Shown here one piece after another: positions 1 through 62,167 of a DNA stretch of 62,167 bases. The first letter of the stretch is position 1. Every line of letters begins with the position of its first letter. The DNA comes from a virus: positions 1 to 62,167 of IMG/VR virus record IMGVR_UViG_3300037485_002384. The stretch is one strand, 5' to 3'. The notes under the pieces were generated by a model. That model did no database searches. It saw nothing but the letters and a program-made list of their open reading frames with translations, and had not been told where the DNA came from. The position numbers were made by a program, and so were the translations under genes.

Positions 1-46
1 GTTATTTAGAATACCTAACGTTTAACGGTACATTAATAAAAGAATA

Positions 47-340
47 ATGAAAAAGGCAAAGAAGATAGCTTATAAAAAAGCTAAGGAGAGTAAAGAAGGA
101 GCAATAGCATTAAAATATTACACTAACCTTATTAAACAAGGGATAAAAGAAAAAAATATTATAACAAGTATTACCCGATTAGGAGTTTCAGAAATGCCAA
201 TATCAAACTCTCCAATGAGGAGAGAAATGATTAGTAATGGGAAAGAAGTAACAATTATTGTTATAGCAACACCAGGTATACCTATAAGTGCAAATGAAAT
301 ATCACAATTGATAGAAGTACAGAGAATAGTTAATTTTTAA
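47..340 (+). CDS. Hypothetical protein, 97 aa
   Basis: I do not recognise this protein. The first 40 residues are very lysine-rich and look helical. The rest contains a short hydrophobic beta-like stretch (VTIIVIATPGIPIS, about residues 68-82) that is too short and polar-flanked to be a confident membrane segment. The ATG follows an AT-rich leader with no clear Shine-Dalgarno. It is the first complete gene of a run of small same-strand genes. It is probably a phage accessory protein; no function is proposed. Confidence 0.6.
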   Translation: MKKAKKIAYKKAKESKEGAIALKYYTNLIKQGIKEKNIITSITRLGVSEMPISNSPMRREMISNGKEVTIIVIATPGIPISANEISQLIEVQRIVNF

Positions 341-354
341 TAAGTAATATAAAA

Positions 355-567
355 ATGAAAGAGATATACTACATAATAGCAATCATATCTGAGATATGGC
401 CAATAGCATTAATAATGGGTATAATATCAATACCTATCCTCACCTGGACCTCAAAAAGAGAAAAACAGTATGAGCCGTTAACAAATCATTATAACACCAC
501 TGATAGCTCTATATCACTTATAGATGGTAGTAAGGTGGAAATAAAAGAAAATGAAACTAACAGATAA
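355..567 (+). CDS. Small single-span membrane protein, 70 aa
   Basis: Residues about 5-30 form one hydrophobic segment (IIAIISEIWPIALIMGIISIPIL), followed by a charged, Asn/Thr/Ser-rich tail of about 40 residues. This suggests an inner-membrane anchored peptide with a soluble C-terminus. It starts 14 nt after the previous gene and its last 17 nt overlap the next one, so the three are probably co-translated. No family is recognised. Confidence 0.6.
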   Translation: MKEIYYIIAIISEIWPIALIMGIISIPILTWTSKREKQYEPLTNHYNTTDSSISLIDGSKVEIKENETNR

Positions 568-1621
568 CCAATACAACATATTAGAACAATTAGAAGAGAT
601 AAACAAACCAATCTCATTTAACGACCTATTAACCTTATTAAGAAAGAAACACAAAAGGTTTGCCTCATCAACCTTAGTAATGAATACCCAGTCACTAATT
701 AAGAAATTATTAGTGACCATTACTATTGATAAGAAAAAAGAACTATTCTCATTGACAGAAGCAGGGAAAAGAGCTTTAATTGAAAAACCTTCATTGTTAC
801 CAGTTAAAATAAAGAAAGAAGTAAAAACTAAAGACAGTCAACCTAAAAAAGAAGGTAATTGGCTTGAATGGACTGATCCTATATGGGTGGAAGAGAATAA
901 CCAATGGGAATTCTATAAGAAACAAGAAGGTCAAATATTAGAAATATACCACTCCCAAGACGAAGAAGAGATAAGAGAGAGACATAGGTCTAAAGTAATG
1001 GAACACATTATGGCAGCTATGGATACACCAAAGGTGAAAGAGGAAGAAGGTAGAAGTAGACATCCCGTAAAACATAAGCTATCAGAAGAAACAAAAGAAT
1101 CAATAAACAAACCAACAACAGGTAGAGGTAGTCAAAAGACTGGAGATAGTTCAACCTTCCTCCATTTAGATGCAAAACATAGATTACTTACAATGAAGTT
1201 ACAAGGATACCCACAACCAGAGATACTAATGACCGTAGCTAGGGAATATAATTTAAAATCTATTACCGTAGGGCTTTATTTAACGGAAGTTATTAGAGAT
1301 ATTAGGGAGAGATCTAAAGGTATTGTAGAGGAAACACTTAGGACTCACTTAGATAGGTATGAATCTATCTTCAAATGGTTTAGGGAGAATGGGTATTCGA
1401 AGTGGGCGTTAAAAGCCTTAGAGAGAAAGGAGAGACTTATTGGTCTTCATGATAGTGAGAAGGTTGATAGAGGTCTTTTAGAAGAAATTAACAAAAGTAT
1501 GTTAAATAAACTGGGGTATGACTGGTCCCGTCTACCAGAGGAGGATTACAAGCGATTACTCACCTTAGTGAAGAGGACTTTAATTATATTAAAACCAATA
1601 GAACCAGCTGAAGATAAATAA
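551..1621 (+). CDS. Winged-helix protein, possible small terminase subunit
   Basis: Residues 1-80 resemble a winged-helix DNA-binding fold: a helical start, then a LTEAGKRAL motif typical of the wing-end of MarR/PadR-type domains. A charged low-complexity linker follows (about 125-200). The C-terminal 150 residues contain a helix-turn-helix-like stretch (MKLQGYPQPEILMTVA) and a segment reading WALKALERKERLIGLHDSEK. That last stretch resembles the 'ALE...KLLGL' helix common in phage small terminase subunits and packaging-associated proteins. A DNA-recognition role in packaging is an inference from this and from the large terminase lying about 5 kb downstream. A transcriptional regulator is the main alternative. 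Confidence 0.5.
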   Translation: MKLTDNQYNILEQLEEINKPISFNDLLTLLRKKHKRFASSTLVMNTQSLIKKLLVTITIDKKKELFSLTEAGKRALIEKPSLLPVKIKKEVKTKDSQPKKEGNWLEWTDPIWVEENNQWEFYKKQEGQILEIYHSQDEEEIRERHRSKVMEHIMAAMDTPKVKEEEGRSRHPVKHKLSEETKESINKPTTGRGSQKTGDSSTFLHLDAKHRLLTMKLQGYPQPEILMTVAREYNLKSITVGLYLTEVIRDIRERSKGIVEETLRTHLDRYESIFKWFRENGYSKWALKALERKERLIGLHDSEKVDRGLLEEINKSMLNKLGYDWSRLPEEDYKRLLTLVKRTLIILKPIEPAEDK

Positions 1622-1624
1622 ATG

Positions 1625-1655
1625 TTGTTTATGTAACATAAATTCCATACCTTTA
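1625..1655 (+). promoter_or_regulatory. Promoter with perfect palindromic operator
   Basis: TTG at 1625-1627, then a perfect 7-1-7 palindrome TTTATGTAACATAAA (1628-1642), then TACCTTTA (1648-1655). The TTG-to-box spacing is 20 nt. The arrangement matches a Bacteroidota -33/-7 promoter whose whole spacer is occupied by a dyad, as expected for a repressor or activator site. It serves the gene at 1671. This is the best-matching copy of a motif found nine times in the window. Confidence 0.65.
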
Positions 1656-1670
1656 TAAAAAATAAGAATT

Positions 1671-2042
1671 ATGAGTAATTCAAAAATAAAAGAAATAGAT
1701 AAGTTGATCTATGACCACCAGGAGAGTATAGAAAAATTAAGAGTAGAGAAAAGAGGAGTTGAGGATAAATTATTACTACCTAAAGTCATTAATAAATATC
1801 TAGGTAAATACTTCCTTAAACATGATTATTTCAATAAGAAAGAAACTATGTTAATACACATAAGAGAAATCATCAACTCAAATGAGTATGTTGGTGAAAA
1901 AATACAATTCCACCCTAATGAGTCATTTTCTATTAATACTAATTATTTAGGCCATATAGGTTCTGTGGGTAAAGAGGTGGGTCAAGAAGTGTGGAAAAAA
2001 GAAGTTGATAAAGTAAAACTATTAATACAGTTTTCATTATGA
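1671..2042 (+). CDS. Hypothetical protein, 123 aa
   Basis: The protein is unrecognised. The first 35 residues alternate charged and hydrophobic positions like a short coiled coil (IKEIDKLIYDHQESIEKLRVE); the rest looks like a small mixed alpha/beta domain. It is the first gene after the palindromic promoter at 1625-1655. Its stop overlaps the next start as ATGA, so it heads a three-gene unit with 2039 and 2542. Confidence 0.6.
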   Translation: MSNSKIKEIDKLIYDHQESIEKLRVEKRGVEDKLLLPKVINKYLGKYFLKHDYFNKKETMLIHIREIINSNEYVGEKIQFHPNESFSINTNYLGHIGSVGKEVGQEVWKKEVDKVKLLIQFSL

Positions 2043-2542
2043 GTATAACATTTAAATCAAACAGTCAGCAAGGTGATTCATTTATGAATGAATACAGCCA
2101 TTCAATGGGTATATTTCGTAAATCACAAGAACTATTTGAAGTGTTCTTAAAAAAACACCAGATAGATGCCTGGCATACTCATGATAGTTGGGTAATGCAT
2201 GACTATAGAAGTGGTATAGGTGTCGTTAATGAGCAGATTTTAGATATAACATGGATAGGTGATCATGACTGGTCTCATAATTGGATCTGCCCTAGAGTAG
2301 ACCAAAAGGTGGTTATAACAAAATTTTTAGATATAAACGATAATATTAAACCGTTTAAAGTTCATATTTTCAGAGTTATAGAATACACACCTGGTACATT
2401 TGGATCTTCAGATAGAATAAAGGTGAGTAGAGTTGAGACTAAGGAGATTGTTTTCTGTTTAGAAAAAAATGAGTACATGTTCTTCACAGAGGAAAAGATG
2501 TTAGGGTTTTTTGATTGGATAAGTAATTACTTTTCGAAATAA
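2039..2542 (+). CDS. Hypothetical protein, 167 aa
   Basis: No family is recognised. The protein is rich in His and Trp in its centre (DAWHTHDSWVMHDYR and WIGDHDWSHNWICPR, about residues 43-92), which could bind metal, but I see no known catalytic motif. The start overlaps the preceding stop (ATGA) and its own stop overlaps the next start (TAATG). It is therefore the middle member of a translationally coupled trio. Confidence 0.6.
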   Translation: MSITFKSNSQQGDSFMNEYSHSMGIFRKSQELFEVFLKKHQIDAWHTHDSWVMHDYRSGIGVVNEQILDITWIGDHDWSHNWICPRVDQKVVITKFLDINDNIKPFKVHIFRVIEYTPGTFGSSDRIKVSRVETKEIVFCLEKNEYMFFTEEKMLGFFDWISNYFSK

Positions 2543-2823
2543 TGAATAGTCATAATAAAGCCAAATTCAACCAAGTTAAGAATACAGAGGTTGATAAAAA
2601 ACAATTTTCTTATTTAATGGAATCATTACCAATTAAGGATAAAATAAATTTAATTTCCCAAACATTCTTTAAAACAAAAAGAGGCTGTTTATTGCTATCA
2701 TGTTTATATAAAGGGATGAGTATATCATCTGCTTATAGTTATGCTTTTAAAAAGGACATGAAAGAGGTTGTAGTACTATTAGAGCTTTATGGGTGGGAAA
2801 TTTCATCAGGCAATATAAAATAA
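2542..2823 (+). CDS. Hypothetical protein, 93 aa
   Basis: A small basic protein of unknown role. Residues 45-85 look like two packed helices with a GMSISSAYSYAF turn that could be a helix-turn-helix, but the match is weak. The start codon overlaps the preceding stop by one base (TAATG), implying coupling to the gene at 2039. Confidence 0.55.
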   Translation: MNSHNKAKFNQVKNTEVDKKQFSYLMESLPIKDKINLISQTFFKTKRGCLLLSCLYKGMSISSAYSYAFKKDMKEVVVLLELYGWEISSGNIK

Positions 2824-2831
2824 AAAATACC

Positions 2832-2933
2832 ATGAAGAACATAATGAAAATTTTAAGAAAAGGTTTTTGTAGAATTTGTGGAAGTAAGACATTTGATAAC
2901 GGCTGTTTGAATTGTGATAGAGGTATTTGTTAA
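2832..2933 (+). CDS. 33-aa protein with four-cysteine zinc-knuckle pattern
   Basis: A short open frame begins with ATG and encodes a basic N-terminus followed by CRICGSKTFDNGCLNCDRGIC. The CxxC...CxxC spacing (Cys13, 16, 25, 28) is that of a zinc ribbon or knuckle, with a fifth Cys at the end. It starts 8 nt after the previous stop and ends about 46 nt before the next gene, so it fits the local gene spacing. Its size makes it easy to miss; coding status rests on the cysteine pattern and placement. Confidence 0.5.
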   Translation: MKNIMKILRKGFCRICGSKTFDNGCLNCDRGIC

Positions 2934-2979
2934 TTATAAAATAAAATGAAGTTTAAATTATTAACTTAAATAAAAACAA

Positions 2980-3285
2980 ATGGCAAAATTTTGGAAGATT
3001 AAAAAACAAGATTACTGGAATACTGCTTATGAATTAAAGAAATGGATTCCTAAATTAAAAAATGAGGATATTGATGATTTAGTAGACAACTTAAGAGGTA
3101 GTAATTTAAGTTTTGTACTTACTGAAAGTGTAGATAAACCTTTTTGGATTAGATTATCATTACCATTTGGATTAATAGTATGGCTAATATTATTTATAAC
3201 ATTACCTATAAAATTCATGGTCACAGGCACCTGGAACTACAAATGGTTATGGTTACAAAATTGGTTTTCAGCATTAGATTTCTAA
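2980..3285 (+). CDS. Membrane protein, 101 aa
   Basis: The first 55 residues are soluble and charged, with an acidic helix around DIDDLVDNLRG. Residues about 59-85 form one long hydrophobic segment, and the C-terminus is aromatic and Trp-rich (WNYKWLWLQNWF). This suggests a protein anchored by one span with an interfacial tail. No family is recognised. Confidence 0.6.
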   Translation: MAKFWKIKKQDYWNTAYELKKWIPKLKNEDIDDLVDNLRGSNLSFVLTESVDKPFWIRLSLPFGLIVWLILFITLPIKFMVTGTWNYKWLWLQNWFSALDF

Positions 3286-3303
3286 TAAATAAATAAAAAA
3301 GGT

Positions 3304-3660
3304 ATGATAAATAATACATCACAATTATTGTCCACAGGTGAAAACATCATAAGAGTTTCAGGGACTACAAAAACAACTTACCTAGGATATGACATATTTG
3401 ATGAGTCATTAATAGAAGTAGAGAAAGAACAGTGCTCAAGTATACCTAACTGTGTAATAAAGCTATTGAGTAGTCAATCAAACCGAATACAGCTTGCACT
3501 GGTCCTTAAAAATGGAATACCATCACATGCAGAAAGTCTATTGGATATCGGTGAGAGGACAATCAGAAGACATATAGCTGATAAAGATGGTCCAGGATCA
3601 TTTAGAAAGAAAGGTGAAAAGATTAAAAAGAAAATATTAGTTGATCAAATAAATAAATAA
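3304..3660 (+). CDS. Hypothetical protein with possible helix-turn-helix, 118 aa
   Basis: The N-terminal 60 residues look like small beta-rich sequence. Residues about 72-95 (IPSHAESLLDIGERTIRRHIADK) have the spacing and character of a helix-turn-helix, followed by a very basic tail. A DNA-binding role is possible but not shown. It ends directly at the palindromic promoter that follows; whether it acts on that promoter cannot be told from sequence. Confidence 0.5.
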   Translation: MINNTSQLLSTGENIIRVSGTTKTTYLGYDIFDESLIEVEKEQCSSIPNCVIKLLSSQSNRIQLALVLKNGIPSHAESLLDIGERTIRRHIADKDGPGSFRKKGEKIKKKILVDQINK

Positions 3661-3693
3661 TTTGTATTTATGTTAAATAAATTCGTACATTTA
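3661..3693 (+). promoter_or_regulatory. Promoter with palindromic operator
   Basis: TTTG (3661-3664), palindrome TTTATGTTAAATAAA (3667-3681) and box TACATTTA (3686-3693), with 21 nt between TTTG and the box. The same exact 15-mer recurs upstream of three other genes. It serves the gene at 3711, with a predicted leader of roughly 13 nt. Confidence 0.65.
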
Positions 3694-3710
3694 CAAAAAA
3701 ACAAGAAATC

Positions 3711-4289
3711 ATGAATAGAGTAGAAGAAACAACAACACATGAAAACATCTTTATAAAAGAAGGTAGACCAGACTGGATTGCTGATAAGATGAATAATAGA
3801 AACGAATTTCTTAAAAAGAAGTTTGCATCAGATAAAGCTTACTATGATGGTAAGCTTGAATCTATGGTTATGTCAACTTTATCTGTAATAGATAGAGATA
3901 CAACACCGGATCAGCTTCAAAATATTTTAAAAGTAGCTGATAAGGAGTGGAAAGGTATTTGTTCAAGAGCAAGACAGACAAATAAACACATAAGTCTTCA
4001 TACACAAGCTTTATTACAAATGGTGATATATAACCTACAAAAAAGAAATGTATTATCTAAAGTGCCAGATGGTGAAGCTATTGAGATTATTAATGAAGAG
4101 TCAGGTGAAGCTAAAGTAATATCATTAGATGAACCTTTTAGTATGAAGGATTTTGATAAGAAAATAGTAAAGGTAAAGAGTGAGGATCTTCAAAATGAAA
4201 ATGATATGTTATCAGCTGCAAATGATGTAGATATGAGTGAGATTAAATTATCCGGCAAACAACCTGATTTAGATTTAAGCGAACTATAA
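3711..4289 (+). CDS. Hypothetical protein, 192 aa
   Basis: No family is recognised. Residues about 25-115 are helical and charged; the C-terminal 70 residues are acidic and low complexity (many Asp/Glu/Ser), which resembles a disordered interaction tail. It is the first gene downstream of the palindromic promoter at 3661. Its stop overlaps the next start by one base. Confidence 0.6.
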   Translation: MNRVEETTTHENIFIKEGRPDWIADKMNNRNEFLKKKFASDKAYYDGKLESMVMSTLSVIDRDTTPDQLQNILKVADKEWKGICSRARQTNKHISLHTQALLQMVIYNLQKRNVLSKVPDGEAIEIINEESGEAKVISLDEPFSMKDFDKKIVKVKSEDLQNENDMLSAANDVDMSEIKLSGKQPDLDLSEL

Positions 4290-4582
4290 TGAGATATTTT
4301 ATAATATTCTACACAGGCCATACAACTTGTGGAAAACCTTTAAATGGTAACTCTTCATTTACAAATGAAAGTTATCCTAATAGTAAATCAATAGTAGAGA
4401 AAATAAAAGACTCTTCTAAAAAGTCAGATGGGTATGATGTAATTATAACAGTTACAAATATCACAGAGGTAAGTGAGGATGATCATAATTCATGGATTGG
4501 AATACAAGATTCAAAAGTATATGAATCAACACTAAACGGTAGAAGAGTTGAATTAGGGTTTGGACCAATTGAACAAAAATAA
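4289..4582 (+). CDS. Hypothetical protein, 97 aa
   Basis: The protein has a short beta-like start (MRYFIIFYTGHTTCG) and a second hydrophobic strand (YDVIITVTNITEV), consistent with a compact alpha/beta domain. No family is recognised. It is coupled to the gene at 3711 through a TAATG overlap. Confidence 0.55.
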   Translation: MRYFIIFYTGHTTCGKPLNGNSSFTNESYPNSKSIVEKIKDSSKKSDGYDVIITVTNITEVSEDDHNSWIGIQDSKVYESTLNGRRVELGFGPIEQK

Positions 4583-4592
4583 AAACAAGAAA

Positions 4593-4799
4593 ATGAACTA
4601 TTACGTTAAGACAGGATTAAAAACAATATTAGCAACTGTGATCATATTAACCATCCTAATAGGAAGTGTAATATACATGTCCAGGAGTAAAGAGGTGTAT
4701 GATATAAACAAGGAGAGATTCAGACAATATAATGATTCACCTCTATACTTTCATAAATACATTCAAACATCATTAGTATATAAACAAAAACATAAATAA
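4593..4799 (+). CDS. Small membrane protein, 68 aa
   Basis: Residues about 8-29 form one hydrophobic span (LKTILATVIILTILIGSVIYM), then a charged, aromatic tail. I chose the ATG at 4593, 10 nt past the previous stop. A TTG at 4560 would extend it by 11 Lys/Asn residues and overlap the upstream gene, which is less likely. A one-span membrane peptide of unknown role. Confidence 0.6.
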   Translation: MNYYVKTGLKTILATVIILTILIGSVIYMSRSKEVYDINKERFRQYNDSPLYFHKYIQTSLVYKQKHK

Positions 4800-4804
4800 A
4801 AAAA

Positions 4805-5062
4805 ATGAACCAATCAATACACACAGATGCAGTAGTATTATTACTATCAGAAGCAAGCTTTATTAACAAAGAGGTGATAACACCGGAAACAAAATTAAAA
4901 GATGATTTAGATATCGATTCTTTAGAATTAATAAACTTTATTGTTGATTTAGAAGAAAAGTATTTTTTAAACATTGGATCAGATGATTATCTAGCATTCG
5001 AAACTGTTAAAGATATAACCAACTACTTAGACAAGAAAGTAACTAATGAACAAACAGCTTGA
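4805..5062 (+). CDS. Acyl carrier protein
   Basis: The sequence matches the acyl carrier protein family along its whole length of 85 residues: a helical start, the phosphopantetheine attachment motif DIDSLEL with Ser39, then the helix II sequence NFIVDLEEKY and a C-terminal TVKDITNYL helix. In cells such proteins carry acyl or peptidyl groups as thioesters on a 4'-phosphopantetheine arm. No phosphopantetheinyl transferase, ketosynthase or adenylation gene is visible here, so the phage copy would need host enzymes. The next gene overlaps its last 17 nt, so its partner may be that 79-residue protein. Confidence 0.88.
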   Translation: MNQSIHTDAVVLLLSEASFINKEVITPETKLKDDLDIDSLELINFIVDLEEKYFLNIGSDDYLAFETVKDITNYLDKKVTNEQTA

Positions 5063-5285
5063 TGTATCAATTGATCCTAATTCTGACCCAAAAGGTGAAA
5101 GAGTGCAGTTATCACTAGAAAATCAAAAACTAGGCTTATCCAGCTTCTGGATACATAAAGATGATTTCTATAGATGTTGCAAAGATCTAAACATTGCAAA
5201 TGACTATGGAGCACTTGACAGGATGCAGGAAATTATATCATGGTTATCAAAACAGCAGGGAATAAGATTTGAAGAGATTGAATAA
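5046..5285 (+). CDS. Hypothetical protein coupled to the acyl carrier protein, 79 aa
   Basis: An unrecognised small protein; the middle contains an aromatic/cysteine stretch (SSFWIHKDDFYRCCKDL) and the C-terminus is helical. The ATG lies inside the end of the acyl carrier gene in another frame, giving a 17-nt overlap and likely translational coupling. Confidence 0.55.
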   Translation: MNKQLDVSIDPNSDPKGERVQLSLENQKLGLSSFWIHKDDFYRCCKDLNIANDYGALDRMQEIISWLSKQQGIRFEEIE

Positions 5286-5300
5286 TTATTATTATATTTA
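5268..5300 (+). promoter_or_regulatory. Promoter for the secreted-protein unit
   Basis: TTTG at 5268-5271 (inside the end of the upstream gene), a 21-nt spacer and TATATTTA at 5293-5300. There is no palindrome in the spacer, unlike neighbouring promoters. The downstream leader is about 35 nt and ends in AGAAGAGTAA just before the ATG at 5338. Confidence 0.5.
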
Positions 5301-5337
5301 CAGTCTAAATAAAAAAGCTAACAAGCAAGAAGAGTAA

Positions 5338-5799
5338 ATGAAAAAAATCACATCAATCCTTATCATCATAGGCGTATTCGCTTGTTTTGGTAACGTATTC
5401 TCCCACGACATTGGAGTAAAGAAAGCTATAGGAGTTGAATTGACAATCAATTCATTTGACCAACCTGCAGTTATTGTTTCTGATTTTAATTATGAAGCTA
5501 TTGATTTTACTAGTAATAGTATAACCTTTACTCCATACTTAATTAGTAATGAAAAAGCAAATTTTATAACCATTTTAGAATCCTTTGATGAAGATGTGAG
5601 TCATATCCTCATATTTAATACATCTAATGATAAAAATACAAAATGTAATATAACCTATGCCATTGCACCAAATCGATTGTGTATTGAAATCATGTTGAAG
5701 GTATATCCAATTATATCACCTACACCATTACCAAAACATTATCTGTTACCAGCAAAAAATAACTTTTACAGATTTGGATCCAACCAGCGAAACTGTTAA
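5338..5799 (+). CDS. Secreted protein with signal peptide, 153 aa
   Basis: The N-terminus is a clear Sec signal peptide: two lysines, a hydrophobic core (ITSILIIIGVFACFGNVF) and a likely cleavage near Ser22-His23. The mature part looks beta-rich with three cysteines late in the protein. There is no lipobox at the cleavage site. The gene has its own promoter (5268-5300) and its own terminator (5823-5856), so it forms a self-contained transcription unit, the hallmark of a phage moron. Export suggests action in the host envelope; what it does is unknown. Confidence 0.65.
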   Translation: MKKITSILIIIGVFACFGNVFSHDIGVKKAIGVELTINSFDQPAVIVSDFNYEAIDFTSNSITFTPYLISNEKANFITILESFDEDVSHILIFNTSNDKNTKCNITYAIAPNRLCIEIMLKVYPIISPTPLPKHYLLPAKNNFYRFGSNQRNC

Positions 5800-5822
5800 A
5801 TAAAAATTAAACATTATAATGG

Positions 5823-5856
5823 AAAGCCTCTTTATTTTTTTAAGGAGGCTTTTTTA
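5823..5856 (+). terminator. Rho-independent terminator
   Basis: Inverted arms AAAGCCTCTTTA (5823-5834) and TAAGGAGGCTTT (5841-5852) pair over 12 positions with one G-U pair, around a 6-T loop, and continue into a T-run. It closes the secreted-protein unit and insulates the packaging genes that follow. Confidence 0.85.
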
Positions 5857-5872
5857 TTGAACATAATAATAT

Positions 5873-5900
5873 ATTATTTAAAATAAATTTCGTAATTTTA
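5873..5900 (+). promoter_or_regulatory. Promoter with degenerate palindromic site
   Basis: ATTATTTAAAATAAA (5873-5887) is a weaker copy of the 15-bp palindrome, followed 5 nt later by TAATTTTA (5893-5900). No clear TTTG is seen at the expected upstream distance. It would drive the gene at 5925 and the terminase. Confidence 0.5.
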
Positions 5901-5924
5901 CAATCTAAATTTAAACAAGTGATT

Positions 5925-6776
5925 ATGAGCAAAAAGTATAAATTATTAAAAGATACAGTAGAGGCTAAAGAAGGTTCTATATTTAAGTATAGTGATAAAT
6001 TAGTTGGGTCAATATCCAGATCAAAAGGGTATTGGCTTGAAAACCCATTACCTGAAGGTCATTTACAATTATTCTATACAGTAGAGTCTGTTGAAAATAA
6101 CCCTGAATGGTTTAAAGAAATAGAAGAGAGAACAGATCTTCAAATAAAATTAGGTATCTTATTAGAAAAATATGTAGATAGCTTTCAAATAAATAAAGAA
6201 AAAGGTTCAATCTCAGTACCACAGGTAACTATTGATAGATTAATAGAGAATGTAACAAATACTGTCAAAGAATTAGAACCTATCAAAGAGAAAATCTCTC
6301 TTTCACTTAAAGCACAACCTATTACAGATAAAGATAGAGAAGAGATAGAAAAAGCCTTATCAGCAGGACCTATATTAGGTATCAGTGGTATGATATTAGA
6401 AGAAGAAGAAGAAAGAAGATACCAATCATATTTAAGACGTATTAATGAATCTTTCAATTTTAAGTCTGATGTAGAAAAATGGAGAGAAGAGCCTAAAGTA
6501 GTATTTACAACTCATGATGGTATATGCTGTATTGATGGTGCTAAAATATATGGTATATGTTTACATGCAATAGGTCCTGATCAATGGAGAGAGGTTGTAT
6601 TACCATTTAAATCAATACCAGGTGAGAATAGAGTTTGGTTTGATTCAAAGGACAAAGCAAATGATTATTTGATTAGAAATAAGAAATGCTTATCAATTGA
6701 TGATATAACAGATAGAGTTTATTTAGAAGCTATATCAATAAACCATTTTAAAAAACTGGTAAAAGAACGTATCTAG
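5925..6776 (+). CDS. Hypothetical protein upstream of terminase, 283 aa
   Basis: I use the ATG at 5925; a GTG two codons upstream is the alternative. The N-terminal 70 residues (YKLLKDTVEAKEGSIFKY ... PEWFKEI) and the C-terminal 90 residues look like two small compact domains of a type I associate with Bacteroidota phage proteins, but I cannot name them. Between them lies a long charged helical region. It ends 6 nt before the large terminase, so a packaging-related or small-terminase role is possible but unproven. Confidence 0.6.
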   Translation: MSKKYKLLKDTVEAKEGSIFKYSDKLVGSISRSKGYWLENPLPEGHLQLFYTVESVENNPEWFKEIEERTDLQIKLGILLEKYVDSFQINKEKGSISVPQVTIDRLIENVTNTVKELEPIKEKISLSLKAQPITDKDREEIEKALSAGPILGISGMILEEEEERRYQSYLRRINESFNFKSDVEKWREEPKVVFTTHDGICCIDGAKIYGICLHAIGPDQWREVVLPFKSIPGENRVWFDSKDKANDYLIRNKKCLSIDDITDRVYLEAISINHFKKLVKERI

Positions 6777-6782
6777 AACTAT

Positions 6783-8294
6783 ATGTCTGAAAAGGTACCT
6801 GCAAAAAAAGATATAGCATTATCCATACTAGAATCAGGGGAGTTTGAAAAAGAATTAATAAAACAAATTCATTCAGACTCCTACTATGAATTCTTCAAAC
6901 AGGCGTATGCTGTACTTTTACCAGGTGAACCATATTCAGATAATTGGCATATAAAGTATTTATGTGATAGATTACAACAAGAATTCGAAAGAATAAAAAG
7001 AAGAGAGATACGTCAACAGGATATAATTATAAATATTCCTTTTAGATCTGCAAAATCTTTAATCTGCACAGTAGTATTCCCGGTATGGTGTTGGACACAG
7101 GATCAGTCAACAAAATTCATTACAACATCATATGCAGCAGCCCTGGCACTAGAACATGCATTAGCATCTAGAAGTTTAATAACTAGCGAGTGGTTTCAAA
7201 ACTTATATAGTGGACTTATAGAATTTGCTGAAGATCAGAATGCAGCCGGGTTTTATAAAATAAAAGGTGGTGGTTTTAGGAAGTCAGTTGGTATAGGTGG
7301 ACAAATTACCGGATCAGGTGCTGATATCATAATTGTAGATGATCCACAGAATCCTAAAATGGCAGCTTCTGAAGTAGAAAGGAAGACAGTAAAGAACTTT
7401 TATGATCAAACACTATACTCTCGTTTAAATCAACCAGAATTAGGTGTGAGGATTGTCATCATGCAAAGATTAGCTGAAGAAGATCTTTCAGGTCATTTAA
7501 TGGATACATCACCAGAGAAGCATGATCATATATGTATACCTGTAGAATTGGACCGTAACAATATGGATAAAGAAAACCTTTCACCATTAAGCCTACTAAA
7601 ACATTATGATGAGAATGGTTTGTATTGGCCAGGTCGTTTTTCAAAAGCTAATATAAACGATTACATTAGTCGATTAGGATCAAAAGAAGCAGCGGGTCAA
7701 TTATACCAAAGACCAGCACCTAAAGAAGGTAATATGGTTAAAGAAGCATGGTTTGATGTAATCGACCCAACTACATTAGTAAGGGATCTAAGGTACGAGC
7801 CTATGATGTTCTTCCTAGATACAGCAGAATCAGATGATCAGCAAGCCAATGGAGATTACTCTGCTATGGTTGTGGCATATAAAAAGAATAACTGTATTTA
7901 TGTGTGTAATGTAGTAAAGGTTAAAAAAGCCTTTCATGAACTATGTAAATTTATACCGGTATTTGTTAATGAAAATTTATACTCTCAATTCTCTCAAATA
8001 AAAGTAGAACCGAAATCATCCGGTAAATCAGTAGTAAGTCAATTGAGAGCAACTACACAATTAAATATATCTGAGTTACCAGCACCTAAAGATTCAAAAG
8101 TTACCAGGTTATCATCTATGACACCTGCAATGGAATCAAGAAGAGTTAAATTTTTACAAGGTAATTATCTAAAGCCATTTATGGACAACTTACTAGTATT
8201 CCCAAATGGTAAACATGATGATGATGTGGATGCATTTATACACTGTGTTGAACATCTATTAGGTGGTAATGACTTTGATTTTGACTTTGCATAA
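6783..8294 (+). CDS. Terminase large subunit
   Basis: This is the ATP-driven DNA packaging motor and headful or cos nuclease. The ATPase domain shows a Walker A-like motif NIPFRSAKS (about residues 84-92), preceded by a DNWH motif, and a Walker B IIIVDDP (182-188). The RNase H-like nuclease domain begins at FFLDTAES (Asp346) and ends with the acidic cluster KHDDDVDAF (477-485), as expected for the metal-binding residues. The length of 503 residues is normal. The ATG at 6783 fits the alignment start. It is followed at once by the sigma-like factor gene. Confidence 0.93.
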   Translation: MSEKVPAKKDIALSILESGEFEKELIKQIHSDSYYEFFKQAYAVLLPGEPYSDNWHIKYLCDRLQQEFERIKRREIRQQDIIINIPFRSAKSLICTVVFPVWCWTQDQSTKFITTSYAAALALEHALASRSLITSEWFQNLYSGLIEFAEDQNAAGFYKIKGGGFRKSVGIGGQITGSGADIIIVDDPQNPKMAASEVERKTVKNFYDQTLYSRLNQPELGVRIVIMQRLAEEDLSGHLMDTSPEKHDHICIPVELDRNNMDKENLSPLSLLKHYDENGLYWPGRFSKANINDYISRLGSKEAAGQLYQRPAPKEGNMVKEAWFDVIDPTTLVRDLRYEPMMFFLDTAESDDQQANGDYSAMVVAYKKNNCIYVCNVVKVKKAFHELCKFIPVFVNENLYSQFSQIKVEPKSSGKSVVSQLRATTQLNISELPAPKDSKVTRLSSMTPAMESRRVKFLQGNYLKPFMDNLLVFPNGKHDDDVDAFIHCVEHLLGGNDFDFDFA

Positions 8295-8295
8295 T

Positions 8296-8787
8296 ATGAA
8301 TAAATTAATAAAATACTATTTAGATAATACTAGTAAAATATATGGGTATACACTAAAGCTATATAAATATGACAGAGAAAAAACAGATCATTTAATAGGT
8401 GATATGTTATTGAAGGTTTTAGAGAAAAATATTGGTTATAATGAATTGAGAGCTAGTGAAACCACAATATTATGCACTATTATAAAAAATATGTTTCTAG
8501 ATAATATCAGAAGGAAATCTGAAAAATTTAATAAGGTGGAATTATTTGAATGTTATAATTCTGTTAACTGTGAGATAGGGATGGATGTGCCTATAATTGA
8601 AAAACAAATAGATAAATTAAAGAACAGGCATAAGTTAGTAATTGATTTACATATAAAAGGTTACTCTTACAATGAGATATCTGAATCACTTAATATACCT
8701 GTTGGTACAGTAAAGGCTGATATGTTTAAAATAAGAGGTTTATTAAAAAAGAGGTTGAGTGAAGTGGGTTTTGAAATTAATTATTAG
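8296..8787 (+). CDS. ECF-type sigma factor-like protein
   Basis: The protein of 163 residues has a sigma-70 region 2-like helical part (about 25-75, including ATILCTIIKNMFLDNIRRK-type residues) and a convincing region 4 helix-turn-helix (about 108-155: KLVIDLHIKGYSYNEISESLNIPVGTVKADMF). Such proteins redirect RNA polymerase to alternative promoters. I chose the ATG at 8296, one base past the terminase stop; an upstream ATG inside the terminase gene is less likely. It is a good candidate for the factor that reads the phage's unusual TAnnTTTA promoters. Confidence 0.75.
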   Translation: MNKLIKYYLDNTSKIYGYTLKLYKYDREKTDHLIGDMLLKVLEKNIGYNELRASETTILCTIIKNMFLDNIRRKSEKFNKVELFECYNSVNCEIGMDVPIIEKQIDKLKNRHKLVIDLHIKGYSYNEISESLNIPVGTVKADMFKIRGLLKKRLSEVGFEINY

Positions 8788-8791
8788 ATAA

Positions 8792-8823
8792 TTTGTATTT
8801 ATGTTAAATAAATTGTAATTTTA
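8792..8823 (+). promoter_or_regulatory. Promoter with palindromic operator, leaderless
   Basis: TTTG (8792-8795), TTTATGTTAAATAAA (8798-8812) and TAATTTTA (8816-8823), with a 20-nt spacer. An ATG begins exactly 5 nt past the box, at the predicted transcription start. Confidence 0.65.
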
Positions 8824-8827
8824 CAGA

Positions 8828-8927
8828 ATGAGTGATATAGTAATAAAAGTAAGGAAGTATAGGTTCAAAATTTAAAGTTAAACTAAAAGAAGAATTCAGT
8901 AATTCAGAAAATAAAGGATTAGGATAA
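8828..8927 (+). pseudogene. Short ORF with an apparent frameshift
   Basis: An ATG at 8828 opens MSDIVIKVRKYRFKI and then meets TAA at 8873-8875. The +1 frame from 8871 stays open, reading KVKLKEEFSNSENKGLG, and ends with a TAA at 8925-8927 that overlaps the next start (TAATG). Together they look like one ~32-residue gene broken by a single indel at AAAATTTAAAG, or joined by a +1 frameshift. A sequencing error is also possible. Confidence 0.4.
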
Positions 8928-9175
8928 TGCAACAATCTCATAAATTATCAAGGCAATTACCAACAGAAGCTAGACCTATGAAAACAGGTAATCCAATAAG
9001 TCTATACACAGGTGTTACTTGGGATAAAAGTATGAATAAATGGAGATCATCAATTACCAGAGATAAGAAAACAAAACACCTAGGATCATTTGATAAAGAG
9101 TCAGATGCATCAATAGCATATGATGAAGCTGCAGAAAGACATATACGTTTAAAGAAATCAGATCTAGTAGGCTAA
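8927..9175 (+). CDS. AP2-domain DNA-binding protein
   Basis: Residues about 27-73 match the AP2 DNA-binding domain: YTGVTWDKSMNKW, then SITRDKKTKHLGSFD and the helix SDASIAYDEAAERH. In phages this domain usually occurs fused to HNH homing endonucleases; here it stands alone in an 82-residue protein. It may be a regulator or a remnant of a homing endonuclease. It lies just downstream of the sigma-like gene and a palindromic promoter, which fits a regulatory role. Confidence 0.8.
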   Translation: MQQSHKLSRQLPTEARPMKTGNPISLYTGVTWDKSMNKWRSSITRDKKTKHLGSFDKESDASIAYDEAAERHIRLKKSDLVG

Positions 9176-9204
9176 ATTAAAAAAAATAAATAAAAATAAA
9201 CAAT

Positions 9205-9450
9205 ATGAAAAACTACATTAAGTATTTAAAAAACAACCCTAATAAAATGATTTTGGTAAATGCTGTATTAGCATTTTGCCTTGGTATTAACCTAGCAGTA
9301 AATATAACATTCACTTCTTTAGGCCTCAGTATTGGTGTTGCATTATTTACAACACTAGTATCTAGTTTAATTCTATTACAAGTATGGGGTGAGTATAAAT
9401 TAATTGAAGGTTTTTGGCCTACTGTAAAAGAGTTTTTCGGATGGAAATAG
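9205..9450 (+). CDS. Two-span membrane protein, 81 aa
   Basis: Two hydrophobic segments (about residues 15-33 and 37-60) are flanked by a basic N-terminus and a short aromatic tail, a hairpin membrane topology. It overlaps the start of the next membrane protein gene by 10 nt. A holin-like function is conceivable from topology but another, better holin candidate sits in the lysis cassette near 58721. Confidence 0.6.
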   Translation: MKNYIKYLKNNPNKMILVNAVLAFCLGINLAVNITFTSLGLSIGVALFTTLVSSLILLQVWGEYKLIEGFWPTVKEFFGWK

Positions 9451-9857
9451 TAAACAAATTATTAGTATCAGTTATATGGGTTATATATGCCATATATGAA
9501 GGTCAGAGAGAGGCGTATTATTATCAAGCTATAAGTGTGTTTAATCTAAAAAGATCCAACATACATTGGATATATGCTCTTCAGAGAGGTTTATTCCTAG
9601 TAGTCATGGGATTGCTATTAAAAAGCATATTTCTTCCGGTAGGACTTGCATTTATATTTCCATTCTTTCATGATGGATTCTATTACATTAGATTCAATAT
9701 ACTTTCACCTATGAATTATAAAAAAAGATTTATTGATCAATCATCAACTTCTACAGCTGTGATGGAATTCAATTGGATTACAAGATTGCTAATGTTTATA
9801 ACAGGTATTATAATATTAACCATTAATATAACTATTTGTGAGTTGTTCGGGCTGTAA
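9441..9857 (+). CDS. Multi-span membrane protein, 138 aa
   Basis: I use the ATG at 9441. Three to four hydrophobic segments are visible, around residues 4-20, 45-65, 66-82 and 112-136. The gene overlaps the membrane protein upstream and the HNH gene downstream, so it is part of a tight cluster. No family is recognised; an upstream TTG would only add nine residues read in the overlap. Confidence 0.6.
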   Translation: MEIVNKLLVSVIWVIYAIYEGQREAYYYQAISVFNLKRSNIHWIYALQRGLFLVVMGLLLKSIFLPVGLAFIFPFFHDGFYYIRFNILSPMNYKKRFIDQSSTSTAVMEFNWITRLLMFITGIIILTINITICELFGL

Positions 9858-10635
9858 TAGTGATCATATACAAAATAAGAAATACAATCTTTGTGGGGAA
9901 TGTGTTTTTAAGAAATCTCATGGTGGTAAGTCAAAAGCTGAAGTATACCAGGAACGAGCTGATAAGAAACCAAAGAAGACTTATGAGTTTAAAAATAAAA
10001 AGATACAACAACCTACATCATATACAATTAAAGCTAATATAGTAATATTAGGAAAAGTTATAGGTGAATTAAAGCCAATAGATCTTAAATATTTCCAAGA
10101 TGAAGAAAGTAGAAAGAATGAGATTAATCAAAACCTAGCTGAATTAGAAGCAAGAAGAGATGCTAAGAAAAATGGTGAAGAATTTAATCTAGCTGAATAT
10201 GAAATAAATTCAGGACAGGTGGAGATAGGTAATCATTTACATTCAATGTTTCCTAAAAAGAAAAAGAAGCAAAAAGCCATAAAACAAGTATCTGAAAAAC
10301 AAGCACCAATAGAAAGAGCTTATAAACTTACTTGTATTGATATGGACCATACTACAGAGCCACTTTGCACCGGGTGTGGTAAATACCAAGGTGGTGATAT
10401 AAGACTCTCTCATAGTCATCTAATATCAAGGGCAGACTGTAAGAGAATAGGAAGACCGGAATTAATATATGAAAGAGATAATCTTACATATCACTGTATG
10501 AATTTTGGTATGAATCAAGGTTGTCATGAAAAATGGGAAAATCCAATTGAAAGAAAAACATTATTAGATTATCAAAAGAATATTGATTATATCAAAACAG
10601 TTAATAGTGAAATGTATATAAAATATAATGCTTAG
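9838..10635 (+). CDS. HNH-type endonuclease with N-terminal zinc ribbon
   Basis: The start is a GTG inside the previous gene; it is supported because the first residues form a zinc ribbon, CSGC...CGEC. A charged linker of about 120 residues follows. The C-terminal part has CTGCG, then SHSHLISR, DNLTYHC and GCHEKWEN, which is the His/Asn/His arrangement and structural Cys pairs of HNH nucleases. HNH genes beside terminases often assist cos cleavage and packaging; a homing endonuclease is the alternative. The 265-residue length leaves room for a DNA-binding linker. Confidence 0.75.
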   Translation: MSCSGCNSDHIQNKKYNLCGECVFKKSHGGKSKAEVYQERADKKPKKTYEFKNKKIQQPTSYTIKANIVILGKVIGELKPIDLKYFQDEESRKNEINQNLAELEARRDAKKNGEEFNLAEYEINSGQVEIGNHLHSMFPKKKKKQKAIKQVSEKQAPIERAYKLTCIDMDHTTEPLCTGCGKYQGGDIRLSHSHLISRADCKRIGRPELIYERDNLTYHCMNFGMNQGCHEKWENPIERKTLLDYQKNIDYIKTVNSEMYIKYNA

Positions 10636-10846
10636 AGAGATTCCTATAATAGATGTAAATGGAAAGAGGCGTAAATTAGGTTTGTACCCTAAATCAATTA
10701 TATTCATAGAGGAGTTGACAAACAATAAATGCAATATAGTTGTAAGAATACAAGGTAAAGAGATTATATATCTATCACCAAAACCATTCAAGTATTTACA
10801 GAACTTTGTTAATTTTTCGGATCTCGGTCTATTTATGGAAAATTAA
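10628..10846 (+). CDS. Hypothetical protein, 72 aa
   Basis: A small beta-rich protein (IPIIDVNGKRRKLGLY ... CNIVVRIQGKEIIYLSPKPF) of unknown function. It overlaps the end of the HNH gene by 8 nt, so it is probably coupled to it. Confidence 0.55.
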   Translation: MLREIPIIDVNGKRRKLGLYPKSIIFIEELTNNKCNIVVRIQGKEIIYLSPKPFKYLQNFVNFSDLGLFMEN

Positions 10847-10850
10847 TTTA

Positions 10851-10878
10851 ATTATGTGAAATAAATTTCGTAATTTTA
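10851..10878 (+). promoter_or_regulatory. Promoter with palindromic site and leader ORF
   Basis: ATTATGTGAAATAAA (10851-10865) is a two-mismatch copy of the 15-bp palindrome, 5 nt before TAATTTTA (10871-10878). An ATG lies 5 nt past the box but opens an 11-residue leader ORF rather than the main gene. Confidence 0.6.
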
Positions 10879-10882
10879 CAAA

Positions 10883-10918
10883 ATGTTAATCTCTCGATTA
10901 TTAATCGGTTATGAATAA
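10883..10918 (+). CDS. Leader peptide, 11 aa
   Basis: The ORF MLISRLLIGYE starts at the predicted transcription start and stops inside the next gene, overlapping the ATG at 10911. Its DNA also contains the palindrome CGATTATTAATCG (10895-10907). The layout suggests that ribosomes loading on the leaderless end reinitiate at the main gene. No function for the peptide itself is implied. Confidence 0.4.
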   Translation: MLISRLLIGYE

Positions 10919-11183
10919 AGAAACAAAAATGAATTTAGAAGAAAATGAATACACAACAACATCCTTTCTAGAATTAATGAAAGAGAGATTTGGTGTAAAG
11001 TTAAGTGGTGAAGAATTTACAGGTAATGATGTTGCGCAATACCTAATAAGAGGTTACACACCTCACAGATATGGTAATTTTAAAATAACATCTCAAGTTA
11101 TTAAGGGGGTTCGTATTATAAAAGTTATAGATCCGAAAAAAGAATCTCTTTTAGAGCAAGTAAAAACAAAATTAAAAAAGTAA
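10911..11183 (+). CDS. Hypothetical protein, 90 aa
   Basis: The middle reads like a small DNA-associated domain (SFLELMKERFGVKLSGEEFTGNDVAQYLIRGYTPHRYG), and the C-terminus is basic. No family is assigned. It is the first main gene under the promoter at 10851 and lies 3 nt before the exonuclease gene, so the two may work together. Confidence 0.55.
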   Translation: MNKETKMNLEENEYTTTSFLELMKERFGVKLSGEEFTGNDVAQYLIRGYTPHRYGNFKITSQVIKGVRIIKVIDPKKESLLEQVKTKLKK

Positions 11184-11186
11184 TTA

Positions 11187-11837
11187 ATGGCTATTAATAG
11201 TATAATCTGTATTGACGTTGAAACAGGTGGTCTTCATCCATCAAAGAATCCAGTTACCCAAATAGCTTATCAAGCATTCGAATTAGATACTTATAAACCT
11301 TTATTAGAGTTCTCTAGTTACATCAAGCCTTATGATACAGGGTTAGTGTATGAACCCAAAGCAATGGATTATACAGGTATAACAGCACAACACTTAGCTA
11401 GCGGTCTTGATTTAAAGTCTGTTGTAAAGCAGATGTGGGAAGATTTTAGTAGAGTAACAAGCAGTCACACAAAGAAACCTATCCTCTTAGGACATAATGT
11501 TGGGTTTGATATTGGTTTTATAAAACAGGTATTTAATTATTGTAAAGTGGATATAGCTAAAGTTTTAGATTGTAATCACGATATACCGAAGTCAATCGAT
11601 ACACTTTCATTAGCTAAACAAAAATGGGCTAAAGATGAAAAAGTGACTACTTACAACTTAACAGCATGTTGTCAGAGAGCTGGTATTGAATTAATAGACG
11701 CTCATGATGCATTAAATGATGTTAAAGGAACTAAGGAGCTATTCTTTTACTTTACTAATGGTTTAAGATCAGGTGATACTCAAAATACAGAAGAGACAAC
11801 AAAACACACAAGAATAAGAAATAATTTTAATTTTTAA
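11187..11837 (+). CDS. DEDDh-family 3'-5' exonuclease (DnaQ-like)
   Basis: The protein has the three exonuclease motifs of the RNase T/DNA polymerase III epsilon family: IDVETGG (Asp10, Glu12), LGHNVGFDIGFI (about residues 102-113), and HDALNDVKGT near residue 173. These bind two metal ions for 3'-5' removal of nucleotides. It is a stand-alone enzyme of 216 residues, suitable for proofreading, host DNA degradation or recombination. No DNA polymerase is present in the window, so the partner is unknown. Confidence 0.88.
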   Translation: MAINSIICIDVETGGLHPSKNPVTQIAYQAFELDTYKPLLEFSSYIKPYDTGLVYEPKAMDYTGITAQHLASGLDLKSVVKQMWEDFSRVTSSHTKKPILLGHNVGFDIGFIKQVFNYCKVDIAKVLDCNHDIPKSIDTLSLAKQKWAKDEKVTTYNLTACCQRAGIELIDAHDALNDVKGTKELFFYFTNGLRSGDTQNTEETTKHTRIRNNFNF

Positions 11838-11840
11838 TAT

Positions 11841-12335
11841 ATGTCAAAGAAAGTAATGATTGATCCAATATCAGCAGAGAATAAAGCGAGAATTAATAAA
11901 TCTTTTGAAGATAATAAATCTGATTTAAGAAGAGCGTTAAGTGAACCAAACCCACCAATGCCATTAGATAGTACAAAAGGTGAAATAGTGCCTTTAAGTG
12001 ATGTAAGTGATAAAGATATAGTGGAGGCATTTACTAAGGATCCTGAAATGAAAAAACAGGCAAACATATCAGCATTTGCAATTCAAAAAGAATTTACAAA
12101 TTGGTTTTCTATACAACAGTTAGTTAAGAAGTTTAAAACCTCAGTACCGGAAGCTGCTAAACAAATTGAGATGTTAATGTTGTTTAATGTATGTGTAGGT
12201 AAAGTTGAAAAAGGGAAAGCTTTCTTTAAAATAGATATATCTCAAAGAGCACAAAGATCCCTTATTTTAGAACAAATAGCTGAGAAAGAGGGTGAAATCT
12301 TATTTTTAAAAGAAAAATTAGGGAAATTAGATTAA
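11841..12335 (+). CDS. Hypothetical protein, 164 aa
   Basis: An N-terminal 60-residue polar region (with Pro/Ser/Asp) precedes a helical domain; residues about 84-130 (NWFSIQQLVKKFKTSVPEAAKQI) have the look of a winged helix, and the C-terminus is a charged coiled coil. It starts 3 nt after the exonuclease. Function is unknown. Confidence 0.55.
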   Translation: MSKKVMIDPISAENKARINKSFEDNKSDLRRALSEPNPPMPLDSTKGEIVPLSDVSDKDIVEAFTKDPEMKKQANISAFAIQKEFTNWFSIQQLVKKFKTSVPEAAKQIEMLMLFNVCVGKVEKGKAFFKIDISQRAQRSLILEQIAEKEGEILFLKEKLGKLD

Positions 12336-12342
12336 TTTTTCT

Positions 12343-12350
12343 TATTTTTA
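12343..12350 (+). promoter_or_regulatory. Late-type promoter box
   Basis: TATTTTTA is preceded by a run of five T ending 2 nt upstream, the pattern seen at tail and fibre promoters, with no palindrome. An ATG 5 nt past the box opens a four-codon leader ORF (MKQV, 12355-12369). The next main gene starts at 12404. Confidence 0.45.
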
Positions 12351-12403
12351 CCAAATGAAACAGGTTTAAATAAAACTACCGGTTCAATTATAAATAAACA
12401 CGA

Positions 12404-12802
12404 ATGCTTAATACTACAATTGCTAAGGGTGAACAAGCTAGAATCATTGGTCAAATCCAAGGTATTTATAGCAATGCAGATTCATTATTAAAACCAACTA
12501 TGAATCAAGTTGAGTTTGAAAAAGCTATTCAGGAGGATAAAATATTATTCTATTTTAGCGATGTTGTAAAAAGCTTCTCAGCAGATGCTTTATCTAAAAT
12601 AGAAAAAGAGGAAGATGTTGTTAAAAAACAAGAGATTTTAAAATCATCGTCTGATCAATTAGCATCATTACAATCTGTCGAAGTTGTGTTTGATAAAATG
12701 GTTAAATCTATTTACGTAGACGTTATCTGTTTAGATACGAATACATTCAAAGATAACGCTATTAATAGAAAATTAGATCGCGTTGGTCAGTTAGTTAAAT
12801 AG
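12404..12802 (+). CDS. Hypothetical protein upstream of portal, 132 aa
   Basis: A mostly helical, charged protein with a final patch of short hydrophobic residues; no family is recognised. Its position directly before the portal gene and behind a late-type promoter suggests a role in virion assembly. Confidence 0.55.
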   Translation: MLNTTIAKGEQARIIGQIQGIYSNADSLLKPTMNQVEFEKAIQEDKILFYFSDVVKSFSADALSKIEKEEDVVKKQEILKSSSDQLASLQSVEVVFDKMVKSIYVDVICLDTNTFKDNAINRKLDRVGQLVK

Positions 12803-12853
12803 TTTACTCTAAGTAAAGTTTTCGATATTAATTTCAAAACATGAGTAAATGAC

Positions 12854-14449
12854 ATGGCTAAAAATAAAAACAAACTCTCTATAAACGATATACCAGCCAT
12901 TGACGAACAAATAGCTAAAGCTAATATTGTTAAAAGTTTGGCTATCCAATCTGCACTAACTTCAAATAGTGTAGATGATATATATAAGGCACAAAAATAT
13001 CTTCAAACTATTCAACCTAAAGAGAAAGACGTAAAACCTCAATCTCTTTTAATAGACCCTCAATCTCATGGTGCTGATGGTTATAAGGAAAAGTCATTTA
13101 GACTTTCTTATGATATATTAAGAGCAATGGCTCGATCACCAATCTTTAAAGCTATCATCAGAACTAGAGTTAGTCAGGTGATGAATTTCATAGAACCTCA
13201 AAAAGACAAATACTCCCCAGGTTTTGTTATAAAGCCAAAGGATGCGAAAGTAACTGATAGTGGTATTAAACTAAGTAAAGAACAAGAGACTCGAGTTAAG
13301 GAATTAACTGAGTTTGTTTTAAATTGTGGTGATAATACAAATGAATGGCATGGTGATAACTTTGCATCATTTACAAGAAAATTTATAACTGATTCTTTAG
13401 AATTAGATCAGGCTACAGCTGAGGTTGTAAGAAATAGAGGTGGTGAGGTTTGTGAGTTTATTGCCACAGATGCAGCTACATATAGAATTGCAGACACTCA
13501 CAATGATGAGAAAAATGGTTCTACAAGATTACAAAAGGGTGCTAAGAATGGTTATTTACCATATTATGTGCAGATATATCAATCAAGGATCATGGCTGAG
13601 TTCTATCCATGGGAATTGATATTTGGAATAAGAAACCCATCAACAAGCATATTAGCTAATGGTTACGGTAGAAGTGAATTAGAAGATTTAATTGAAAATG
13701 TAACAGCAATGTTAAATGCTGATCAATACAATGCTAATTTCTTTAAGGTAGGATCTAATCCAAAAGGTATTTTAAGAGTCTCTGGTAATATTAACCAAGG
13801 TCGTATAGATGAGTTTAAAAATCATTGGCAAGCTCAAATGTCAGGTGTTAGGAATGCACACAAATTACCTATCATAGAAGGGGATAAAATGGACTTTATC
13901 AATACTCAAACATCCAATAAGGATATGGAGTATGGTAAATATCAAGAATTCTTAATTAAAATAGGATGTGCTCATTATCTAATGGATCCATCTGAAATTG
14001 GATTTCCAATGCAAGGTGCTTCGGGTAATGCCGGTCTTGGAGGTGATGGTGGTACAAAAGAAAAATTAGAGTACTCAAAAGACAAAGGGTTAAAACCTCT
14101 ATTAACATCATATCAAAATTGGATTAACAAATATATTATAGATCAAAAAGACTCTAATTACATATTAACATTTGAAGGTATTGATGTAGAGTCTCCAGAG
14201 AAAGAATTAGAAAATGATGTTAAGGCGGTATCAAACTGGGCAACTGTAAATGAAATAAGAAGAAAGAGAGGGATGAAGGATGTAGAAGGTGGTGATATTA
14301 TTTTAAATCCAATATTTCTACAAGCTAAAATGGCAGCTATGCAAGGTGATCAACAATCAAATGATTATGTAGATCAAGAACAAGGTGATGAGCCAAACCC
14401 ATTTCAAAAATCATTAGAAACTGATATTCAAAGTATATTTGCTAATTAA
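12854..14449 (+). CDS. Portal protein
   Basis: The portal forms the dodecameric ring through which DNA enters and leaves the head. Recognisable portions are DILRAMARSPIFKAIIRTRV (residues about 86-105), ELIFGIRNPSTSILANGYGRSEL with the following ENVTAMLNADQYNANFF stem region, and LIKIGCAHYLMDPSEIGFP. These match the general pattern of phage portals of the SPP1/HK97-like type. The length of 531 residues is normal, and its position between terminase and head genes is classical. Confidence 0.88.
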   Translation: MAKNKNKLSINDIPAIDEQIAKANIVKSLAIQSALTSNSVDDIYKAQKYLQTIQPKEKDVKPQSLLIDPQSHGADGYKEKSFRLSYDILRAMARSPIFKAIIRTRVSQVMNFIEPQKDKYSPGFVIKPKDAKVTDSGIKLSKEQETRVKELTEFVLNCGDNTNEWHGDNFASFTRKFITDSLELDQATAEVVRNRGGEVCEFIATDAATYRIADTHNDEKNGSTRLQKGAKNGYLPYYVQIYQSRIMAEFYPWELIFGIRNPSTSILANGYGRSELEDLIENVTAMLNADQYNANFFKVGSNPKGILRVSGNINQGRIDEFKNHWQAQMSGVRNAHKLPIIEGDKMDFINTQTSNKDMEYGKYQEFLIKIGCAHYLMDPSEIGFPMQGASGNAGLGGDGGTKEKLEYSKDKGLKPLLTSYQNWINKYIIDQKDSNYILTFEGIDVESPEKELENDVKAVSNWATVNEIRRKRGMKDVEGGDIILNPIFLQAKMAAMQGDQQSNDYVDQEQGDEPNPFQKSLETDIQSIFAN

Positions 14450-14469
14450 ACGGAAATTTTATAAATTTA
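14438..14469 (+). promoter_or_regulatory. Promoter, leaderless
   Basis: TTTG (14438-14441, inside the end of the portal gene), a 20-nt spacer and TAAATTTA (14462-14469). The ATG at 14474 starts 5 nt past the box, predicting a leaderless message. There is no palindrome. Confidence 0.55.
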
Positions 14470-14473
14470 CAAA

Positions 14474-15688
14474 ATGTCACATTTAGAAGAGAAAAATTTC
14501 GCGAATAGAGAAGATTACATTCAATGTCAAAAAGACTTGATTCAAAAAGGCTTATATGGTGGTTTGCCATGTGAAGATGATATTATAAGAAAAGGTGGTG
14601 AAGGCTCAAAAGGCGGAAAGATTATAGGTCACACAAAAACAGGGAAACCTATCTATGACTCAGCTTCGCATTCAGCTCATAAAAACTTCACCGTTGATGA
14701 ACATAGAGAGGCTGCAGGTAAACATCTTGATAAGAAAGATTCTTCTACTAAAGAAAGTGATCGTGATAGTCACGAGTTTCAGGCAAAAGAACACGAAGCT
14801 GCCGCTAAAGAAAAAAAATCTAAAGGTGAAGTTGGAAAAGACACTATGAAAAACTCTCCAGCAACTTCTAAAGAAGATGAAACTTGGAATAAATTCAAAG
14901 ATAACACTCGCAAGCATTTTGAAGGTGGTGATAAGAAATCTACAAAACATAAAGTTGGAGATAGTGTTATCGATAAGGAAGGGAATAGAGGCAAAGTAAC
15001 TCATTCTAGCGACGATGAGATAAGTGTTGATTACGATAAGTCTTCGAAAGAAGGTGTAGATTCAGCTTCTTACAAACATCATGAAGTAAACAAAGTAGAA
15101 AAAGCTGAGGGTGACAACTTCGATGGCACTTTCGACAAGGCTATGACTGCTAAAGCTGGAGAAGGTGTTACTCAAAAAGAATCGGTAGAACATGATCCAA
15201 AGGATATGCAAAACCCTAAAGCTTCTGATTTAAGAAAAGCTTATGAGGTACTTGGATTAGGAGATTTGATTGAGAAAGCAGAAGGTTCTAGGGGTGGAAA
15301 AGTTGTCGGCCATACGAAGAGTGGAAAAGCTATTTATGAAAATCTTAAAGGACAACATAAATTATATAATAACTTCACAGCTAAAGATCACTTTGATGCA
15401 GCGGATTTGCACGATAAATTAGGTTCTGGTGGAATCGATAAGACAAGGACTGATTTTGTTGCAAGTAAAATAGGTAACACTCATGCCGCAGCTGCGAACT
15501 TGATGGATGATTCAGAAATGCCTATCGAAGAATCCCCTATTAAGATTAATGATGACGGGAGCTATTTCATAAAACATAATGGAACTACATATAAAATGAA
15601 ATCTGGAGAATCAAAAAAGGATTTTATTAAGCGTGCACAAATTGCTATAAAAAAAGATCATAATGAAGATATTAAAATAACCGGTTAA
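14474..15688 (+). CDS. Modular head-associated protein with two GHTKSGK modules
   Basis: The protein of 404 residues is hydrophilic and low complexity. It contains two copies of a ~36-residue module (about residues 41-77 and 270-306) with the core GGKxxGHTKxGKxIY and a trailing NFT..(D/E)H, each preceded by Lys/Gly residues. Between them lies a short SH3-like stretch (KVGDSVIDKEGNRGKVTHSSDDEISVDY, residues about 160-187). The element LGLGDLIEK precedes the second module and recurs in the protein at 26912. Modules of this type are common in Bacteroidota phage head genes. A structural or scaffold-linked role is likely; no catalytic motif is seen. Confidence 0.6.
   Translation: MSHLEEKNFANREDYIQCQKDLIQKGLYGGLPCEDDIIRKGGEGSKGGKIIGHTKTGKPIYDSASHSAHKNFTVDEHREAAGKHLDKKDSSTKESDRDSHEFQAKEHEAAAKEKKSKGEVGKDTMKNSPATSKEDETWNKFKDNTRKHFEGGDKKSTKHKVGDSVIDKEGNRGKVTHSSDDEISVDYDKSSKEGVDSASYKHHEVNKVEKAEGDNFDGTFDKAMTAKAGEGVTQKESVEHDPKDMQNPKASDLRKAYEVLGLGDLIEKAEGSRGGKVVGHTKSGKAIYENLKGQHKLYNNFTAKDHFDAADLHDKLGSGGIDKTRTDFVASKIGNTHAAAANLMDDSEMPIEESPIKINDDGSYFIKHNGTTYKMKSGESKKDFIKRAQIAIKKDHNEDIKITG
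14594..14703 (+). repeat. GHTKSGK module copy 1
   Basis: Encodes GGEGSKGGKIIGHTKTGK followed by PIYDSASHSAHKNFTVDEH. It is closely related to copy 3 in the gene at 26912 (both continue PIYDSA.H.AHKNF). Confidence 0.75.
15281..15391 (+). repeat. GHTKSGK module copy 2
   Basis: Encodes EGSRGGKVVGHTKSGKAIY and a diverged continuation ending NNFTAKDH. It is preceded by the LGLGDLIEKA element that also occurs in the gene at 26912. Confidence 0.7.
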
Positions 15689-15705
15689 AATATAAAATAC
15701 ATAAA

Positions 15706-16023
15706 ATGATAGATTTACGTTTCACAGGTCATATGTCAGGAGATTACATTGACATTCGTTTCAGAACAGATATGATGAATATCGATGATGCTAATTTCAA
15801 TATTACTCAAATTCAAGAAGGTTTGGATTTCAGTTCAAATGATAAACAAAGCCCGGTGTATTTAAAACACTTCTCTGTTGATTTCCAAGAGAAAAACACT
15901 TCACTAGCAGCATGTAAACAATTTGCTATTGATAACGGTTTAAATTTAAGAGCTTATTCTGTTGATGGAACAGTTACAAGTTTAGTTCATGATTTCTCTG
16001 ATTCTACATCTGCCAATAACTAA
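15706..16023 (+). CDS. Hypothetical virion-type protein, 105 aa
   Basis: Compact, beta-rich looking, with FRTDMMNIDDANFNIT and a KHFSVDFQEKN segment. No family is recognised. It follows the modular protein by 17 nt and is the last head-type gene before the endonuclease/glycan island. Confidence 0.55.
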   Translation: MIDLRFTGHMSGDYIDIRFRTDMMNIDDANFNITQIQEGLDFSSNDKQSPVYLKHFSVDFQEKNTSLAACKQFAIDNGLNLRAYSVDGTVTSLVHDFSDSTSANN

Positions 16024-16036
16024 TTAAAAGTAGAGT

Positions 16037-16885
16037 ATGAGTAATATTAAATCAGGTATCTATCAAATTATAAACCTTACAAACGGTAAGGTTTATATTG
16101 GTAGTACTTGTTCTTTGGGTGATAGAAAAAGTCGTCATTTAAAAGAGTTAAGAAATAATACTCATCATTCTATAATTCTTCAAAATGCTTGGAATAAGCA
16201 CGGCGAAGAAAATTTCAAATTCGAAATCCTTGAATTAGTCGAAGATAAATCTCAACTCATCAACCGCGAACAATTTTATTTTGATACACTAATTCCAACC
16301 TATAATATTTGTAAGATTGCAGGTAGTTGTTTGGGTATAAAACATAGTCCTGAGAGAATTGCAAAAAACATTTTATCAAGAAAAAATATAGTTCGGAAGA
16401 TAAGATCGAGAGAGGAGGTTGAGACTTCTAATTTAAAGTTAAAAGCCACTCGACAAAACGACCCTTCGATTTTATTACGGAATAAACAATCTAAATACAA
16501 ATCCGTAATTCAGCTTGATCAACAGGGAAATTTTATAGCGAAACACCCTTCATTAAAACAAGCTGCTGAAATCACCAACATCCATATTAGTCATATCAAT
16601 TGTGCTTGTTTAAATAAATATAAAATAGCTGGGGGTTTTATATGGTTACACGAAGCTAATTATTCAAAACAATATGTTGCTAAATTAATAGAACAACTGA
16701 ATTTACCTACTAGCTGTTGTAAGGCTGTTTTACAATTCGATTTGAAAGGTTCTTTGATTAAGAAATTCCCTTCTATTAAGGCAGCTTCAGTTGAATTGAA
16801 AATATCAGCTTCTCGTATTATAAATATCTGTAAGAACAAACCAAAATCTCGTAGCTCAAAAGGATCTAAATTTCAATATCAATGA
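16037..16885 (+). CDS. GIY-YIG homing endonuclease with NUMOD repeats
   Basis: The N-terminus has the GIY-YIG signature (SGIYQIINLTNGKVYIGST, residues about 6-24), the catalytic-Arg helix region (RKSRHLKEL) and a Glu-containing REQFYFD motif (about 76-83). A NUMOD3-like GIKHSPERI follows, then two NUMOD1-like repeats (SVIQLDQQGNFIAKHPSLKQAA and AVLQFDLKGSLIKKFPSIKAAS). These bind DNA, so this is a free-standing homing endonuclease. A close paralogue lies at 25862, and the two bracket the glycan genes. Its last 4 nt overlap the next gene. Confidence 0.88.
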   Translation: MSNIKSGIYQIINLTNGKVYIGSTCSLGDRKSRHLKELRNNTHHSIILQNAWNKHGEENFKFEILELVEDKSQLINREQFYFDTLIPTYNICKIAGSCLGIKHSPERIAKNILSRKNIVRKIRSREEVETSNLKLKATRQNDPSILLRNKQSKYKSVIQLDQQGNFIAKHPSLKQAAEITNIHISHINCACLNKYKIAGGFIWLHEANYSKQYVAKLIEQLNLPTSCCKAVLQFDLKGSLIKKFPSIKAASVELKISASRIINICKNKPKSRSSKGSKFQYQ

Positions 16886-17421
16886 TTCACTACCTTACAC
16901 CATATAGTTTAGAAAAAGATTTGGGGAAAGCTTATAATCAAGCCGCATCTTTAATAACTAATCAAGAAGACTGGCTATGTCTCTTGGACGCTGATACAGC
17001 ATTTTTATCGCCAGATTTCGGACATCAAATTCAAGAAATTATTAGTTTAAATCCCGACGTTGGATTACTTACTTGTGTAACAAATAGGATAGGGAATTTA
17101 GATCAAGCTTATAATGGAATTATTTCTGAAGAAACAGATATACTTAAACATCGCCAAATAGCTTTAGATCTTGCTAAAAGCAAAAGACACCGAGTTAAGA
17201 AGATTCCTAATCCTATATCAGGTCACTTGATGTTGCTTAAAAAAGCAACTTGGGATATTATTGGGGGAGCTCCTGAAGGGAGAGGGATTCTTTCAATCGA
17301 CAACACTATTAGTAATAGAGTCGTTCGAAATGGATTTGATATTTTATTAATGGAAGGTGTTTATTTATTTCACTTTTATAGATTAGATACAGGACGTCAT
17401 AATAAATCACATCTTAAATGA
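16882..17421 (+). CDS. Glycosyltransferase, GT-A/GT2-like
   Basis: The opening HYLTPYSLEKDLGKAYNQAASL and the DxD-containing motif CLLDADTAFLSPDFG (residues about 33-47) match a family of small GT-A glycosyltransferases in phages and Bacteroidota. The Asp pair binds the sugar-nucleotide metal ion. At 179 residues it is short but the motif order is complete. It starts inside the end of the GIY-YIG gene and overlaps the next gene (ATGA). Confidence 0.75.
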   Translation: MIHYLTPYSLEKDLGKAYNQAASLITNQEDWLCLLDADTAFLSPDFGHQIQEIISLNPDVGLLTCVTNRIGNLDQAYNGIISEETDILKHRQIALDLAKSKRHRVKKIPNPISGHLMLLKKATWDIIGGAPEGRGILSIDNTISNRVVRNGFDILLMEGVYLFHFYRLDTGRHNKSHLK

Positions 17422-18053
17422 GGAAAGTAATTTATACAGCCTTAATGGGTTCATATGATTTACTAAAAGACCCTTTAGTGATAACTCCAGGTTGGGAGTA
17501 TATCTGTTATTCTAATAATAAAAATCTAAGATCTAACGTCTGGAAAATTATTTATATGAATTTGCAAGATGTAAAACAATTAAGAAAGTTAAAAATAATA
17601 ACACCCTTTGAATATGACACTTGTATATGGATAGATGCTTCTATAGAGGTGAGATGTAATCTTGATGACTTCATAAGAGATAACCATCAAAGTTATTTTA
17701 CATTAATGAAACACCCTCACAGGGGTTGTGTATATATGGAAGCAGAAGCTTGTGTTGTAAGAAGAAAGGATAACGAACAAGTTATAAGAGATCAAATGAC
17801 TTATTATAGAAGCTTAAGATATCCCTCTAATGACGGTATGGTTGCAACAGGATTACTTATTAGAAATAATTGTAAGCAAGTTAAGGATTTCTGTGAAAGA
17901 TGGTGGTCTGAAGTTGAGAGATTTTCAAGACGAGATCAATTAAGTTTTAATTTTACAGCGCATCAATTTCCTATAAAATATACTCTAATATCTTTCAATG
18001 TATTAGAAAAAGAATTTTACTTATATTTACATCATAACTCAAAAATATTGTAA
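17418..18053 (+). CDS. DUF616-type glycosyltransferase
   Basis: The sequence begins KVIYTALMGSYDLLKDP and contains CIWIDASIEVR and KHPHRGCVYMEAEAC, signatures I associate with the DUF616 (TOD1/MUCI70-like) glycosyltransferase-like family. WIDAS may take the place of the DxD metal site. It is the second sugar-transfer gene of the island, coupled by short overlaps to both neighbours. Confidence 0.75.
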   Translation: MRKVIYTALMGSYDLLKDPLVITPGWEYICYSNNKNLRSNVWKIIYMNLQDVKQLRKLKIITPFEYDTCIWIDASIEVRCNLDDFIRDNHQSYFTLMKHPHRGCVYMEAEACVVRRKDNEQVIRDQMTYYRSLRYPSNDGMVATGLLIRNNCKQVKDFCERWWSEVERFSRRDQLSFNFTAHQFPIKYTLISFNVLEKEFYLYLHHNSKIL

Positions 18054-18628
18054 TGACAAGAATAGATATAATCAACCATTTTATAAAAAAATACAATTAT
18101 AAATCTTATTTAGAAGTTGGTGTTCAAAACGGCATATCATTTAAAGGTGTCAATTTACCGATTGAAAATAAAGTAGGTGTAGACCCTGATTTAAATAGTA
18201 GAGCAACTATCTATTTAACTTCAGATGAATTCTTTAAAGAAAATAAGAAGACGTTCGATATAATCTTTATCGATGGAATGCATGAAGCTGATTTCGTATA
18301 TAGAGATATAATCAATTCTCTTAAAATATTAAACGAAGGTGGTGTAATATTATGTCATGATTGTTTGCCTTTTGACGAAGATAGTCAAAAAGTACCTAGA
18401 ATGACTAAGAGGTGGACAGGTGATTGTTGGAAAGCTTTTGTTAAATTAAGATATGAAAGAAGGGATCTTAAAATGAAAGTAGTCGATACTGATTGTGGTG
18501 TTGGAATCATACACAGAGGCGAACAAGTAACATTGACTAGATTAGTATATAAATATGGCGAATTTGAATTAGATAAAACTAATTTACTGAACCTTATCTC
18601 AATAGAAGATTTTAAGCAACAATATTAG
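18053..18628 (+). CDS. SAM-dependent methyltransferase
   Basis: Residues 17-32 read YKSYLEVGVQNGISFK, the glycine-bearing motif I of class I methyltransferases, followed by KVGVDPD (motif II) and TFDIIFIDGMHEADFVYRDI (motif IV, Asp-Gly-Xaa-His). This is the Methyltransf_24-like layout. The likely substrate is a sugar or small glycan intermediate, given the neighbours; this is inferred from context only. Confidence 0.8.
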   Translation: MTRIDIINHFIKKYNYKSYLEVGVQNGISFKGVNLPIENKVGVDPDLNSRATIYLTSDEFFKENKKTFDIIFIDGMHEADFVYRDIINSLKILNEGGVILCHDCLPFDEDSQKVPRMTKRWTGDCWKAFVKLRYERRDLKMKVVDTDCGVGIIHRGEQVTLTRLVYKYGEFELDKTNLLNLISIEDFKQQY

Positions 18629-18632
18629 TAAA

Positions 18633-19412
18633 ATGAATAAAGCTCTATCAACTGAAGAACTATTGAGTGTCTTAAAAAAACACTTACAAAACAAAACTCC
18701 ATTATCATTAGTAAGATATGGAGATGGTGAGGCTATCACTTTGAATGGATTCAAAGATACAGAGTCTTACAAAATGGTTCTTAAAAGACAGCTAGGTTTT
18801 TGTCCGACAATAGAGGAGGCTGAGGAGATTCGTTTAAACCTAATCGAAGCTTATAAAGGATGTGATATATTAGGATTATCATTAACAGATAAACAGAAGG
18901 GAAATGAAAAAGACTATTGGGCCAGGTCAAAAGAAATTTTAAAAGAAAACACAGAGGTGGATATTTTAGATAAAAAAGATCTTGTATCAATTGACTGCCA
19001 CTCTCATTTCTTAGATAAAAATTATTACAAAGAATTAATGACAGATTTAAAAGTTGTTAATTACATTTCATGCAGGAACCTTGATGAGGAAATAAAAAAA
19101 ACATTTAACGTAAAACAAGTAAACTCATATATAATAGCACCTGAAGCTAAATTCACATCAGGATATACCGGAACAAAGCACTATCCTGATCAATTTATCC
19201 ATATTAAAAAATGGATGGAAAGAGCAGTACCATGTGAGGGTAATTTATGTTTAGTTGGAGCCGGCTTTATAGGTAAGGTTTATAACAACTGGTTTAGAGA
19301 TTTAGGTGGTGTTAGTATGGATATAGGATCTATAATGGATACATGGGCAGGTAAGGCTACTAGAGGTCAGGGGAGAGGATTAGATGCAATAGATGAAACT
19401 CATAAACTATAA
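18633..19412 (+). CDS. GT-D-fold glycosyltransferase
   Basis: The motif LSLVRYGDGEAI (residues about 19-30) is the hallmark of the GT-D (DUF1792-like) glycosyltransferases, whose Asp-Gly-Glu binds the sugar nucleotide. The C-terminal segment CLVGAGFIGKVYNNWFRDLGG and SMDIGSIMDTWAGKA is also characteristic. At 259 residues it is full length. It probably transfers a hexose onto a growing glycan. Confidence 0.8.
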   Translation: MNKALSTEELLSVLKKHLQNKTPLSLVRYGDGEAITLNGFKDTESYKMVLKRQLGFCPTIEEAEEIRLNLIEAYKGCDILGLSLTDKQKGNEKDYWARSKEILKENTEVDILDKKDLVSIDCHSHFLDKNYYKELMTDLKVVNYISCRNLDEEIKKTFNVKQVNSYIIAPEAKFTSGYTGTKHYPDQFIHIKKWMERAVPCEGNLCLVGAGFIGKVYNNWFRDLGGVSMDIGSIMDTWAGKATRGQGRGLDAIDETHKL

Positions 19413-19414
19413 TC

Positions 19415-19825
19415 ATGGAATATATTTACTCAAAAGTGGAATTTAAATTACTTCTTCATATCATAATGAGAACAGAAGATATGACTCCAGGTAGAAACGA
19501 ACTTGTACCTGAAGAAAATTTTATTCAATGTGCAGCATTAACAATGCCAATGGGTAGGACATTCAAACCACATAAACATATTTGGAAACAGAGAGATAGG
19601 CAGGTTATAGCTCAAGAATCATGGGTTGTACTAAAAGGTAAAGTAAAGTGTATTTTCTATGATCTAGATGACTCTATAATAGCAGAGGTTATACTTAATG
19701 AGGGTGATGCTTCATTTACATTACAAGGTGGTCATAACTATGAAATATTAGAAGATAACACTAAGGTTTTAGAATTTAAAACAGGTCCTTATGAAGGTCA
19801 GCATAATGATAAAAAATTTATTTAA
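19415..19825 (+). CDS. Cupin-fold protein (WbuC-like)
   Basis: A beta-barrel cupin pattern is visible: PHKHIWKQRDRQVIAQESWVVLKGKV (residues about 52-77) carries the His and Glu ligands, then GDASFTLQGGHNYEIL the second motif. The general pattern resembles the sugar-pathway cupin WbuC. A sugar-nucleotide isomerase or modification role is plausible; exact chemistry is unknown. Confidence 0.7.
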   Translation: MEYIYSKVEFKLLLHIIMRTEDMTPGRNELVPEENFIQCAALTMPMGRTFKPHKHIWKQRDRQVIAQESWVVLKGKVKCIFYDLDDSIIAEVILNEGDASFTLQGGHNYEILEDNTKVLEFKTGPYEGQHNDKKFI

Positions 19826-19832
19826 AATAATA

Positions 19833-19864
19833 TTTGTTTATTTAACATAAAAACTTTATTTTTA
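19833..19864 (+). promoter_or_regulatory. Promoter with inverted palindromic operator, leaderless
   Basis: TTTG (19833-19836), TTTATTTAACATAAA (19837-19851) and TATTTTTA (19857-19864), with a 20-nt spacer. The 15-mer is the exact reverse complement of the copies at 3667, 8798, 24175 and 52771, which shows that the motif is a true dyad. The ATG at 19869 starts 5 nt past the box. Confidence 0.7.
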
Positions 19865-19868
19865 CAAA

Positions 19869-20555
19869 ATGAATAGAGAATTAAAAATTATCTGCACAAC
19901 TTCAGATAAATACCACCATATACTACCAATATTTTGTTTTCTATTCAACAAATACTGGTCCCCAGGCCAAAAGGTTGAAATTGTAGGATACAAAGAGTCT
20001 GAACACAAATTACCACCAAATTTTACTTTTGTAAGTTTAGGTGAGCAAAAAGGTGATGCTAAAAATTTTACTAGAGATTTAAGAGTTCATTTTGCTAAAC
20101 AAGATCAATTCTTTATATGGGTTATGGAAGATACTTTCTTAACACAAAAAGTTGATTTTAACAAACTTCAATTATTAAATTCTCTAACAAATAGAGAAAA
20201 TATAGGTCGTATAAATTTATGTAGAGAGGTAACTAAACAAGATCACATAAAATATGATAACATACAAGGCGTACAAGTTTATGAAAATAATAAAATTTCA
20301 TTATATAGACTTAGCACTCAAATGTCGATATGGAATAGAGATTTTGCTTTAAAGTATATGCAGAATGATCTCACACCATGGGAATTTGAATGTCAATCAG
20401 ATCATGCTGTTGATGAATATAGGATACTTGGTCTTGATTATGATTCACCGGTGACAAAAAATGAGGGTGTGAGAAAAACAAATATTTATAATTATAACTT
20501 TGATAACCTACCATTAGAAATAATAGAGGAAATGAGAGCAAAAAAATTCTTTTAA
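19869..20555 (+). CDS. Putative glycosyltransferase
   Basis: The layout resembles phage GT-A enzymes: an N-terminal IICTTSDKYHHILPIFCFLFNKYW, then FFIWVMEDTFL (about 77-87) where ME-D may bind metal, and NLCREVTKQDH. It begins at the predicted transcription start of a palindromic promoter, so this second half of the glycan island can be switched independently. Family assignment is by general pattern, not by a decisive motif. Confidence 0.6.
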   Translation: MNRELKIICTTSDKYHHILPIFCFLFNKYWSPGQKVEIVGYKESEHKLPPNFTFVSLGEQKGDAKNFTRDLRVHFAKQDQFFIWVMEDTFLTQKVDFNKLQLLNSLTNRENIGRINLCREVTKQDHIKYDNIQGVQVYENNKISLYRLSTQMSIWNRDFALKYMQNDLTPWEFECQSDHAVDEYRILGLDYDSPVTKNEGVRKTNIYNYNFDNLPLEIIEEMRAKKFF

Positions 20556-20556
20556 T

Positions 20557-21105
20557 ATGATTAAAGTAAATTTAGGCTGTGGCCAAAGAAATTTTGGTAA
20601 AGAATGGATTCATATAGATGGTGGTAGCTTCGCACATCTTAGTAAAAAATATAAATCAGTTGAGTTATATGAATTCCCGGATGACTCTATTGATGTTTTA
20701 TATGCTAGTCACCTAATAGCATACTTTGATAAAGTAGAATTATCAGCACTATTAAAACAATGGAGACGTAAACTTAAAAAAGGCGGTGTGTTAAGATTAG
20801 CTACACCTGATTTTGAAGTGATGGTTGAATTATATAACGGTTTAAAGGTGGAATTACAAGATATTATAGGACCTCTGTATGGTAAAATGCAAATGGGTGA
20901 TGAATGGATTTACCACAAAACAACTTATGATCGTAAAAATCTAGATCAATTGTTATTTGATGCAGGTTTTAATAGGTCAATAAGTTATGATTGGAAACAT
21001 ACAGATCATTCACAATTCGATGATCACAGTCAGGCTTATTTGTGTCCAAAAGGAGATAAGGATAATGGAGTACTAATTAGTTTAAATATAGAAACAATAA
21101 AGTAG
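20557..21105 (+). CDS. SAM-dependent methyltransferase
   Basis: The start KVNLGCGQRNFGKEWIHID (residues 3-21) is the motif I and acidic loop of class I methyltransferases. FPDDSIDVLYASHLIAYFD and a LKKGGVLRLATPDFE motif follow, as in sugar/carbohydrate-associated Methyltransf_11-type enzymes. The length of 182 residues is compact but complete. Confidence 0.8.
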   Translation: MIKVNLGCGQRNFGKEWIHIDGGSFAHLSKKYKSVELYEFPDDSIDVLYASHLIAYFDKVELSALLKQWRRKLKKGGVLRLATPDFEVMVELYNGLKVELQDIIGPLYGKMQMGDEWIYHKTTYDRKNLDQLLFDAGFNRSISYDWKHTDHSQFDDHSQAYLCPKGDKDNGVLISLNIETIK

Positions 21106-21786
21106 ATGTCAGTAAAATCAAACGAATTAACAAAAATACAAATTGTCAGGTTATTAGGTGAAAAATCTCACTATCATATATTAGATATAGGTACTTATGA
21201 TGGTAAGGATGCTAGAGGTATATTAGACCTACTACCTTCAGCTGAAGCTCATTGTTTTGAAGCAGATCCTAGATCTCAAAAGTTATTTAGATCTATACAT
21301 CCAAATAGTGAGGTTATGAATTTATATTCAGTTGCAATTGGTAATGTAGATGATATGGTTACTTTCCATCAAAGTGATTCAGATACAAGGAGACATGAGC
21401 ATAATAAAAGTAGTTGGTCAGCCAGTAGTTCTTTAAAGGAACCTAAAGAACATTTAGAATTATTTCCAGAAGTTGAATTTAAAAATAGTATCAAAGTTAG
21501 ATGTTATAAGCTTGATACATGGTATAAGAACAACTTATTCCCATATACTATAGATTTTATATGGGCAGATGTTAATGGTGCTGAGAATGATGTTATATCA
21601 GGAGGTTTAAATACTTTAAATAAACACACAAGATTCTTATATATAGAATTTTCTAATAAAGAATTATATAAAGATTCAATCGATAAACAAGGTTTATTAG
21701 ATATGTTGCCGGATTTCAAAGTACTAGGAACATATAATTATCAAGGTAATTTTGGTAATGTTTTACTTAAAAATAAAAACCTGTGA
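21106..21786 (+). CDS. FkbM-family methyltransferase
   Basis: The sequence shows HILDIGTYDGKDARGI (motif I, residues about 24-39), HCFEADPRSQKLF (acidic loop), NLYSVAIGN and KLDTWYK, then FIWADVNGAENDVISG, which is the FkbM pattern. FkbM enzymes typically O-methylate sugars. It is the third methyltransferase in the island, so the glycan is probably multiply methylated. Confidence 0.85.
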   Translation: MSVKSNELTKIQIVRLLGEKSHYHILDIGTYDGKDARGILDLLPSAEAHCFEADPRSQKLFRSIHPNSEVMNLYSVAIGNVDDMVTFHQSDSDTRRHEHNKSSWSASSSLKEPKEHLELFPEVEFKNSIKVRCYKLDTWYKNNLFPYTIDFIWADVNGAENDVISGGLNTLNKHTRFLYIEFSNKELYKDSIDKQGLLDMLPDFKVLGTYNYQGNFGNVLLKNKNL

Positions 21787-22520
21787 TAATAGCTACATCT
21801 ATAACATCTGACTACTTAGAAAAAAGTCAACCTTTTTTTGATAGTGTAAACAAAAACTTTATAGGTAAGAAGATTTGTTTTTGTATAGGTTTTAAAGCTG
21901 AGTATGAAGGATGGGAAATGATCTATGTAGATATTGATACATTACAGTGTAAATGGCAACCAGAGAATAGGAAAAATTATTACTCTCTACAACATGGTGA
22001 ATTTACCAGGTTCTATAAGTTTGATGATAATGATCAGATAATGTTTGTAGATAGTGATATGATACTACAGAGAAAATTTGAATCATCAATATTATTAGTA
22101 AGTAAATTTATAGTTACAAATTCATCATTCCCACCTACTAAAATAGAGGACGTGTCTGTAAATTTGAATTGTAAATTATCTAAAGAAGATTTCATAAATA
22201 AACACCAATTAACAATAAATGATAATGAATTCTGTGCTGCTCTATTAATAGCTTCAGCTAAAGAATGGGATAAATTATTTAGAGAGGTGAGGTTAGTATA
22301 TAAGGATTTTTTAGAAGATTTTACTCATCATGCAGCTTGGCAACTGTTAATAAATATTGTTATAATAAAATGTCATAGACATGAAATATCATCACCTATG
22401 CTACAGAATGCTGAATGGTATTCAGGCACTGAAGCTAAAGTTATTGATGATGTATTAATGTGGAAAGATGAGGTTGTCTATTTTAATCATACAAAATTTA
22501 ATCGTACTTTTAAATATTAA
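21783..22520 (+). CDS. Glycosyltransferase (GT8-like)
   Basis: The start codon is GTG overlapping the preceding stop (GTGA). The protein has an N-terminal IIATSITSDYLEKSQPFFDSV and the metal-binding motif QIMFVDSDMILQR (residues about 86-98), as in GT8-type retaining enzymes. The C-terminal NHTKFNRTFKY is also common in this group. About 55 nt of gene-free sequence follow. Confidence 0.7.
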   Translation: MIIATSITSDYLEKSQPFFDSVNKNFIGKKICFCIGFKAEYEGWEMIYVDIDTLQCKWQPENRKNYYSLQHGEFTRFYKFDDNDQIMFVDSDMILQRKFESSILLVSKFIVTNSSFPPTKIEDVSVNLNCKLSKEDFINKHQLTINDNEFCAALLIASAKEWDKLFREVRLVYKDFLEDFTHHAAWQLLINIVIIKCHRHEISSPMLQNAEWYSGTEAKVIDDVLMWKDEVVYFNHTKFNRTFKY

Positions 22521-22574
22521 TTAGATATAGAAAACAAAGAAATCTATACCTATCAAAACAAACATATATAGAAA

Positions 22575-23180
22575 ATGAAAAATAAAACACCAGACTTTTC
22601 AGTGGTAGTTGAATTTGAAAAAAGAATAGCTCAATTCTTTGGAGCTAAGTATGCGGTTATGACTGATAGTTGTACTCATGCCATAGAACTATGTCTTAGA
22701 TATGCTTCAGCTGATGTTGTGAGATGTCCAAAACATACTTACTTATCTATCCCTATGTTAGCTGATAAATTAGGGATTAGATTAGAATGGAGAGATGAGG
22801 AGTGGCAAGATTATTATCGAGTATATGGAGGTATTTATGATGCAGCTGTATTGTGGAAAAAAGATAGCTATATCCCAGGTTCTCAAATGTGTATTAGTTT
22901 TCAATATCAAAAACATTTGAGTTTAGGAAGGGCTGGAGTTATATTATTAGATATTGAAAGAGATTATCAAAATCTAAAGAAAATGTCCTATGATGGCCGT
23001 TTGCCGAATATCCCCTGGCGAGATCAGGATATTGATAGAATAGGATTTCATTATTATGCCACGCCAGAAACAGCTTCATTAGGAATAGAGAAATTGCAAG
23101 ATGCTATTGATACAGTACCTAGGCAATGGGTATATACAGACTGGCCAGATTTAACACAAATGAAAATTTTTAAAAAATAA
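22575..23180 (+). CDS. Compact DegT/DnrJ-type aminotransferase
   Basis: The sequence has the family start FEKRIAQFFGAKYAVMTDSCTHAIELCL, then YDAAVLW with Asp89 in the position that contacts the PLP pyridine nitrogen, and SFQYQKHLSLGRAGVILLD with Lys113, the likely PLP Schiff-base lysine. The usual length is about 370 residues; this protein has 201, lacking most of the middle and the C-terminal domain. It is therefore either a minimal enzyme or a remnant. Since it precedes the Gmd gene by 1 nt, amination of a GDP-4-keto-6-deoxysugar is the obvious hypothesis. Confidence 0.7.
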   Translation: MKNKTPDFSVVVEFEKRIAQFFGAKYAVMTDSCTHAIELCLRYASADVVRCPKHTYLSIPMLADKLGIRLEWRDEEWQDYYRVYGGIYDAAVLWKKDSYIPGSQMCISFQYQKHLSLGRAGVILLDIERDYQNLKKMSYDGRLPNIPWRDQDIDRIGFHYYATPETASLGIEKLQDAIDTVPRQWVYTDWPDLTQMKIFKK

Positions 23181-23181
23181 T

Positions 23182-24147
23182 ATGAAAAAGAAAGCATTTA
23201 TAACAGGAATAACAGGTCAGGATGGTGCTACATTATCTGAACATTTATTATCATTAGGGTATGAGGTTCATGGTATTGTAAGAAGAAATTCAACAGCTGA
23301 ACATCAAGATAGTAAAATAGCTCATTTAGATGTAAAGACATATTATGGTGATATGTCAGATATTAGTATACTTGAAAAGTTATTAAAAGAAATAAAACCT
23401 GATGAGATATATAACCTTGCAGCTCAAAGTCACGTTAAGGTTTCTTGGGACACACCTGGGTTTACAATGAATACTAATGGTAATGGTGTTCTAAATATAT
23501 TAGAAGCATATAGAAACAATTGTCCCGGTGCAAAATTCTATCAGGCATCATCAAGTGAATGCTTTGGGTTGACAGTTGATCCAGATGGATATCAAAGAGA
23601 AACAACTATAATGAATCCTACAAGTGTATATGGGTGCTCTAAAGTACTTGGATATAACTTAGTAAGACATTATAGAAGGGCATATGGTTTGCATGCTTGT
23701 AATGGGATATTATTTAACCATACAGGTACAAGAAGATCAAGTGCATTTGTAGAAGCTAAGATTGTAAAAACAGCTTGTATGATAAAGTTAGGCTTGACTG
23801 ATAAATTAGAACTAGGAAATCTTGACTCATTTAGAGATTTTGGAGCTTCTAAGGACTATGTGAGGGCTATGCATATGATCATTAATCATGATACACCGGA
23901 TGACTTTGTAGTATCTACCGGAACAACACATTCTGTTAGAGAAATATGTCATTATGTATTTGGAGTTTTAAATATGGATTATAAAGATTATGTAGTTGTT
24001 AATGAAAAATACATAAGACCTGAAGAACTTCCATATTTAAAAGGTGATTGTAGTAAGATAAAAGAGGTTTTAGGATGGAAACCTGACTACACTTTTAGTG
24101 CATTATTTGAAGAAATGATTAATCACTGGATGAATGAATTAAAATAA
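23182..24147 (+). CDS. gmd: GDP-mannose 4,6-dehydratase
   Basis: The protein converts GDP-D-mannose to GDP-4-keto-6-deoxy-D-mannose, an intermediate for GDP-fucose, GDP-rhamnose and GDP-perosamine. It is an extended short-chain dehydrogenase with the NADP-binding loop TGITGQDG (residues 8-15), followed by the RRNS loop, NLAAQSHV, the catalytic SSSE (Glu126) and YGCSK (Tyr150/Lys154). The length of 321 residues is near normal (about 340-370). The gene ends the main glycan operon. Confidence 0.9.
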   Translation: MKKKAFITGITGQDGATLSEHLLSLGYEVHGIVRRNSTAEHQDSKIAHLDVKTYYGDMSDISILEKLLKEIKPDEIYNLAAQSHVKVSWDTPGFTMNTNGNGVLNILEAYRNNCPGAKFYQASSSECFGLTVDPDGYQRETTIMNPTSVYGCSKVLGYNLVRHYRRAYGLHACNGILFNHTGTRRSSAFVEAKIVKTACMIKLGLTDKLELGNLDSFRDFGASKDYVRAMHMIINHDTPDDFVVSTGTTHSVREICHYVFGVLNMDYKDYVVVNEKYIRPEELPYLKGDCSKIKEVLGWKPDYTFSALFEEMINHWMNELK

Positions 24148-24174
24148 ATCTATTGATAATCAGTAAGTTACAAA

Positions 24175-24222
24175 TTTATGTTAAATAAAGGGTTGTTATG
24201 TGAAATAATACTCTTATCTTTA
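24175..24222 (+). promoter_or_regulatory. Promoter with tandem palindromic operators
   Basis: One exact copy TTTATGTTAAATAAA (24175-24189) lies upstream of TTG (24193-24195). A weaker second copy, GTTATGTGAAATAAT (24195-24209), occupies the spacer before TATCTTTA (24215-24222). The two are exactly 20 nt apart, i.e. about two helical turns, so a regulator could bind cooperatively. This is the only tandem arrangement in the window. Confidence 0.65.
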
Positions 24223-24250
24223 TGATAAGAAATAATTAAAACTCTCGATA

Positions 24251-24448
24251 ATGGAAAACTTAGAAAAACAAATCAAAGTAATACAAGAAAATGTAATTAC
24301 TTTAAAAGATGGTAGAAAGTGGGAGATTCGTAAAAAATCACCAACCCATCTTTTAATAAGACACGTTGGTATGAAAAGTAGTATGAGAATTAAAGTTGCA
24401 GAATTTAACGAATTAGTAGAAGAAAAAGATCAAATAATCCACTTTTAA
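24251..24448 (+). CDS. Hypothetical protein, 65 aa
   Basis: A small basic protein with an ITLKDGRKWEIRKKSPTHLLIRH stretch suggestive of a tiny beta-barrel nucleic-acid-binding fold. No family is recognised. It opens the unit transcribed from the tandem-operator promoter. Confidence 0.5.
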   Translation: MENLEKQIKVIQENVITLKDGRKWEIRKKSPTHLLIRHVGMKSSMRIKVAEFNELVEEKDQIIHF

Positions 24449-24474
24449 AAAAATAACTTTAAAAAATAAAAATC

Positions 24475-24942
24475 ATGAAAAATATAATCTTAATAATCAG
24501 TCTAATTGCAATATCATTTGCATGTAAAAAGAAATCTCCAGAGCCTGAAGTAGTATATCAGGATAAAATAGTAAATACAGTAACACATGATACAGTATGG
24601 GGTCCAAGTGGTACTTATACAATTACGATCCATGATACAGTATATGTGAATGTAACACCAACCCCTTTAAATGGTATATGGTATTGCTATAAAATGGAGT
24701 CAGGGTCAACATCCACACTTCATAATGATTGGATATTTACTTTTGGTAATACAATTTTTACTCAAAATCTAAGTACTTCAGGAACTTATAATTATCCTAT
24801 AACCTATTACTCTGGATCTGTAGATATATTATTTTCAGGATCAACACCAACAACTTATTATATCACCTCTATGAATAATGGAACAGAATATAAGTTGACA
24901 AAAACAAACGGTACAGTTCAATCATGGTATTTAAGGAAATAG
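24475..24942 (+). CDS. Lipoprotein, 155 aa
   Basis: A type II signal peptide is evident: MKNIILIISLIAISFAC with a lipobox-like SFAC and Cys17 as the acylated residue, followed by lysines. The mature part is Ser/Thr/Tyr-rich and beta-sandwich-like, starting NGIWYCYKMESGST. It probably sits in the host envelope. Phage lipoproteins often block superinfection or receptors, but nothing here identifies the target. It lies downstream of the tandem-operator promoter. Confidence 0.75.
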   Translation: MKNIILIISLIAISFACKKKSPEPEVVYQDKIVNTVTHDTVWGPSGTYTITIHDTVYVNVTPTPLNGIWYCYKMESGSTSTLHNDWIFTFGNTIFTQNLSTSGTYNYPITYYSGSVDILFSGSTPTTYYITSMNNGTEYKLTKTNGTVQSWYLRK

Positions 24943-24943
24943 A

Positions 24944-25081
24944 ATGAATAAAGAAGAAAAGAAAAAATACACTTTTATTAGTGAATTAACTTGGGGTTGT
25001 ATACCTATAGATTTTGAATGGGCTATAAGTACCGGTATTTATAAAGAAATGGAAACTAAATTATTCCCTATTCATGAATAA
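24944..25081 (+). CDS. Small hypothetical protein, 45 aa
   Basis: An open frame begins with ATG 1 nt after the lipoprotein stop and ends overlapping the next start (ATGAATAA). The peptide has a basic N-terminus, then a Trp-containing centre (TWGCIPIDFEWAIS). Tight placement between two genes supports it being real; function unknown. Confidence 0.5.
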   Translation: MNKEEKKKYTFISELTWGCIPIDFEWAISTGIYKEMETKLFPIHE

Positions 25082-25811
25082 AATTGATATTGTTTACAAA
25101 CTAGGTATTGGATCAAAATGGCAAGATAGAGAGCTAAGATATTCACTTAGATCTCTATCTTATTTTAAAGACCTTGGTAAAGTATATTTGATTGGCCATA
25201 AACCAACCTGGGTTAAGAATATAATTCATATACCATTAGAGGACGTATTTAAATCTAATAAAGACTGTAACTTAATTAATAAAATCATATTAGCTTCTCA
25301 TGATCCAAATATATCACAGCAGTTTTTAAACTTCTCAGATGATCAGGTGTTATTGAAAGAATGTTCTGTAGAGGATTTTATTACACCATATTATGATAAT
25401 TCGTTAATTCAGTTTCTACCTAACCAACAACTCAACCGCTGGAAAACAAGACTTAAAAACACGATACGTGCTCTTCAAGATAAAGGGTTTTCAACTAATT
25501 GCTATGAGTCACATATTCCTATTTTAATAGATAAAAACAGCTATATATCATCTGTATTTCAATATAATTATCCTGAAGGTCAAGGTATGTGTGGAAATAC
25601 ATTATATATCAATACAACAGGTAAGAGAGGAGATCCATTACCTAAAGATTATGCTGTAAGATTTGAGGGTAATTGTCCTGAATTATCCGTATTAGAATCC
25701 ATGTGTGAAGGTAAATTACATTTTAATTATTCAGAAGCTACAACTTGTGACGTTCTTTTTGATTTTCTTGAGAAAAACTTTCCTACGAAATCTATCTATG
25801 AGAATAATTAA
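25074..25811 (+). CDS. Stealth-like glycosyl-phosphotransferase candidate
   Basis: Residues 1-95 resemble the conserved Stealth family start: IDIVYKL, DRELRYSLRSLSYFK, KVYLIGHKPTWVKNI and FLNFSDDQVLL, in which an Asp-Asp pair closes the catalytic region. A later SHIPILIDK matches the third conserved region. Stealth enzymes move hexose-phosphates in capsule synthesis. At 245 residues it is shorter than the usual proteins, so the assignment is a fold-level guess. Confidence 0.55.
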   Translation: MNKIDIVYKLGIGSKWQDRELRYSLRSLSYFKDLGKVYLIGHKPTWVKNIIHIPLEDVFKSNKDCNLINKIILASHDPNISQQFLNFSDDQVLLKECSVEDFITPYYDNSLIQFLPNQQLNRWKTRLKNTIRALQDKGFSTNCYESHIPILIDKNSYISSVFQYNYPEGQGMCGNTLYINTTGKRGDPLPKDYAVRFEGNCPELSVLESMCEGKLHFNYSEATTCDVLFDFLEKNFPTKSIYENN

Positions 25812-25826
25812 TTGAATTTATTTTCG

Positions 25827-25834
25827 TATTTTTA
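25827..25834 (+). promoter_or_regulatory. Promoter box with leader ORF
   Basis: TATTTTTA with no good TTTG at the normal distance. An ATG 5 nt past the box opens an 8-codon leader ORF (25839-25865) that stops overlapping the ATG of the GIY-YIG gene. Confidence 0.4.
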
Positions 25835-25838
25835 TAAA

Positions 25839-25865
25839 ATGTTTAAAAGTGTTTTTGATAAATGA
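25839..25865 (+). CDS. Leader peptide, 8 aa
   Basis: MFKSVFDK begins at the predicted transcription start. Its TGA overlaps the ATG of the homing endonuclease (ATGA at 25862), so translation of the second gene is probably coupled to it. It mirrors the layout at 10883. Confidence 0.4.
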   Translation: MFKSVFDK

Positions 25866-26647
25866 AGTATAAATTTCTAGACAATATAACTAAGCAACCA
25901 GGTATTTATAAAATACTTAATATAAAGACAGGTGTTTTTTATATAGGAAGTGCTGTGAATTTAAATCGTCGAGGTATATCTCATTTTAGACAATTAAATC
26001 AAAAAAAACACCATAATCAAAAACTTCAAAATGTTTTTGATAAATACGGTATTGAAAACTTCAAATTCGAAATACTTGAACTAGTCGAAGACAATTCTCA
26101 GCTTATAGAAAGAGAACAATTTTATTTAGATTTACTAAAACCATCTTATAATATCTGTAAAATAGCAGGAAGTACATTGGGAAATAAAGGTTCAGATATT
26201 TTTAAAGCAAAAAGAAAACTTCTTCAAAGCAAACCAGTTGTTCAATTAGATATGCAAGGCAATTTTATTGCAGAGTTTGAATCCGCTAAAGTTGCAAGTA
26301 TTAAGCTTTTTAATAATCAATATAGTGCAATAAGTTCAACTTGTCTTGGCAAATTTTATCACGTCAAAGGATTTCGTTGGCAATATAAATCAGATTATGA
26401 TAGAGGTATTGAACTACCTCTCAAAAGTGATAAAAAAAGTACTAGTAGATTTATTCCTGTAATACAGTTAACTCTACAAGGTGAATTTATACGAGAATTT
26501 AATTCTATCAAAGAAGCTTCTTTTGTTACAAAAACAAAACCAATTGATATATGTTACGTTTGTAAGAATAAAAAATCTCACAATACGGCAGGAGGTTTCA
26601 AGTGGATGTATAAATCGGATTATAGTAAATTAAAACTGGCAGCCTGA
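25862..26647 (+). CDS. GIY-YIG homing endonuclease, paralogue of the 16037 gene
   Basis: It has the GIY-YIG signature QPGIYKILNIKTGVFYIGSA (residues about 12-31), the RRGISHFRQL helix and IEREQFYLD. Two NUMOD1-like repeats follow (VVQLDMQGNFIAEFESAKVAS and VIQLTLQGEFIREFNSIKEAS). The stretch NFKFEILELVED and TYNICKIAGS-type residues are nearly the same as in the protein at 16037, so the two are recent paralogues. It has 261 residues and overlaps the next start by one base. Confidence 0.88.
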   Translation: MKYKFLDNITKQPGIYKILNIKTGVFYIGSAVNLNRRGISHFRQLNQKKHHNQKLQNVFDKYGIENFKFEILELVEDNSQLIEREQFYLDLLKPSYNICKIAGSTLGNKGSDIFKAKRKLLQSKPVVQLDMQGNFIAEFESAKVASIKLFNNQYSAISSTCLGKFYHVKGFRWQYKSDYDRGIELPLKSDKKSTSRFIPVIQLTLQGEFIREFNSIKEASFVTKTKPIDICYVCKNKKSHNTAGGFKWMYKSDYSKLKLAA

Positions 26648-26910
26648 TGTTAGATTTTGAAGTTATTAATATAAATAACTATATTTATAAACAAAACAGT
26701 GAAGGTGTTTGGATATATAAAGCTAGTAATCAAATACCGTTTAAAAAAAATGGTGCGTTAAGGAAAGAATATAAAGACATGCCGAGATTTTCTGTAATAA
26801 AAGAATACGAGTATCAAGAACAAAAAGATTTCAATACACTATTAGAACAATCAGTAAAAGAAATATCACACAAGTTATTATCGTTTAGTAATACCATAAA
26901 TCATATTTAA
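26647..26910 (+). CDS. Hypothetical protein, 87 aa
   Basis: No recognised family; begins with a hydrophobic-polar alternation and has a charged C-terminal helix (DFNTLLEQSVKEISHKLLSF). It overlaps the endonuclease stop by one base. It might be a companion of the endonuclease or the first resumed head gene. Confidence 0.5.
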   Translation: MLDFEVININNYIYKQNSEGVWIYKASNQIPFKKNGALRKEYKDMPRFSVIKEYEYQEQKDFNTLLEQSVKEISHKLLSFSNTINHI

Positions 26911-26911
26911 A

Positions 26912-27748
26912 ATGGAAAATAACATTTTCGAATTCGGTAAGAATTCAATCATTAATAAAGCAGCAGGAATTTTAAATTGCTATAAAGAAGGTGATGCTTT
27001 AGTTAAAGCCTATAGTGATAGTATCATAAAAGCTGAGGGTGCACGCGGGGGTAAGGTAATTGGACATACTAAATCTGGAAAACCAATTTATGACTCAGCT
27101 GGTCACGAAGCTCATAAAAACTTCTCTATAGCTGAGCATGATGATGCAATCGAAGCTCATCAAAAAGTGAGGGATGATTATCATAAAAACAATCAATCGA
27201 CAGATAAAGACAAAGAAGATAACGACAAAGCTTTCGAACAGCAAAAAGGACACATCGGAGCTAAAAACCACATGATGAAAGATATGACTCCAGCTGAAGC
27301 AAGAGCTGCTGCAAAAAAATCTGAAGAGGAGAATAAACCTAATGATGAATCAGGAGATAAGAAACACCACGGTAAAATGTCTGATCATTACAATAGACAA
27401 TCTTTATCCGCATCTACACCTGAAGATAAAAAAAGATTAAGTGATTTAGCTGATAAACATGAGAAATTATCCAAATCAGAAGGTGAGGAAACATCTGATC
27501 TTCAAAAAGCATACGAGACTCTAGGCTTAGGAGATTTGATTCAAAAAGGAGGTTCTGGTAGTGGAAGACACCCATCATCAGGTTATTCTTTAAAAGCAGG
27601 AGATACTTTAACTCATAAGAAAACAGGCAAACAACATTCAATCAAGTCTGTTGGTGAAGAGGGTGATGTGACAACAAGTGAGGATAATAAAATCTCATAC
27701 TTTGAAGTACACAATGATTATAAACACAAACCTTTGAAAAAAGACTAA
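26912..27748 (+). CDS. Modular head-associated protein with one GHTKSGK module
   Basis: A hydrophilic protein of 278 residues with one module (about residues 42-76) very similar to copy 1 of the gene at 14474, followed by charged helices. The LGLGDLIQK element recurs at about residue 207. The C-terminus (GSGSGRHPSSGYSLKAGDTLTH) looks like a small SH3-like domain. It lies just before the minor head protein gene. The sharing of modules across the intervening island suggests these two genes were once adjacent or derive from duplication. Confidence 0.6.
   Translation: MENNIFEFGKNSIINKAAGILNCYKEGDALVKAYSDSIIKAEGARGGKVIGHTKSGKPIYDSAGHEAHKNFSIAEHDDAIEAHQKVRDDYHKNNQSTDKDKEDNDKAFEQQKGHIGAKNHMMKDMTPAEARAAAKKSEEENKPNDESGDKKHHGKMSDHYNRQSLSASTPEDKKRLSDLADKHEKLSKSEGEETSDLQKAYETLGLGDLIQKGGSGSGRHPSSGYSLKAGDTLTHKKTGKQHSIKSVGEEGDVTTSEDNKISYFEVHNDYKHKPLKKD
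27035..27139 (+). repeat. GHTKSGK module copy 3
   Basis: Encodes EGARGGKVIGHTKSGKPIY and DSAGHEAHKNFSIAEH, most similar to copy 1 at 14594. Confidence 0.75.
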
Positions 27749-28696
27749 TTGTTCACACCAAAACAAATATCAGAATTACTTGAAATCCTTGATAAACAAA
27801 ATTTAATCTTTATCTCATCTAAGTTAGGACTTAATTACCTGACTGAAGATGAGATATCAAGATTACAAAAATGGGGTATTAGCCCATATCATTTGTATAA
27901 GGATAGCCAGGATATAGCTAAAATGTCGTTTCATTTTGGTCTAATTTCTGATGCAATAGGTAGAAAGGAATCCAAAGACATCACATTAGACGATCTTAAA
28001 GAATACTTCGAGAAAGGTGAACATATACCATTAACCAAAGTAGAAAGAAATACAATTGATTCAATCAAAAAACAATACCTTGGAGATATAAGAGCTAATA
28101 ACGGTAAAATCTTTCAAGATCTAAACAATATTATAGCTAAAGGTGAAAAGAACAATAGAGCAGCCTATGAGAAGGTTATAAGAGATGAGATTGAGAAGGG
28201 TGTTTTAATGAAAAAAACTTCAAGTGAAATAGCTAGAGATTTAGCAAGAAAAACAGGAGATTGGAATCGTAATTTTAAAAGAATAGTAGAATTCATTAGC
28301 CATCAAGCTTGGGATGAAGGTCGTGCAGCTTCAATAGAGAATAAATATGGAGAAGATGCTTTAGTTGCAAAAAATGTATACTTAGGAGCTTGTAAGTATT
28401 GTATTAGTGCTTATTTAACATCCGGTATTGGTAGTCAACCTAAAATATTTAAATTAAGTGTTTTAAAAGCAAATGGTTCCAATATTGGAAGGAAAGCTGT
28501 AGATTATAAACCTGTTATAGGGAACCATCATCCAGCATGTAGATGTACTTTATTTAAAGTAGATAACCAATTCTCATGGGATGAGAAAAATCAAGGGTTT
28601 AATATACCAAAAATTAATCCACCTAAACCTCAAGAATTAAAACCGAACAGAAAGTTGATTAGAATTTCAATAAAAGGGAAAGAATATTCAGTTTAA
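27749..28696 (+). CDS. Minor head protein (SPP1 gp7 / Mu F-like)
   Basis: The start is TTG immediately after the preceding stop; the next in-frame Met lies near residue 59, so TTG is preferred. The C-terminal region has the motif HHPACRCTLF, a hallmark of the phage head morphogenesis family, preceded by ACKYC and a helical DEIEKGVLMKKTSSEIARDL region. It helps assemble the head around the portal. Its usual place is directly after the portal gene; here it is about 13 kb away, across the glycan island. Confidence 0.8.
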   Translation: MFTPKQISELLEILDKQNLIFISSKLGLNYLTEDEISRLQKWGISPYHLYKDSQDIAKMSFHFGLISDAIGRKESKDITLDDLKEYFEKGEHIPLTKVERNTIDSIKKQYLGDIRANNGKIFQDLNNIIAKGEKNNRAAYEKVIRDEIEKGVLMKKTSSEIARDLARKTGDWNRNFKRIVEFISHQAWDEGRAASIENKYGEDALVAKNVYLGACKYCISAYLTSGIGSQPKIFKLSVLKANGSNIGRKAVDYKPVIGNHHPACRCTLFKVDNQFSWDEKNQGFNIPKINPPKPQELKPNRKLIRISIKGKEYSV

Positions 28697-28707
28697 ATTT
28701 TTTTTAC

Positions 28708-28715
28708 TATCTTTA
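28708..28715 (+). promoter_or_regulatory. Late-type promoter (T-tract + TATCTTTA)
   Basis: Eight T (28698-28705) end 2 nt before TATCTTTA. There is no palindrome and no TTTG. A leader with AATCGG (28725-28730) precedes the fibre gene at 28751. Confidence 0.5.
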
Positions 28716-28750
28716 TCGAATTAAAATCGGAAATTCTCTTTAATTGAAGA

Positions 28751-30637
28751 ATGATTCAAATAATATTAATCTCTAATGGTATTCGCGTAGCTAATATAGA
28801 CTACCCTAATAATCATCTAGTATTTGGTATAGAAAGATCTATTTATATAGAAATTTTCGATTCAGGTAAAAAAGTTGTTTCAGCACCATATACAGAATTT
28901 TTAAATGAATTAAGTCAACCTTTCTTGACACCGGAAGCTGTTATAACAGCATTAGAATTATCTTATGTAGCAATTGGAGGTGGTGATGTAACTCAAGCTG
29001 AATTAGATTTAGAAATATCTGAAAGAACGGCTGCAGATATTGCAATAAATAACGATCTAACAATATTAAAAAATAATGAATACAAAATTACATATTATGA
29101 GATTGTGTCAGGAACAAGCGGAAGCCTCACAATCCCAACAAACTCAACCATTAACTCAGATGAGTTTGGTTTATCAGGTAATGCAATACTTTCAAAAATT
29201 GATGGCTCAAATAAGCCTATGTTTGAGAGCCCTAAAACGGTAGGTGGAGTTGTAGTAACAGCAACACTTAATCCTACTACAGGAGCATGGGTAGCATCAG
29301 GAATTTATACAGATGCAACTGTAGCTTTAATCTATTCTATTAAGATAAAGGCTGTCTATTACAGTAATTTAACTTATAGTAGAATAATAGAAACGGTAGA
29401 TTTAGGTAGCTCAGGCGTTCAATCAGTAACAGGCGCACAAGTAGATAATACAGACCCTTTAAATCCGGTTGTAAACAAACAAACTAATTTAGTAAGTATA
29501 GATGATAATACTTTTGTTTCAGTAAATAATAATTTAATTGAAATAAAGGCAGATGATGGATCTGATGCAATTGCTATTGGAGTAACTCCAACCACTTTCA
29601 CTAAAAACGGTGTAGAGATTGCAACAATTAATGATATACCTTCGCTAACTGGGTATGAACAAACATCTAACAAAGCTACTGATTGGACTGTAATAAATGA
29701 CACGTTATATCCAACGGTTAAGAGTGTAGATACTCAGATTAAAGGTATTATTTCATCTTCATTATCATTTTTCTTTTATAAAACTGCTTCTGATATTGGA
29801 ACGTATTATAAAATGTTACAAACTCCTAGTACGGGTGGTGCGCAAACGATAACGGTAATTAACACAACTGGAACGACATCATTAGGTAAATTCATTACCG
29901 AACTAGGTTCACCTAACAAATTATACATCCCAGTTGGCTGGAATCGTATTCATATACATGCATCAAAAACAGGAGCTGGTAATGTTACATTATTTGGTAA
30001 AATATATAAACGTAATTTAGCTGGAACAGAAACATTATTATTTACAACTGTTCCGACTGTAACTAATTTAACGACTTCGCCTTTAGAATATAATTTAGAA
30101 TACTATAATACTTCAATTGTAACATTATTATCAACTGATAGAATTATATTTGAGCCATTAAGTATAACCGCTAGTGGTTCTCCTGATGTAATACTTACTA
30201 TTGAAGATGCTACTTTGGGCCGTATTGATATGCCTGGAGCTACTCAAGATTTAAGTAATTTGGTTCCTTATACCGGTGCGACTTCAAACGTTAATCTTGG
30301 AAATTATAATTTATCTTCAAAGAATTTAATAACTCCAAAAAATTCTCAAACAAATACGCTAACAACTTATACGATTGATTTAAGTTTATCAAATATTATT
30401 TTGTTTACCGCTTCTTCAAATTGTGTTTTAAGTTTTTCAAATGCTATTCAGGGTCAATATACAATCATAATTGATAATAGTGGACTTTATACCTTGACAC
30501 TTGCATTAACGGCTGGTTGGTACACAAATTTAGCTGCACAGCCAAATTTAACCGGATTAGTTTATATTACTTGTGTGTATGATGGAGCAAGGTTATTTAT
30601 AAATGAAATAGAAAGCATGCAACAAGTAATTTTATAA
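28751..30637 (+). CDS. Fibre-type virion protein, 628 aa
   Basis: A long Ser/Thr/Asn/Gly-rich, beta-rich sequence without membrane segments. It contains the fibre-like stretch VPYTGATSNVNLGNYNLSSKN (about 517-537), which is common in phage head or tail fibres, and then a C-terminal beta domain. It is preceded by a late-type promoter and followed by a lectin-like protein with a one-base overlap. ACG/ACT-rich codons and more CpG than the neighbours from about 29700 on suggest acquisition or rapid exchange of the distal part. Confidence 0.7.
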   Translation: MIQIILISNGIRVANIDYPNNHLVFGIERSIYIEIFDSGKKVVSAPYTEFLNELSQPFLTPEAVITALELSYVAIGGGDVTQAELDLEISERTAADIAINNDLTILKNNEYKITYYEIVSGTSGSLTIPTNSTINSDEFGLSGNAILSKIDGSNKPMFESPKTVGGVVVTATLNPTTGAWVASGIYTDATVALIYSIKIKAVYYSNLTYSRIIETVDLGSSGVQSVTGAQVDNTDPLNPVVNKQTNLVSIDDNTFVSVNNNLIEIKADDGSDAIAIGVTPTTFTKNGVEIATINDIPSLTGYEQTSNKATDWTVINDTLYPTVKSVDTQIKGIISSSLSFFFYKTASDIGTYYKMLQTPSTGGAQTITVINTTGTTSLGKFITELGSPNKLYIPVGWNRIHIHASKTGAGNVTLFGKIYKRNLAGTETLLFTTVPTVTNLTTSPLEYNLEYYNTSIVTLLSTDRIIFEPLSITASGSPDVILTIEDATLGRIDMPGATQDLSNLVPYTGATSNVNLGNYNLSSKNLITPKNSQTNTLTTYTIDLSLSNIILFTASSNCVLSFSNAIQGQYTIIIDNSGLYTLTLALTAGWYTNLAAQPNLTGLVYITCVYDGARLFINEIESMQQVIL

Positions 30638-32094
30638 TGAAAATAAAAAATTTAATAAGAACTGGATTAATTACTAATTATGATTTTGGAAATTGTAGAA
30701 GTTCCAAGTTAGGGTCAATAGCCGTAAATGATTTATTTGATTCGCATCATTCAACTATTTATGGCGGTACTATAAATACTAATTTAGGCGGTTCAATTAC
30801 TTTAAATGGAACAAGTGATTATATAAATGTAGATATTCCTTATGCGTTAGTTAGTGCAACAAATTCATTAACGATTAATATGTGGGTTAAATGTGTGGTT
30901 GGAGCAACTGATCAAACATTTTTAAATGATAGACCTGAAAATGCAACAAACGGTTTTTTAAATATTTATAGACTTGCATCAACTGATAATCTTTATTTTA
31001 GATACGCAGCTGGAGCAGCAACAAGAACGATTGCCGTTGCTGGTTTTTTTACTGGTTATGACGATAAGTGGTTAAATTTAACCGTAACGGTTGATTTCAC
31101 CGCAAAAAATGTAACTATATATAGAAATGGAAATATACTAAGCAATCAAATTTCATCATTTACAATGGCTTTTCCAGCATCTTTATCTTCAAAATATATT
31201 GGTAGAACACAAACAAATTTAAATTTTTTAAACGGAAGTATAAGTCAATTTCAAATTTATGATTATAAACAAACTTCTGATGAAGTGTTGTATAATTATA
31301 ATGCTTTAAAATATAGAAATAAACTAAATGATAGTGATGCTAATTATTTTATAACACAATCCGGATTAACTAATCCAATTCATATAAATGCAATACAGAA
31401 CCTTGTACAAGATTTAAAGAATTATAATTTATACGCAAGAATAAAGGCATTATATCCGTTTGTAGGAGGAACCGCAACAAGTCATAAATTCAATCTAATT
31501 AATCCAAATGATACTGATGCTGCTTTTAGATTATTGTTTGCTGGTGGTATTATACACGATTCAAACGGTGTTACTTTTGACGGAATAAATGGATATGCAA
31601 ATACCTTTTTAAATCCAAATCCAATTATTACATTAAATAAAGAAACACTTGCATTATATTCAAGAACTTCTTCAGATGGTGGCACTGGGGTTGATATGGG
31701 TGCCGCTACTAATACCAACGTAAGAAATCAAATACAAATTAGAACTAACACTAATGAAATCACTGCTCATATTAATAGTACAACGGGCGGTTCGTTATCA
31801 ATTTCTGGTATTATAGATGGTAGTGGGTTTTTTATGTCAAGTAGACAAACAAGTACAGATTTAAGAACATATATAAATGGGATTCAAGTTGGATTATCAA
31901 CAATTTTAAATAACGGAATACGTTGTACTATTCCAATCTATATAGGGGCAAGAAATGTGGCGAATGTTTCAGGTTCTTTTGTTAATAAAAACTTTGCTAT
32001 AGCCGTAATAGCAGCAGAATACACGCCAGAAGAAGCGAAAATATTTTACAACATAGTTCAAAAATATCAAACATTATTAGGTAGACAAGTATAA
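30637..32094 (+). CDS. LamG/concanavalin-like lectin-domain protein
   Basis: Two lectin-like halves are visible. The first (about 10-220) has GLITNYDFGN, LNGTSDYINVD, SLTINMWVKC and YIGRTQTNLNFLNGSISQFQIYD, the usual LamG-like signature. The second (about 300-485) repeats the pattern with VTFDGINGYANTFLN and YIGARNVANVSGSFVNKNFAIAV, ending in a TPEEAKIFYNIVQKYQTLLG tail. It probably binds glycans or receptors on the host surface. It is coupled by one-base overlaps to both neighbours. Confidence 0.75.
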   Translation: MKIKNLIRTGLITNYDFGNCRSSKLGSIAVNDLFDSHHSTIYGGTINTNLGGSITLNGTSDYINVDIPYALVSATNSLTINMWVKCVVGATDQTFLNDRPENATNGFLNIYRLASTDNLYFRYAAGAATRTIAVAGFFTGYDDKWLNLTVTVDFTAKNVTIYRNGNILSNQISSFTMAFPASLSSKYIGRTQTNLNFLNGSISQFQIYDYKQTSDEVLYNYNALKYRNKLNDSDANYFITQSGLTNPIHINAIQNLVQDLKNYNLYARIKALYPFVGGTATSHKFNLINPNDTDAAFRLLFAGGIIHDSNGVTFDGINGYANTFLNPNPIITLNKETLALYSRTSSDGGTGVDMGAATNTNVRNQIQIRTNTNEITAHINSTTGGSLSISGIIDGSGFFMSSRQTSTDLRTYINGIQVGLSTILNNGIRCTIPIYIGARNVANVSGSFVNKNFAIAVIAAEYTPEEAKIFYNIVQKYQTLLGRQV

Positions 32095-32369
32095 TGAAAG
32101 TAGGAAAACTAACAACTGAACAAAAGGATTTATTAATCGGAAAAGAATTTTCGGTTGATTCTTTTTTTAATCCAATTCAAGATTTAAATAACAATTGGGT
32201 AATTTCAAAACAAGAAATGGATTCAAAAAAATTTGATTGGTTAAAAGATTTAGAAATAATTGAATATGAAATAAAACCTTTTATCGAATTTCAAGATGAA
32301 CCAAATATTGAAACGATTATTGAAGAAGAAGTAATAAAAAACGATTTTATTGATGTGGATAATTTGTAA
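32094..32369 (+). CDS. Hypothetical protein, 91 aa
   Basis: An acidic C-terminus (EEEVIKNDFIDVDNL) follows a compact N-terminal half with WVISKQEMDSKKFDWLKDLEIIEYE. No family is recognised. It is coupled to the lectin-like gene, so it may be a chaperone or partner of the fibre proteins. Confidence 0.55.
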   Translation: MKVGKLTTEQKDLLIGKEFSVDSFFNPIQDLNNNWVISKQEMDSKKFDWLKDLEIIEYEIKPFIEFQDEPNIETIIEEEVIKNDFIDVDNL

Positions 32370-32432
32370 TAGTAGTTTTTATGATTAAGTGAGTATTATA
32401 ATTAAATCAGTTTAAATAAAATATAATTTTAT

Positions 32433-32440
32433 TATCTTTA
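32433..32440 (+). promoter_or_regulatory. Promoter box, leaderless
   Basis: TATCTTTA follows a T-rich stretch; the ATG of the Nudix gene begins 5 nt past the box, at 32445. No TTTG or palindrome. Confidence 0.5.
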
Positions 32441-32444
32441 CAAA

Positions 32445-33938
32445 ATGGAAACAAATTCAATATCTAATTTCTTTAAACCGTACACTGATTATATAAAAAA
32501 AATATTATCAAATCCAAAATCAATTGGTGTTGATATGAAATATACTAAGGAGGATTTTGATAAAAATATTGAGCTAGTAAAATCAGCATTCAATAATGAA
32601 TTAATAGATCTTAATGAGTATAATCAGAAGATAAATATCATAAAATCTGACTATGATACTATTAATGAAAAAAGCCAAAGTTATGCTGATGCAATAATAA
32701 GAGATAGTAAAGGAGCAATACTTTTACTTAGAAGAGCTATAACAGATGATTTCCACCCTGATTGTTGGAGTTTACCAGGTGGTAAGATAGAAAATAATGA
32801 ATCACCTTCAAATGCAGTTATCAGAGAAGTTAAAGAAGAAACTAATTTAAAGGTGAAAAGTCCTACTCTTTTATTAGAAAAGAAAATAAAAGGAGGTTCT
32901 ATATTTTATTTTAAATGTGAAGTTGATGATTTATCTAATATCATTTTAGATAATGATGAGCATATTTCTTATGAATTTAAAACAGAAGAGGACTACTCTC
33001 AAATGAATTTGATTTTAGATTTAAATCAAACTTTAAATGATATTGAAGTTGCTGAGTATAATAATAGAGATGTTAAATTAGATCTATTCCCAACATTTGG
33101 AGATGACAAGTCAAAGTATTCTAATATTATTGAAGAGATAGCAAACATACACCCCATTAGTAAAGATATTTTTATGTTGACTTTATTTTCTGAAGGTGGT
33201 ATTGATGTAGATGATTATGTTGATTATATTGAAAAGGCCCATAAGGATGATACTCATAAAGATAAGCTTATAAAATTGAATGGTAAAGACACCAATAAGG
33301 TTAATGTTGTAAAATGGACTAGTAAAGATGAGTTAAAAAAGTTAGCAAAGCATGCTAAAAATGCATCACATAAAGATCTTGAAACTGCCATAAAAGAATC
33401 AGCCCACCCTCAACTTAGAGAGCATGCCCATAAGGAAATAAAAAGAAGGGAATCTGAAGAAAAAATTCAAGAAGAAAAAGATGGTTATGAAGGTCATGAG
33501 TATCATGGTAAAGATTTTAAATACTCTTCTAAAGACAACAAGCATTTAGATGAAGATGGTAATGAGGCAAATCCGGCTAAATTATACCAGTATTATGATC
33601 AAAGACATAAAGAACAGGATAATCAATTAAAGCAGTTAAATGCTGATCTTGATGGGTCAATAAAACAAAAACAAGCACTTGGGAATAAATTGAAAACAGC
33701 TTATTATCAAAAAATAAATAAAACGAGATTTGCAGGTGATGAAGAGTCTTGTTATAAAACAGCTATATCTAAACTAGAAAAAATGGGCATGACAGAAGTT
33801 GATATAGAACCTGTAAAAATAAAAAAGATAATAAGTAAAAAATTAAATATTAAAAAATCAGAAGATATTGAGGTTGTTGGTGAAAATGCTTCTGATAAAG
33901 CAAAAAGATTAATAAACGAATTTGAAAACAATAAATAG
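32445..33938 (+). CDS. Virion-associated protein with internal Nudix domain
   Basis: Residues about 80-200 are a Nudix hydrolase domain. The Nudix box begins at Gly113 (GGKIENNESPSN) and continues as REVKEETNL, giving the REx2EE core (Arg127, Glu128, Glu131, Glu132). The usual Gly near the end is Asn134. Nudix enzymes cleave nucleoside diphosphates linked to another group. The domain is flanked by a helical N-terminus and by about 290 charged, mostly helical residues, so it is part of a larger protein. It lies in the head module, so it may be packaged in the virion or act during assembly. Confidence 0.72.
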   Translation: METNSISNFFKPYTDYIKKILSNPKSIGVDMKYTKEDFDKNIELVKSAFNNELIDLNEYNQKINIIKSDYDTINEKSQSYADAIIRDSKGAILLLRRAITDDFHPDCWSLPGGKIENNESPSNAVIREVKEETNLKVKSPTLLLEKKIKGGSIFYFKCEVDDLSNIILDNDEHISYEFKTEEDYSQMNLILDLNQTLNDIEVAEYNNRDVKLDLFPTFGDDKSKYSNIIEEIANIHPISKDIFMLTLFSEGGIDVDDYVDYIEKAHKDDTHKDKLIKLNGKDTNKVNVVKWTSKDELKKLAKHAKNASHKDLETAIKESAHPQLREHAHKEIKRRESEEKIQEEKDGYEGHEYHGKDFKYSSKDNKHLDEDGNEANPAKLYQYYDQRHKEQDNQLKQLNADLDGSIKQKQALGNKLKTAYYQKINKTRFAGDEESCYKTAISKLEKMGMTEVDIEPVKIKKIISKKLNIKKSEDIEVVGENASDKAKRLINEFENNK

Positions 33939-33943
33939 AAGAT

Positions 33944-34438
33944 ATGAAACCATTTGAATTAAACCACCCTATTGTATCATTATTATTACCTAGATTAAAA
34001 GATGAATTTGATGCTTCTTTTTTCTATAGAGCAGCATCAAACTGGTGTGCTAATAAAGGATATACTAATGCTGCAATTTTCTTTTCAAAAGAAAGTGAAG
34101 ATGAATTATTACATGCAAAAGGTATTGAAGATTTTTTAATACAATGGAATGTATTACCAACTTTACCTGCAATACAAAAGCCGGAAATATCATTTAATAA
34201 CTTACCTGATATAATAAATCAAGCTTATTCAATAGAATATGATTTATACCGTAACTATAATGATACAAGTTCTAAAGTATTACCTTTAGATTTAAGTGTA
34301 TTTGATTTTCTTTCAAAATATAGAGATATTCAAACAAAATCTGTAGCAGAATATAGTGATATGTTAAATCAATTAGCACTTATTGACTCTTCAGATAAAT
34401 TCCAATTATTTTATTGGGAAAAAGAAAATTTTAAATAA
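33944..34438 (+). CDS. Ferritin-like protein
   Basis: The protein of 164 residues aligns with bacterial ferritins along its length: RLKDEFDASFFYRAASNWC, FFSKESEDELLHAKGIEDFL, then a PTLPAI turn and YSIEYDLYRNYN. The ferroxidase ligands are kept: Glu21, Glu54, His57, Glu98 and Gln130. Some acidic residues of the accessory third iron site look replaced by Lys/Ser. It would oxidise and store iron as a 24-mer shell, or act as a related ferritin-like shell. It starts 5 nt after the Nudix gene and lies just before the prohead protease, an odd place for a metabolic gene. Confidence 0.85.
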   Translation: MKPFELNHPIVSLLLPRLKDEFDASFFYRAASNWCANKGYTNAAIFFSKESEDELLHAKGIEDFLIQWNVLPTLPAIQKPEISFNNLPDIINQAYSIEYDLYRNYNDTSSKVLPLDLSVFDFLSKYRDIQTKSVAEYSDMLNQLALIDSSDKFQLFYWEKENFK

Positions 34439-34439
34439 A

Positions 34440-34471
34440 TTTGTATAGTTGGGAAAAAAATATTAATTTTA
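34440..34471 (+). promoter_or_regulatory. Promoter for protease and capsid genes
   Basis: TTTG (34440-34443), a 20-nt spacer and TAATTTTA (34464-34471). There is no palindrome. The leader of about 55 nt contains a GATAATCG...CGATAAT pair of inverted sequences around the GTG start region at 34532. Confidence 0.55.
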
Positions 34472-34531
34472 CCAAATAGGATTTCATATCCTTTGATAAT
34501 CGTTTTACTGAATTGCTAAATTCTCACAAAG

Positions 34532-36031
34532 GTGAACGATAATAAATTCCGTTTTTTTGTACCATGCGACCTTGAAAAAGCTTCAAACACAGAAGGTGTT
34601 GAAGTTATGCGTGTTAAAGGTATAGCATCAACAGCTAATAAGGATTCTCAAGATGAGGCTCTAGACCCTTCAGGTATGGATTTGAAAGATTTCAAATGGA
34701 TAAATTATAATCATCATGGTAGTAAGGACCCTGCAACTATTATAGGTGAACCTACAAAAGCTGAAGTTACAAAAGATAACGAATTATATATTGAAGGGAT
34801 TCTTTACCCGGAAGTGCCAATGGCAAAGACTGTTTTTAGTCTTATGAAAGCCTTAAAAAACTCTCCAAGTGGTAATAAGTTGTGTTTATCTGTAGAAGGT
34901 AAAGTAACTAAAAGAGGTTCTGATGATAAAAATCACCCATTATATGGTAAGATATTAAAAAGTAAAATAACTGGAGTTGCTATATGTCCTGTACCTGTTA
35001 ACGGTGATACCTGGGTTGACTTTATTCAAAAAGGATATACCAATGATAATGATTCTACTTATGATGATGAAACTACAACTGCTATAAATCATGCTAATGA
35101 TGAAGATAACAGTGGTACTATAGTAGTATTAAGAAAAAGTGAAATTTTCGAAAAAATTTACGATAAATTTCCTGAAATAACAATAGAAAAAGCAAAATCG
35201 GTATATTCATTAATTGAAAAAACAACAAACGCAATGAACAAAGGAGATAACACTGTTTCTAAGGAAACTATAGAAAAAGCTTTCGAAATCCTTGAATTAG
35301 CAACATCTACAACAGGTGTAATTAAAAAAGGTGAAACATCAGAAAAACCTGAAGAGGATGAAGATGATGAAGATGAAAAAGAAATGGTAGCTAAAGCCAA
35401 TGGTATTTATAAAGCTATGTGTAGTGAAAGTAAAGATGATGAGTCTATAAAAGCTACATTAGTTAAAAAGGGTTATGGTGAGAAAGTAATCACAAAGGCA
35501 ATGAGTAAAGATGCTTCTGTTAAAAATGATGGTTTAACTAAATCTGAAGTATCTGATTTAATAAAATCACATACTGACTCTATCACCAAGGCATTTGATG
35601 ATAAAATGACCGCTGTAGGGGTTGTATTAAAAAACAGTTTAGAAGAAAATGGTGATCTTCAAAAATCATTAGAAGATTCATTAGCTAAAAATGCAGAAAT
35701 GACTGCAAAAAACGAAGAATTAGTTAGTAAAATGGATTCTTTTTTAAAGACATCAGTAGGTTCTAAATCAATGATATCTAAATCATATTCAGATAAATTT
35801 GGGTCTGATGAGTCTGCAGGTGGTAAAGCATCTTTGAAATACAACATTAATAATGTTAATGATAGAATTGCTTTAAAAGAAAGATTGACTGAGATGTCAG
35901 GTATTAGAAAAGGTGAAAATTATGATCAAAGACTAGTTGGTTTTGCTCAAGAAATTGAGATGGTGAAGGACTTAACTGATCAATCAATCAACTTATTAAA
36001 AGCAATGGATATCGAAGTTTTAAGAGCTTAA
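34532..36031 (+). CDS. Prohead protease with C-terminal scaffold
   Basis: The N-terminal 170 residues match the phage prohead protease pattern: FRFFVPCDLEKA, MRVKGIASTANKDSQDEAL, NYNHHGSKDPATIIGEPTK, LYIEGILYPEVPMAKTVFSLMKAL, LCLSVEGKV and ITGVAICPVPVN. The His61-His62 pair and later Ser probably belong to the active site. The C-terminal ~300 residues are charged and helical (coiled coil), as in scaffold fusions. The start is GTG at 34532, because the family's first strand lies directly behind it. It precedes the capsid gene. Confidence 0.82.
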   Translation: MNDNKFRFFVPCDLEKASNTEGVEVMRVKGIASTANKDSQDEALDPSGMDLKDFKWINYNHHGSKDPATIIGEPTKAEVTKDNELYIEGILYPEVPMAKTVFSLMKALKNSPSGNKLCLSVEGKVTKRGSDDKNHPLYGKILKSKITGVAICPVPVNGDTWVDFIQKGYTNDNDSTYDDETTTAINHANDEDNSGTIVVLRKSEIFEKIYDKFPEITIEKAKSVYSLIEKTTNAMNKGDNTVSKETIEKAFEILELATSTTGVIKKGETSEKPEEDEDDEDEKEMVAKANGIYKAMCSESKDDESIKATLVKKGYGEKVITKAMSKDASVKNDGLTKSEVSDLIKSHTDSITKAFDDKMTAVGVVLKNSLEENGDLQKSLEDSLAKNAEMTAKNEELVSKMDSFLKTSVGSKSMISKSYSDKFGSDESAGGKASLKYNINNVNDRIALKERLTEMSGIRKGENYDQRLVGFAQEIEMVKDLTDQSINLLKAMDIEVLRA

Positions 36032-36041
36032 TATATTCTTG

Positions 36042-36062
36042 ATAATCGGAAATATAATCGGA
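36042..36062 (+). promoter_or_regulatory. Direct repeat in the capsid leader
   Basis: ATAATCGGA occurs twice, at 36042-36050 and 36054-36062, 12 nt apart. It could be a binding site or a translational element. The core AATCGG also occurs in the leaders of the genes at 28751 and 10911. Confidence 0.35.
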
Positions 36063-36085
36063 TAAACAGAAAACTATAAAATCAA

Positions 36086-37549
36086 ATGAATAATTTAAAC
36101 GATTTTCAAGAAGGATTCTTAGGTGGCCAACAAGATGGTGCTATGGAATTATTAAAAGCTATGCAAGCCGGTGCTATCACAGGTCGTGACACAGCTAACC
36201 AAACATTAACAATGGAACCTCTTAAAGCTGAAAGCTTAGAGACTACTTTGAAAGTTTTGGAATACCGTCAAAAAGATATCAAATTATTGAATCGTATGCC
36301 TAAATTAACGGCTTACAATACAGTAGAAGAATTCTTACAATTACAATCTTATGGTATTGACCGAGGTGGTTTCTACAATGAAGGTGAATTGTCTGATACT
36401 GAAGATTCTCAATATGTAAGACGTGCAGAAAAAATCAAGTACTTACAAATCACTGGTGAGGTGACTATGCAAGCACAAATGGTTCGTTCTTATGTTCAAG
36501 CAATGACTAAGGAAGTTGAGAACAAAGCAATGTGGATTACTCGTAAAGCAAATATTGCTATGACAAAAGGTAATTCTGATATCATTCCTCAAGAATGGAA
36601 CGGTTTATACAAACAACATGCTAACATCGGTGTATCTGATGGTGATTTATACACTTCATTAGAAGCATATCACAACTCTACTGTTGTTATTGATTTAAGA
36701 GGTAAATCTTTAAAACAATCACATGTTGAAGATGGAGCTGTAGCAGTAGATGCTAATTACGGTAATGTAAGTGATTTATTTGCACCTACAGCTGTTATCT
36801 CAGCATTGTCTAAGGACTACTATGAGAAACAACGTATCTTGCAAAACGGTAGTGCAGAGCAATACACTTATGGAACAATTCCTAAAGCTATTTCTACTAC
36901 ATTAGGTGATGTTGCTTTAATGACAGACAAGTTTATGGCTACTTCTCGTGGGTGGGCATTAACTGAAAAAATGGCTGACCCTAAAGCACCTTCTGCACCT
37001 ACAGCTGGAGCTAATCCTGCATTAGCAGTTGATTCTCTTTCTAAATTCCAAGCAAATGAAACTGGAGCTATTCGTTATGCAGTGTCTTCTGTAAATCGTT
37101 TTGGTGAATCAGCTTTGACTTTATTAGGTGCAGCTGATATTACGGTAACAGTTGGTGATGCAATTGACTTGACATTTACAGCAACGGCTGGATCTCAAGT
37201 AGCAACTGGATATAAAATTTACCGTACTAAGCCAGGAGTACCTTATACAGGTGTGTTCTACCCTATTATCGATATATCTACAGCACAATTAGCTGCAGGT
37301 TATGATGGAGCTGCTGCATTATCTGTTCGTGATCGTGGTCGTATTTTACCGGATACTGATTCAGCTTTCATTACTGAAATGGTTGATGATGTATTATCAT
37401 TCAAACAATTGGCACCTATCTCTAAATTAGATTTAGCAGTGATCTCTATGTCTCGTAGATTTATTACATTTATGTTTGCAACTCCACAATTATATACTCC
37501 TAAAAAGATTGTAAAATATGTGAACTGCGCTCGTACTTATGTAGCATAA
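36086..37549 (+). CDS. Major capsid protein
   Basis: Position after protease-scaffold, strong-expression codon choice (more CGT, TTC, AAC than neighbours) and a typical capsid start (ETTLKVLEYRQKDIKLLNRMPK, YNTVEEFLQLQSYG) identify it. Residues about 297-400 (APSAPTAGANPAL ... GYKIYRTKPG) look like an Ig/fibronectin-type insertion within the HK97-like fold. The ending SMSRRFITFMFATPQLYTPKKI returns to the capsid fold. The total of 487 residues is normal. Two AATCGGA repeats lie in its leader. Confidence 0.85.
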   Translation: MNNLNDFQEGFLGGQQDGAMELLKAMQAGAITGRDTANQTLTMEPLKAESLETTLKVLEYRQKDIKLLNRMPKLTAYNTVEEFLQLQSYGIDRGGFYNEGELSDTEDSQYVRRAEKIKYLQITGEVTMQAQMVRSYVQAMTKEVENKAMWITRKANIAMTKGNSDIIPQEWNGLYKQHANIGVSDGDLYTSLEAYHNSTVVIDLRGKSLKQSHVEDGAVAVDANYGNVSDLFAPTAVISALSKDYYEKQRILQNGSAEQYTYGTIPKAISTTLGDVALMTDKFMATSRGWALTEKMADPKAPSAPTAGANPALAVDSLSKFQANETGAIRYAVSSVNRFGESALTLLGAADITVTVGDAIDLTFTATAGSQVATGYKIYRTKPGVPYTGVFYPIIDISTAQLAAGYDGAAALSVRDRGRILPDTDSAFITEMVDDVLSFKQLAPISKLDLAVISMSRRFITFMFATPQLYTPKKIVKYVNCARTYVA

Positions 37550-37568
37550 TCTATATAAATTTATATAT

Positions 37569-37602
37569 AAAGGGACTTCTAGAAATAGAGGTCCTTTTTT
37601 TT
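37569..37602 (+). terminator. Rho-independent terminator after the capsid gene
   Basis: Arms AAAGGGACTTCT (37569-37580) and AGAGGTCCTTTT (37587-37598) pair over 12 positions with two G-U pairs around a 6-nt loop, and run into an 8-T tract. It limits readthrough from the highly expressed capsid message. Confidence 0.85.
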
Positions 37603-37616
37603 GTTATATAAAACTA

Positions 37617-37647
37617 TTGTAAAATCAAAAAATAATACTTAATTTTA
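37617..37647 (+). promoter_or_regulatory. Promoter for the cold-shock gene
   Basis: TTG (37617-37619), a 20-nt spacer and TAATTTTA (37640-37647), directly after the capsid terminator. The 43-nt leader is very A-rich. Confidence 0.5.
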
Positions 37648-37690
37648 TAATCTAATAATTAAAAATTTAAATTTAAAAAAAAAGAACAGT

Positions 37691-37882
37691 ATGGAAAAGG
37701 GAGTAGTAAAATTTTACAACAAGGAAAAAGGATTTGGATTTATCAAATCAGAAAATCACACAGAAGATATTTTTGTGCATGCCACAGGTTTAAATCAAGA
37801 TATATCTGAAAAAGATGAAGTTACTTTTGACACCCAAGATGGTAAAAAAGGTTTAAATGCAATCAATGTATCTTTAGTTTAA
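37691..37882 (+). CDS. Cold-shock protein (CspA-like)
   Basis: A complete 63-residue cold-shock domain: GVVKFYNKEKGFGFIKSE with RNP1 (KGFGFI) and DIFVHATGL with RNP2 (IFVHA), then a KGLNAINV ending. It binds single-stranded RNA or DNA and may act as an RNA chaperone. It has its own promoter between the capsid terminator and the connector genes, and is 20 nt from the next gene. Confidence 0.9.
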   Translation: MEKGVVKFYNKEKGFGFIKSENHTEDIFVHATGLNQDISEKDEVTFDTQDGKKGLNAINVSLV

Positions 37883-37902
37883 TAATTTAAAAGTAAAAAA
37901 AA

Positions 37903-38253
37903 ATGAGTAAAGTAAAATTATTTTCAGGGGATAAATCTACATTAGGTAGACCGTATACATTACCAGTGGTAGGTGATGTAACATTTAGTGATGATGATAA
38001 CTCTATAGAGGTTGATTCTGATAAGGTTGATTTACTTTTAGATAAAGATTTTGGTATAAAATTATCTCCAGCTAAGGACGAGGATTTTAAAACTAAAAAA
38101 GAAATAAGTAGTGAAGCTAATGTAAAAATGCTTAAAGGCCTGGATGAGTCTGAGATAAATAGCTTATTAACACCGTACCCAGAGAAGATTGTCAGAAATC
38201 TAAAATCATTAGATCAAAAAATCGATTATCTTGCAAAAGAAATGTTGAAATAA
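37903..38253 (+). CDS. Hypothetical head-tail region protein, 116 aa
   Basis: An acidic protein with SFSDDDNSIEVDSDKVD and a C-terminal helical part. No family is recognised. Its location between the capsid and connector genes suggests a head decoration or completion role. Confidence 0.55.
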   Translation: MSKVKLFSGDKSTLGRPYTLPVVGDVTFSDDDNSIEVDSDKVDLLLDKDFGIKLSPAKDEDFKTKKEISSEANVKMLKGLDESEINSLLTPYPEKIVRNLKSLDQKIDYLAKEMLK

Positions 38254-38256
38254 AAA

Positions 38257-39045
38257 ATGCAATTAACTTTTAAGGCACCATTTTCAAAGAATAACGGTCT
38301 TCTTTATTCTGCACAAGAGATAAGAAATTCTTTCTTGTACGGTATAAAGATGACCGGATCTTTATCTAATAAATCAGTATTAAGTTTTAGTGATGAGGAT
38401 ATTGAGTTACATATAAGATCAGCTCAAAAAGAGATTGAGAATTATTTGGCCCTTAAATTATTCAGAAAGGTTTATGATGAGTCACTTACATTTAGTAATG
38501 ATGATTGGAGAACCTGGGGTTTTATGAAAACTACATTTCAAGTTGTATGCCCTCTAAAATTAGAAGGTTATTTAAATACAATAAAACAAACAGAATACCC
38601 AAAAGAATGGTTATCTGCAAAGAGAGATTCTGATGGTATACAGTATCATAGATCAATTTATATAGTACCGGCTGGTAATTCAGGGGCTATTGTAAATTCA
38701 GTTATATATGCAGGGTTATTACCAAATTTAGGTTATTTGAATGCTGGTATGATACCTAATTATTGGCAAGTAACTTATGTTAGTGGTTTTGATCAAGTAC
38801 CTGCAGATATTATGATGGTTATTGGTCAATTAGCTACAATGTCATTATTATCAATAGCAGGTGCAAGTGTTTTAGGTATACCGGGTGTATCAAGTACATC
38901 TTTAAGTATTGATGGTTTATCACAATCACTTTCAGCCTCAGCAAATGCTTTTGGTGATAGAGTAAAAGCTTTAGGGGAAGATCTTACAAGAAGGCTTCCA
39001 ACACTTCAGGGTACATATAGAGGTTTCTCATGGGGAGTAGCTTAA
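38257..39045 (+). CDS. Head-tail connector (adaptor) protein
   Basis: The protein of 262 residues has a helical N-terminus with FSDEDIELHIRSAQKEIENYL and a C-terminal SISIDGLSQSLSASANAFGDRVKALGEDL stretch. This order fits gp6-like adaptor proteins that attach to the portal. The C-terminal AGDRV-type helices and the GVSSTSLS-rich loop are common in Bacteroidota phages. Confidence 0.7.
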   Translation: MQLTFKAPFSKNNGLLYSAQEIRNSFLYGIKMTGSLSNKSVLSFSDEDIELHIRSAQKEIENYLALKLFRKVYDESLTFSNDDWRTWGFMKTTFQVVCPLKLEGYLNTIKQTEYPKEWLSAKRDSDGIQYHRSIYIVPAGNSGAIVNSVIYAGLLPNLGYLNAGMIPNYWQVTYVSGFDQVPADIMMVIGQLATMSLLSIAGASVLGIPGVSSTSLSIDGLSQSLSASANAFGDRVKALGEDLTRRLPTLQGTYRGFSWGVA

Positions 39046-39057
39046 TATTTATTTGAT

Positions 39058-39876
39058 ATGACAACAATAACAACTGCACCAATTTCAGGTGTAAATACAA
39101 GTAGAGCTGATTTTGTCAAAAGCAAATTTGATATATTAATATCTGAAAAGGGATATAAAGTAATTCATGAAAAGGCTTTAAGATGTTCCTGTGTATCTAG
39201 AAATGGGAACCAACTGACAAGTTGTAAAAATTGTGGTGGTTCAAGCTGGGTATTTATAAATCCAACAGAAACTAGAATGGTTATCCATTCAATGAATTTG
39301 AATACTAAATACAAAGAATGGTCCCAAGAGAATGTAGGTACGGCATCAATATCTTCATTATCAGAAACAGAAACATCTTTCATGGATAGAATAACAGTTA
39401 TTGATGGTACTGCTATATTTTCAGAAGCTATTTTTTTAAATAAATATAATTCTATTTACTACTGGAATACAATCTACAATATAAAGGAAATTTTATTCAT
39501 AGGTTTATTTGTAAATACCGGTGAAATACTAAAATCATTAATATATGGAGTTGATTTCACATATAGTGATAATAAAATAGTTTTCCTGACAGCTTTAAAT
39601 TATATAGATCCTTTACTAGAAGAGCAGGACTTGTCTATTTCTATAAGATATAAACACAGTCCTCAAATACATATAATAGATTCTCCAAGAGAGACTATTC
39701 AAACATTTGTAAATATAAATGGTGAAGGTGAAGAAGTGGTTAGTTTACCGGTCCACTCAATAGGTAGAAGGTCCCATTATGTACTTGATAGACAAAATTA
39801 TGATAATTCAAGAATTATAGATAATTCAAGAGTTATAAATTATAATGATTTTAATGCACCAAAAATAATTTGTTAA
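39058..39876 (+). CDS. Neck protein with zinc-ribbon motif
   Basis: Residues about 42-60 carry CSCVSRNG...CKNCGG, a Cys4 zinc ribbon; the rest is beta-rich. The order directly after the adaptor suggests a head-completion or neck protein. The C-terminus overlaps the next gene by 7 nt. Confidence 0.6.
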   Translation: MTTITTAPISGVNTSRADFVKSKFDILISEKGYKVIHEKALRCSCVSRNGNQLTSCKNCGGSSWVFINPTETRMVIHSMNLNTKYKEWSQENVGTASISSLSETETSFMDRITVIDGTAIFSEAIFLNKYNSIYYWNTIYNIKEILFIGLFVNTGEILKSLIYGVDFTYSDNKIVFLTALNYIDPLLEEQDLSISIRYKHSPQIHIIDSPRETIQTFVNINGEGEEVVSLPVHSIGRRSHYVLDRQNYDNSRIIDNSRVINYNDFNAPKIIC

Positions 39877-40688
39877 TACCTATAAATATAAATCAGGATG
39901 ACATTTTAGGTCAATTCAACATTTCTAAAAAAGAATGTGAGGATATTGTTGATTTTGCCATAAAAGAGGTTACAGCTGCATTTGCTGTACAATGGGAATC
40001 AACTGCCAATTCTGAATTAAAAAGTACTAGATCTAGATATACTCAAAATTTAAGAGTTGTTGATGAGGGGAGAATGAAGGGTGCTGTAGTACTTGATTAC
40101 TCAAAGGATTCTTTAATTCAAATGATTGAAGAAGGGGCTAGTCCTTTTGATATGAAAAAGAATTTTGAGAAATCAGCAAAAAAACATATAAAAGCTGATG
40201 GTGGTTGGTATTTAACAATACCTTTTAAAGTAGGTACACCTGAAACTCAAGTAACATCAGGTTTTGCTAATATAATGCCAAGTCAAGTATATAATTTAAT
40301 AAAGAACAAATCTATAGAACCATCAGGTAGAAGTAAAGGTTTATCAGGTCAAGAGATAGGTAGTGGTTCCGGTGTTCCTCAATTATTTCAGATACCAACA
40401 TCTAGAAGTGCTATAATAAACATACCAACATCACAAGCATTTAGTGAGTACAAGCATAAGAGCAATATATACCAAGGTTTATTTAAACAAAAAGATCAAG
40501 TTACAGGTCAATCAAGCTATGGTAGTTTTAGAAGAGTTTCTGATAAATCAGATGAAGATAGTTGGGTTCATCCTGGTTTAGAGGCAAAAAATTTAGCTGA
40601 GAAAGCTTATAGTATTTTTGAAATAAAAGAAGAACAAATATTACAAGATTCAATAAATTCTGCATTAGCAGCATTCGGATTGGAATAA
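39870..40688 (+). CDS. Neck/tail completion protein
   Basis: The start is TTG at 39870, overlapping the previous stop; the reading begins LIPININQDDI. The protein has a helical N-terminus (CEDIVDFAIKEVTAAFAVQW) and a C-terminal SDEDSWVHPGLEAKNLAEKAY, typical of neck proteins of the HK97 gp10-like kind. It has 272 residues. Confidence 0.6.
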   Translation: MLIPININQDDILGQFNISKKECEDIVDFAIKEVTAAFAVQWESTANSELKSTRSRYTQNLRVVDEGRMKGAVVLDYSKDSLIQMIEEGASPFDMKKNFEKSAKKHIKADGGWYLTIPFKVGTPETQVTSGFANIMPSQVYNLIKNKSIEPSGRSKGLSGQEIGSGSGVPQLFQIPTSRSAIINIPTSQAFSEYKHKSNIYQGLFKQKDQVTGQSSYGSFRRVSDKSDEDSWVHPGLEAKNLAEKAYSIFEIKEEQILQDSINSALAAFGLE

Positions 40689-40698
40689 TTATACATAT

Positions 40699-41367
40699 AT
40701 GATACTTATACCCGAAATAATAATACATAATTCTCTAAAAAAGCTTATAGCATTCATTAGAGATGATTATCAATTAAATATAGCTGATACAACAAAAAGT
40801 TTATTGTATAGATTGTTAGGAGCTGATCAAGTTGGTAGATATAGTTTGTTTACAGAGTCAGTGGCACTATTAATAAATGATGCTAGTAACCCAAGGCATT
40901 TAGATATTAATATGTTTTTTAATGCTAAAAGAGCTGCTATACCAACAATACATATAACACTACCATCAGAGTCTGAAAAGAATAATTCTATGGCTAATGG
41001 TGAGGGTTTTGGTGAGCCAATATATGATACTGTAGCCGGTACATATATAAATGTATATAATAGAAGATTTACATCTAGAACTAATATAATAATTACCAGT
41101 GATAATACAAATGAAGTTATATTATTATATCATTTAGTAAAGAATTTACTAATATCTTTAAATGGGCATTTTAACGTTTCCGGATTGAATCTACCTAAGT
41201 TAAGTGGTGGTGATATTCAAATAAATCAAGAATTAATACCTGTTAATATATTTACAAGATCAATAGGTATGGAATATGAGTATGATGTTGAAGCTCAAGA
41301 TTTATTTAAATTAAATATTAACACTTTAGATATTATAGGCACTAGTGTAACACCAATTATAACTTAA
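40699..41367 (+). CDS. Neck/tail terminator-like protein
   Basis: It has a helical N-terminus and then IPTIHITLPSESEK, followed by a beta-rich part (TNIIITSDNTNEVILLYHLVKNLLISL) that resembles the tail terminator fold, usually 200-230 residues. Assignment is mainly from order before the sheath gene. Confidence 0.55.
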   Translation: MILIPEIIIHNSLKKLIAFIRDDYQLNIADTTKSLLYRLLGADQVGRYSLFTESVALLINDASNPRHLDINMFFNAKRAAIPTIHITLPSESEKNNSMANGEGFGEPIYDTVAGTYINVYNRRFTSRTNIIITSDNTNEVILLYHLVKNLLISLNGHFNVSGLNLPKLSGGDIQINQELIPVNIFTRSIGMEYEYDVEAQDLFKLNINTLDIIGTSVTPIIT

Positions 41368-41370
41368 TAT

Positions 41371-41658
41371 ATGGCTAAAAGAGTATATATACCTAAAAAA
41401 AATATATCTAAGATAGAACCTGTAAATGAAAAAATTACAGAGGTTGTTACTGTAGAAAAAATTGAGATTTTAAGAGAAAGTAAAGAAAAGCATATATCTA
41501 TTGAATTTCAAATTTCACCATTATCACCTTCAGATTTTTGTAATTTTAAAAAAATAACAGGTCTTAACAAAGATTTTTTGGAAAAAAAATATAATACCAA
41601 AACTTACATACTAGAAAAGTGGTATGAAATTTTAATTAAAGAAAATATAAATAATTGA
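41371..41658 (+). CDS. Hypothetical protein, 95 aa
   Basis: A basic protein with the stretch ISIEFQISPLSPSDFCNFKKIT. No family is recognised; it precedes the tail sheath gene and is followed by a promoter. Confidence 0.5.
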   Translation: MAKRVYIPKKNISKIEPVNEKITEVVTVEKIEILRESKEKHISIEFQISPLSPSDFCNFKKITGLNKDFLEKKYNTKTYILEKWYEILIKENINN

Positions 41659-41669
41659 AAAAAAATACT

Positions 41670-41677
41670 TATTTTTA
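41670..41677 (+). promoter_or_regulatory. Promoter box for the sheath gene
   Basis: TATTTTTA follows A-rich sequence; no TTTG at the normal distance. The leader of about 43 nt contains TATTAAGCATCGGTTAT, close to the TATTAATCGGTTAT of the leader at 10899. Confidence 0.45.
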
Positions 41678-41724
41678 CAAAATCATTAAGCTATTAAGCA
41701 TCGGTTATATTTCAATACCATATA

Positions 41725-43365
41725 ATGGCAACAACCTTTAACTTCAACGGTCAAACTATTATCATACCAGGATCTTATTCTTCTATAAAATCAGGTATGA
41801 AAAACCCACCAATAGAATTATCTTTTGGTAACATATTAATTATAGACACAGGTTCTGGAGCTGGGTACGGTGGTGGAGCTGGTGTTGCAGGGGAATTAAC
41901 ACAAGGTAAAGATTCAATTTACAATTTTGATAATATTTCTGATTTTAGAGATTTTGCGAAAGGTGGTTTGTGGTGGTTATTAGCACAACCATTATTTAGA
42001 CCAGCTGGTTTAGGTGTAAATGGTGTATCTAAAATATCTTATATAAAAGCAGCTTCTACTGTAGCAGCTAGAATGTCATTTCATTTTGTTGATGCTGATA
42101 TATCTGTATCAAGATCAACATTCTCTGAATTTCTTATAGCCGTAACTGATGAGGGTTTAATAGGTAATGGTACTTTAGTTTCAGGTAACTTAACGAAAGG
42201 TTTTGCAGCTAAATTGTCAGCAGGTACTATTGATCCAAGCTTATTTGTATTAACATTTTATAGAGGTACTTATAAAGGTCTTGATCAAAATGGATTACCT
42301 TTTGACGGTATTACAGAAGCGAATTCAATACCTTTAGTAGTTGCCAAATCTCCCGAATTTTCTACTGCAGCTGAATTAGCAGCATGGATGAAAATTGATT
42401 ACTTATTTAATAAGCATTTTAAATTAGTGTCTGACCCTGTTATTATTGGTACAGGTGAATTGGCTGCTGCTGATATAATTAATTACGGTAGCTATAATTT
42501 AGCTTCAGGTGGTACAGAATCATATGTATCAACTCAATATTTAACTGATGTTTTAACTGCAGTTACGGATTTAGATATTAATTTTATATTTGCAGATCAA
42601 TATGGGGCTAATGCTCAATCAGCTCAAAATTATGAGATATTATCACACATTGTGGAAACATCTAAATTTAAACCTGAATTATATGTAGCTGCAGGTGATG
42701 ATATAAATACATTTGAATCATTATCATTACCAACATGTGTTTATTATAATAATGACTCTGTAACAGTAGTCCATGGTGCTATTAAAAAACAGTCTCAGCA
42801 GGGCATGAGAATATATAATGCTATGTACCATGCAGCAGCTGTATTAGGAAAAGAGGCAGGTCAAGAACCACAGGTTCCAATTACATTCAAAACTTTAGAT
42901 TTTGATGGAATGACTCATTCTTTAAATGATAAAGAAATAACTAAAGCTCTTAAAGCTGGATTAGTTACAACAAGATTAGAAGGTAATTCATTTGATATTA
43001 CAAAAGGCGTTAACTCTCTTCAAGAAAATACATTCTTAGTTAATGACAATGGAACGACTCACTCTAAGCAAATGAAACGTATTGCCAGACAATTAAATAA
43101 AGAAATAATTGTTGAATCTAAAAGAACTTTGCTTAAAGATCCAAATGGTGTTAATAGAAACACCTTATCTGAAGTTGATGTTAAAGCATGGTTAATAGGT
43201 TATTTGAAATCAAAAACAGCTACTATAGATAATGATAATTTAATTTTATCATTCCAAGATATAGTTGTTACAAGACAACAGGATGGTTATTTTATCAACT
43301 ATAAATTTGTACCTAATAGTGAAATAAGCTTCTTATTCTTCACAGGATTAATTATAGGTGTTTAA
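41725..43365 (+). CDS. Tail sheath protein
   Basis: The contractile sheath. The N-terminus (TIIIPGSYSSIKSGMKNPP) is the characteristic start, and LDINFIFADQYGANAQSAQNYEILSHIVETS plus ISFLFFTG-type C-terminal strands fit the subtilisin-like sheath core. It has 546 residues, in the normal range. Its presence identifies the phage as a myovirus. Confidence 0.85.
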   Translation: MATTFNFNGQTIIIPGSYSSIKSGMKNPPIELSFGNILIIDTGSGAGYGGGAGVAGELTQGKDSIYNFDNISDFRDFAKGGLWWLLAQPLFRPAGLGVNGVSKISYIKAASTVAARMSFHFVDADISVSRSTFSEFLIAVTDEGLIGNGTLVSGNLTKGFAAKLSAGTIDPSLFVLTFYRGTYKGLDQNGLPFDGITEANSIPLVVAKSPEFSTAAELAAWMKIDYLFNKHFKLVSDPVIIGTGELAAADIINYGSYNLASGGTESYVSTQYLTDVLTAVTDLDINFIFADQYGANAQSAQNYEILSHIVETSKFKPELYVAAGDDINTFESLSLPTCVYYNNDSVTVVHGAIKKQSQQGMRIYNAMYHAAAVLGKEAGQEPQVPITFKTLDFDGMTHSLNDKEITKALKAGLVTTRLEGNSFDITKGVNSLQENTFLVNDNGTTHSKQMKRIARQLNKEIIVESKRTLLKDPNGVNRNTLSEVDVKAWLIGYLKSKTATIDNDNLILSFQDIVVTRQQDGYFINYKFVPNSEISFLFFTGLIIGV

Positions 43366-43407
43366 GATTATTATTTAGAAACGGTTTAAAAATATAAATA
43401 TATAACA

Positions 43408-43923
43408 ATGTCAAACGAACCAGTATTAACAGGCGCCATCGCCATCATCAAAGTAAATGGTATACCAGTAGGCTTGATGCGCTCAGTAAAGATAAGTGAA
43501 TCTACTAGACGTATTCCTGTAAGGGGTTTAGGTAGTATATTAACAAAAGAAGCACCTGTTGTTGAATGGGCCGGTACTGTATCGTGCTCTTTTTTCGAAA
43601 TTAGTTTTGAAAAAACAGGTATACCTAATGCTATAAGAAGGGATGTTGGTATTGGTAATGCTGCATCACAAATTGCAACAGGTAATCCTCAAACTAACTT
43701 TGAAGATGATTTAGTATTAAGTACTCAAGGTGTACAATTAGATATTTATAAAAAAATAAAAGATATATTAGGTCCAACTGGATTAATAGTACCTAAAGTA
43801 CAACCTTATGCTATTATAGGTAGGTGCTTAATTGAATCTGACAGTATTAATATTGATGAAGGTAATGTTTCAGGACATGATCAAACCTTCATGTATTTAG
43901 ACCCTATTGTTAGAGATATTTAA
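43408..43923 (+). CDS. Tail tube protein
   Basis: A 171-residue beta-barrel type protein directly after the sheath, as expected. The N-terminus (AIAIIKVNGIPVGLMRSVKISESTRRIPVRGLGS) is typical of contractile-tail tubes. It forms the inner hexameric tube. Confidence 0.8.
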   Translation: MSNEPVLTGAIAIIKVNGIPVGLMRSVKISESTRRIPVRGLGSILTKEAPVVEWAGTVSCSFFEISFEKTGIPNAIRRDVGIGNAASQIATGNPQTNFEDDLVLSTQGVQLDIYKKIKDILGPTGLIVPKVQPYAIIGRCLIESDSINIDEGNVSGHDQTFMYLDPIVRDI

Positions 43924-43946
43924 TCTTAAAATATTTTTTTTATTAA

Positions 43947-43981
43947 AGAGAGAAATTTATATAATAAGTTTCTCTTTTTTT
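43947..43981 (+). terminator. Terminator whose T-run doubles as promoter element
   Basis: AGAGAAA (43949-43955) pairs with TTTCTCT (43969-43975) around a partly pairable loop and runs into a 7-T tract (43975-43981). That tract ends 2 nt before the -7 box of the next promoter. Confidence 0.65.
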
Positions 43982-43983
43982 AT

Positions 43984-43991
43984 TATCTTTA
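43984..43991 (+). promoter_or_regulatory. Late-type promoter (T-tract + TATCTTTA)
   Basis: TATCTTTA preceded by the T-tract of the upstream terminator. It would drive the chaperone, tape measure and baseplate genes. The leader is about 30 nt. Confidence 0.5.
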
Positions 43992-44026
43992 TAATCTAAA
44001 TATTAATCATTTAAAAAATAAAAAGT

Positions 44027-44404
44027 ATGAGTAAGGTATTACCAAAAAAACGAATAGAGATTACGATAGGTGAAAATGATTATGTAATTAATTACCCTAA
44101 AGTTGGACAATTTGTAGAAGTAGAAGCTATGAAATCTCGTTTAACAAGAGACACATATACTTCAATGACTGAAGGAGGAACTGTTCCATCTCAAATGGCA
44201 AGATATACAGTTGATATGATAGCTTTCCTTAGTGTATGTTGTCCTAAAATTAAAGCTGATTTAAATGTTGATAGTTTTTCAGATTTAGAGATGATTGAAA
44301 GTAAAAAAATATTAAAAGTTTATGTTAAAGATATTTTACCTTGGATAGCAGAATGGGAGTTTGTCTTAAATGCAGAAGATGATGCAGAAGAAACGGTTAA
44401 TTGA
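44027..44404 (+). CDS. Tail assembly chaperone, first ORF
   Basis: The 125-residue protein (KRIEITIGENDYVINYPKVGQFVEVEAMK) lies between the tube and tape measure genes, the standard place of the chaperone pair. It overlaps the next ORF by 35 nt in a different frame, as in frameshift-fused chaperones that prime the tape measure. No decisive sequence family was recognised; position is the main evidence. Confidence 0.65.
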   Translation: MSKVLPKKRIEITIGENDYVINYPKVGQFVEVEAMKSRLTRDTYTSMTEGGTVPSQMARYTVDMIAFLSVCCPKIKADLNVDSFSDLEMIESKKILKVYVKDILPWIAEWEFVLNAEDDAEETVN

Positions 44405-44732
44405 TGATAATTTTCCTGTTGATAAATTATCTCATAGTGATATTGAATATTTTTTAAAAGAGTGGAATATAAAATATCCTTATGATAGACTTTGGAGAAG
44501 TAAATATAAAATACCTTTTCATTCAAAAGCTCATTTAGAGATAAGTCCAATTGACATTTATTTAGATATAACTGAGGATAAACTTATTGAAAAAATAAAA
44601 TCGGAGCATATAGAAAATTTAAAGAATAAAGAGGAGTATTTAAAAACCGGTTCTATATTAAAAGAAAGAATTATATCTTCTGAAGAAGAAGATAAGCTTT
44701 TGAAAAATTTTAAATTCCCAACTCAAGAATAA
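44370..44732 (+). CDS. Tail assembly chaperone, second ORF
   Basis: This ORF is in the +1 frame relative to the first chaperone ORF and is closed upstream by TAA at 44367-44369. Fusion would therefore need a +1 or -2 frameshift within 44370-44404; alternatively it starts at its own ATG. The product (LSHSDIEYFLKEWNIKYPYDRLWRSKY) is charged and helical, as expected for the T-domain that contacts the tape measure. Confidence 0.6.
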   Translation: MQKMMQKKRLIDDNFPVDKLSHSDIEYFLKEWNIKYPYDRLWRSKYKIPFHSKAHLEISPIDIYLDITEDKLIEKIKSEHIENLKNKEEYLKTGSILKERIISSEEEDKLLKNFKFPTQE

Positions 44733-44734
44733 CT

Positions 44735-46618
44735 ATGTCAAGTGAAAAAAAAGTCATATTTTCTGCACAAGACAATGTTAGTCAGAAAGCTAAACAGATC
44801 TATAGTGAAATACTATCTGGAGCAAAGAAATATTCTGACACTCTAAGAGAACAAACAGGGTATATTAATGCTCAAATAAAAGCTTTAGAAAAAAAAGCTA
44901 AACTTGAATCTAAGCAAGGTGAGAAAATTTTTCAAGAACAAGGTGAATTATATTGGACATCTAAAAATCCGGCTGAAAAAGAAAGGTATGCACAAAATTC
45001 AAAGAGAATTAGATCTGAGTTAACAGATAGTGCTGCTGTTTTAGATTTTCTAAAAAAGATTCATGAAGAAGCTAAGAAACAAACAACAGCTTCAGCAAAA
45101 GCTGAAGCTGAACAAAGACATGAATATCAAAGTAGTGTTGAAAGAGATAAAGAGCAAGGTTTTTCCTGGGTAAGCGGTGGAAAAGGTCGCTCTACTAAAG
45201 GCTCAGATTCTCCTCCAGAAAGTCATGATTATAAAGATAGAGAGGAGTGTTGTTGTAATTGTTGTTGTTGTGAGAATGAAGGCGGTAGTGGGGATGGAAA
45301 AGGGAAGAAAGATAAATCAGTAACCGGTGAGGTGTTTTTAGGAACCTTATTAGGTAATGTAGTTTCTCAAGTAATAAAGTCATTAAGCCAACTTACAGGC
45401 GCTCAATCAGGAGAAGAAGGGGTAAATACTTTATTAGGTGGAATACCATTGGTGGGTGGTTTATTAAGTGGTTCTTCAGGTCGTAATTTTGAAGAACAAT
45501 TAGCTATACAAACAAAAGAACTTGAACTTGGTGCGAAGACCGGTGGTGAAATTAGGGGATTAACTAATAAGACTAATCTAGGTTATTCAACCAGAGAATC
45601 TTTAAGTATGATTGAAGGATTAATAACTTCAGCTGGGAATAGATCAGGCGCAAATCAGGCAGGTAATGCATTAACAATGCAAAGAGGTTTAGGTTTATCT
45701 CAAGATGTTATAACTCAAATAGTAAAAGATCTTAGAACAACAAGGTCTTCAGCTGATATAATGCAAATAGCATCAGATGTTTTAGCTGCTAATCCAGAAT
45801 TAAGAAAGGATCAAACCAAATTTGCTGAGATATTGCAACAAACATCCCAACTAACAAATCAACTAGCAAATCAAACTGAAAATGTAGATCCTAGAGCAAA
45901 TGCAGGTATTGTAGGAGCATTAAGAAGTATAGGTGGCTCATTTAGTAACCCAGAGCAAGCTGCAGCTAGAATGATGAGTATTAATCAATCTTTAACATCA
46001 CCTGGGACCGATTATCAAAAATCAAGAGGTTTTGGTGTTTTAAGTGGTATAAATCCAGGTGGTAGTTATTTTCAGATGCTAGAGGAGCAGGAAAAAGGTA
46101 TAGGTAGTAAAGGTTATTTAGGTGGGATACTAAAGCAATTAAGAAGAGAAACAGGAGGTGGTGAACAGTTAATGTTAGGTGTTAATCAAAATCTTGGACT
46201 AGGTGCATCAACATCAAGAAAATTAGTAGAGGCTTTTGAAAAAAATCCTGAAATGTTTGATAAGTTGGCAGTTGGAGGTAAAGGTGACTTGGAAAAAGTA
46301 TTAGGTATATCTGGTAGAGCTGAATCTGCAACATCTCAAAGGGATAGAGAAAAAGCTGAGACAGATAATGCATTTTCAATAAGTGCAAGTGCAGGTATGT
46401 GGAAAGTGTCAACATTAACATTTGAATCAGCAGTTAGTGAATTCAAAACTATTGTCAAATCATTAGGGATTCAACTTGGATCATCTACAGGTGTTTCAGG
46501 CACCACTTCAAAAATACATAGCCCAGGTGTAAAACCACCTAACTTAAAACCGGGACATATATTAAAAATAGGTCCAAATGGTAAATTTTACCAAACTAAT
46601 GGCGAAACAGAAGAATAA
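44735..46618 (+). CDS. Tape measure protein
   Basis: The protein is placed after the chaperones, with a helical N-terminus (coiled coil 1-130), Gly-rich hydrophobic patches (GEVFLGTLLGNVVSQVI, LLGGIPLVGGLLSG), and Gln/Ser/Asn-rich helices. This is usual for tape measures, which set tail length. An odd cluster of seven Cys in eight residues (172-179, CCCNCCCC) lies in an otherwise Gly/Ser/Asp linker. The length of 627 residues predicts a tail of roughly 90-95 nm at 0.15 nm per residue. Confidence 0.75.
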   Translation: MSSEKKVIFSAQDNVSQKAKQIYSEILSGAKKYSDTLREQTGYINAQIKALEKKAKLESKQGEKIFQEQGELYWTSKNPAEKERYAQNSKRIRSELTDSAAVLDFLKKIHEEAKKQTTASAKAEAEQRHEYQSSVERDKEQGFSWVSGGKGRSTKGSDSPPESHDYKDREECCCNCCCCENEGGSGDGKGKKDKSVTGEVFLGTLLGNVVSQVIKSLSQLTGAQSGEEGVNTLLGGIPLVGGLLSGSSGRNFEEQLAIQTKELELGAKTGGEIRGLTNKTNLGYSTRESLSMIEGLITSAGNRSGANQAGNALTMQRGLGLSQDVITQIVKDLRTTRSSADIMQIASDVLAANPELRKDQTKFAEILQQTSQLTNQLANQTENVDPRANAGIVGALRSIGGSFSNPEQAAARMMSINQSLTSPGTDYQKSRGFGVLSGINPGGSYFQMLEEQEKGIGSKGYLGGILKQLRRETGGGEQLMLGVNQNLGLGASTSRKLVEAFEKNPEMFDKLAVGGKGDLEKVLGISGRAESATSQRDREKAETDNAFSISASAGMWKVSTLTFESAVSEFKTIVKSLGIQLGSSTGVSGTTSKIHSPGVKPPNLKPGHILKIGPNGKFYQTNGETEE

Positions 46619-46633
46619 TTCAAGTAAATAATT

Positions 46634-49600
46634 ATGTCAAATAAAAAAGAGGATTATTATATATATTCACACAACACACCACATATACAAAGTATGGGTG
46701 AATTTGTAAGTGAGTCAGATTCATTAGGTGTTGGGTTGGATATTGCTCAATTATTAATATATCAGGATGAAAATAATAGTTCTAATATTGATAAAGTAGT
46801 AAGTTTATACACACCTGAAGAGCTTGATGAGTTTGAAGATTTATTGATAAAAGTTAGGAGTACAAAACCAAACCAAGTTGAAAATAATACAACATCAAAC
46901 AACAATGATGGTGTATTAAAATCAACACCTGTAGAAAATTCAGCTACTGATGCATCTAATAATATATTGCCAATAAGATCAACGGATTTAGAGGTGTTAT
47001 TGAAAAGTCCATCTGAGATATCTTATTTAGGTTATAAACCATCACCGGCTAATGCTTCATTTATATCAAAACTATATAATGATGATGTTAAGGCATTATT
47101 TACTAAATTCCTATATAGAGTAGAAACTGAAACTGATTATACTGTAATTATTAATAATTCTATAAGAACAGCAGCTCAACAGAGAAAATATATAGCTTCC
47201 GGTGATAGTGCTTCAGAATTTTCTTATCATTTGATAGGTCTTGCAGTGGACCTTTCTTTAGTGAATAAAAACCCACCATTTTCAATAGTTAATAAGAAAT
47301 CAAGTAATAAGGTTTGGGTTAGAACTAAGGTTATAAAAATAGCAGATGAGTTAAAATTACAGTGGGGTGGTAGATTTAAAAATGTAAATCCTGACCCGGT
47401 TCATTTTGATGCAGCCTATTATTTTAGAGTCAACCAGAAACAATATTTAAAATCAAAAGGGATCGAACTTACTCAATCCCCAATAACTATAACACAAGAA
47501 CCTATAGTAATAGATAATTCAACATATTTTGATCTACCTATAAAAGTTGGGACATCACTATCTATACCATTAGATAAAATGGATAGAGGTGTACTGTCAA
47601 CTGAAACAAATCAAACTATAAATACAGTTGATTATGATTGTTTTTTAGCTAAACATCTAGTTGAGTTGTTAAGTGATAAAGGGTATAAAAAAATATCAGA
47701 TTACAAATCAGAAAGCTTCACAGGTACTGTTCAAGAATTATTCCCACATATATCAGTTTGGGTATGGAGTAGAGCTTTATCTATTGTAGACATACAACCA
47801 TTAAAAGATGGGTCTACTGATTATGATCATAAAATAATAAATATAACACCATACTTAACATCTGTAAATACAAATGTTGCAGAGAATGGTGGTAACTTCA
47901 GTATAAATTTAGCATCAATAACTTCTGATATAAATGAATCAGGGTGGAGTATAAAAGAAGGTACTCATAAATCATCATTTACAAAAGAGAGTGATTATAT
48001 AAATCAAGGACATACACACTATGAAGTAGAAGGTGGTGCAATTAAAAGAAGTCGTATGTTTTTCGAAAAAGCAATACAATATAATGATGTTATATTTATT
48101 AAATTTGAAAAATTAGAATTGGAGGATGATAGAGGGAATTTTGATGAATTAGAAATGATATCTTTAAATGATTTACCTGATCAGATTTTTGATATGATAG
48201 GTTTAGTTGATGATATTGACAATACTAGTGATCATGCATCAGCTGATGTTGGTATTACAGTATCAGGAAGAGATCTTGTAAAATTGATAATAGAGGATGG
48301 TGTTTATTTTTACCCATCAGAATTTACAGCTAGTGGTGTATTTTCAAACACAGGTGCAGCTAATTCAAGATTAGCTAGATTTGGTTCTAGAGGTGAATAT
48401 TTATCAAGATTTCAAGCTGCAAATAAAACAATAGATAGAAGTTTAAAATTTATAATAAACAATTTAGGTACTATAGATATATGTCCCAGTAGTTTGTTTG
48501 CAGGGTATTCAAATGCTAAAATAAATAGGAATTCACCTGTTACTGTGGATAAAAGATCAAGAGCATTCCCTATTGGTGATCAATTAAATTTTGAGCAGAA
48601 AAATAAAAGAGATGATTTGAAAGATAGTATAATTGACAAGATACAGCGTATAATAAAAGTAAATGAAATACAAAGAGGGAATCCAGATGAGGTATTTGAT
48701 ACTATAAAGCAGTTTATATCTGACAAGATATTGAATAGTGAAATAGTAATAGAGAATCAGTTAATAAAATCATGGTATACTAGTATTAATAGAGATATAG
48801 ATAATGTATTACCAGAGAGTCTTATGGATACTTTTGTAAAGCCAAATAGGGTTTGGTTGGGTAATAAATCAAGAGTTTTAAAGTCTACAATAATTACAAG
48901 CCAATTAGAAACTCTATATAAGAAAGCTGATAAAGATAAATTGAAATTATCAAATTTAAATTCATTCAAAAAGTTAAAATATAGTAAAGAACCAGTATCT
49001 TTAAAACAGAATAAAAATTATTTAAGTAAAACATCTATAAGTTCTATAATATCAGAGATAGATAGTTATTTAAAAAACACACCTCCAAATATAAAAGGGT
49101 TGTTTAAAATAAGTGATGTTAATTTATTAAAATTAACATATAAAGGTGTAAAAGCAAGAGGTGCATCTATAAATCTTGTTACATTGACTAAAATATTGTC
49201 TGATTTAACTAGTACAGAGAAGGAGGTTTTTGATGATGTTAACAATTTAGTTATAAATGAAATGGGTCTTACTGATTCATCAGGTAAACCATCAACACCT
49301 CCATTATTAACCGGTATCTGGCAGATAATAAAATTAATAGTTGATGATAGTGTTAAAGATAGAAGATTAACTGACCCAAGTATTGGTAATGAGAATGGTT
49401 CAATATTGAATGCATTTAGAAAAATATGTCAAGATCCATTTTGTGAATTTTATACAGATACATATGGATCTCAATTCTATTTCATTGCTAGAAAAAAACC
49501 ATTTGATTTTAAAAGTGTATTATCTGTTTTAGAAGGTAGAGCTGTTTACGAAAAATTAAATTATATAAATAGTAATTCAGGAGTTCTTGATAGTGATAAA

Positions 49601-50479
49601 TTTGGTAGCTTACCTTCAAACGTGGACTCATCAACTGTTATAAGTCAAAACTTGATAATAGATATTGAAGAATCTGATGTTATTTCTGATTCGTTAAAAT
49701 ATTCAACTGAAGCTTATTCGTGGTACAAATTGCAATTAAATAACTTGACATCAGGATCATCATCAGATATGGCATTTGCTTATTTAAAGGCAATATATTT
49801 TGAAGAGTATGCTGATATATTTGGTAGTAAACCTCTTGATCTTACAACATCATATATACCATATTCACCTATTGTAGATAAAAATAAAAAGTATCAAACT
49901 GCATACTTTATAAAGCAAGGTGTTTATGATTTAAAGTATATGATAGAGTCACATGCTCATTTACCGTTTACAAGACAGGGTACTATGACATTAAATGGTG
50001 AAAGACGTATTAAGAGAGGTAATTATGTAAGACTTAAAGGTACGGATGAAATATTTTATGTTGATTCTGTATCTCAAGATTTTTCTATTGACAATGACTC
50101 TATAAATAGAACAACAACTATTCAAGTATCTAGAGGTATGGTTGAGAGGTTTATAAAAGGGGTTGATTTTTATACAGGTGAATCAAGTTCAGTAATTAAT
50201 AAACCATCATTAGATTATAATACAGTAGATATACCAAGTAGCCAGTCAAGTAGACCTAGAGGTGCTAAGGTGAACATATCATATTTTAATATATGTAATT
50301 TATTTATTGATGAAAGTATTTTCAATAATGATAAAGCATCATACTCAGATTTTAGTAAAGCATCTACTTCAAATTGGCATGTTAATAAGCAGGTTTTTAA
50401 TTTCTTTCTAAAGAAACTTCAATTTGCTAAGGATAATAAAGAAATTGCTAATACAGGTATAAATTTATTTGAAAGATAA
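46634..50479 (+). CDS. Baseplate hub protein with N-terminal M15 peptidase
   Basis: The protein of 1281 residues carries a peptidase M15 (VanY-like) domain at about 145-270: SYHLIGLAVDL gives His199 and Asp206, and DPVHFD gives His257, the three zinc ligands. It should cleave peptidoglycan cross-links during injection. A beta-rich hub follows (from about 400), resembling T4 gp27/Mu gp44: ITPYLTSVNTNVAENGGNFSIN, and near the end GTMTLNGERRIKRGNYVRLKGTDEIFYVDSVSQDFSI. The next gene (spike) overlaps by one base. Confidence 0.8.
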   Translation: MSNKKEDYYIYSHNTPHIQSMGEFVSESDSLGVGLDIAQLLIYQDENNSSNIDKVVSLYTPEELDEFEDLLIKVRSTKPNQVENNTTSNNNDGVLKSTPVENSATDASNNILPIRSTDLEVLLKSPSEISYLGYKPSPANASFISKLYNDDVKALFTKFLYRVETETDYTVIINNSIRTAAQQRKYIASGDSASEFSYHLIGLAVDLSLVNKNPPFSIVNKKSSNKVWVRTKVIKIADELKLQWGGRFKNVNPDPVHFDAAYYFRVNQKQYLKSKGIELTQSPITITQEPIVIDNSTYFDLPIKVGTSLSIPLDKMDRGVLSTETNQTINTVDYDCFLAKHLVELLSDKGYKKISDYKSESFTGTVQELFPHISVWVWSRALSIVDIQPLKDGSTDYDHKIINITPYLTSVNTNVAENGGNFSINLASITSDINESGWSIKEGTHKSSFTKESDYINQGHTHYEVEGGAIKRSRMFFEKAIQYNDVIFIKFEKLELEDDRGNFDELEMISLNDLPDQIFDMIGLVDDIDNTSDHASADVGITVSGRDLVKLIIEDGVYFYPSEFTASGVFSNTGAANSRLARFGSRGEYLSRFQAANKTIDRSLKFIINNLGTIDICPSSLFAGYSNAKINRNSPVTVDKRSRAFPIGDQLNFEQKNKRDDLKDSIIDKIQRIIKVNEIQRGNPDEVFDTIKQFISDKILNSEIVIENQLIKSWYTSINRDIDNVLPESLMDTFVKPNRVWLGNKSRVLKSTIITSQLETLYKKADKDKLKLSNLNSFKKLKYSKEPVSLKQNKNYLSKTSISSIISEIDSYLKNTPPNIKGLFKISDVNLLKLTYKGVKARGASINLVTLTKILSDLTSTEKEVFDDVNNLVINEMGLTDSSGKPSTPPLLTGIWQIIKLIVDDSVKDRRLTDPSIGNENGSILNAFRKICQDPFCEFYTDTYGSQFYFIARKKPFDFKSVLSVLEGRAVYEKLNYINSNSGVLDSDKFGSLPSNVDSSTVISQNLIIDIEESDVISDSLKYSTEAYSWYKLQLNNLTSGSSSDMAFAYLKAIYFEEYADIFGSKPLDLTTSYIPYSPIVDKNKKYQTAYFIKQGVYDLKYMIESHAHLPFTRQGTMTLNGERRIKRGNYVRLKGTDEIFYVDSVSQDFSIDNDSINRTTTIQVSRGMVERFIKGVDFYTGESSSVINKPSLDYNTVDIPSSQSSRPRGAKVNISYFNICNLFIDESIFNNDKASYSDFSKASTSNWHVNKQVFNFFLKKLQFAKDNKEIANTGINLFER

Positions 50480-51411
50480 TGACAAAGTATACATCAACAA
50501 GACCGGTTCCAGGTATAAAAGATAATGCAGGTATTGGGTATATAGTTATACCTAGTGGTGTAGATAAAAGAAAGTTTATAGAAAAATGTTTCAGGACAAA
50601 TACTATATCACTTTTGTTAGAAAATGGTGGTGTTATTGATAATGTATTGATCACCAAATCATCTTTAAGTGAAATAGAATTTCCTAATAAGTTTAATGAA
50701 AAAGGTAGTATGTTAGTTTGGATAAACCAACCAAGAAAGCAGATGCCTATAATCATAGGTTGTTTATCAAAGACTAACGAATTTGTTAATTTTAATAAAA
50801 ATAAAGGATCTTTAAGTAAGTCAACTAAGGATTTTATAAGTGAAGTTTTAGTTGATGCTCAAAATGGATCGGTGATAATAACATCAAACTCATCTGTTGA
50901 AGGCGGTGGTGATATTTATATAGTATCAACAAATAAAAAAAAGACATCTAAACTTAAAATAAAAGTATCTGGAAATGTTGATATAGAAACTCCTGATTTT
51001 ACCGTTACCGGATCTAATAAAATATCTTTAATTATAAAAGACAAGTCAATAGATGATAGTATAACTGAGATAACGTATGAAAAGGGGGTTGGTTTTAATT
51101 ATTCTGATGAGTTTGGTAATGAGATGTCAGTAAATTCAGATGGTGTGAATATATCACCCTCATCAAAATTCACAATAGGTGAGGGTAATGAGTCAATTGT
51201 ATTAGGAGATACATTTAAGGGTATATTTGAAGAGCTCACTGATATGGTTAGTAATTTAGCTGCAGCATGTGCTAAAATACAAGTTGGGACATCTATGGGT
51301 GATTCTACTGTACCTAAGAATGCAGTGGAGCTAAATCAAATATCCGATGATATAACAAATTTAAAATCCAGGTATGAAGATTTTCAATCACAAATAAATT
51401 TTACTGAATAA
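50479..51411 (+). CDS. Baseplate spike protein (gp5/VgrG-like)
   Basis: Residues 1-105 look like an OB-fold (KYTSTRPVPGIKDNAGIGYIVIPSG ... GSMLVWINQPRKQMPIIIGCL). A repeat-rich beta region follows (DAQNGSVIITSNSSVEGGGDIYIVSTN) that could form the beta-helical spike. Its direct coupling to the hub gene supports the assignment. No lysozyme domain is seen, since the M15 domain is on the hub. Confidence 0.7.
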   Translation: MTKYTSTRPVPGIKDNAGIGYIVIPSGVDKRKFIEKCFRTNTISLLLENGGVIDNVLITKSSLSEIEFPNKFNEKGSMLVWINQPRKQMPIIIGCLSKTNEFVNFNKNKGSLSKSTKDFISEVLVDAQNGSVIITSNSSVEGGGDIYIVSTNKKKTSKLKIKVSGNVDIETPDFTVTGSNKISLIIKDKSIDDSITEITYEKGVGFNYSDEFGNEMSVNSDGVNISPSSKFTIGEGNESIVLGDTFKGIFEELTDMVSNLAAACAKIQVGTSMGDSTVPKNAVELNQISDDITNLKSRYEDFQSQINFTE

Positions 51412-51413
51412 AT

Positions 51414-52739
51414 ATGGCTTTAATAAAAACAATATTAAGTCAAAAAGCTCAAGTATTTGCTGATCAAGGATCACCTTTATTTGAAGGCTTTCCAGGTAGT
51501 ATAAAAGATAATGCTGATAAATGGGCAGGTGCTATAGATTCATATGCAAATTCTATAGAAAGTTTTGTAACTCCATTATCATTAAGTGGGGTTATTGCTA
51601 AAAAGGTACTGTTGGATATTATGAATAATGTCACAGAACCACCTCAAGAAAATCCAAATCCATTTCCATTTACAATATATTACAGAAGTCCTGAAATTAG
51701 AATGAGAGTTTTTAATTCCTACCTTAGAGATGTTGTAGGTTATAAATCAAATCCTTTATTAGATAAATCCGAAATATTTACAATATTAAATAATATAAGG
51801 GTTACTTATAATAAATTAAAACCAACATTAGCATTAACTGAAGATGATATTAGATATAATCAAAAAAGATTTAATCAAATATTTGAAAAAGATATAAGTA
51901 ACAGTCGTAGATTTAAGTTACTACCGGATGGTGTTACTATAGACTCTAAAGGGTTACCATATTTATATAAATTCATCCCATTAGATAAGGATGGTATTAT
52001 TATAGAATTACAGGTTGATGGTATTATAGGTGATGATACTATAAGATACTATCCTATAGAGGAGTTTAGGATATATGAGGGGGAGAATCCTGGGTGGGAG
52101 CTGGTGTATTCAAAGTTAAAGTATATAACACAACCCAGTACTGCAGGTGGTGTTTATATTGCATATCCCCAGTTAATTGGTAATCATTATCATATTAGAG
52201 ATGTAATTCAACACAAAGAACCAGGTATATTTAAAAAGGATTTTATAGATAAAAAATTATCTCCTGATTATATAAATAATATGATTGATAAAACACAGGC
52301 TCAGTATGATGGTAATATATTTGATAAAACACCTGTAGTTTCAACAGTAAATGACTTTAAAAAGGTTTTTGAATTAAATCATTCAACTTGTGATCAAATA
52401 TGGCTTAAAAATAATATAAAAACATTAACTGACTATTCCTCATTTTTAAAATCAAAAAAAATAACTTTCAACACCAAACCTACAGTGGAGAAAAATGCAT
52501 TAAGTGCATTAGAAACAGGTATAACTGCATATGCTACTGCTCTAGGCCTTGGTATGAATCCATCATTTACAGGAGCACCAAGTTCAAGTCCATTATCATT
52601 CAAATCAGTAATTTCAAAGGGGAAAAGTGGCGGTTCTAATAAGGAGTGCTTAGATTTGATGATTAATTTGATTGATACATACTTTAAAGGTGGAATAGCT
52701 ACAAATAACTCCACAGGTGCATCAATACCATGGCAATAA
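51414..52739 (+). CDS. Baseplate/tail structural protein, 441 aa
   Basis: No named family. It has a helical N-terminus, a long polar middle with several Tyr/Asp-rich strands (GIIIELQVDGIIGDDTIRYYP), and a Ser/Gly-rich C-terminal tail. It lies between the spike and a moron, so it is probably a baseplate component; its role is unknown. Confidence 0.6.
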   Translation: MALIKTILSQKAQVFADQGSPLFEGFPGSIKDNADKWAGAIDSYANSIESFVTPLSLSGVIAKKVLLDIMNNVTEPPQENPNPFPFTIYYRSPEIRMRVFNSYLRDVVGYKSNPLLDKSEIFTILNNIRVTYNKLKPTLALTEDDIRYNQKRFNQIFEKDISNSRRFKLLPDGVTIDSKGLPYLYKFIPLDKDGIIIELQVDGIIGDDTIRYYPIEEFRIYEGENPGWELVYSKLKYITQPSTAGGVYIAYPQLIGNHYHIRDVIQHKEPGIFKKDFIDKKLSPDYINNMIDKTQAQYDGNIFDKTPVVSTVNDFKKVFELNHSTCDQIWLKNNIKTLTDYSSFLKSKKITFNTKPTVEKNALSALETGITAYATALGLGMNPSFTGAPSSSPLSFKSVISKGKSGGSNKECLDLMINLIDTYFKGGIATNNSTGASIPWQ

Positions 52740-52767
52740 TAATTATTAAAAAAAATTAAAATAAATG

Positions 52768-52798
52768 TTGTTTATGTTAAATAAATATCTTATTTTTA
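52768..52798 (+). promoter_or_regulatory. Promoter with palindromic operator, leaderless
   Basis: TTG (52768-52770), TTTATGTTAAATAAA (52771-52785) and TATTTTTA (52791-52798), with a 20-nt spacer. The ATG of the moron gene starts 5 nt past the box, at 52803. It is the only palindromic promoter within the tail module. Confidence 0.7.
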
Positions 52799-52802
52799 CA
52801 TC

Positions 52803-53099
52803 ATGAAAGTATTATTATTTATAATCACCTTATTTATAACTGTAAATTTAAAAGCACAGGATTTAAAATACAACCTAGTTGAGGTTAATAATGAGTATGT
52901 TGTAAAGAGTGATTTTCATGCTGTTATAACTACTGATAAAGTGGTTGTTGATAATAATACATACTATATACACAGTGAGAAAGAAGGTGTTTACTTATTA
53001 ATGAAAAACGGTGTTGTTTTTGAAATGACTGTTAATGATAATGAATTAGCAATAGTTGACTTAAACAAAGAGGTTTCTTTGATTTATTATAAAGACTAG
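52803..53099 (+). CDS. Secreted moron protein, 98 aa
   Basis: A Sec signal peptide is clear (MKVLLFIITLFITVNLKAQ, likely cleaved after Ala18 or Gln19). The mature part of about 80 residues is beta-rich with a repeated EVNNEYVVKSD-like and TDKVVVDNNTYYI pattern. It sits alone among baseplate genes with its own palindromic promoter and starts with the message, so it is a moron likely expressed on a different schedule from its neighbours. No family is recognised. Confidence 0.6.
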   Translation: MKVLLFIITLFITVNLKAQDLKYNLVEVNNEYVVKSDFHAVITTDKVVVDNNTYYIHSEKEGVYLLMKNGVVFEMTVNDNELAIVDLNKEVSLIYYKD

Positions 53100-53111
53100 A
53101 GTTTTTTTACT

Positions 53112-53119
53112 TATCTTTA
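53112..53119 (+). promoter_or_regulatory. Late-type promoter (T-tract + TATCTTTA)
   Basis: Seven T (53102-53108) end 3 nt before TATCTTTA. It restarts transcription of the baseplate genes after the moron. Confidence 0.5.
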
Positions 53120-53135
53120 CTGAAAATCTATTTCT

Positions 53136-53843
53136 ATGTCATTAGAGTCAAATGTTAGGAGGTTTCAATTATTAAGTAGGTCTCTAGGAAAGAGGGCTCT
53201 TAATGCTTTATTCCCTGATGATTTTGAGCTATATATATTTGCATTTGAACTGACAAACGGTGATGATGTAACTGAAGATTACTTTATATTCCCTATAAAT
53301 CCAAATAGTATATCAGAGCCAAATATACCTATCCAATCTATAAGAAAAACTGCAGGTGGTGTGACTACTTTAAATACAACTACATTTGCACCAACAACAA
53401 TTAATATACAAGGTAGTTTTGGTAGGAAGTTCAAATTCCTAGCAGGTAGTTTATTAGTGAATTTTTCAGCTATTGGATTTAAACCAAAACTAACCTCTAC
53501 TTTTAGTAAAAGTTTTAAAACAGGTTACGGTTGTTATAGGGAAATGGAAAGGATTCTAGATAAATCAAACAAATTAGACAGTAAGGGTCAACCATATAGT
53601 TTGTATTTCTACAATCTAGCATTAGGTCATAATTATTTAGTTAAGTTCACAGAACTAACACCATCAATGAATCAAGATTCTAATATGATATGGAATTATA
53701 GTTTAACTTTAAAATCATTATGTAGAATAGAAGATATTGTTAAGAAAGATAAGAGATCATTAACCGGAGCTATGTCTGCAAAGAGTTTTTTACAGGGTTC
53801 TGTAAATAGTATAGGCAATTCTATTGGATCTTTAATACCTTAA
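53136..53843 (+). CDS. Baseplate-associated protein, 235 aa
   Basis: The segment EDYFIFPINPNSISEPNIPIQSIRKTAGGVTTLNTTTFAPTTINIQGSFG is typical of tail-associated proteins in contractile phages, resembling the DUF6046-type/gp53-like proteins. The C-terminal part is helical and Ser-rich. It occupies the slot before the gp25-like gene. Confidence 0.6.
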   Translation: MSLESNVRRFQLLSRSLGKRALNALFPDDFELYIFAFELTNGDDVTEDYFIFPINPNSISEPNIPIQSIRKTAGGVTTLNTTTFAPTTINIQGSFGRKFKFLAGSLLVNFSAIGFKPKLTSTFSKSFKTGYGCYREMERILDKSNKLDSKGQPYSLYFYNLALGHNYLVKFTELTPSMNQDSNMIWNYSLTLKSLCRIEDIVKKDKRSLTGAMSAKSFLQGSVNSIGNSIGSLIP

Positions 53844-53844
53844 A

Positions 53845-54786
53845 ATGGCAGATGACAAATTAAATATAGAAACAATTAATGAATTTGAATTAATAACTCA
53901 ATATCCATTAACATTTTTTTTTATAAATTTTAAATCATTTATAGATAAAGATTATAGCAATATAATAAGCTATTATTCAGGTGATATAAATTCCTTAAAT
54001 AATACATCATTCAATAACCTTAAAAACTTAAAAGAGGATATTGAAAATATTTTTTCTATATTTTCATTAAATAAAAATACTTTCTCTAATTATAAATGGT
54101 GGTTATTAATTGATCAGATAGAAAAAATAGATAGCTCATTACAACTTATTGATAATACTTCAAAATGGCTAAGGAGTACTATATCTAAAGGTAATTTCAA
54201 TCCAAATCCTGAAGTTGATATACCATTTAAACAAGGACAAACACTTGAATCAATTGAGAGGGATGTTTTAGGTAGTGAAGATTGGTTGAACACCTGGTCC
54301 TCATTAGCTATAAAAAATGATTTGAGAGAAGAGGATTATACACCAGAAGCTGGGTTTTTAATAAAAGCTAATTTCGATTATACATTCAATAATTTTAGAA
54401 TATCTTCCATAGTTGACAATCCAATAGGTGATAGGATTCTAGGATTAGATTTAAATAAAAAATTACAATTTGTAGATAATGATCTATTAGCATTAACACC
54501 TAAAGAGACATTTTACCAAAATGCATATATTCTTATAAATCTAAGACAGTATGACAATCCTGAATTCTTTAAGCAAGGTATAGAACCTACATTAATTGTT
54601 GGTAGTAATGTAAATTCACTAACATACCCTGTTTTATTTAGACAAATAACAGCTCTATTTAAAGCTGATGATACAATAAAGGCCTTTACTATAATAAATA
54701 TCAATAGAGTTCAGGATTCAGTGTCTATTGAATTTCAAATAGAATCAAGACTTGGTGATATTGAAAATATTTCATTAACAGCATAG
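53845..54786 (+). CDS. Baseplate wedge protein, gp25-like with LysM-like part
   Basis: Residues about 130-185 (IPFKQGQTLESIERDVLGSEDWLNTWSSLAIKN) look like a LysM-type small domain. The C-terminal 110 residues (FVDNDLLALTPKETFYQNAYILINLRQYDNPEFFKQGIEP ... DDTIKAFTII) fit the gp25-like fold, with the NLRQYDNP loop in place of the T4 motif. The N-terminal half is unrecognised. It lies directly before the J-like gene, as expected. Confidence 0.6.
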   Translation: MADDKLNIETINEFELITQYPLTFFFINFKSFIDKDYSNIISYYSGDINSLNNTSFNNLKNLKEDIENIFSIFSLNKNTFSNYKWWLLIDQIEKIDSSLQLIDNTSKWLRSTISKGNFNPNPEVDIPFKQGQTLESIERDVLGSEDWLNTWSSLAIKNDLREEDYTPEAGFLIKANFDYTFNNFRISSIVDNPIGDRILGLDLNKKLQFVDNDLLALTPKETFYQNAYILINLRQYDNPEFFKQGIEPTLIVGSNVNSLTYPVLFRQITALFKADDTIKAFTIININRVQDSVSIEFQIESRLGDIENISLTA

Positions 54787-54804
54787 AATCTGATTTTTTT
54801 TTAT

Positions 54805-54812
54805 TATTTTTA
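54805..54812 (+). promoter_or_regulatory. Late-type promoter (T-tract + TATTTTTA)
   Basis: A 9-T run (54794-54802) ends 2 nt before TATTTTTA. A 20-nt leader precedes the TTG start of the J-like gene. Confidence 0.5.
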
Positions 54813-54831
54813 CAAAATAAACAATACTACT

Positions 54832-56040
54832 TTGTCATTAAATATAACTCCCTCAACTAGTGAAGAACGTAAACAATTATTTGTTGAAACACTTCTAAAT
54901 AAAACTAATAAGGTTAGTAAAATAACTGATAATTCAGTATTAAATGGAATTTCTTATGGTATTGGTAAAACATCTGGGAAAGCAGAAAAAGACATTATAT
55001 TAGCTCTTGGTACACTATACCCTGATACAGCTTTTGGTAGTCAATTGGATCAGGTGGCTCAAGATAATGGTGTTTCAGGTAGGTTTGGAGCTAGTCAATC
55101 ATCTACATATGTAAGAGTGGTTGGTGATGTTGGTACACAATATATTGCAGGTTCTAATACATTCACATCTGTAGATGGTATTGTATTTGAAATAGAAGAA
55201 TCAACAACATTAGGTGTTAATCAATTTGATTATATAAAGGTTAGAAGTGTAGATGTTGGTCTTAAATCAAATGTTAAACCTGCTTCAATTACAACAATAA
55301 CACCGTCACCAACAGGTCACAGGTTTTGTGCAAATGAATACAAGGCTACAGGAGGTAGAGATGCTGAAGATGATCTAACCTTTAGACAAAGGATAAAGGA
55401 AGGTGCTAATATACTAGCAAGAGGTACTATTGCAATGATAGAACAGGTATTTATGCAAATAAATACAAATGTACTAAAATGTATTTATCAAGGTATTAAT
55501 GCAAACGGCCAGCTAAAAATAGCTATTGTTACTCAAAATGGTATTGATCTTAATACTAGTGAATTAAATACTTTATTAACCAGAGGTGAAAAATTCTTCG
55601 GATTATCAGAGCTTAGACCTTATAGTAGGCAGTCATATGGTATTGAGTTAGTTAATATAGGATGGCAAACATTTGATTTAAGTTTCAGATGTGAATTGCA
55701 ACCTTCAGCTATTAGTGATGATGTTAGAATTGAAATTCAAACAAAGGTTAGTAAATACTTAGATTTTAGATATTTTAATTCTGGCACTGATAAAGTAGAG
55801 TGGGATAATTTACTTGCTATTGTAAAAAATGCAAAGGGTATGAAATATGTACCTGATGAGTATTTTTACCCAAAGGTTGATATGGCAACTGATTCAAATA
55901 AACTACCTAGATTGAGAGGTTTTTTAATGCTTAACTTACAGGGTGGTGTTATTAACACAGTATCAGGAACATTGAATCCTATATATTACCCACAACAAGC
56001 TGATTTTTCATATCAACAAACAATATTAAGGAATATATAA
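54832..56040 (+). CDS. Baseplate wedge protein J (gp6-like)
   Basis: The 402-residue protein has the J-family signature TGGRDAEDDLTFRQRIKEG (about 180-198) and a beta-rich C-terminus. It starts at TTG (54832), because the next in-frame ATG lies far downstream and the predicted first strand follows the TTG directly. It contributes to the hexagonal baseplate platform. Confidence 0.85.
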   Translation: MSLNITPSTSEERKQLFVETLLNKTNKVSKITDNSVLNGISYGIGKTSGKAEKDIILALGTLYPDTAFGSQLDQVAQDNGVSGRFGASQSSTYVRVVGDVGTQYIAGSNTFTSVDGIVFEIEESTTLGVNQFDYIKVRSVDVGLKSNVKPASITTITPSPTGHRFCANEYKATGGRDAEDDLTFRQRIKEGANILARGTIAMIEQVFMQINTNVLKCIYQGINANGQLKIAIVTQNGIDLNTSELNTLLTRGEKFFGLSELRPYSRQSYGIELVNIGWQTFDLSFRCELQPSAISDDVRIEIQTKVSKYLDFRYFNSGTDKVEWDNLLAIVKNAKGMKYVPDEYFYPKVDMATDSNKLPRLRGFLMLNLQGGVINTVSGTLNPIYYPQQADFSYQQTILRNI

Positions 56041-56043
56041 GTA

Positions 56044-56349
56044 ATGCCTGAATTAAAAACCATACCAACAATAACAGAATTGTTTTTATCAGGAACATCA
56101 GTTTCTATAAAAACATCTTACTTTGTTGATGAGTTACCTAATACTTTATCAGCTGTTATGGCTGATAATTCAGGATCTCAAGATATGGTTCCATATGTGC
56201 AGGGTGATTTAATCATACAAATGAAGAATAATCCAAGTGATATTGATTATTCATTAAGCTCAGATGGTGAATTAATATTATTAACAAACACAGGTGATGC
56301 AGGTAACTACAGTATTGATACAGATGGTAATTTAATATATACAACATAA
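56044..56349 (+). CDS. Small beta-rich tail protein, 101 aa
   Basis: Two similar segments (DIDYSLSSDGELILLTNTGDAGNYSIDTDGNLIYTT) form a short tandem-like end. It looks like a fibre or wedge adaptor. It is coupled to the fibre gene by a one-base overlap. Confidence 0.55.
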   Translation: MPELKTIPTITELFLSGTSVSIKTSYFVDELPNTLSAVMADNSGSQDMVPYVQGDLIIQMKNNPSDIDYSLSSDGELILLTNTGDAGNYSIDTDGNLIYTT

Positions 56350-57674
56350 TGACATTAGTAACAAAAAATCTTGGATTAGTAAAGGCTCTTGAGGTTGGTA
56401 TAACCTCACCAACTAACTTAGCTATGTTATGGTATGATAATAACTCTGGGGTTAAAGTTCATAAATATTATAACACACTTACTTCAACATGGGATCCTAT
56501 ATTATCAGGTGCTACATTAATGATAGAAGTAACTTGGTTGCAATTATTTAATTTAAAATACGATGATCAATTATTACCTGGAGTTACTTATAAAATAACA
56601 GATAGATATAATTACCAATCTGGCGGTACAGTTGGTATTAAAAATTTAACATTTAAAGGTGATGATAGAGGTATAGTATATATAAGAGCTTTAACTATTA
56701 ATACCTTAAGTAAAGAAGCTGTGAGAATTATGAGTTGTCCTGTTTTTTATGAAGGAATTGTAGATTCATATTATGACAACATAGGGGTTTGGCATATATC
56801 CAAAAGTGTTTCAGCTACTAATAGAGCTATATGGGGTGGTAAATTTTGGGGGAATACTACCGGTGTAATTGGTACAGCTTTAGATGATGTATCATTAGAT
56901 CTAATTAATTGGACACCTATTAATAAAGAAACAAAAGTAGAGCATTATATAGATAAGCAATTTTCTATAATATATGATTTTGATAATGATTGGTTTGAAA
57001 AACAATGGGATGGTGCTGGTAATGTGGTAGGTATAGAGTTTTATGAGAAGGGTAATTGGGGTGTTGATTATAACCCATGTGATATTACCGACTGGAACTT
57101 TACAGCAGGTAGGATTGGTGATGCTTATTTTTCAGAAAATTATCAACCATTAGGTATATCTAATAATTGTAATGGTTTTATAATGAGCAATAAAGCACTA
57201 GTAAGTGGTTCAAGAATTAGTAATAATTTTACAGCTAATGAAATAGCTAATAATACCAGTATAGTTTATAATAATCATATCACAGGTAGAATAAGTAATA
57301 ACACAAAGGAGATATCAAATTTATTAGATGATATAGAAAGCTGTATAAATAATCAAGTTAGTAATGGAGGAGGTGTCTTTACATATAAAATATCAGGAGT
57401 ATCTAATTTAATAGTCCCTTATGCCGACTTTCAAAAAGAAGTAATATTAAGTTCTATAAATACCACTGAAACAATTACAAATATGACAACTATACCCATC
57501 CCAGGTATATTTCAAATAGAATCAGGATTAATGGTAACTTTTGTACATAACCCATTATTCATACTTTGCGAAGGTGGTGTAGATGCAGTTTTAGATGGTA
57601 CTAGTGGTGATTTTATAGAATTTACTAAAGATTATTTAGGTAAGTTTAAGCAAATAAATGCAGGTAAGTACTAA
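56349..57674 (+). CDS. Tail fibre or needle protein, 441 aa
   Basis: The first part (SPTNLAMLWYDNNSGVKVHKYYNTLTSTWDPI) resembles the common phage tail-fibre attachment domain. The middle has Asn-rich repeats (RISNNFTANEIANNTSIVYNNHITGRISNNT) suggestive of a beta-helix. It probably binds the host surface. It is coupled to the small gene upstream. Confidence 0.65.
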   Translation: MTLVTKNLGLVKALEVGITSPTNLAMLWYDNNSGVKVHKYYNTLTSTWDPILSGATLMIEVTWLQLFNLKYDDQLLPGVTYKITDRYNYQSGGTVGIKNLTFKGDDRGIVYIRALTINTLSKEAVRIMSCPVFYEGIVDSYYDNIGVWHISKSVSATNRAIWGGKFWGNTTGVIGTALDDVSLDLINWTPINKETKVEHYIDKQFSIIYDFDNDWFEKQWDGAGNVVGIEFYEKGNWGVDYNPCDITDWNFTAGRIGDAYFSENYQPLGISNNCNGFIMSNKALVSGSRISNNFTANEIANNTSIVYNNHITGRISNNTKEISNLLDDIESCINNQVSNGGGVFTYKISGVSNLIVPYADFQKEVILSSINTTETITNMTTIPIPGIFQIESGLMVTFVHNPLFILCEGGVDAVLDGTSGDFIEFTKDYLGKFKQINAGKY

Positions 57675-57697
57675 AATAAAATATCAATATAAAAACT

Positions 57698-58102
57698 ATG
57701 GCACTTCTCGACCTTGATAAAACAACTATTAAACTACCTTTAGCTTTAAAGATAACTGTATTAGTATTAGCATTTGCTGGTGGTGTATGGAGATTTGAAA
57801 CGAATATGAGTGATTTAAAGACTAGTCAAGAAGATTTAAGAAAAGAGATAGTGTATAAATATACTATTGAGATAATGAAAATTAACAATAGAATTGATTT
57901 GATAGAAGCTAGGAAGTTTGTTCAGAGAAGGAGTTTCAGATCAGATACTATGAGTATTAACAGGAATAAAGTATCAACTAATACAAATACAAATAATGGT
58001 CATGATGAGCCTGAAAAATACCCACAGGTGTGTATGTTACCTGTTAGACTACCAGAGTATCAGAGAAAAAAATTAATTGATTTAAAAACTTTATTATCTT
58101 AA
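57698..58102 (+). CDS. Membrane-anchored coiled-coil protein, 134 aa
   Basis: Residues about 12-31 are a membrane segment (IKLPLALKITVLVLAFAGGVW), then a charged coiled coil and a disordered Asn/Thr-rich tail. Its position at the start of the lysis cassette suggests an inner-membrane lysis helper, but no known family fits well. Confidence 0.55.
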   Translation: MALLDLDKTTIKLPLALKITVLVLAFAGGVWRFETNMSDLKTSQEDLRKEIVYKYTIEIMKINNRIDLIEARKFVQRRSFRSDTMSINRNKVSTNTNTNNGHDEPEKYPQVCMLPVRLPEYQRKKLIDLKTLLS

Positions 58103-58104
58103 TT

Positions 58105-58719
58105 ATGAGAACTTATAGTCAAATAAAATCAGCTGTTCAAGCTTTGAATTATAAATGGTTCACATCACCATACTCTTTAAATGTAGTTTGGGAGAGAACA
58201 TCTTTTGAAGCAACAAATAAATTTACAGATCTTTGTCATATATGTTGGACTGAGACTAATGGTAATGAGAAAATACTATCTATACCAGCAACAACCAAAC
58301 CGGGACTTACCGGCTCACTATTTAGCCCAGTAACGGTTGAAGGTGTAATTGGTACAGCGGTTATTGAAAGTCCACAGCAGGTGTTATCAGGATGGCAGTT
58401 TAGAGATACAATTAAAGAATTTTCTCATTACCCTTATTTTAGACAAGTGGGAAAAGTGAACTATTGGAGGGATGGGAATAAGGACACATGGATTGATAAA
58501 ATTAAACGTCAAATAGGTAGAATATTTGGTACTCATTGGCATATAATGAGTCAACCAGGGAAAAGAGGGAGTGGTTTAATAAATAACTGGTCATTAGGAT
58601 GTATGGGTTGGGCAGAACTTGATTTTCAACCAATTTTGCCATTAATAAGAAAATCTGTATCTTTATATGGAGATCTATTTACAGGTACTATAATCGAATC
58701 ACAACATATAAATCCTTAA
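58105..58719 (+). CDS. Putative peptidoglycan-active lysin (YkuD-like pattern)
   Basis: The C-terminal GTHWHIMSQPGKRGSG ... NNWSLGCMGW (His144, His146, Cys166) is the His/Cys pattern of a phage protein family related to L,D-transpeptidase folds. The mid-part contains ATTKPG, HYPYFRQ and YWRDGNKD, which I recognise as conserved elements of the same family. It lies 2 nt before a holin, so it is the likely endolysin, although the exact bond cleaved is not known. It has 204 residues and no signal peptide. Confidence 0.6.
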   Translation: MRTYSQIKSAVQALNYKWFTSPYSLNVVWERTSFEATNKFTDLCHICWTETNGNEKILSIPATTKPGLTGSLFSPVTVEGVIGTAVIESPQQVLSGWQFRDTIKEFSHYPYFRQVGKVNYWRDGNKDTWIDKIKRQIGRIFGTHWHIMSQPGKRGSGLINNWSLGCMGWAELDFQPILPLIRKSVSLYGDLFTGTIIESQHINP

Positions 58720-58720
58720 T

Positions 58721-58984
58721 ATGAAAAAGAAATATATAACAATAGCAAATATTTGGAACAGATTAATGGCTGAAGGTCCAACTTTCTTTAAGAAATTAAG
58801 GGTAATTATGGTGGCTTGCGGTGCAACAGGGGTAGCTTTAATTGCAGCTCAAGTTGAATATCCAACTCAAATGAGTTTCTTGCCTAACCAGTTAGGTGGT
58901 TATCTTATAGCTATAGGTGCAGCCAGTGCAATAGTTGCATCTCTTACAGTTAATAATCCAAATGAAAACCCAAAAGTAGATTAA
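58721..58984 (+). CDS. Holin
   Basis: The 87-residue protein has two hydrophobic spans (about 27-45 and 55-78: IMVACGATGVALIAAQ and GGYLIAIGAASAIVASL), a basic N-terminus and a charged C-terminus, the layout of a class II holin. Location between the lysin and the spanin-like gene supports it. It should form the lethal inner-membrane lesion at the end of infection. Confidence 0.75.
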   Translation: MKKKYITIANIWNRLMAEGPTFFKKLRVIMVACGATGVALIAAQVEYPTQMSFLPNQLGGYLIAIGAASAIVASLTVNNPNENPKVD

Positions 58985-59655
58985 TGAATTCTTTAAAAAA
59001 TTATATATTATACAGCACCATCATAATTTTAGCTTTAATACTAGTTGTTAGAGAGGGTTGTAATAGAAAATCTGAGGATAAATTAATATCAGATATTACA
59101 AGTTATAAAGACTCTGCTAAAATAGAAAAATTAAAAAACGGTGCCTTAATTTATACAAATACTGCTTTAAAATTAAACTCAGAAAAACAATTGAGAGAAT
59201 TAGCTGCTAGTATAAGTGAGAATGTAAAATTAATACTCAAGAATTTTAAATCTGTGAGTAATGTAACTTACATTACAAATGAATTTAATACATTTGGTGA
59301 TACTGCAAAAAATCAAACTATAATACCATGTGACTTTAAACCTTTTAAAACAAGACATGGCTCTGATAGTACTTATAATTTAGTTATGACAATAGCTAAG
59401 GATTATAATACAGTAGACAGTTTAAATATAAAAGATAGTATTGCTTTAGTTTTTGGAAGGAAGAAAGTTGGATTTATGAAATATGATTATGCTGTAGATA
59501 TAAATCATAGTAACTATTTGATGAAGACAACTAATATTAAAAACTATCAATTTAAACCTGAAAAAAAGTGGTATGAAAAAACTATAACTCATATGGGGAT
59601 TGGTGGTACTGCAGTATTAATTATAATTGAAGGTTTAAAATATCTTATACCATAA
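58984..59655 (+). CDS. Inner-membrane spanin-like protein
   Basis: A hydrophobic span at the N-terminus (about 7-22: YILYSTIIILALILVV), a charged helical body with coiled-coil character to about residue 90, and a second span at the C-terminus (about 203-220). It is coupled by one base to the holin gene. A spanin or lysis regulator is inferred; no overlapping lipoprotein spanin gene was found. Confidence 0.6.
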   Translation: MNSLKNYILYSTIIILALILVVREGCNRKSEDKLISDITSYKDSAKIEKLKNGALIYTNTALKLNSEKQLRELAASISENVKLILKNFKSVSNVTYITNEFNTFGDTAKNQTIIPCDFKPFKTRHGSDSTYNLVMTIAKDYNTVDSLNIKDSIALVFGRKKVGFMKYDYAVDINHSNYLMKTTNIKNYQFKPEKKWYEKTITHMGIGGTAVLIIIEGLKYLIP

Positions 59656-59658
59656 ATA

Positions 59659-61533
59659 ATGATCATAGAGAATAGAAGTACTGAGATTGGTGATGTTATT
59701 TATATTCAAACTGAAACTCCATTAATAGGACTAGTTGCTCTATTTAGTTTTATAGATGTTGTAGTTGGTGAATCAACAAATAAAGTATTTGATAAAACAT
59801 TTAGGTATTCTGTTGATGGTATTAACTGGTCAGCATTCATAGCATTAACAAATACTAATGTATCAAATGTTCAGGTTCAGGTTAATGATACATTTTATGC
59901 TGAGTATAAATATGAAAGAGTTGGTACAGACCCATCCGGTGATCTTGAATTTGATTCAGTAACTTTAATAGGTGATTTTATAACACCATCAAATGGACCT
60001 GCTTATTCAGCAAGTAACTTTGTAAATTATTTTAATTTCAATAATATATGTTCAATAGCATGGAGTGTAAATGTATTAGATAAGCTATATAATAAAGGTA
60101 TAATCCCTAACTACATAGAAAGAGGTTTATCAGGTGATAATACAACAGATAGAGATTTTATAGACTTCTGGAGGGCCGTAACACATTACTTTGCACTGTA
60201 TGTTTGTTTAGCAAGACAATTTCAATTTTATTATCAAAATAGAGATTTGTTATTAGAATATGTAAAACAGAGAGGTTTAATTGTATGTGATGATATTAGT
60301 TATATTGATCTTATGTATCTAATGGAGTTTCATTATGATGAAATAAGACAAAGAGGGACCAGGCAAGTTTTCGAACAGAAAGCAACTGACACATCTGTAA
60401 CCGGATCTAAGCAAGTTGATGGTGAATACATGAGAATGATCTGTTTTGACAATAGAGATGAGTTTATAAGAAATTTAAATAGAAACGAACATATAGGTTG
60501 GAATATAGGGAATTCAAGTCCCATGTATAAAGGATTACAAGGTGTGCTTGGTGTTAATAAATATTATATAGATTATGTTGCTGATATTGTAAATCTTCAA
60601 AATGATTTAAACTTAACAGACTCATCATACCCATATATATCTCTTTATGATGACTCTAAGAGTAATTCTATAAGTAATTCTATAAGTACATCTATATCCA
60701 CAAATAGTGATCTTGATGCTGTTATAATAAGACCTCCAGGTGTTGGTCAATCAGTCGGGATTGGTGGTGGTGACAGGCGTATAGTTATAAATCCTAACTT
60801 AGATTATGAAATATCATTCTTTGTAAAATGTTCATTTGATACAGATATAAAAATAAAGTTCGGTGTGGTTGCTTATGATAAAAATGATAATGTAATACAA
60901 CTTAGAAGAAACGATAGTTATGTTATCAGTAGTGTATTTTTAAATAATATCACATTAAATCAGCCTGATAAATATTATTTTGTGAGAGGTATCTTATTTA
61001 ATAAAAATAATTACAATGTGTATGACCCTTTAAAATCTTATGATGAAAATACAGTTGTTACTTATTTAGGGTCTTCATATAAATCAAAAAGACAGGTTCC
61101 TGTAAATGGATCTATTTTAAATGATGGTGTTATAGATTCAACACCTGGGGTTACAAGTTCTTTAAGTCCATATTTCTGGGACTTCTGGCAAGTTCTAACA
61201 ACACAGGAAGTAGAAATAAATTATACGACATCACTAGGTCTCGGTGCTAATTTGATACTTCAGGATGATGTTGTAAAAATAGACCCATATATTAATTATG
61301 TAAATACTTTAGGTAGTGTGAATAATTTATATTTACATTCAATGAGAGTTCAACCTTTATCAACTAAATATAGTAAAGGTTTTGTTCAATCGACAAACAT
61401 TCTTGAAATATGGAATACAAACAACAATAAAAACATTTCAGAATCTAATATTAATAAAGACACAAAGCATTTATTAATACCATACAACACTATATTGCAA
61501 AATAATTTTATACCAACTGAAATTAATAGATAG
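59659..61533 (+). CDS. Large tail/baseplate protein, 624 aa
   Basis: An unrecognised virion-type protein. Residues about 130-260 are rich in aromatic helices (DFIDFWRAVTHYFALYVCLARQFQFYYQNRDLLLEY), resembling tail wedge proteins; a Ser/Asn repeat (SNSISNSISTSISTNS, about 332-350) links to a beta-rich C-terminal half with IVINPNLDYEISFFVKCS, a carbohydrate-binding-like segment. Location after the lysis genes is unusual for a baseplate part. Confidence 0.55.
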   Translation: MIIENRSTEIGDVIYIQTETPLIGLVALFSFIDVVVGESTNKVFDKTFRYSVDGINWSAFIALTNTNVSNVQVQVNDTFYAEYKYERVGTDPSGDLEFDSVTLIGDFITPSNGPAYSASNFVNYFNFNNICSIAWSVNVLDKLYNKGIIPNYIERGLSGDNTTDRDFIDFWRAVTHYFALYVCLARQFQFYYQNRDLLLEYVKQRGLIVCDDISYIDLMYLMEFHYDEIRQRGTRQVFEQKATDTSVTGSKQVDGEYMRMICFDNRDEFIRNLNRNEHIGWNIGNSSPMYKGLQGVLGVNKYYIDYVADIVNLQNDLNLTDSSYPYISLYDDSKSNSISNSISTSISTNSDLDAVIIRPPGVGQSVGIGGGDRRIVINPNLDYEISFFVKCSFDTDIKIKFGVVAYDKNDNVIQLRRNDSYVISSVFLNNITLNQPDKYYFVRGILFNKNNYNVYDPLKSYDENTVVTYLGSSYKSKRQVPVNGSILNDGVIDSTPGVTSSLSPYFWDFWQVLTTQEVEINYTTSLGLGANLILQDDVVKIDPYINYVNTLGSVNNLYLHSMRVQPLSTKYSKGFVQSTNILEIWNTNNNKNISESNINKDTKHLLIPYNTILQNNFIPTEINR

Positions 61534-61541
61534 ATAATTAT

Positions 61542-61549
61542 TATCTTTA
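61542..61549 (+). promoter_or_regulatory. Promoter box for the final gene
   Basis: TATCTTTA with a T/A-rich upstream region but no long T-tract. The last gene starts about 18 nt downstream. Confidence 0.4.
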
Positions 61550-61566
61550 TAAAATAAATATAAACC

Positions 61567-62167
61567 ATGTCAGAAATAAAAATAAGTCCAAATCAATTTT
61601 TAGAGCAGCAAGAACTTAACCGTTTTAAAAAATTTGTTGATACCGATGGATTTAGATCTATGTTGTTATTAAACTCTAATACATTTGGTTTAATAAGAAA
61701 AAACAATGAGGTTTTCTCAAATGGTTTAATTCAAGAGGATACAGGTTTAACTGTTAAAATAAATGCAATAAGAGCTATAAATAGTGTTGGTAAATTAATA
61801 TCAAACCCGGCTATAACTAATTTAGCAATACCGGCTGACAGTAACTGGTATTGGGTTAAAATTGCATATCAAACAACAACAGAGGAAACAGGTACATTTT
61901 CAATAGATAGTAAAGGTAATTTAGTATGTACATCTAATGATGGTGAATTGTTATCAATAATTAGAGGACAGCCTAATCATCCAAGTAGAATAACATTTAC
62001 GAATGCAGTTAACAATATCATAGAATATGATGTTTTAGAAGTTATTGATAATAATAATGCAGTATTACAAGGGTCATTTTCATCAGAGTCTGATCTTAAA
62101 TTAGCTGTAGTAGGCACATTTACAGCCGGATATGTACCTTTGACTAGTGAGAAATATATATTTCAGT
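61567..62167 (+). CDS. Partial fibre-type protein, cut by the window edge
   Basis: An ATG opens a frame that runs without a stop to the last base of the window (200 residues seen). The residues are beta-rich and polar (NSNTFGLIRKNNEVFSNGLIQEDTG, KINAIRAINSVGKLISNPAIT, SNWYWVKIAYQTTTEET), the style of tail fibre or baseplate arm proteins. Its C-terminus is outside the window, so neither the length nor the family can be given. Confidence 0.65.
   Translation, partial: MSEIKISPNQFLEQQELNRFKKFVDTDGFRSMLLLNSNTFGLIRKNNEVFSNGLIQEDTGLTVKINAIRAINSVGKLISNPAITNLAIPADSNWYWVKIAYQTTTEETGTFSIDSKGNLVCTSNDGELLSIIRGQPNHPSRITFTNAVNNIIEYDVLEVIDNNNAVLQGSFSSESDLKLAVVGTFTAGYVPLTSEKYIFQ

Follow-up and report, generated by a model that had tools for sequence, protein, structure and literature searches.

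A glycan gene cassette in a variable slot adjoining the minor head gene of a likely Bacteroidota phage, probably invaded separately by two homing endonucleases

When a block of glycan genes lies among the head genes of a phage, with a homing endonuclease gene of the same family at each end, the question arises whether the endonucleases brought the block there or whether cargo and endonucleases reached the same place separately. The case considered here is that of a stretch of DNA of 62,167 bases from an IMG/VR viral record, referred to below as the window. It shares synteny across the structural genes with the Chryseobacterium phage MA9V-3 (51% identity for the portal, 43% for the minor head protein and 60% for the counterpart of a structural-region gene at 36086), and the source is therefore most likely a Bacteroidota phage, the host being deduced in the same way.

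The sequence-only reading of this locus had described glycan genes between two GIY-YIG/NUMOD1 genes inside the head module, and gene calls, family matches and coordinates agree in bearing this out (Table 1). The interruption of the head genes, which had been put at about 10 kb, is likewise real, but it measures 11.2 kb from the first modular gene to the second and 13.3 kb from the portal to the minor head gene. Two small genes, at 15706–16023 and 26647–26910, were missing from the earlier gene list. All the island genes are co-directional, and most of them overlap or almost abut; the stop of the left endonuclease gene overlaps the start of the gene downstream by 4 nt. Sites resembling sigma-70 promoters occur in the region about as often as chance would give. 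The minor head gene was recognised through its synteny with MA9V-3, its PHROG head-morphogenesis matches being weak (E 0.008). Base composition was considered as a mark of recent arrival and discarded, the island having a GC content of 0.306 (against 0.308) and a GC skew of 0.171 (against 0.165); the low GC skew of the endonuclease genes is common to other genes too.

Table 1. Genes of the head-gene interval and their assignments, in positions of the window.
Feature	Position	Strand	Assignment and remarks
Portal gene	12854..14449	+	Pfam PF04860 Phage_portal 8e-23; PHROG portal 3e-51; left conserved neighbour of the slot
Modular gene	14474..15688	+	Two GHTKSGK/GHTKTGK modules
Small head-module gene, 15706 family	15706..16023	+	Present with and without island in relatives
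Left free-standing GIY-YIG/NUMOD1 homing endonuclease gene	16037..16885	+	GIY-YIG 8e-12, NUMOD1 3e-12
Short GT2-like glycosyltransferase	16882..17421	+	Cassette hallmark
TOD1/MUCI70-type glycosyltransferase	17418..18053	+	PF04765 4e-14
Methyltransf_24 methyltransferase	18053..18628	+	PF13578 2e-10
GT-D-like glycosyltransferase	18633..19412	+	PF22882 6e-12
WbuC-like cupin	19415..19825	+	TIGR04366 5e-10, just under family cut-off
Cassette protein, 19869 family	19869..20555	+	Adjoins cupin gene in several phages
Methyltransferase (Methyltransf_11, MT11)	20557..21105	+	PF08241 4e-5
FkbM methyltransferase	21106..21786	+	PF05050 3e-14
Cassette protein without family match	21783..22520	+	
Compact DegT-type aminotransferase	22575..23180	+	PF01041 3e-11; motif SFQYQKHLSLG, presumed PLP lysine retained (alignment)
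GDP-mannose 4,6-dehydratase (GMD)	23182..24147	+	PF16363 5e-105
Predicted lipoprotein	24475..24942	+	N-terminus MKNIILIISLIAISFACKKK; no family match
Stealth_CR2-like protein, last island gene	25074..25811	+	PF11380 3e-6, below cut-off; conserved in relatives
Right free-standing GIY-YIG/NUMOD1 homing endonuclease gene	25862..26647	+	GIY-YIG 6e-12, NUMOD1 1e-7
87-aa head-module gene	26647..26910	+	Homologue in MA9V-3 and many relatives
Modular gene	26912..27748	+	One GHTKSGK module
Minor head gene	27749..28696	+	MA9V-3 synteny; right conserved neighbour of the slot

Relatives were sought by profile scans of viral contigs, which gave 50 portal, 21 minor-head and 80 endonuclease loci; alignments were needed for this because scans with single sequences were nearly empty (one locus for the portal, none for the minor head protein and, in viral contigs and phage records, none for the GT-D-like gene). 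Once duplicates had been removed by hand, 49 distinct records remained in which a portal gene and a minor head gene are both present. The relatives are distant, many or most of the records are fragments and the scans rest on seed patterns, so that absences are incomplete and valid for what was searched. In 47 of the 49 the gap between portal and minor head gene ranges from an overlap to 8.9 kb, in agreement with the earlier expectation of a shorter interval in relatives, the other two being the window and a record here called G025 (loci L036/L078; 14.5 kb); for the nearest relative, L009/L058, the coordinates of two overlapping contigs imply a gap of about 11 kb. The interval between these conserved structural genes is thus variable over the range from overlap to 14.5 kb, and in most relatives among the 49 records it contains no glycan genes.

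G025 carries an island in the same place as the window. Its order is 15706 family, Methyltransf_24, TOD1, GT-D, FkbM, epimerase/dehydratase, DegT, 19869 family, GT and Stealth, followed by the minor head gene; the gap also holds additional methyltransferases and no endonuclease, and neither a GIY-YIG nor an HNH_3 gene was found across the whole 44.8-kb record. The idea that the endonucleases are the borders of the island, or its vehicle, finds no support in this comparison, and the sequence-only reading had itself named a same-place island without endonucleases as the observation that would refute it. In L058, which with L009 is the closest relative, the island is in place with the left endonuclease only, and a short spacer occupies the Stealth/87-aa junction where the window has its right one, while in L054 and L059 a glycosyltransferase gene comes directly after the 15706-family gene, with a terminator-like hairpin and no endonuclease between them. 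The content of the left junction is therefore unstable: the window and L058 hold unlike endonucleases there, and L054 and L059 have none. L054, L173/L174, L192 and G032 have endonucleases at further junctions of their islands; in all, five or more distinct junctions are occupied in islands of this type, and 16 of the 22 records that carry a comparable cassette are without a GIY-YIG gene. As relatives have the block at the same site with a single endonuclease or none at all, the endonucleases give the impression of passengers that arrived later and independently, not of its vehicle.

The island lies directly 3' of a 15706-family gene in eight lineages; an endonuclease intervenes in two. That this gene might be specific to the island was considered and rejected, as a sensitive profile also finds the family in island-free relatives, where it stands on one side of the minor head gene or the other, and sometimes on both. 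This placement may explain why the island, too, occurs on either side; L054, L059, L173, L176 and G037 have it 3' of the minor head gene. The 15706 protein has a confident predicted fold with a disordered C-terminal tail, for which a fold search gave no PDB match and a single viral match of doubtful significance (TM 0.63).

We consider it probable that the locus combines a variable slot, a phage glycan cassette that recombines and endonucleases that invaded separately, with late glycosylation of the virion as the likeliest function. The interval beside the minor head gene would be a hyperplastic slot, and the cassette in it, made up of genes for nucleotide-sugar synthesis, glycosyltransferases and methyltransferases, would adjoin a small 15706-family head-module gene, on one side of the minor head gene or the other according to lineage, and would have been spread and reshuffled by recombination between phages. 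Both GIY-YIG/NUMOD1 genes would be free-standing homing endonucleases of the I-TevI/Seg type, each having invaded a gene junction independently of the other, between the 15706-family and GT genes on the left and between the Stealth and 87-aa genes on the right, and homing would copy each of them, with some flanking DNA, into phages lacking the endonuclease. They would neither define the island nor be needed for it.

Both endonucleases sit between genes, and endonuclease-free alleles are present in relatives, as is proper to free-standing genes of this kind. GIY, YIG, R30, E78 and N90 are invariant in the endonuclease alignment, and the catalytic domain matches I-TevI structures (E 5e-23). In common with the T4 seg genes and other free-standing GIY-YIG homing endonucleases (PMC2988022), they thus have an intact I-TevI-related catalytic domain, an intergenic position and a patchy presence at junctions; unlike the T4 seg genes, they have a NUMOD1-type DNA-binding part and belong to a likely Bacteroidota myophage. 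Their proposed relatedness is upheld by a full-length protein alignment (40% amino-acid identity, E 5e-56). Among 94 distinct related endonucleases the two are mutual best matches, and the 12-mer NFKFEILELVED occurs in these two only; the best match between the genes at the DNA level is 73% over 208 nt, so that the earlier description of near-identical stretches fits the short peptide only. That both island edges hold endonucleases of the same family which match each other best is a notable coincidence if they arrived separately, and counts against such an arrival. The left endonuclease of L009/L058 is closer to the right one of the window (147 bits) than to the left (110 bits), which fits repeated invasion or exchange, while a tree of 69 endonucleases (91/38 support) does not settle the order of these three.

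One might suppose instead that the flanking modules and endonucleases are target-site or gene duplications made when the island entered. Two pairs of homologues do lie in direct orientation, their members 9.8 and 12.4 kb apart, one of them being the mutually best-matching endonucleases, and the related GHTKSGK modules that had been reported just outside both ends of the island are there (two on the left and one on the right, with 33% identity in the main alignment). However, at residues identical within a pair the same codon is used in 58 of 109 cases for the endonucleases (53%, against 54% expected from codon usage) and in 15 of 29 for the modules (52% against 55%), and the flanking pairs share 71–75% nucleotide identity, which is not near-identity. 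Both pairs are old; with synonymous sites saturated in each, neither is a recent or target-site duplication, and the suggestion that host sequence was duplicated at the island ends fails on this chance-level codon identity. A recent duplication of the endonucleases and a composite mobile element with duplicated ends were discarded on the same figures. Nor are the modules insertion footprints, because in L058, with its single endonuclease, GHTKSGK-module genes flank the island on both sides, and module-type genes are present in the portal–minor head interval of island-free relatives. Duplication at island entry is accordingly highly improbable.

A known system to which the locus might belong is that of the phage HEG-islands (Barth, Dunham and Seed 2023, PMC10448857), stretches exceeding 10 kb that are flanked on either side by homing endonucleases and whose endonuclease content is unstable between relatives at cognate positions. 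The window has the bracketing, L058 has it on one side, and the instability is seen here as well. An HEG-island with accessory cargo, whose endonucleases would cleave island-free relatives at both edges and co-convert the sugar genes into the head operon, would be in keeping with the same-family endonucleases around the island, and with the left junction being taken in the window and in L058 by endonucleases that have no detectable nucleotide similarity. We nevertheless think it quite unlikely: G025 has the island in this position with no endonuclease, and L058 has it with a single one; the nucleotide identity of the island to relatives (about 64–75%) is no higher than that of the portal and minor head genes; and the cargo is accessory, whereas essential or core cargo is a feature of HEG-islands. 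Since tests for essential cargo and for raised nucleotide identity found neither, the locus is not classed as an HEG-island. No long nucleotide match to the island region was found in phage records. It is also doubtful, though conceivable, that an HEG-island is nascent here, in the sense that both endonucleases now bracket the glycan cassette and could jointly convert island-free relatives, in which case homing would carry glycan types of the virion or surface from one Bacteroidota phage to another.

The variable slot with its recombining cassette, which is the reading preferred here, may be compared with the hyperplastic region of cyanomyoviruses (PMC2984593), where variable cargo likewise lies between conserved structural genes; the slot in the present case is by the portal and minor head genes rather than at g15–g18, and its cargo consists of glycan genes in place of carbon and photosynthesis genes. 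A profile scan of viral contigs gave 72 loci of the hallmark glycosyltransferase, and a pattern scan of 84,980 bacterial and archaeal genomes found none. The cassette order GT, TOD1, GT-D, cupin, 19869 family, MT11, FkbM, DegT, GMD recurs, rearranged, in other phages (L171, L187, L189, L191 and L192). The Cellulophaga phages phi12:1 and phi18:1 also have Methyltransf_24 and TOD1-plus-GT genes after the portal and minor capsid genes; unlike the window, they are 39-kb siphophages with a short version in which the glycosyltransferase is fused. In phi12:1, which is an isolated phage, the Methyltransf_24 gene and the TOD1-GT fusion lie two small genes past the minor capsid gene. A sub-cassette of cupin, MT11, DegT and GMD (sometimes without MT11) occurs in Prochlorococcus single-cell genomes and in an Altibacter MAG, on contigs that could themselves be of phage origin.

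As to function, the cassette probably glycosylates the virion, and late modification of a virion protein appears likeliest because the island is tightly packed and co-directional with structural genes. The same anatomy could also serve to modify the host envelope instead, for example in a superinfection block, and this we regard as possible rather than probable. The occurrence of the sub-cassette in Prochlorococcus- and Altibacter-binned contigs, the LPS-type clusters of cyanophage P-SSM2, which are thought to alter the host surface (PMC2984593), and the predicted lipoprotein within the island would all suit such a role. However, the tightness with which the genes are packed among structural ones points to late expression, similar genes lie among the head genes of the unrelated Cellulophaga siphophages, and a pattern scan of bacterial genomes did not find the hallmark glycosyltransferase.

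It follows that homing endonucleases on both sides of a block of genes do not by themselves justify calling it a mobile island, and that it is the relatives which separate cargo from passengers. A recurring, reshuffled phage glycan cassette beside head genes is now documented in Bacteroidota myophages and siphophages alike, and, as isolated Cellulophaga phages are among its carriers, virion glycosylation is directly testable there.

In the Chryseobacterium phage MA9V-3, whose structural genes are syntenic to those of the window, the same slot between the portal and minor head genes is filled by other genes rather than by glycan genes, and the 229-aa protein encoded there looks like a cell-wall hydrolase. 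The protein encoded immediately downstream of the window's own head module is a candidate fibre or glycan-binding protein.

Coordinates of features in the window and related records
Feature	Record	Position	Content
MA9V-3 slot	PV245944.1	97075-101479	membrane proteins; ATPase-like modular protein; 229-aa protein
15706-family gene	window	15706-16023	small head-module protein
Island lipoprotein gene	window	24475-24942	predicted lipoprotein, MKNIILIISLIAISFACKKK...
Gene downstream of head module	window	30637-32094	Laminin_G_3 (concanavalin-like) protein
Endonuclease region with hairpin	L058 (part of nearest relative)	523-1150	strong hairpin, then T-rich sequence, in 5' coding part of the endonuclease gene

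The hairpin and T-rich stretch are comparable to the terminators reported within T4 mobE and segF. A sub-cassette of cupin, (Methyltransf_11 methyltransferase), compact DegT-type aminotransferase and GDP-mannose 4,6-dehydratase occurs both in these phages and in contigs that binning assigned to Prochlorococcus and Altibacter (loci L243, L244, L245, L246); its aminotransferase, of just ~200 aa, nevertheless retains the presumed PLP lysine motif. The predicted lipoprotein encoded within the glycan island could, as a surface lipoprotein made by the phage, have a role in superinfection exclusion.

For the 15706 family (alignment A5) a fold is predicted confidently, for which a search of the PDB gave no match, together with a disordered, Ser/Asp-rich C-terminal tail. 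The gene adjoins the island in eight lineages, and its product could be a target of glycosylation.
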